Positions 1 to 26,570 of a stretch of DNA of 26,570 nt are shown here, piece by piece (position 1 is the first letter of the stretch; every line of letters begins with the position of its first letter). Source of the DNA: Saccoglossus kowalevskii (lineage: Eukaryota > Hemichordata > Enteropneusta > Harrimaniidae); assembly GCF_000003605.2 (NCBI RefSeq), contig NW_003130854.1, positions 2,089,088 through 2,115,657 of the forward strand, given 5' to 3'. The notes under the pieces are model-generated. The model made no database searches. It saw nothing but the letters and a program-made list of their open reading frames with translations, and was not told the origin of the DNA. Position numbers and translations under genes: made by a program.

Positions 1-3000
1 TTCATTGGAACTTTTCTTGTCAACTTTATCTTTCTCATCTCGCTTCTCTTTGTCGCCACCCTCTTTGTCTTTCTCCTTAAAATTTCTTTTATCGTCTACA
101 TGGTGTGTTCCAGCATCTTTTCTGGCCATTGGATGTTCCTTGTCATGTGATGCATCTCTCTTCTCATTGGCAGCTGCTTCCATTCTCAACTGAAGTACAG
201 ATGTTACAAAGATTACATCAATTTCTTATTACTACAGATACGTGTTGTCATGAATGATATATTAATTTTCAATCCTATTGATGTACGAAAATTTGACGAA
301 TTATAAGTTAATGCAATGGACATTATGTAATTATCCAAGATGTATTTATGGTAATTGCATTCCATATCTACTTCTTATGAAAACCCACATAATACAAGTT
401 AACTGCAGCAAACATACCTTATGTATCTCAGCATTAGCCTCTCTAAGTTTCTTCTTGTACCGAACCACTTCAGCTTTCAACTGTTGATTATGCGTCTGAA
501 GACTGGTAATAACGTGCCGCATTTCACGATTGATAGGACCTGTACCGTTGTGAATAATACTATGCTTTGAGTCTGAGAATAAACCACAGCACATAACTTA
601 CAGTTCCCCCAGAGAAAGGAGCAGCCTTAACCCAGCAAAACAACCCTGAACATGCCATGAATAACATCATTAGAGAAGAAACAGCGCAGAATAGAGATAA
701 TATTAGAGAGCCACCACTACACATCAGCAGGATGTTTAATGCAGTTCAAACTTATCTGTGACACTTGGAGTTAAATTAAACATAATACCGCCGCATCCAG
801 TCTGTTGCATTATACCATTTCAATAGAAGCTGCGGCTTCTAATACAGATTTTACAGTAAAGGAAATAATCTGCAGCCAGTATGCCATACTTAATGAAAGG
901 CCAAATCCATTGAAGTTTATTCACTAACAGATGTACCTCTGGGGGAAAACCTTTTTCAAGCCTTTGAGTGCCATGTTGTTACTACTAAAATTTAGGTGCA
1001 TTATTTTGTACATTTTTATGTCTGTTTCTACAATTTTGTTGTTCATTATGCCACAATTAGTAATAAATATTTAATAAAATAACGTAGTTTGATTTGTAAA
1101 GGTGATAAAAGATGACCTTGGCATTCAAAGGAATAGGGTCTGCAGATTCTCATGTTCAACAAGGCTTGGTTGAACATAGCAGTACAACACTATGCTTTTC
1201 TGCACATGCGTAAGGCTGAGAAAAAAAATATCTCTCATTTCCGCTTGCATCATTTTGAACTATGCGCCTTGGACGTTTTTTTCCTTCTAAAGCATTCCAA
1301 AATGCGCTTGTACTCACACTTGTCTCAAATTTCCCCCATTTTAGCTCAGTATAAAAAAAAAAAAAAAAAATCGCCTCGCCACCTCATTTAAAAATTTACA
1401 TGAAACGAGAAACAGAGAATTTTTTTTTCTTGGCCTAATAGTGCAGCACCAGTCAATGAATCTAAAATTGGAAAGTGTCAATGTTTTCAGTGGACTGTAT
1501 CAAACATCCTTAAAGCAAACAAATACACACAAAAACACAACGTGTTTGGGACTGACCTGCCTGCTCATTGGCTGCTATTGTCTGTTCAAATTCGATCCTC
1601 AACATTTCATACTCTTTCCGTACTTGTGCCAGGGTATCTTCCAGCTGTATCACTTCGGTTCTCAATTTCTTTTGACACGATAGTTCATCACTCTAGAAAA
1701 CAAAACACAGAAGAAGCATGGTTGTCAGTAACAACTCCTACCTGTATCAAGTCTGTGTATCAAATGTCCAATAACAAGGACTTACAGGATAAGGGTTGGC
1801 GCATCTTAGATATGCATGCACAATTAGAAGATTCCATTCTGCATGAGTGTAAAGCAAGCATAACAGAATGCAATGGATGTTTGAAAAGTTTATAAAACAG
1901 AAATGAGTATATCGCTGTATCTAGTATCTCTAGATATGTATGTTTATCTTGTGATTTTTTGAGCACCTCGCAATTTGTGCATCTTTGAGTTGGAATTATA
2001 AATCCTTGAATTTATTTCTTTGTATTTATTGTTTAATCAATTGATGTCAATTGTTTTTACACACAGTTCGTATTGGTTGTCATGTACACAAATTTGATGC
2101 CTTTAACCAAATGAACGAGAGCTCTTGAATTTTTGTAATGCAGCAAAAGCATGGTTGAGTCATAGCATTTATACAAGACATATTTTGATATGTTAGAAGA
2201 ACCTGTCAACAAATAAGCTGCTTGCTGATTGGCTTGATTGCTGGGTGTTAGGGTTGTGTAGCCAATCAGGTACAATCTTGTGAGACATTTCAACTTCACT
2301 CCAAAAGCATGCCCAATCGGTTACATCGGAGTGAAAAAAACAGTCAGTCTTACCTCCATCTGTTCCACTTGTCTAAGATGTGAGTTCTTGGTTGATTGCA
2401 GTAAAGTCCTTGTATCGTCTAATTGAGCTTTCATTTGCAGAGCCTCATTATAAAGCACTGAAAACTGAGACTGTAGATTTTTGTACTCTGGGGTCTCCAT
2501 GATCACCTCTTCAGGAATATGCTGTAACTATAGAAACAAGAAAATAGTTCATCGTTTTTTTTTTAAATTCATTGGGCATAATCTCCTTATCACTTTCGGT
2601 GATATGAAAAATATGAAAAAAAAAAAGTAAAAAAAAAAAGAAAAAAAATATGTCAAAAGTAACAAAAATTTACTTTGGGATTCAAACACATTCCTGGATA
2701 TACCAGCAAGATGCAGTAAACCAAAATAACAGAAAAATCTGGATTACAGAAATAAATTTAAAACTTACATCCATTTTGAGTTTTTCTGCTTCCTTAATGC
2801 TCTCTTGATATTTGTCTTGTACTTTCTCTAGTTCTGCTAGTCTGTTAGACGCTAGCTCTGTCTGCACATTCAACTGAGAATTCATCTCTTCAAGCTACAA
2901 GATATGGAAAGGACATTGATCTATGTTCTGGTCACTGCAAGCAAACAATCTTGTCTGCACTACCTGGACTCTAAGACAAGAGGGTATTAGTGCTGTATTT

Positions 3001-6000
3001 CACTGTGTGCTGTATTTCACTGTGTGCTGTATTTCACTGTGTGCTGTATTTCACAGTGTGCTGTATTTCACTGTGTGCTGTATTTCACTGTGTGCTGTAT
3101 TTCACTGTGTGCTGTATTTCACTGTGTGCTGTATTTCACTGTGTGCTGTATTCCACCTTGTGCTGTATTTCACTGTGTGCTGTATTTCACTGTGTGCTGT
3201 ATTTCACTGTGTGCTGTATTTCACGGTGTGCTGTATTTCACTGTGTGCTGTATTTCACTGTGTGCTGTATTTCACCTGTGTGCTGTATTTCACCGTGTGC
3301 TGTATTTCACTATTTACTTAACACCTGTAGCAGTATTGGCACATGTGACAATGCAATGTAATGCGACCAAGAAAATATTACCTAATCCAAACTTTAATTA
3401 CAGCATGCTAGAAGGTGGAGCCACAGAAAAGACACCCTAACCACAAGCTCAACTGACGCCGTACGCTTACCTTGCCCTGAGACACAGAAACACCGCCAGC
3501 GCCGCTGCTCTCTGCATCTTTGTACATTTTTAGTTTTGACAAAGCTTCACTCAGTAGATTTTCTAGCTTATCTGCTCTCTGGTGTGCTTTGTCCAAATCA
3601 TACTGTAAATTATCCACCTGGTTAATCAGCTCTGCACACTTGGTGTCTGCTGCGTGTAATTTATCTGTTTGTTCAGCAAACTGAAACAGAGAGAACACAA
3701 ATGAGAACTCTTCAATGCCCAAGTATCACTGTTTTCTGAGGTTATGAAAGACCTCTACAAAGTATGCTTAGCAAGGATGATTGATTTGTTGTCTAGCTAT
3801 AATGTATTCAAACGCTAATACCACAAAGGCCACTAAAATTTCCACTATTTGGGAAGTAAAATACAGCTATGGACACTATAGCGTTTATATTGTTGGCGTG
3901 TAAAAGGGTTTTCTGCACTTTTATCTGCAGTGAGGTGTCATGCACCAGAATCAGACATGCCCATGCAGTTTTTATCTTTTGGTATTACTGTAAAATAATT
4001 TATTTTTGCTGGAATTAATTTTCGCTTAAAAGACTTTTTGGGTGTTTCGTGTGGAATATATTTTCAATGATTTTTGATGAGTAGAATGTAAAATATTGGG
4101 AAAAATGTATATTTGCTGGATTTTATTTTCACGGAATCATTCCTTCAGCGAAAATAGCGAAAATTAATTCTAAGCGACTATTTTAGAACTCATGATCTAC
4201 AAATTTAATTTATCACTTAAGACTGAAGTATATGCAAAATAGTTGCGATGATGTTAATAATAATATTAATTATTCAAGTTGATTACTCGCAACCATAGAC
4301 TTCAAAATAACATGTTACATAACTAAGCATGAGGATTTAGAATTTAGTGTATTTAGTGGAACAAGATGATAGACTTCTATGACAGCAAAGTAAAGCTAAT
4401 GAATGGGTAAGTTATACAGAAAATTTGTGGCTAGTTATATGCTATGAGAGTGGAATGGAGGAACACACTTGTAGTATAAGAAGATGATTGACACTTACCG
4501 TTAATGAAGATGTATGATGTTTTTCTTGTAGTGATGTTACTAACGACCGCAAGCCTTTATTTTCTGTTTGCAAATCTAAATTGATTGATTTCACTGAAGA
4601 ATCTAGTAATTCTGAAAGAGAATAAAATAAACCATAGTATCCACACATTTGCAAACAAGAGAGAAAAGTTGATGAAAAGGTAAAATTTTATCATTTTTAG
4701 AAAAACGGTCAATGTGCTTAACATATTTTTTTACATTTATATTAAAAGGGGGGAATCGTCACCTGCGCATGCATTGTTGTTTACAAACAGGCATCTACCC
4801 ATAAATCTTTGCAATTTTAGTGTGCGTTTTATCGTCGCTTGGGACTCAATTATTGCACATGCGCAGGTGACGACCCCCCTCTGCTTTAAACTTGGTTCTG
4901 TTCCTAGTTACTCATCAGTACTTACCATTATTTTGTATTGATACCGATAATTGTTCGTTTTTTTGTTGAACATCATCAAAAACTTTAATAAGCTTGGCTA
5001 TTGATTCTTTGGAGAAAGTTGACCTCTGCTGCAACTGCTGTTCAATTTCATCAGATTCGCTACTAGACAACAGCGTTATAAATGATACTACAGCTTCATT
5101 TTCTACCGAGAATATGGAAAAATACATTACGAAATTAGTAAAAAATGAAGATCAATCGGCCATCTTGCTTTTGTTTGAAAAATGTTAACTTTGGAATTGT
5201 GTGATACTATAAAATACTTTATTTTAGCAGGGATTAATTTTTGCAAAAAAGATTTGTTGGGTGTTTTGTATAGAACTTATTTTCACTAATTTTTGAAAAG
5301 TTGAATGTAAAATAGGAAAAAATAAATTTGCTGGATTTCACTGAATCAGCCCTTCAGCAAAAATTAAAAGTGTTACACAGTAATTGCATGAAAGTTTCTA
5401 AAACAATAGTTCAGTAACATATCTAAGTAAATTTGGCAAGATAAATATTAGCCAAAGTGTTTCTCAATAAATACTACAGGCACATTAACCTCCTTGTCCC
5501 AAATTAAACAATATACTGTAAATCAATTCATTATTCACAGGGTTTTAATTTCCCTATTTTCGCTGATAAGTAAAATTAAATCTACATGAATATGTAAAAT
5601 AACAATAAAACTCATTGTTGTCTTGACAAATATGTGAAATTAAAACACAGTGGACATGCTCAAAACACTAAAATAGTGAAATTAAAAATCTGCGAAAAGA
5701 AATGATTTTATATAGTAGCCATGAATCGTAAAAAGTTCCCTAAATTTTTACTAAATTTATCTAATTCATAGATTATGGAGGCATATTACTACCATCTGGT
5801 TCTCATTATTAGCATTGTTATTCTTTGCACTTATTTTCACATGTAACGAATGTTTAGTTTCAGCCAAATTTTACCCCATATCTTTAAAATTGCACTTGCT
5901 CATTACACCAAAATTTAACTCGATTGACATTGCATCGTGACAGATAAAATTTCCAAATTCTAAGATGATCAGATAGAAATTGTTTGTGTTATTTTAACCA

Positions 6001-9000
6001 CAAGAAGAAGACAACTTTAATTGAAAATATTTTGAAAAATATACATGGTATATGTACCATAATCAAACTTGTTAATATAATATCTAAGTTTGAAAGATAT
6101 TGGATAAAAAATGTTTGACATATTCTTGTAACCACAAGAAAACATTTTTACAATGGAGTCAACAACAAGGACTAACATTTCCCCCCTCATATTCCTTGTG
6201 TTTCATGTAGGATAATATGGTGCTGACACAAAGTTTTTTATTTTTATTTCAAAATTGTCAATTTTGCTTCTATTTTGATTTTTCATGAAAATGTATAAAA
6301 TGAATATTTTTTTGATTCAACAACAAACACTGTTCCTACCTTTTGTTAGTTTGTCTTTACTTTCCTCATCACTGGCACTTGACTCAATTTCATTTTCTGT
6401 TTTCTCAGAGTTTGACTCTCCTTCAATATTTAATTTCTCCTCTGTTGTCTCTGACGTGACCTCCTGACTGTGGTCATCAAACCTTTTGAGTAGCACACCA
6501 ATGTCTTCATCAAGCTGAAAACAATATCACTCAATTATATTACATGTATGTTATATAAGTCTCCCTTCAGACAACTCGGTCTTCTTGAGCACAGTTGCTT
6601 TTGAAGGAAGGGTCAACACAGCTACATGTATATTGATGACTGCGTAGCAGTAATGTACACTTACAGCAAGCGGACTTTCCTAGACACTCAAGTAGAAGCA
6701 ATATTGTTACATACCCACCTACTACGCCGTCTTTCATGGACGCACATCAAAGGCATAATGCAGTGTTTTGTTATCAGTTAATCAAGGGCTCAGGAAAGTG
6801 TAAGGGGATGCTGCACCAGGTGTAGGAGTTAGGTGTATGTAAATATCTTATCGTATATAAATTTAACATCACCCTACATGGCACTTTATGTGGAAACAAA
6901 ATTAGTTCGAAAAAATTAGACTGAATATTTTTTTTTTCCCTTCACAATACTGAATGTACTACAAATAATAAATCTTTTGCTTACACATAAAACACAGCAT
7001 ATGTTAAAGCTGTAGCATGAACCAAGCGAATGTCACTGGCAGATTAAATGACAAATGAAACGTCAGATAACGTGAGAACAGTACCAGTAAAATGTTTAAT
7101 AATTAGGATAATGGCATCAGTGGGGTCACAAAGACTTTCACAAAATGAGAAAAACTGTTCACAGCCACAAAATGTCACTATTTCTCAAAACAAAAAAAAT
7201 GTGTCTCTCAAAAAATGACATTAATTCACAGTTTCTTCTTACCTGAGACCAATATCTATTGAGTAAACATAACACTGCTTCATCATTTCCTTGTCTCCGT
7301 TCTAATCTCTGAATTCGATCTCTTAAATCTTCCTCCACAGTTTTTCGCAATTCTAACCGATCTGCAAGTTTCTTGTTTTGAAATTTCAATACTTTGATGT
7401 CCATTTCTTCCTATAATCAAGGCAAAAATTGATATTTAAAAAAATCATCCTTTAAAAACACAATACAAGTAATTGTAGTAGGGCCATTCCTGTATTTTGC
7501 ATGCTTTCCCATATAAAATGATTTGTACTCAATACTATTGAGGCACCAACAACAAAAACGACAAGCCAAGGACGACATAGTCCCTGTTAGTTATCAAACT
7601 TAAGATATATAATTTTGTTAATAGGAATATAGTTAACATAAACATGTCAGAGATATGGATCCAGAAGATGATGCTTGATTATGGTGATTTTTCAACACTG
7701 AAATGATCATCTTGTATCTGATCGTCGAACGAGTACTTGTCCATATTGAGAGATATTGCTGTGAAACAGAATTAATTAAAACAAAATAGCCATTAGTAGT
7801 TTATTTTGAATACATCAGTACATCTATGACATATGGCCCCAGTCAGTCATTTTTAATCTGATCTGTAAAAACAAAACGACGTGCATCAAGGTTCTATAAT
7901 GTCTAACGTATGCACCAAGTTTGAACAAAATCCATCAATAAATGCTTGATTTTTATGATTTTTCAAGCACAAAATCGGCCACCATTTAGCCATCTTGAAT
8001 CAGATCGTGAAACAAATTGATGTACAAATGTATAATATTATGCATGATGTATGTGTGAAGTTTGAATGTAATCAGTCCAGGCATGTCTAGGATACAAACA
8101 CACGGACGGTCAAACCATAAGTCTCCATTTGCATTGTGTGTGGAATTATTTGCAGACGTACACTTAAATTTTTTTTAAATAAACCATTTTGTCTTGAAAA
8201 CTACAAGCATACATTGTATGAGTTCCCAATATCACAATAAGAACGTTAGCCCAGCCGACTTCTGAGAAATTTTGTTAATTTTGAATCCAGACTTTAATAC
8301 ATTAGAAGGGCATAGGTTATTATACTACAATACATGCATGGAAACATTGTTCTCAGATAATTATTATATAGTATACTGTTAAAGCTTAATTAATTAATTT
8401 GATCCAGCAACAGCATTCAGGTTAAGCACAACACCAGTGGTGAAGTTTTGTGGACAGTACTCAAATCCGCCCAAATTACAAACAAGACTTTTATTCTGAT
8501 AATATGATCTGATTATCTGCCCCCCCCCCCCTAAATGATACAAATTCATTGTTAGAATAATAGGTACACCCAGTAGATCCAATCATAAATTCAAAGGCAA
8601 GCTTTGGTCTTGTGCCCAAAATCATGACACAGGGTCAACCTGTTCTGGAACAACTGATCATTCAATCAAAGATGTTAATTCAATAGGTGATTTTTCAAAG
8701 TGCCTTCGAGGTTGTCAAATCTCACTTGATAATTTGATGCCACTATAACTTTTGTTTGTCCAGTTTTTATTTTGTGCATAATGCGGGACTTCGCAGTGAA
8801 CACATCTGTAAGTTACGTCATGTGACAGTTATGTCACAAATTGGGTTTATCTTAGTCGGTTTCAGTTCCCCTCTGATGACTAATCTGTTCCATTCATGTT
8901 TACATTGATTGAGTTCAGGTGAAAGCCTTGCTGTGTTTAGTGGCACCTAGCTGCCATGTAGTTCATACAATACAAAAACTTAGACATGTTGTGGTACTGC

Positions 9001-11543
9001 TGCCCACTCAAATAAAAATGGTCATTTGTGTCAAGAGAGATTTATCAAACAATACAATATCCTTTTTAAAATCCTTTTTCATTTGCTTTGCTTTCTCACA
9101 CATCCAGTACAATATTGTTAATATATATGGACTAGGCATCAGAAAGTATAAGATTAAGACTAAGCTGTACACATTTCAAAATCTAATCTAAAATTAAATG
9201 TTTCACAAGCTTGGCTATGTTCACATTACAAGATCTTGGCCTGTGCTAATATTTATTTAAAGCTTATAGATCTGAAAGTACTGTACTGTTAATTGTTTTT
9301 CAGACTTGATAATTAACCAGAACAAATAAATGTTGCTACACTTTCATATATTCAAACTGTACACAGATAATTAACACATTATAACCCTCAATAAACTTGT
9401 ATTTGCTGCACAATTATAACTAGGCTCTACAATGTAGAAACCCAGAAAAATAGCAAAGAATTTCAATGGAATACATTAATAATCGCTAATGCATTCATTG
9501 TAATGCTAAATTGGATTCATTGTTTATCTAGTTGGGAATCCCTGCTCTATAGTGCCCTGGGGAGAACCTTGTAAAAATAACATTCAGTTTTAAAAAATAT
9601 TAACATGACTGATTGTTTACCTACACTGTTGTGCAAACAATATACAGAAATTATTAGATCCACATATACTCGTAAACAGAAATGACAAAAGATGTGTTTA
9701 AGGTCATATTTGAATGACCCAATATAATATGTTTTTTTTTTTTTGCATTATGTACGTTTGAGATGATGCTTCTATAATAAAGCAAAGACTGATGGGATTC
9801 CAGTTGCAATATTATCTTCTACATTGCCTGTCTAGGGTTTGAAATTATATTTTGTAGCACCCTCAGTGTTCTCCCCAGGCCTTTCAAGCACTGCGGGCCC
9901 GCGTCGCTTAGACAAACAGCCGCGTCGCTTTTGTTTCGCCCGCGATCCATGAAATCCTGCCCGCGATGCTTATTCACGTTGTATTGTTTACAAGTGTCAG
10001 CCTCGTCTAGCACATCTTTAAAACAATAACATGTATTGATTGAAAGGTAATCCCGCCTTTGTACATAGTTAGCCTTACAAAAACAGTGATAAAAACGGAA
10101 GTCTACAAGAAGTTACCAAGTCTATCAAGGGTGCGGAGCTGGCAAACCCCAAAATACTAAGGTAGTAATAATTTGCCCATTGCGTCGGGATAGTCTATCC
10201 CGAGTTGCTGCACTGCGATTAATTGCGTTCTTACTACTTCATCGCCAGTGACACTAATTACCAAGAATTAAAAAAACAAGTGAAATTAAGTCGCATCTAA
10301 AAAAAAAACTGTAAATAAATCGAAGTAAAAATTTTTCAACTGCAGACGAGGCGGACAAGGAAAAAACGAACCCTGACCTCTAGAAATACCTCATTCATAG
10401 TGCGTCATTACCGAGGAACGCCACTCTAAGGCGTCATTATTGATTTATTAATTTCTTCATACAGATTTTACAAATTTAACAAACAAATACCCCCACCCCC
10501 ACCCCCCCGTCGTATGAACTGACAGTAACATTGGCACTAAAACTGACTGCACTTGCACACAAAATAATGATGAACCAGTTACCTCCACGGATAAACAATA
10601 CATTTACTGACTGGCTATAAGTATTTCCATTTCTTTCCTGTTCTATTTCAAACTTTATTTGACTCGATGCACACATAAAACACAATGAATGTAAATGATA
10701 AAAAATATATGAGATATGTATCTCTTCTTTATTTCAGTTATAATGTTTGTTGGGGAAACTAATTATTATGCAAACAAAATTATGCAAATAAGATGTATTG
10801 TTATGTAAATTAGCCGCGATGCTTGGCTTAGAGTCTGGGGAGAACACTGACCCTATTTCAAGGTCAATCTCACTCAAGACGCCATAGAACTAATAAATGT
10901 CCGAACTGTTATTACCATATTCTCATGTTGTAATTACATCTGTGCAAGTTGTTCCCGGTAATTAAAACGAACTCATGTAATCTTCCGTTCACATAATGCA
11001 AGTTTACTGTGGCACTCAAATTCTGTTTAGAATCTGCATTTACATCACTTGATGCCAAATCATCACCGTGCTAGTCCTTTCCAAGGGGGCCCTATTTAAT
11101 TCTACCATAATCAAGCCCCTTTATGAAAATGCAATGCAATCACATCTGTTTTTAAGCAGGTATGAGTAATATGTAATACTTTTTTGAGTGCTGATCATAC
11201 CCCCCCTCTTCAAGTGGCCTTAAACTATACTTGATCCCTTTTACGCCAATGTAAGTTATATTGGCTAAAAGAAATAAACAAACAGATGTGAATATGATAT
11301 TTGAAGAACACCAGGTTAGTCAAAAGAGGTATCTAAGAATTCAGAGCATTCATAAATTATGAACCCTGTCTGCAGTGTGTATGCTCAGACTAGTAATTGT
11401 ATTACTAGTCTGAGGTGTATGCGACTGTTTACCTGGGATGATACAGATCCCAACTGCACAGGGTCAAATAATGTCTTCTTCGTTGGAGGTGTTGAAGAGG
11501 ATGTAGACTGTTCCATCTCACTTGCTGGTCTCTTGGTCGCCAT
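1..11543 (-). CDS. BRE1: BRE1-type E3 ubiquitin ligase (RNF20/RNF40 orthologue), N-terminal 567 residues, 3' partial
   Basis: Known role of the family: nuclear E3 ligase that works with RAD6 (UBE2A/B) to monoubiquitinate histone H2B, which promotes H3K4 and H3K79 methylation. Coding exons in transcript order: 11543-11433, 7410-7243, 6514-6340, 5102-4926, 4611-4499, 3680-3471, 2894-2769, 2527-2354, 1692-1557, 539-418, 189-1. Every boundary has AG/GT, and the sum is 1701 bases (567 codons, open throughout). Landmarks against human RNF20: Ser/Thr-rich start (1-37), 'IQRLERRQ' and 'LLNRYWSQ' (38-93), an acidic Glu/Ser stretch (~94-151), 'LLSSSESDE' then coiled coil (152-360), '[19 protein letters not shown]' (361-418), '[20 protein letters not shown]' (419-463), 'GPINREMRH' with 'RYKKKLREA' (464-504), and a Lys/Asp/Glu-rich stretch (505-567) running off the edge. 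The ATG at 11543 follows a pyrimidine-rich acceptor and matches the family N-terminus. The C-terminal coiled coil and C3HC4 RING should lie beyond base 1. Whether this is the single pre-duplication invertebrate gene is inference. Confidence 0.93.
190..417 (-). other. BRE1 intron between residues 504 and 505
   Basis: Donor GTATGT at 417-412; acceptor TGTACTTCAG ending at 190. No repeat or coding segment is seen in it. Confidence 0.8.
540..1556 (-). other. BRE1 intron, 1 kb, no feature beyond an A-run
   Basis: The intron separates the exon encoding '[11 protein letters not shown]' from the one encoding 'GPINREMRH'. It holds an 18-base A-run at 1353-1370. The plus-strand open frames here do not resemble any protein. 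I see no other structure. Confidence 0.7.
2991..3310. repeat. 17-bp minisatellite, about 19 copies, in a BRE1 intron
   Basis: Tandem unit TGCTGTATTTCACTGTG, 17 bases, nearly perfect over 320 bases. Variants are point changes (CACAG, CCACCTTG, CACGG, CACCG) and one 18-base unit (CACCTGTG). Because 17 is not a multiple of 3 and the unit has no stop in any plus frame, all three plus frames stay open and give false '[17 protein letters not shown]' proteins. The array lies in the 576-base intron 2895-3470. Confidence 0.97.
3986..4190. repeat. TACTGTA-ended palindromic element, copy 1
   Basis: Starts TACTGTAAAATAATTT and includes GGAATTAATTTTCGC near the left end and GCGAAAATTAATTC near the right end, which are reverse complements. 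Best match in the window is copy 2 (5204-5382), which shares the interior (TTTTTGGGTGTTT, TTTGCTGGATTT, CCTTCAGC). Non-autonomous inverted-repeat element, no coding capacity. Right boundary approximate. Confidence 0.65.
4756..4873. repeat. Short inverted-repeat element with 16-bp arms (TCGTCACCTGCGCATG)
   Basis: TCGTCACCTGCGCATG at 4756-4771 is exactly inverted at 4858-4873; the match continues outward imperfectly through G-rich/C-rich runs (GGGGGG.. / ..CCCCCC), giving an element of about 140 bases. Each arm holds an E-box-type CACCTG and a partial NRF1-like TGCGCATG. It lies in the 314-base BRE1 intron 4612-4925. No target duplication is obvious. Confidence 0.65.
5204..5382. repeat. TACTGTA-ended palindromic element, copy 2
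   Basis: Begins TACTATAAAATACTTTATTT and ends TTACACAGTA, so the ends form an inverted repeat. Interior resembles copy 1 closely (GGGTGTTTTGTATAGAA, TTTGCTGGATTT, CCTTCAGCAAAAATTAA). Located in the BRE1 intron 5103-6339. Confidence 0.65.
5514..5716. repeat. TACTGTA-ended palindromic element, copy 3
   Basis: Starts TACTGTAAATCAATTCATT and ends near TATATAGTA. It carries CACAGGGTTTTAATTTCCC on the left and the inverted GTGAAATTAAAACACAGTG further right. It is the same general family as copy 5 (16703-16914) and sits 130 bases from copy 2. Confidence 0.6.
5717..6339 (-). other. Remainder of BRE1 intron, no recognisable feature
   Basis: AT-rich intron sequence between copy 3 of the palindromic family and the exon encoding the acidic Glu/Ser stretch. 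No open frame resembles a protein and no clear repeat is seen. Confidence 0.6.
6515..7242 (-). other. BRE1 intron, 728 bp, no recognisable feature
   Basis: Lies between the exon ending 'YWSQ' and the one starting '[12 protein letters not shown]'. Ordinary AT-rich sequence; I see no repeat, hairpin or coding segment. Confidence 0.6.
7667..8020. repeat. Two diverged copies of an ~80-bp intronic repeat, ~275 bp apart
   Basis: 7667-7745 (ATGCTTGATTATGGTGATTT, then ATCATCTTGTATCTGATCGT) resembles 7941-8020 (ATGCTTGATTTTTATGATTT, then CCATCTTGAATCAGATCGT). A related piece, TTTTAATCTGATCTG, occurs near 7850. It probably comes from an old transposable element that ends near ACAAACACACGGACGG (~8095). 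Class not recognised. Confidence 0.5.
8779..8803. repeat. Solo end related to the 269-bp inverted-repeat element at 20317-20585
   Basis: AATGCGGGACTTCGCAGTGA is close to the right end of the 20317-20585 element (AATGCGAGATCTCGCAGTGA, followed in both by ACA). No matching inverted partner is seen nearby, so this is a fragment or diverged copy inside the large BRE1 intron 7411-11432. Confidence 0.4.
8804..9863 (-). other. Large BRE1 intron, middle part, no recognisable feature
   Basis: AT-rich intron sequence upstream of the 986-bp element. CCCTGGGGAGAACCTTG near 9555 resembles that element's right end and may be a solo end of a relative. Nothing else is supported. Confidence 0.45.
9864..10849. 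mobile_element. 986-bp non-autonomous DNA transposon, TIR CAGTGTTCTCCCCAG, 5-bp target duplication ACCCT
   Basis: CAGTGTTCTCCCCAG (9864-9878) is exactly inverted at 10835-10849. The flanks are identical 5-mers, ACCCT at 9859-9863 and 10850-10854, as expected of a target-site duplication. The subterminal 11-mer CCGCGWYGCTT occurs at 9899, 9920, 9961 and 10814, all in the same orientation. Internal C-rich run at 10490-10508. No transposase frame is seen, so it depends on a partner. Ends and duplication length suit a hAT-like element with short duplication; Transib/RAG-like elements also give 5 bp but start CAC. Superfamily is inference. It lies in the largest BRE1 intron. Confidence 0.8.
11384..11414. 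repeat. Perfect hairpin, 14-bp arms and 3-nt loop, 18 nt past a BRE1 donor
   Basis: CTCAGACTAGTAAT (11384-11397), loop TGT, ATTACTAGTCTGAG (11401-11414): arms exactly complementary. In the BRE1 transcript it begins 18 bases after the donor of the first coding exon (GT at 11432-11431). It could be a small insertion footprint or affect donor use; no evidence separates these. Confidence 0.75.
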
Positions 11544-11565
11544 AGTGATCTTGTGGTTTGCTGCT

Positions 11566-12100
11566 CTAAAGAAATGTACAAAATAAAGTTTGGTGAAGTC
11601 ATAGGTCAATGCGAGTGGTGTACATTACAAACATGATGCGACATATCATCACAACATTTGGCAATGTGATCTGTATATTCAGAAACTTGTGCATCTGACA
11701 CATAGATTCTACTCACAATCCATATGCGAGTACCGATTAAGCAAAACAAACTCGTATCCACTTTCTAGTACACAACTAGGGTGACAGCACTAATTAGTTA
11801 ATGGAACCACTGCGCGTGAGAAACGTAGCCTATATCATAATCATAGACGCTGTTCGAACCCATTCATTTATGTAAAGGAAATCGAGCCCGTTTCTCGCAC
11901 ATAGAACATTTCTATGTTTGTGATTTTCGACATGCATCTTCGGCAATAATTCTTATTTGCAGTGTGCACAATTTTGGTACGTTCCCTTGCCATTTTACCA
12001 ATAAATCAGCCAAAATTGTTGGAGCCCGGACAAACTTACCGTAGCAAAGATGGTAGACGCTCACCCGGATGTCAACCTGTCAACAATTACTTCCGGGTGA
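11566..12100 (-). other. BRE1 non-coding first exon (3' end at 12040) and 5' UTR intron
   Basis: On the minus strand a near-ideal donor (ACG|GTAAGTTTG) follows base 12040. A strong acceptor (ACATTTCTTTAG) ends at 11566, so the second exon begins at 11565, 22 bases ahead of the BRE1 start codon. The intron is therefore 12039-11566 and the first exon is untranslated. Its 5' end cannot be seen; I place it within the ~100 bases above 12040 because the opposing gene starts at 12176. The upstream in-frame extension to 11609 would read through the acceptor and is not used. Prediction from splice signals only. Confidence 0.6.
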
Positions 12101-12175
12101 AAAATTGACTTTTAATTGGTTCGTTCGAGTCATGTGATAATCACATGACCTTACTTTATTAATTTCATTAGCAAA
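12041..12175. promoter_or_regulatory. Shared head-to-head promoter of BRE1 and the plus-strand C6orf89-like gene
   Basis: About 135 bases separate the predicted BRE1 first exon from the start codon of the plus-strand gene. Seen here: an inverted pair CACCCGGA (12062-12069) and TCCGGGTG (12092-12099), each with an ETS-like GGA core; ATTGGT (inverted CCAAT) at 12115-12120; and a perfect palindrome at 12129-12149, GTCATGTGA, 3-nt spacer, TCACATGAC, holding two TCATGTGA M-box/E-box sites of the MITF/TFE/USF type. The start codon of the plus gene lies in CAAAATGGC, a YY1-like core. No TATA box is evident. This arrangement is typical of bidirectional TATA-less housekeeping promoters; factor assignments are inference. 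Confidence 0.6.
12129..12149. promoter_or_regulatory. Palindromic double TCATGTGA (M-box/E-box-like) site
   Basis: Two 9-base arms, GTCATGTGA and TCACATGAC, are exact reverse complements around a TAA spacer. The palindrome is 27 bases from the plus-gene start codon, so it may lie in the core promoter or 5' UTR. TCATGTGA is the core bound by MITF/TFE-family bHLH-ZIP factors, and the GTCANGTGAC form resembles lysosomal-biogenesis (CLEAR) sites. The factor link is inferred from motif only. Confidence 0.5.
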
Positions 12176-15100
12176 ATGGCTGAGATGAGGAAGCGTTACA
12201 CCCAGGGTTCTTCCCAAAGCACTCAGACTCAGTATGACCAAAATGAAATGCCTGATATCCAAAATGTTACGGAAGAACAGAAAGAGATGTCACTCAAGGA
12301 AAAAATTCAGCTGATTGATCAAGAGATCCTTTTGCTGCGTAGCTTTTGCTTGCAGTCTGGTTACAGTCAAGGAGAGATTGAAAGCTGTGCCAGTCCGCTC
12401 CTCGATTTTCTGACCACGGCTAATCGGAAGAAGTGTTTATCAAAAGTGCTTAAACTGGTTCTTATTTTATCAGTTGGGTTCTTTTTGTATAAATATGACC
12501 CAGCCTACAACATGATTCGTGTTGGTGCAAGACAAATGCAACTTCAGGTACAGTCAGTCCGTCGGAAAGGGTACCCCTTCCCTCCAGTGTACATGCCTCT
12601 CCCAGGGACACCTACATGTATAGGGGGTGGGGTGGGCACTCGGGGGGGGGGTTAAAGTTAAGATTAGGGGATGGGGTACAAAAGGAACTTTTTTCCCAAA
12701 CGAATAAGGTTGTGTAACTTGTGCTATACCATTTCAGCCACTAAGCATACGTGTAATACAAAATCACATTTACAGGATATTAACAACCCAGGCTGATAAA
12801 TAGTAGTTTTGTGAATGAGGTGTTCACATTCCGATCATAATATAGTTGTATCTATTTTTGCGAAAATTAATAATTTGTCTAGCATTAATAGCAGGTGTGT
12901 TATTAATTTTCAAGATAAGTCATATTTTAATATTACAGTTTGTATACAATGAAAGAAACTGTTGGCCTACAATGCATTTCTATTGAAGATTTGCTTTTGA
13001 TGTAGAGCAAACACTGTACCTCTGATTTGGAGATAGTTTTGCAGCAGATTGAACACTGTCATGGCTACTCAATGGATTAGTGAACACAATAGGAATCTCA
13101 ATCAACAGAACTTTTGAAGAACTCATGAACAATGAATCTTCCACAATGTTCAATCCATTGCTGATTTATGCGATTGACTTTGGCACCTGATTAGTTAAAT
13201 TTGTAGATTAATACTCCTTATTGTTACTTCAATTACCTCCATGGTATATCCATTTTTGTAATTGTCTTTGTTTATAATGTTTTTACAGACTTTGCCTTAT
13301 TGGGACTGGACTCATTGGTTTGATGACAACTGTATTGTTAACAATCCTTTTTATCAGGAAGAACGTTTGTCAAAATCCGATTGCGAAGTAAGAACAAAAT
13401 ACATATTAATATCTATATCATCTCTCTGAATGCAAAGACAGTAATCTTTCTGCCACCTTCAAAGATTGACACCTTTATCAGCATGTGCTAAAAGCATGTA
13501 CATGTATAAACTTGGCTATTGTTTCTGGCTACTAAACTGTTGTTGATGTGACAACACAAACTCACAGACATTATGACCATATGTCATTGTTCTTGAGAAT
13601 CCGTAGATAACATAATGTCATAATCTCATTGTACTGAGTTTGTGTTGTTTTTGGGGAATGACAAAATGGATGATGTCATTACATGTGTATGCAGGTATAA
13701 TTCCTTTTATTAGATGCACATCTCATAGTTGCAGAGAACCCCAGCATGTAGTCGGTGATTGATTGAAACTTGGATGTCCTTGTTTCCATCATCTAAATGA
13801 CATCAAGAGTCATGATTTAAGCCTGTCCACCTGTCCCAGGCAGATTTTTGAAATTAGAAATAGAAAATTTTCACTAACTGTCCAAAAAATTGCAGGGCAG
13901 GTACATCATCAGTTGGGACAGACATTTTTATTTTTTAACCAGTCCAAAGGAAAGGCGACTTTAAATTTAAATTTCATTCCCTGAGACTATAGAACCTGTC
14001 CTTGCCATAGATGGTTGTAATGTAGATACATGTATTACCAGGTAAGAGATCATTCAGAGTGACTAAAGTGACCTCGCATCAAGAATGGATATGTACATGA
14101 AACATACCTGGGATTGCAACAGAAATCAACAACACTCTGTACCTTGTACAAGAAATCAGCTCTGTTATTGTTGCTAAATTGACAATACTTTGGATGTAAA
14201 ATCATTATTAGACAAGTCTGTTTCGGGTGATTCTGTGGTGCGATATTGATATGTACTTCAGGGACTGGCCAATAATTATTGAGGTTTATTTCAGGGGTGT
14301 GCTGATATTGATGAGATAGAAAGAGAGGAAGAGTTGACCCATGATGATATGGCGCAAACTTTCTTACTTGCATACATACCATTAATTATAACAGACGCTA
14401 TCCAGGACTGGAAAGCGTACAAGATTTTCGACACGGAGTATGTCACGAAAGTAAGTATATCCTATAGCAGTTGAGTTCTGTCCAACAACAGCATGCTCTT
14501 GGGCTTTGCCTTTTGAAAATGGCAGGAGAGAGAAAAATAGCTCTCCTAAAACCACTGAGGCATGTTATTAGAATGATTTTAATTTGAAATAATGTGTAAA
14601 ATGGGTAATATTTTGCACCAGCAATCGAACGGAAAGGTCCACAGATTCCAAGCTACTCTGTTCTACCCAGGCCTTTCAAAAATTAAAAATGTGATGCTTG
14701 ATATTTTGGAAAAATAACACATCTTTCATACACTAATAATAGTATACACTACAGGTACTCTTGAATGTTCTGCTGGGGGAGAATACTGAATTTAGTACCA
14801 TATTGCATCACCTATAAGCCGTATTTTACTGATTCTGCNNNNNNNNNNNNNNNNNNNNNNNNNNNNNNNNNNNNNNNNNNNNNNNNNNTTTTATTATTAG
14901 AGGTGTATTACATTACATGTGTATGGTACATGTGGGGTCAAATAATCAAGTTTATGGTATGACCCGAATATATAGTCTAGTGTTTTAAATGATGTTGTTT
15001 CCCATCTTTTTAGTTGTTTCTTGAAGATCCAGTTCTGAGTGCCGGCACTATTTGTTCATTCTATAATGAGAACGTTAAACATAAGTATGTGAAAGATGTC

Positions 15101-16459
15101 TTGCGATCAATTGATAATGGTACAACAACACAATGGAACATGCATTGGCAGAATTGTATGGACACGGCGAGGAAAACATTTCGAAGGTTCTACAGTAGAC
15201 CTTATTGTATTCCCCCTATGGTTGAAATGATGAATTCAAATTGGTTATTCATGTCTTCTGGAGTAAACAAACAACAACTATCTAAACTACCTTATGTGCG
15301 GGTAAGTTGATAAGGTGTGCTATTTATAGATGCATGCAAGATTATCTCAGATTCAACTGATTTGTTATTGACATTAAGTGTTAAAGTTGAAAGCTCTCAA
15401 ATCAAATCTTGAAGTTACAACATTCAAGATCAAAATTTGATGTATTGTGCCATTTATCGACGAAGTTATTGTTTGTCTTTACTACACTAAATCCCATCAT
15501 GCATTGCTGTTCAAATTGTGCTTTGGATGCTCACTCAGAAAAAATAACCCAGGAAGTGTATTATGTTTGTAAAAGGAATCCATATCTTCAGAGAGTGATA
15601 GATAGAAAGGCAATAGTATGTCAAATCGTTTTTAGTGTACAAAAATTCACTGCTAAACATTTCGTTGTCACCTGATGGTTAACAGTCTTGTGCCACATAC
15701 TGTACTTTATTTTTACTTGGAATTTATTTACACTGTAGGGATGAATGAGGGAGAAAAAATCACTTTCATACAAGACAGCCCAAATCAGTCTTTTCAGTGA
15801 TAATTAATTCCAGCTAAAATAGTGTAGTTCACAGTATCTTTTTACCCATACAGATTGAGACTGATTGCACAAAACAATTATTAAATACAAAATTATAAAA
15901 ATATTTTCTGAATGTTATAGCTGTTTGAGTCATAGTATTGTTTTTTTTCTGTTCAGTCTCTTGACACTGGTGTATCTATGACATGGTTTGCACAACTGAA
16001 AGGTAGTTATGAGATCAAATTAAAACCCCATGAAATATGTGAAGAGGATTGTGAAGTTATGACAGCTATTCTACAACCCGGAGAATTACGTGAGTTCACA
16101 TATTACTTCCTGTGCCTTATCTAAGATAAGTACATCATGTTGCGTGTTTTTTTTGCTCTCTTAAAAAATAACTAAAAAATACAATGCTGCATAGACAGTG
16201 TTGATTTGTCTCAAACCCCAAATGGCCACTCCACCCACACAATAAAACAATGATTAATTCACAAATCATTGTTACCATTAAATCAGCCTGCACATGTAAT
16301 TATGTCAGTTTGTCACATGGCCTATCAATTTCCACCTGTCATTAATATGGATTATTTTAACTTTCAGTGGTGTTCAGCAATATCATGTGGAAATTTGAAT
16401 TCCGTGTGGCCAGCGAGAAAGATGTCATCGCCATTGCAGCCAATGGTAACTGGGACTAA
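12176..16459 (+). CDS. C6orf89-like (bombesin receptor-activated protein-like) single-pass membrane protein, copy A
   Basis: Six exons: 12176-12547, 13289-13387, 14295-14450, 15014-15301, 15957-16089, 16368-16459; 1140 bases, 379 residues plus TAA, all GT/AG. Layout: polar N-terminus (1-38); helical region (39-85) like the C6orf89 N-terminus; one membrane segment (~91-106, VLKLVLILSVGFFLYKY) with basic residues before it, suggesting a cytosolic N-terminus and lumenal C-terminus; WDWTHWFDDNC (exon 2); PLIITDAIQDWKAY (186-199); WQNC and 'SRPYCIPPMVE' (exon 4); MTWFAQLKG (313-321); CEEDC (333-337); PGELLVFSNIMW (346-357); ends at NGNWD. Human C6orf89 is a Golgi membrane protein of about this length that shares the N-terminal region, a W-x-x-D/N-D-C motif, GC, a C-x3-C and PGD..W. 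The lumenal half also resembles Cupin_8/JmjC folds but lacks the iron ligands. No enzymatic role is claimed. A 50-base gap lies in intron 3, not in coding sequence. Copy B lies tail-to-tail downstream. Confidence 0.85.
12548..13288 (+). other. Intron 1 of copy A, with a C/G-rich inverted repeat at its start
   Basis: Right after the donor, GTACCCCTTCCCT (~12570) and AGGGGATGGGGTAC (~12665) form an imperfect inverted repeat around a G9-10 run (12643-12652). The exon 1 frame runs on to 12655 across the donor, which would end in Gly repeats and lose the conserved WDW segment, so the donor after 12547 is used. The rest of the intron shows nothing. Confidence 0.6.
13551..13648. repeat. 98-bp inverted-repeat (hairpin) element in intron 2 of copy A
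   Basis: ACAACACAAACTCA (13551-13564) is exactly inverted at 13635-13648. An inner inverted pair, GACATTATG and CATAATGTC, extends the pairing, so most of the element can fold. No coding capacity. Likely a small MITE; boundaries may be wider. Confidence 0.6.
14839..14888. other. Assembly gap of 50 N in intron 3 of copy A
   Basis: Exactly 50 N, which suggests a placeholder of unknown true size rather than a measured gap. The flanking exons 3 and 4 join in phase and match copy B exon for exon, so no coding sequence needs to be missing. Confidence 0.95.
15698..15836. repeat. TACTGTA-ended palindromic element, copy 4
   Basis: Left end TACTGTACTTTATTTTTACT, right end the inverse (AGTTCACAGTA); TTGGAATTTATTT on the left pairs with AATTAATTCCAGC on the right. 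It is a shorter member (139 bases) in intron 4 of copy A. Confidence 0.6.
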
Positions 16460-18839
16460 GACATAATTATCATTTCTTAATTATTATAGTAGTTTTAATT
16501 ACCAGTATATAGCATCTTGTATTATTTCTGTAATGAGTTTGATTTTTGCAATAGGTGTATTTTGGCAAAACTAGAAAATTGTCGAATTAAATTTCACCTG
16601 GCTTTTATATGCAAGGAGGTGCAGTGGACTTCTGTCATGTCACCAAATTTTGAAAAATACTCTGTGATGAGTAGGTTACATTAAATGATAATTAATATGT
16701 AATATTGTAAAATGACTAATTTTCACTGGGTTTAAATTTCACTGATTTACCATTTCAGGCATATTCAGTGGGTTTTAAATTCACGGTTTCATCATTTAGA
16801 TAATGTGTTTTATGCTAAATTTTACATATTCACTGGGTTTTGATTTAGCGCATTTTCCCAGTCAGCGAAATAAGCTAAATTAAAACCCAGTGAATAATTA
16901 CCCCCTTTACAGTACATTCTCCAGGCATCAACTGAGTGCATCTATCTAATCAGTGTCAGCCACAGTTGAATTTAAATATTCTTGTGTTCAAAGTTGAGTT
17001 CTCATTACAAACAACATACAGAATTGTACATCTTTCATGCTAATAAAAACACAGATTATGATCTATTCCAACCAGAAAATGTTTATTCTATTTCTGTGTT
17101 TTATTTTTATCTTTTCGACAGAATTACATTGCCAGTTGCATTTACACATCCTACATGCTGAATGTTCCACAGTGAGTGATTGTACAGCAAACCTACTTGG
17201 TTGTTTATGGTTTGGACAACATTTTTGGGACTATTTTTTGCATTTTCCTAAGTTGTTACATCAAAATTGGGTGTGACATGTAGCAAAGACTGATTCTTGG
17301 CTTTGCAACCATGCACACAGCATAAATGCATATTTGAAGAATCAACGCATGTATTCTCTCACTACCTATGTACAGATAATACCTTGTAAAACATCTAATG
17401 TTAGTTATCAAGATTAGTATTTGCAGCATTTGTTCTCTGTTATTGTGTGCATGCCATGTACCGTGATCAAATGAATGAATTACTCCCTTGCACTTACTCA
17501 AGACTCTTATCATCTGTGAACCAAAAACAACTTCAGTTGAACCAAAGAATTTATAAACTTAATTAGTGCAGTATACCCTGTAAAATTTTTGTCAAAAAAT
17601 AGATTTTATTTGTTCCTTTTACTTTTTTTTCCTCTCCTCACCAGGTATCTAATAAATTACTTATACCTAGCATTTTGTGAGTGTTTTTATTTTTATATTC
17701 TGATATTTTCTTTGATTTTTGTCAAATGTAGTGCCCAAAAACTGAAATTGTCCTGGTCATTGTTTGCATCAATAATATGTGTGTAGCATACTTTATTAAC
17801 CTGCCAAGTTTTGTCAGGTTTTTATTAAACCTGCAAAAACTCAAGTACAATTTAAACATTTTTTACTGCATATGTATTGGAGAATTTAGATTTGGAGAGT
17901 TTGTGTGCATAATAGTAATGTAATGATAGTTTAACATGGGATGCTTCACTCTTGGATTGATTTCAAACTCCTGTGATGCATTGAAAAACTCAGCTCAGTG
18001 CAGTTATCTTTCAAACATTACACCAACCACACCCACAAAGTGAAGCTGTAACTGACTATAGATGAAGATTGTCTTGTATTGCATGAACCAAATATTTCAT
18101 TTAAAAAGCAAAGTCAACTGAGTATGCTTATGGGAGGGCGCCGACATGCATTTTATTCAGATGAGCCAAGCAACCACTTATACTGCATTGAAGCACAATC
18201 AATTCGTTTCCAACTTTAAGGCTGTATGTAGTACTTGTGCCCTTCAATTGAATATTTACAAATTGCTTAACAAGTTGTGTTGTACTGGAGAATGAATTTT
18301 TAATCCAATGGAGGTAGACGTGCAGTTTTAGTGAACAAAAGAGCTCATTGCCAACCAAGGTGAGCTTGACCCCATGAGGGTCATGAAAACACTTCATTTC
18401 TGTTGAGGTGAACATTTGTATTATATCGAAAAGCTCTTGAAACAGAAATAAGACTGTAAGAACTGTCATTTCGAGCAGGAAAACCATTATAAAGAAATAT
18501 ATAGGTTAGTTTATAGTCTTGATCTCCTTCTTCCTGTATGGACTGTTCCTGTTGCCAATAATCTTTGGCCCCTATTTATAGAATGGACTGGTCTACTTAT
18601 CAATTACCATCATCAATAATAATGTGAACGTCATTGGTATACAATGTCACTGCCATGTAGTTGTAGTTTCACAGCGTACGCTTACATTGACAACGACATA
18701 AAAAAAATCAACTATCAGTATTGTAGAGTAAGAGAAAATAATGCAAGTATAAGGGTGAGCGTGTAAAATTACAATGCGGATTTGTGTAGTACTACACATT
18801 TATATAACAATTCTTAGTGTATGTTGTATAATGCAATCT
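16460..18839. other. Intergenic region between tail-to-tail paralogues, first part
   Basis: After the copy A stop. Weak polyadenylation-type hexamers ATTAAA occur at 16586-16591 and near 16679; AATAAA at about 17042. Apart from palindromic copy 5, no repeat or gene is supported. An antisense open frame of 119 codons at 18128-18487 resembles nothing I know and is near the length expected by chance in such AT-rich DNA. Confidence 0.5.
16703..16914. repeat. TACTGTA-ended palindromic element, copy 5
   Basis: Left end TATTGTAAAATGACTAATTT and right end CCCCCTTTACAGTA. Several internal direct and inverted copies of CACTGGGTTTTAATTT-like sequence occur (~16727, ~16770, ~16830, and inverted ~16882 as AAAACCCAGTGAAT). 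It lies 244 bases past the copy A stop codon, so it may fall in the 3' UTR. Confidence 0.65.
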
Positions 18840-19488
18840 TTCCACTATGTAATAATAAATTTATTCATAATACTATAGGCCTCTGGCCTCAAGGTGTATA
18901 CTCATTGTAATTACATAACATGTTACAGAGGACAATGTAATTTTACAGTGACTGAAAAAGAACAAGAAAATATGAAAAGAACATGAACTGTCAGACCAAA
19001 ATAATTGTATTACGTTTTTTTGTGGCGAGAAAAATAAATTTAGAAATATTACGCAAGATTACTGCATTTTGTAATTGTAATAGCGATATAAATTTTTCGG
19101 ATGAAGGAAGTGTATAATAATGTATTTAGATCTGAACTCTTGGTAAAACGGTCAGATAATGCAAAAATGGTACTCGTCCTCTACACAATTGGTATTACAT
19201 AAAATACAAACTCTTTCTGTGCCTGTATTATGGAATTTTCTATCAGTTTCAATACGTAGACAATGGGCAGAAATTCTTAGGCGACACAATGCTTTCTTGT
19301 AACAGTCTTTTTGGACTGTTTTAAAATAATTCTCTTGACCAAATATATATTTAAATTTTCTTTAAAAGCACAGCTTCGGAAATAGCTCGAGTTCACTTTG
19401 CCAATTTTGAATATCAATGTCCAAGCATCGCTGTTTGAAAAGCTTAACTAAGTATTCAGAGTTCCCCACCCCTTGGTTGTACCATGCC
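18840..19488 (-). pseudogene. 5'-truncated LINE (non-LTR retrotransposon) relic: end of ORF2 and 3' tail
   Basis: Read on the minus strand, 19488-19150 gives the C-terminal end of a LINE ORF2: 'WYNQGVGNSEYLVKLFKQR', 'IDIQNWQSELE', then after one stop 'FGQENYFKTV', 'LRISAHCLRIETDRKFHN', and a zinc motif C-x2-C followed by VEDEYHF (19160-19210). This pattern (RxSxHxLxIETGR..CxxC..VEDExHF) is standard for the end of invertebrate LINE ORF2 proteins. It is followed by the 3' tail with GAGGCCAGAGGCCTATAG and an AATAAATTTATTATTA end (~18848-18885). One internal stop at least and loss of frame after HFAL mark it as dead. Clade not assigned. Confidence 0.75.
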
Positions 19489-19905
19489 ATTATATGATGT
19501 GATATATCCTTTATATGATGCGATCTCTCTATTATATATTGCAATCTCTGCATTGCGTTCCCTGTTTTATATAATGTGATATATTCATTATATTATTCGA
19601 AGTATTATATTATGCAATCATCACATTATATGATGTCGGTGTTATATCCATTATATTGTGCAATTTCAGCATTATATGATATGATCCCTCTATCATGTGA
19701 TTTCCTTATAATATGGTGTAACATCTTCATTATATGATGTATCTCTATTAGATAATATGCTAAGTCCATTATATTATGTGACTTTCTAATTACTAGTATA
19801 TGATGTGGTATCTTCATTATGTGATGTGATATTTCTATTATATAACGTTATGAATTACATTATACAGTATATGATATATCCATCATAATCATATTATGCA
19901 ATTCA
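19489..19905. repeat. Degenerate ~23-bp AT-rich tandem array
   Basis: Diverged units of the form ATTATATGATGTGATATCTCT recur about every 20-26 bases over ~415 bases. It starts exactly where LINE homology stops. No spacer structure, so not CRISPR. Short open frames in it are by-products. Confidence 0.7.
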
Positions 19906-20063
19906 CCAATCATCTAAGATTGGTAAAACAATATTTCCCCATTAGTATCCGTTATCATTTATTTCAATAAGTCTTACAAAGTGTCCAATACATGCATTTA
20001 TGATGACCCCCTCGACCCCAATCCCATTCCCTCAAATGGTAAGTAATTCATTGAGCCAGAAGA

Positions 20064-20069
20064 TTTATT
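20064..20069 (-). terminator. Candidate polyadenylation signal of copy B
   Basis: AATAAA on the minus strand, 64 bases past the TGA of copy B. A second AATAAA lies at 19958-19963. Either may be used; this is prediction from the hexamer alone. Confidence 0.45.
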
Positions 20070-20132
20070 TCCACAATTTCTAAATTATTATGAGCTTCAC
20101 TTTCAAACTCCACTATCGGACCATTGGTGTCG

Positions 20133-23100
20133 TCAGTCCCAATTTCCATTAGCAGCTAATGCTACGGCATCTGCACTTCCCGATACTTTGTATTCCAATA
20201 TCCACATGTCATTACTAAATACCACTGCAAGAAATAAACCGAGAATTATACATGCACGTAACAATTTGACGAGACGAGAATAATATGAGTGACATTGAAT
20301 ACAAATAACATGTAAGTTTCTGTTCACTGCGAGATCTCGCGCTATGTGTGAAATCGAACTGGAAAACAAATCTCATAACATCTCGTGTGATACGAGCCTA
20401 ATAATGTGCTAAACACATTTGATGAAGGTCAATTTTGATGAAGTAAGGACGCGATATTTCTATCGGAAGAATGTGCATTTCGACATTGAACTATAAAGAG
20501 AGAAATTGAAGTTCAAAATCAAATTAGTCGATTTTTGCGGCAGACGTTCGATTCGCATTATGCGAGATCTCGCAGTGAACAGAAAATCACCCATTACTTA
20601 CACATTTCGCCTGGATTCAGAATGATGTGTACTTTATGACAAATGTCGGTACATACTGCATTCGGTATTAATGTAATGAGGTAGTTTCCTTTCAGCTGGG
20701 CGAACCATGTCATAGTGTGCGCCATCTCATCCGATGATTGAAAGCCCATAATATTATAAAACTTAAAAGAAGAAAGTGATAAAAGTTAGTGGTCAGTTAT
20801 TTAAAACAAGTCATGAAACAATGGAATGTACAAACTGAGGGGTTTACCTTCAAGCTGGTACACGGTTGCTAAATAAGTTATAACATATAGGGACAAATTT
20901 GAGAATGATTCCATGTTGAGTATACTCTCTATAGCAACATATGAATCTTTGGAAGCGCCATTAAATGTAGAAAACTGAAATTAAGATTCCCGATTCAGAG
21001 TTAAGACAGAAATTAAACTTGCAAGTACTGTGACTATGGTACAATAATATTGGTAGTAGGAGTGTTAACATGTTTAGAGGTTAATCGCGGCAATACAGGG
21101 AACATGGCAAATGGTTGCTTCACTCCTTTCACTTTCATTGAAGATGAAAACAAAAGAACGGTATGATTTATTTGGAAAATGTATTAGAATGTTTGAAAAA
21201 AAAAAATTATGATTTCATAAATAATTCCGATTAAGCATGAGACGCACCTTTTTAACAACACATTTTAAATAAGTTAATAGACTTGTCATGACTAGTATAT
21301 ACGTTCAGAATGCGATTATTGTTTGCAATTCATAGAACGGGTTTGACTTTTGCCTAAAAACAATGTTTCTGATCAAAAATCATGAAAATAAATAAGCCTG
21401 AACATATTTTATCCGATTTTTTGCTAACTGGTGTTTTATGAATCGAAATAAACAACAGTAGTTGAAGCTACAAGTATTTCTAATTGAATTTCTTGTTAAG
21501 TAACCGGGATTAAACTGATATATTCATTTATCAATGTTCAGTCAAAAGTTATGTATAATAAACCGTGTCGGGGCTAACATTTTGCAGCATGTACTAATTA
21601 TGTAAAACACATACAGCTATGTAAATTGTTTTCAATTAAAATAGTTTTCCCGAATCAGTTATCAGGGTAACGCAACATATGACGTCATTCTATTCGGAGC
21701 CAAAGATTATATAAAACCACAATCGATTTATAGAATCTTCGCATGACTATGACGTCGTTGAATTCAATACAATAATATAGTGCCAATAATATGGCCCATG
21801 CCTACATGTGCCTACACTCAGATTATCACCACAACTGATAAACTCCTATAAACTTGTATATAAAAGTTAGCACACATACCGTAATACGGTTATATTGAGA
21901 CTCGAACGCAGTCACATCTTCCACGTTATAACCAGATGTTAAAACCAACCAATTGGAAGACCCAAACTCAACCATAGGAGGCATGAAGTAAGGTCTCGTG
22001 TAATACTGCCTCAATATCTTGACTGCGGACTGTGCACAGTTCTGCCAGTATATATTCCAGTGCTTGTTTGCTGCCATCCCTCGAAGTACGTGCAGTAAAA
22101 ATGGATTGTCTGGGTCCATACTGACCACTTTACACAGATACGATGTGCTCAGAACTGGATTTCTAATGAATAACTGTAGGAAAAGTCATAATGTGTCGGA
22201 GTGAATAGTTATTACGTTTCCGTTGATATATTAGTAACAATTTTTGAGAAAATATAACTTCCAGAGAATTATTGTCCAATGCCGGTACGTGCAAAACGAC
22301 ATGTGTAGCTGTATTGACATTGAGGTAACATTAAACTTCTATAGTTTGTTATTCTAATCACACGACATGACCTGTTATCCAATCAGAATCGAACAAGCAG
22401 TCGATTGTAAGCCATAACAAAGTTTATTCTCACCAAGACAGAATAATTCAGCAATCGAATTAAGTTGTGCGTATAGCCGAATAGTACTAAATAGACTGAT
22501 CTAATTCTTGCGGATTACACCGCAAAACCGATGTAGACTCATTACCTATTCCCTAATAAATGTATTATATATGTTCACAACATCTATAATTACCTTTGCT
22601 ATGAACTTTGAATTGAACTGTCTATACGCCTCCCAGTCCTTTACTGCATCAGTTACAATAACAGGTGTATTTGTGTGTAGATATTTCGTCATTTCCGCTT
22701 CGGTTACGTCATTAATTTTAATAGGTGTCATAAACTCCTCACATGTCTAAAATGTAGAAAATAATATCTATCCATTTTTGTTAAAGAATAGAATATGGCT
22801 GACCAAGAAAATTGCTCTCGATAAGAAATAATATGATTCGCTCATGAAAAAAAAAGTTAGATACGTATTGGGTCATAATAAATGCACGATATATGTAACT
22901 GATGAAATAAACGAAACACTCCGGTCCAGGTAACCATCTGCTTGATTTAAAACTACATGAAGTTTTGTTGCTTTAACACCAGGGAAGGTAAACATGTATC
23001 GTATTGCCGGGTGATATTGACGGAAAGCGGAAGTGTATAGTTTTTGAGGACAACGTGCATAAATATTAGACAATAATATAATCCAAATAACGTAATATAA

Positions 23101-24664
23101 TGCAATACGTCTTACAGTTCTGGTTTCTTCTTAACAGTTATGTCTTACCTTGCAGTCAGATTCATTGAGAGATTTCGAGTTCTGATATGGGTTGTACACC
23201 AGGCATTTATCTGCATACAGGTAACGCCAATCCCAGTATGGAAGTGTCTTTGAAAACAAAACAAAAAGTGACCATTCAATGCATGTACGTTTATTAGTTA
23301 CTGCTGCTACATCCTACCAAATCGTAACTAATTTTCTTCTCAAGAAGTTATTGTGGTACGGTCTAAATTGCCTCCACGTCGTTAATGTTCAGACTTCCAT
23401 ATAAAAGATAAAATTTGTCGATGAATATGGTTTACTTATTAATCTCATTCGATATACTTTACTTGTTTTACTTATATCATTTGTGCACTGTTTACATAAC
23501 AATATAACAGATTCAATCATTTAAATTCTACACGCCTTAACTGAAATGTTCTACCTTCCCTGACATATGTACATTTATCGATACCCCAAAAACTCAGTGG
23601 ACTCAGGTAGTGAGTAGCGCTACTTGCCACGAGTGTTCTGCTCATTCGTTGTGCTGTACATTTCAAATATTTATTAAACACTAGAAACTCCTCTCTAGTT
23701 AGCAGCATTGTTTGGAGTATCGCAATTAACTCTTAATTTGGACTGTTTGGAATAAAATATTCACGTCTTTTTTCGAAACACCTGTCTCACGAATATTTGT
23801 CCCAACGTGCTATGATTTAGTACATATCATAAGAAGTTGATTTGGCGATCGTTGTAGTAAATACTGCGTAGGTAGTCATGGTGATTCGTCATTCATATAT
23901 TAGCAATCCGATAACATAGATTCTAATTTTACAGCGTCCGCGATTTACATATTATGGGATAGCTAATAACAATGAGAACATTTCACGTCGTCATGGTTGA
24001 ATAATCATAGGTAAATACATGCGCAGATATTGGTGCACAAATGTACGTTTTCTATTTTCAACTTACCACAGATGTACATTGTCCTATGCAAATATATTTC
24101 TTTTATGTTATCGATAACGAGCCATTGCTCGCACCGTCTAACCATTTTCAATAGTTACTTAAGACAATGTTTGCAAAACAATTGCACGTCAAGTAATATT
24201 CAAGTAAAAGTGGTCAAGTTACTAGTGAAACTAGCATACTCTATATAACATACATCGCTGGAATACTGATGATAAATAAATCATTCAACATTATTTTTCA
24301 ATTATTCGAATCTTACTTTTAGAAACGTGATCCGGATGAAACTACAAATCAATTGATACGACCAGCTGCAATAGCAGAGGATAATGCCGACAACGAGGGA
24401 GACTGCTGCCACTTTTCCGTACGCTATCAACTTGGCAATGTTAGCTTCACGGATTACACCAAATATTGGGCTATAACATGCACCGATATCATCGACACTG
24501 AACCCAGCCTTCACGCAGAACTCGTATAGATCCACCATATCATCTTCGATTAGTTGTAACTTCTTTTCCGTTGTCAAACACTTTTGATCCTCAGTGGCTT
24601 CAACGATTACTGGGACGTCAAAACTATCCTCGGTGGTGGGTTTCCTGCATCTGAGTTGAGACAT
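20133..24664 (-). CDS. C6orf89-like single-pass membrane protein, copy B (inverted paralogue)
   Basis: Six exons in transcript order: 24664-24317, 23247-23149, 22746-22594, 22173-21880, 20761-20602, 20224-20133; 1146 bases, 381 residues plus TGA, all GT/AG. Exon lengths are 348/99/153/294/160/92 against 372/99/156/288/133/92 in copy A, with the same phases. Layout: polar N-terminus, helical region 32-76, membrane segment ~81-99 (AYGKVAAVSLVVGIILCY), TLPYWDWRYLYADKC (117-), PVIVTDAVKDWEAY in exon 3, WQNC and 'TRPYFMPPMVE' in exon 4, MTWFAQLKG (315-323), CTDIC (335-339), PGEMLVFSNDMW (348-359), ending NGNWD as in copy A. The ATG at 24664 gives an N-terminus like that of copy A; the codon three upstream in frame is TTG. 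Exon 5 has 27 extra bases at its start. Divergence is greatest before and within the membrane segment. No frameshift or stop is seen, so the copy looks functional. C6orf89 family membership is by motif and is moderately sure; paralogy with copy A is very sure. Confidence 0.85.
20317..20585. mobile_element. 269-bp inverted-repeat element with 24-bp perfect ends, intron 5 of copy B
   Basis: The 24 bases at 20317-20340 (TTTCTGTTCACTGCG... ending in GATCTCGC) are exactly inverted at 20562-20585; similarity continues inward imperfectly to about 45 bases (ATG.G.GAA.TCGAAC). Each arm contains the self-palindrome GCGAGATCTCGC. No open frame. No clear target duplication. It fills most of the 377-base intron 20225-20601. 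A related solo end lies at 8779-8803. Confidence 0.7.
20762..21879 (-). other. Intron 4 of copy B, no recognisable feature
   Basis: Bounded by donor GTATGTGTG (from 21879) and acceptor CTTCTTTTAAG (to 20762). AT-rich; no repeat or coding segment is supported. Confidence 0.65.
22747..23148 (-). other. Intron 2 of copy B
   Basis: Bounded by donor GTAAGAC and acceptor ACATTTTAG. Contains a 66-codon minus open frame (22873-23073) without resemblance to any C6orf89-like exon and without suitable flanking splice signals that I can see. Confidence 0.6.
23248..24316 (-). other. Intron 1 of copy B, no recognisable feature
   Basis: Corresponds to the 741-base intron 1 of copy A. A 63-codon minus frame at 23517-23708 has no counterpart in copy A and would not fit between 'FLK' and 'TLPYWDW' by homology. 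Confidence 0.6.
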
Positions 24665-26570
24665 TGTGACCAATGCAATATATCACCGTGGCAGGCTTCA
24701 AGACAAGTACACAGAAACTACAGTCATGTTTAATATATGGGAGTAATAAACTTATATGCAAGGACGAATCTATTTCAATTATGGGGAGACACCGCTCAAT
24801 ATATGTACTCTCTCATCCTATACCATAGCCTCTGAAAATACATATTATGTTATGTGTCAAGCATCTCAATCTTACTTCAATTCATATTCATATTCATAAA
24901 CAGCGCCCAGTTATGCGTCCAAATATGTGAGAATAAATATTTATTGTTAAATTACCTCAAAATAAAATAATTTCACCGAATGTCATCGAGTATAATACTC
25001 ATATCACATTTCACTTTTTTATCAAAAACGCATCTAATCATTTTATCGGTATTCCATAACACAATATGTATTTGATGTGGCCACCATAACTATGCTAGTG
25101 TTATTTCGTTATGACAGGAGCCTCGTGGTTTCTATGTGTGGAGTATGTACATATATTTGACTGAATATCAAATGCCAATTAACGCTTATTGGAATTACTA
25201 CGTTACAAATATGCTGTACATATAGTACAATTGACGCTGATGTCTAAATACAATAACATTCAAATTGTACAAAAGATGTTATTTATAATTGTGTACCATT
25301 ATCGTATTTTATTTGCTATGTGGCTGTTATTCACTTGGAATTTAATAATGCTATTACCTAAATCGGTAAAAATATAATCCGACGATGAAATATAATATTT
25401 ATGCAAAATCATTAAAATAAGTCATGTTTTTGAGCTAATCTTGCAAAAATGGATTGTTGGCGATTTTTATTTTTTTTAAAGTGATTATAGTGTTTTAGGG
25501 GATTTTTGATTTGCAAGTAGTAGATTGATAGACCCAATTTTGTAATAGAAACTTCTGTATTTTAATTTTTTTTTTGAATGTGAAATTCTATAATTTTCAT
25601 GTGCTAGTTCTTTAAATTACTGTTTTCCGGCATTTTTTCAACATTTTCTTCGATTTTTTTATTATGTCACGTTTTTTGTAAATGTTGTCTAAAGAGGGCA
25701 TACTTTAAAGTTTTGTTGAAAATTTTAGTGTTTAGCAATTTCAAATATCTACTAAAGCTGTTCGCTTGTTTTACTATATTAATGAATCAGTGCTTGAATT
25801 AATTGGTGTGAAATCATGATTTCTAGCATTTAACAACATTAACCAGATTGATTGAGTTCATAATAAAATTAACAATAGTTAATTACTCAATTTATTACTA
25901 ATAGGGAGGTGGATGTCGTAAATTAACAACATGGAAAACTCCAAGACCTCTGTTTCTGTGTTTTGTATATTACATAGTTACTATAGTAATCAAGGTTGTT
26001 GTGAAAGGAAAGGAAAGTACAGTGTAGGAAACTTCGACAAACTTAGCCGATGACGCTTATACAATAGAGTTACCAGGTTCGGCCCAAATAGTCTGGGGGC
26101 CAAAATGCCAAAGCCCCCTATAAAATTAAATTCGTAGCCTCCCCCCCCCCGTGAAAAAGGTTTGACACTTTTTTTGTTTGTGTGGGTCCCCATGAGTGAA
26201 TCTAGGGTGGATGTGGTCTGTCACAGTGGTAACATTTATAAGTATGGACGATTTTCTGAATCATATGAAAATTCTATTTTTTTTCATTCCTGAAAAAATG
26301 CGGTAAATGGGATGATTTTTCAATGTGCATACTATCATCATGTGCATTTAATTTATGAACTCAATTATGATTTAAATTTATTTTTTCGTTTAAAATACTG
26401 TCTTAAAATATATAATCCCCATATAGTTTATAAAAAAACATAGAAAAAACATAAAAGCCTTGCCCTTTAATTTAAATAACGTTGTTACTCTTCTTATAAT
26501 GGTGAACTTGTTCAATATTCTTTATGACATATTTATCAATTTATTCATATTTCTAGAATCCAATGATAAT
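24665..26570. other. Region upstream of copy B, no supported gene
   Basis: The promoter of copy B should lie just after 24664, but no distinctive element such as the TCATGTGA palindrome of copy A is seen. The rest is AT-rich (T-rich 25,400-25,760). A short C-run (~26140-26150) and GGGGGCCAAAATGCCAAAGCCCCC (around 26,095-26,118, written here in two halves: GGGGGCCAAAATG, CCAAAGCCCCC) form a small imperfect inverted repeat. Confidence 0.5.

Follow-up and report, generated by a model that had tools for sequence, protein, structure and literature searches.

A convergent gene pair of Saccoglossus kowalevskii encodes predicted membrane proteins with a probable degenerate JmjC/Cupin_8 domain

We analyzed a window of 26,570 nucleotides of the Saccoglossus kowalevskii genome (contig NW_003130854.1), in which two related genes, copies A and B, point toward each other. 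Both gene models were obtained by splicing the genomic sequence at GT/AG borders, and the exons are predictions (Table 1). Copy A is spliced from six exons on the plus strand into a predicted protein of 379 amino acids, while copy B runs on the minus strand from 24664 to 20133 and encodes a predicted 381 amino acids, with the start of its exon 5 depending on one acceptor choice. With an overall identity of 38%, the copies retain open reading frames, matching exon phases and long stretches of identical sequence, and MTWFAQLKG and ANGNWD do not differ between them. The Cys residues of the exon 2 stem of copy A (C139 and C156) are kept in copy B. An earlier sequence-only reading had placed a C6orf89-like lumenal domain at 14295-16459, an interval that corresponds to exons 3 to 6 of copy A on the plus strand but leaves out the beginning of the gene model at 12176. 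The residues it named do occupy the claimed positions in the spliced proteins: in copy A the entry motif PLIITDAIQDW (186-196), MTWFAQLKG (313-321), PGELLVFSNIMW (346-357), D308, T309, G310 and K358; in copy B E310, M311, A312 and I360.

Table 1. Predicted exons and candidate site residues of copies A and B (positions in the window).
Feature	Position	Strand	Content	Basis
Copy A exon 1	12176..12547	+	N-terminus with start codon; one strongly hydrophobic segment	Splicing, hydropathy
Copy A exon 2	13289..13387	+	Stem TLPYWDW...C139...SDC156E	Splicing
Copy A exon 3	14295..14450	+	C159, Cupin_8 entry motif PLIITDAIQDW (aa 186-196)	Splicing, hhalign
Copy A exon 4	15014..15301	+	WNMHWQNC ... RPYCIPPMVE ... 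NWLFMSSG (strand preceding HxD position)	
Copy A exon 5	15957..16089	+	S306-L-D308 (HxD position), MTWFAQLKG strand, Y323, C333-x3-C337, PGE	
Copy A SLD	15957..15965	+	S306 in place of first iron His, acid kept as D308	JMJD6-type register
Copy A Y323	16008..16010	+	Place of 2OG-binding Lys (Gly+2)	
Copy A exon 6	16368..16459	+	VFSNIMW K358 F359 ... ANGNWD stop	
Copy A K358-F359	16391..16396	+	Two candidate distal iron His places	Bacterial register / C505 register
Copy B exon 1	24317..24664	-	Hydrophobic segment aa 79-97, about 24374-24430	Splicing, hydropathy
Copy B exon 2	23149..23247	-	Stem TLPYWDW...	Splicing
Copy B exon 3	22594..22746	-	PVIVTDAVKDW; stretch matching Pfam Cupin_8	
Copy B exon 4	21880..22173	-		Splicing
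Copy B exon 5	20602..20761	-	S308-D-E310, MTWFAQLKG, Y325, C335-x3-C339	
Copy B exon 6	20133..20224	-	VFSNDMW I360 L361 ... ANGNWD stop	

The hydrophobic segment of copy A spans residues 87-105 (about 12434-12490), reaches a Kyte-Doolittle 19-residue maximum of 1.94 and is directly preceded by RKK; the hydropathy maximum of copy B lies at residues 79-97. Judged from hydropathy alone, both copies are probably single-pass membrane-anchored proteins whose C-terminal domain faces the lumen.

To identify this domain, we compared a profile built from the two copies with one of nine bacterial Cupin_8/JmjC proteins. The two profiles align with an hhalign probability of 95% (score 64.5, P 3.3e-8, 185 columns) over most of the domain and with the motifs in order. 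None of 150 column shuffles reached this score (mean 15.4, sd 2.7, largest 25.7), bearing out the Cupin_8/JmjC-type domain proposed by the sequence-only reading, and reversed profiles scored 14.3 and 13.4. Parts of the A and B profile were also scored alone, each against 60 shuffles: the N-terminal part reached 51.2 (null maximum 21.9) and residues 210-379 reached 26.8 (null maximum 23.4). A sub-profile of three of the bacterial proteins (L034, L037 and L051) scored 33.2 with an alignment confined to the N-terminal region, and a sub-profile of the other six scored 52.9; neither reached the C-terminal half. Pfam on its own gave a weaker signal. Pfam Cupin_8 (PF13621) matches copy B at residues 166-195 only (E 9.9e-4, 19.5 bits against a curated cut-off of 27.4) and has no match in copy A; a genome-wide Cupin_8 search returned one copy B exon at E 1.27, with copy A absent. 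BLASTP matches were weak to fragments of five further Cupin_8 genes from this genome (best E 0.006) and reached E 5.9e-6 among the nine bacterial proteins (copy A with L051, 53 amino acids), both E values referring to small sets. Taken together, the profile comparisons leave little doubt that the C-terminal domain of both copies is homologous in fold to Cupin_8/JmjC.

Relatives were also sought elsewhere. A PDB sequence search with copy A gave no match, and with both copies it gave no JmjC chain and one RNA polymerase match (E 0.37) that we judged to be chance. No relative was found among 33 pattern matches to A and B in viral contigs, among 318 in genome contigs, or in plasmids searched with part of copy A; PHROGs returned one match only, to a family of unknown function (E 0.28), and NCBIfam none. 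Three bacterial Cupin_8 proteins had no match in viral contigs, and another search with one bacterial protein gave one partial match in phages, which was left out of the analysis. Three bacterial proteins searched in 149 genomes of one phylum had matches in 8, from which no new gene was taken up.

A near relative lies on another contig of the same genome, C505. Its gene matches copy B at E 1e-15 and copy A at E 2e-14 (BLASTP, two-sequence search only) and the two copies together at an hhalign P of 1.2e-12; tblastn of its two upstream exons against the genome, at E up to 10, matched only itself and copies A and B. Like them, it has an N-terminal hydrophobic stretch (by eye), an NCxxC stem, the Cupin_8 entry motif and W..W.NC...RPYFLP...WIFM, and it ends in ..D-stop. 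Unlike them, it has His at both readable iron sites: in GANIH, preceding a GTATGT, at the first site, and in the W-Y-H of NIWYHST in the last exon at the distal site. This last exon has the same phase at its start and the same distance from start to conserved Trp as in A and B. A MAFFT alignment of the three sequences, with a run of X in C505, misplaced the last exon, and the exon start was used as the anchor instead. The middle exon, which would carry the acid and the 2OG-binding Lys, was not found on this contig outside about 156050-160500, and an assembly gap of N runs from 160500 to about 166040. The C505 relative appears to keep the iron-binding histidines at both readable places.

The register of the iron site was examined by the spacing between the HxD His and the strand Gly, which defines classes of 13 (FIH), 15 (JMJD6) and 19 residues; these account for 2/9, 4/9 and 3/9 of the bacterial profile. 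Upstream of the strand, five of six spacing-15 sequences score positive with both copies, the exception being L039 (-5 with A, -10 with B). None of the eight spacing-13 sequences does so, their scores lying at or below zero, nor does any of the three with spacing 19 (L035, L038 and L050). Shuffles reached the spacing-15 mean in 17 of 10000 cases for copy A and 109 of 10000 for copy B. Because the JMJD6-type spacing fits and that of FIH does not, D308 in copy A and E310 in copy B correspond to the acid, and S306 and S308 to the first His. The sequence-only reading, which took FIH as its template and set the HxD pair on D308-T309-G310, was off by two residues and mistook the acid for the first His.

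In this register the first iron His has become Ser in both copies and the acid is kept as Asp or Glu. The place of the 2OG-binding Lys, which a passage in PMC9001643 gives as Lys190 in fly JMJD7, holds Y323 in copy A and Y325 in copy B. The distal His place is ambiguous by one residue: the bacterial register gives K358 and I360, as had been claimed, but the C505 register gives F359 and L361. No HxD/E...H triad was found in any register tried, in agreement with the earlier reading; its further statement that the iron ligands are lost describes both His residues but not the acid. The FxQxxG and PGE strands are separated by just 16 residues, which include a C-x3-C pair. The consensus of the C505-type family has this short loop too, so it is no mark of inactivity. 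From these substitutions, the domain is very probably unable to bind Fe(II) and 2OG canonically, the canonical chemistry having been lost.

Among known JmjC systems, FIH (HIF1AN) is a Cupin_8/JmjC protein with an FxQIKG strand resembling that of A and B. FIH has a spacing of 13 residues and is not known to have a membrane anchor, and it fits worse than the JMJD6 type. With JMJD6 and JMJD4, the copies share the spacing of 15, Trp at Gly-6, Ser/Thr at Gly-9 and the PGE strand. The iron site of JMJD6, as quoted in PMC5352680, is HID...H (His187, Asp189 and His273); A and B differ in having SxD or SxE, no distal His and a hydrophobic segment. JMJD8 resembles them as a JmjC protein with a lost iron ligand: PMC5684140 describes it as an ER-lumen protein suspected to be inactive. 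It has a signal peptide, and the reported change is Asp to His. In A and B, by contrast, the hydrophobic segment is internal, after about 80 amino acids, the site reads S-x-D/E, and both His are missing; neither a signal peptide nor HxH replacing HxD was found in them. An intron common with JMJD7 at the HxD position was considered and rejected: the JMJD7 intron is in phase 1 at the codon before His and that of copy A in phase 0 after R305, so that they differ in phase and position and are not the same.

We consider it likely that copies A and B are convergent paralogous membrane proteins with a degenerate JmjC/Cupin_8 domain of JMJD6-type spacing, derived from an anchored 2OG oxygenase and perhaps now acting by binding. 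A likeness confined to the PxIxTDAxxDW entry motif, with an unrelated fold in the remainder, would account for residues of about 160-210 being strongest in every profile match. Yet the C-terminal 97 residues alone (283-379) score 26.4, above all 60 shuffles (maximum 19.9), with the FxQxxG strand and the PGE strand matched in the right order, and the C505 relative has W-Y-H at the expected place in a last exon that begins at the same point, which makes a merely local likeness highly improbable. Hardly more credible is the FIH register, with the HxD His at D308/E310 and the Asp at G310/A312. WFAQLKG does resemble FFAQIKG in FIH, and a gapless FIH anchor yields that register, but the spacing classes speak against it and hhalign sets D308 on the HxD Asp with a two-residue gap.

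The domain could instead still be an enzyme, with new residues (D308/E310, other acids, Lys, Tyr or the conserved Cys) binding a metal or a different substrate for a non-canonical reaction. The acid retained in both copies and the identity of MTWFAQLKG and ANGNWD fit this reading. We think it unlikely, however, as both iron His residues and the usual 2OG Lys place are replaced and no His is found among the invariant columns of A and B past the membrane segment. That the genes are simply decaying, their losses being without functional meaning, would agree with the absence of both His ligands, but copies only 38% identical have retained open frames, exon phases and long identical stretches, and we give this reading almost no weight.

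On the preferred reading of a degenerate JmjC/Cupin_8 domain, the ancestor would have been a membrane-anchored 2OG oxygenase, probably active, and the first iron His would have been lost before the duplication, since both copies have Ser. The present proteins may bind a lumenal client or pair with the putatively active C505 relative. As the iron and co-substrate sites are dismantled, binding rather than chemistry suggests itself, though we hold this role to be somewhat short of probable; pairing with that relative is improbable. Of the earlier proposal, a JmjC-type domain that lacks the iron triad and follows a hydrophobic segment near the N-terminus stands, read most simply as a pseudo-oxygenase, whereas the FIH template and complete ligand loss do not.

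The name C6orf89-like has weak support. With an approximate human C6orf89 sequence, BLASTP matched a C-terminal stretch only (97 columns, E 0.001), and hhalign aligned 41 columns at 23.2 (shuffle maximum 21.2, n=60), far below the match of A and B to the C505 gene. This human sequence has CxxxC...PGD...WK in common with A and B. Kinship to human C6orf89 is weak by these comparisons. According to PMC9275683, C6orf89/BRAP is poorly characterized; knock-out mice are resistant to bleomycin lung fibrosis, reportedly with less tough connective tissue. In the literature library searched, no paper joined C6orf89 with JmjC, and one, PMC12866310, contains both C6orf89 and "cupin". Tentatively, the wider C6orf89/BRAP family, human included, might be a Golgi/ER-lumenal pseudo-JmjC family from a membrane-anchored 2OG oxygenase ancestor, an oxygenase that some invertebrates keep (here the C505 gene), and its pseudoenzymes may act as regulators or chaperones for clients of a lost or separate hydroxylase. 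Should the lumenal domain of the C6orf89 family prove to be a dismantled JmjC oxygenase, the question would shift from what reaction it catalyzes to what it binds, and the C505-type relative would be an active reference for direct comparison with A and B.

The paralogous copies A and B, whose gene models are predicted from genomic DNA (with the start of exon 5 in copy B depending on one acceptor choice), are convergent, have identical exon phases after splicing and share 38% identity overall and 42% downstream of the membrane segment. This is the single strongly hydrophobic segment of each copy (aa 87-105 in A, 79-97 in B), and it is followed by seven cysteines in invariant alignment columns. 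The residues and numbering used by the sequence-only reading are exact in both spliced copies. Intron 3 of copy A holds a 50-base N run (window 14839-14888). Genome-wide searches were performed on the G000 assembly of the same genome (572 Mb, 4830 contigs), in which the window is C2261 2089088-2115657.

Coordinates of the two copies (window) and of their nearest relative (G000 contig)
Feature	Position	Strand	Description
Copy A	12176-16459	+	379 aa, spliced model
Copy B	24664-20133	-	381 aa, spliced model
C505 JmjC-like gene (L070, L071, L074)	G000 C505 ~154-187 kb	-	widely spaced exons

Pfam matches copy B to Cupin_8 at residues 166-195 only (E 9.9e-4, 19.5 bits, curated cut-off 27.4) and gives no Cupin_8 match for copy A; PDB sequence searches matched no JmjC chain. 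We therefore built a bacterial Cupin_8 profile from 14 translated loci, picking nine near full-length matches (L024, L034-L039, L050, L051) and leaving out L033 (same gene as L024) and the partial or distant L040, L044, L052 and L053. By hhalign, the A+B profile aligns with these nine over 185 columns (probability 95.1, P 3.3e-8, score 64.5), against 14.3 and 13.4 for reversed profiles and a mean of 15.4 for 150 column shuffles (sd 2.7, maximum 25.7). Taken by themselves, the N-terminal 209 residues (51.2, null maximum 21.9), residues 210-379 (26.8, null maximum 23.4) and residues 283-379 (26.4, null maximum 19.9; n=60 for each null) all align at the expected place. When the bacterial set is divided (L034+L037+L051, 33.2; other six, 52.9), the alignment is confined to the N-terminal region in both, which counts against a whole-domain match. 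The full profile match, above the shuffle maximum, nevertheless argues for the Cupin_8/JmjC-type fold first proposed from sequence.

The Cupin_8 family search of the genome listed 21 exon-level matches, among which copy B appears (E 1.27) and copy A does not. Five genes readable in both site halves carry HxD and the distal His: C310, C662 and C2886, which we take to be JMJD7-like, JMJD5-like and JMJD4-like, together with C892 (L029, HFD) and C1595 (L030, HYD). C1645, whose translation is a Cupin_8 protein over the curated cut-off, has an HQH pair and the distal His; in C892, C1595 and C1645 that His is on a separate exon. The C1645 locus (~550-566 kb) is a tandem Cupin_8 pair (L027, L028) with a hydrophobic, by eye signal-peptide-like N-terminus; the HQH of its second copy is an Asp-to-His change of the kind reported in JMJD8, and C892 and C1595 resemble this group by eye.

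Among JmjC proteins, the spacing between the His of HxD and the Gly of the FxQxxG strand varies: in the sequences compared it is 15, 13 or 19 residues. It is 15 in JMJD6, the JMJD4-like gene and bacterial L034, L037, L039 and L051; 13 in the JMJD5 and JMJD7 genes, C1595, C892 and C1645 of this genome, human JMJD5, L024 and L036 (the latter two being 2/9 of the bacterial profile); and 19 in L035, L038 and L050. FIH has 13 as well, and in its register the HxD pair had been placed on D308-T309-G310. Over the ten residues that precede the strand, both copies give positive scores with 5/6 spacing-15 sequences, 0/8 spacing-13 and 0/3 spacing-19. Among 10000 shuffles, 17 (A) and 109 (B) attain the spacing-15 mean, compared with 1851 and 7428 for spacing 13. 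The spacing-15 likeness is visible by eye (copy B EMAHTMTWFAQLKG, L034 DLGHTAAWNAQVTG), and hhalign sets D308 on the Asp of HxD with a two-residue gap. The spacing-15 scores and this hhalign placement therefore put S306 (A) and S308 (B) at the first His and D308/E310 at the acid, which moves D308 out of the place it had been assigned. On these alignments, the first iron His is replaced by Ser and the acid is kept.

No His is found among the A/B invariant columns, and together with the Ser this supports the loss of the iron triad proposed earlier. For comparison, the iron ligands of JMJD6 are given as His187, Asp189 and His273 in PMC5352680. At Gly+2 the copies have Tyr (Y323, Y325) and JMJD6 has Lys; the equivalent Lys190 of fly JMJD7 binds 2OG according to PMC9001643. 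The inter-strand stretch is 16 residues long in both copies, with a conserved C-x3-C, compared with 35-45 in 9/9 bacterial sequences. Since a provisional consensus of the C505-type family has the same short C-x3-C stretch, this feature is probably ancestral.

The C505 gene was located by two weak colinear tblastn matches to copy B (E 0.185 and 0.9). Its first two exons read lie ~14.7 kb apart; the long first exon encodes what looks by eye like a hydrophobic stretch, together with NCDIC and a Cupin_8 entry motif (Pfam E 0.016, sub-cut-off), and a further exon ends in DWIFMGGSGIGANIH, bearing the first-site His, just ahead of GTATGT. The protein matches the copies at BLASTP E 1e-15 (B) and 2e-14 (A) in a search set of A and B only, and at hhalign P 1.2e-12; apart from its own locus, its only genome matches at E ≤ 10 are the two paralogues (E 3.9e-4, 0.0063). 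Its last exon, located with the provisional consensus (E 1.7e-7), is VVDTNIWYHSTYVTPGEISITIGSEYD-stop; if it starts at the AG just upstream, its acceptor side has phase 1 and its seventh full codon is the Trp, both exactly matching copies A and B. The distal His of C505 bears on the earlier placement at K358 (A)/I360 (B): the bacterial register agrees with it, whereas the gapless C505 register sets the His opposite F359/L361. The middle exon was not found in the sequence read, which lies outside ~156050-160500 and is N from 160500 to ~166040; a provisional middle-segment query matched only copy B exon 5 in the genome (E 0.154). The N stretch, a break in the assembly spanning 5.5 kb or more, may hold the catalytic middle exon, and with His read at the first and distal positions only, the full C505 triad stays putative.

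The kinship with human C6orf89 implied by the name C6orf89-like is weak. A provisional human C6orf89 sequence matches A residues 262-358 (BLASTP 25.8 bits, E 0.001), aligns with the copies at 23.2 by hhalign (null 15.0, sd 2.4, maximum 21.2, n=60) and scores 17.6 (P 0.17) with the bacterial profile. These scores are compatible with A, B and C6orf89 belonging to one family, short of orthology. A 'potential catalytic region' has been cited for the C-terminus of C6orf89. We found no pairing of C6orf89 with JmjC in the open-licence PMC literature, where one paper combines C6orf89 with cupin and three combine it with AlphaFold; a prior description elsewhere or in predicted-structure domain databases is possible.

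Divergent from copy A, coiled-coil exons occupy window 1-11600 on the minus strand and look to us like a BRE1/RNF20-type E3 ligase gene; Pfam gave no matches, or weak sub-cut-off ones, on three pieces of them. At 2990-3311 lies a 17-bp tandem repeat (GTGCTGTATTTCACTGT, 18.9 copies, 95% matches) with all three plus-strand frames open.

Because Ser replaces the first His in both copies, its loss seems to predate the A/B duplication. JMJD8, described in PMC5684140 as an ER-lumenal JmjC protein with an Asp to His change and suspected to be inactive, offers a precedent, although there the change affects the acid. Copies A and B would be pseudo-oxygenases, in which a membrane-anchored, probably lumen-facing JmjC barrel lacking iron and 2OG would, in the reading we favour, act by binding.
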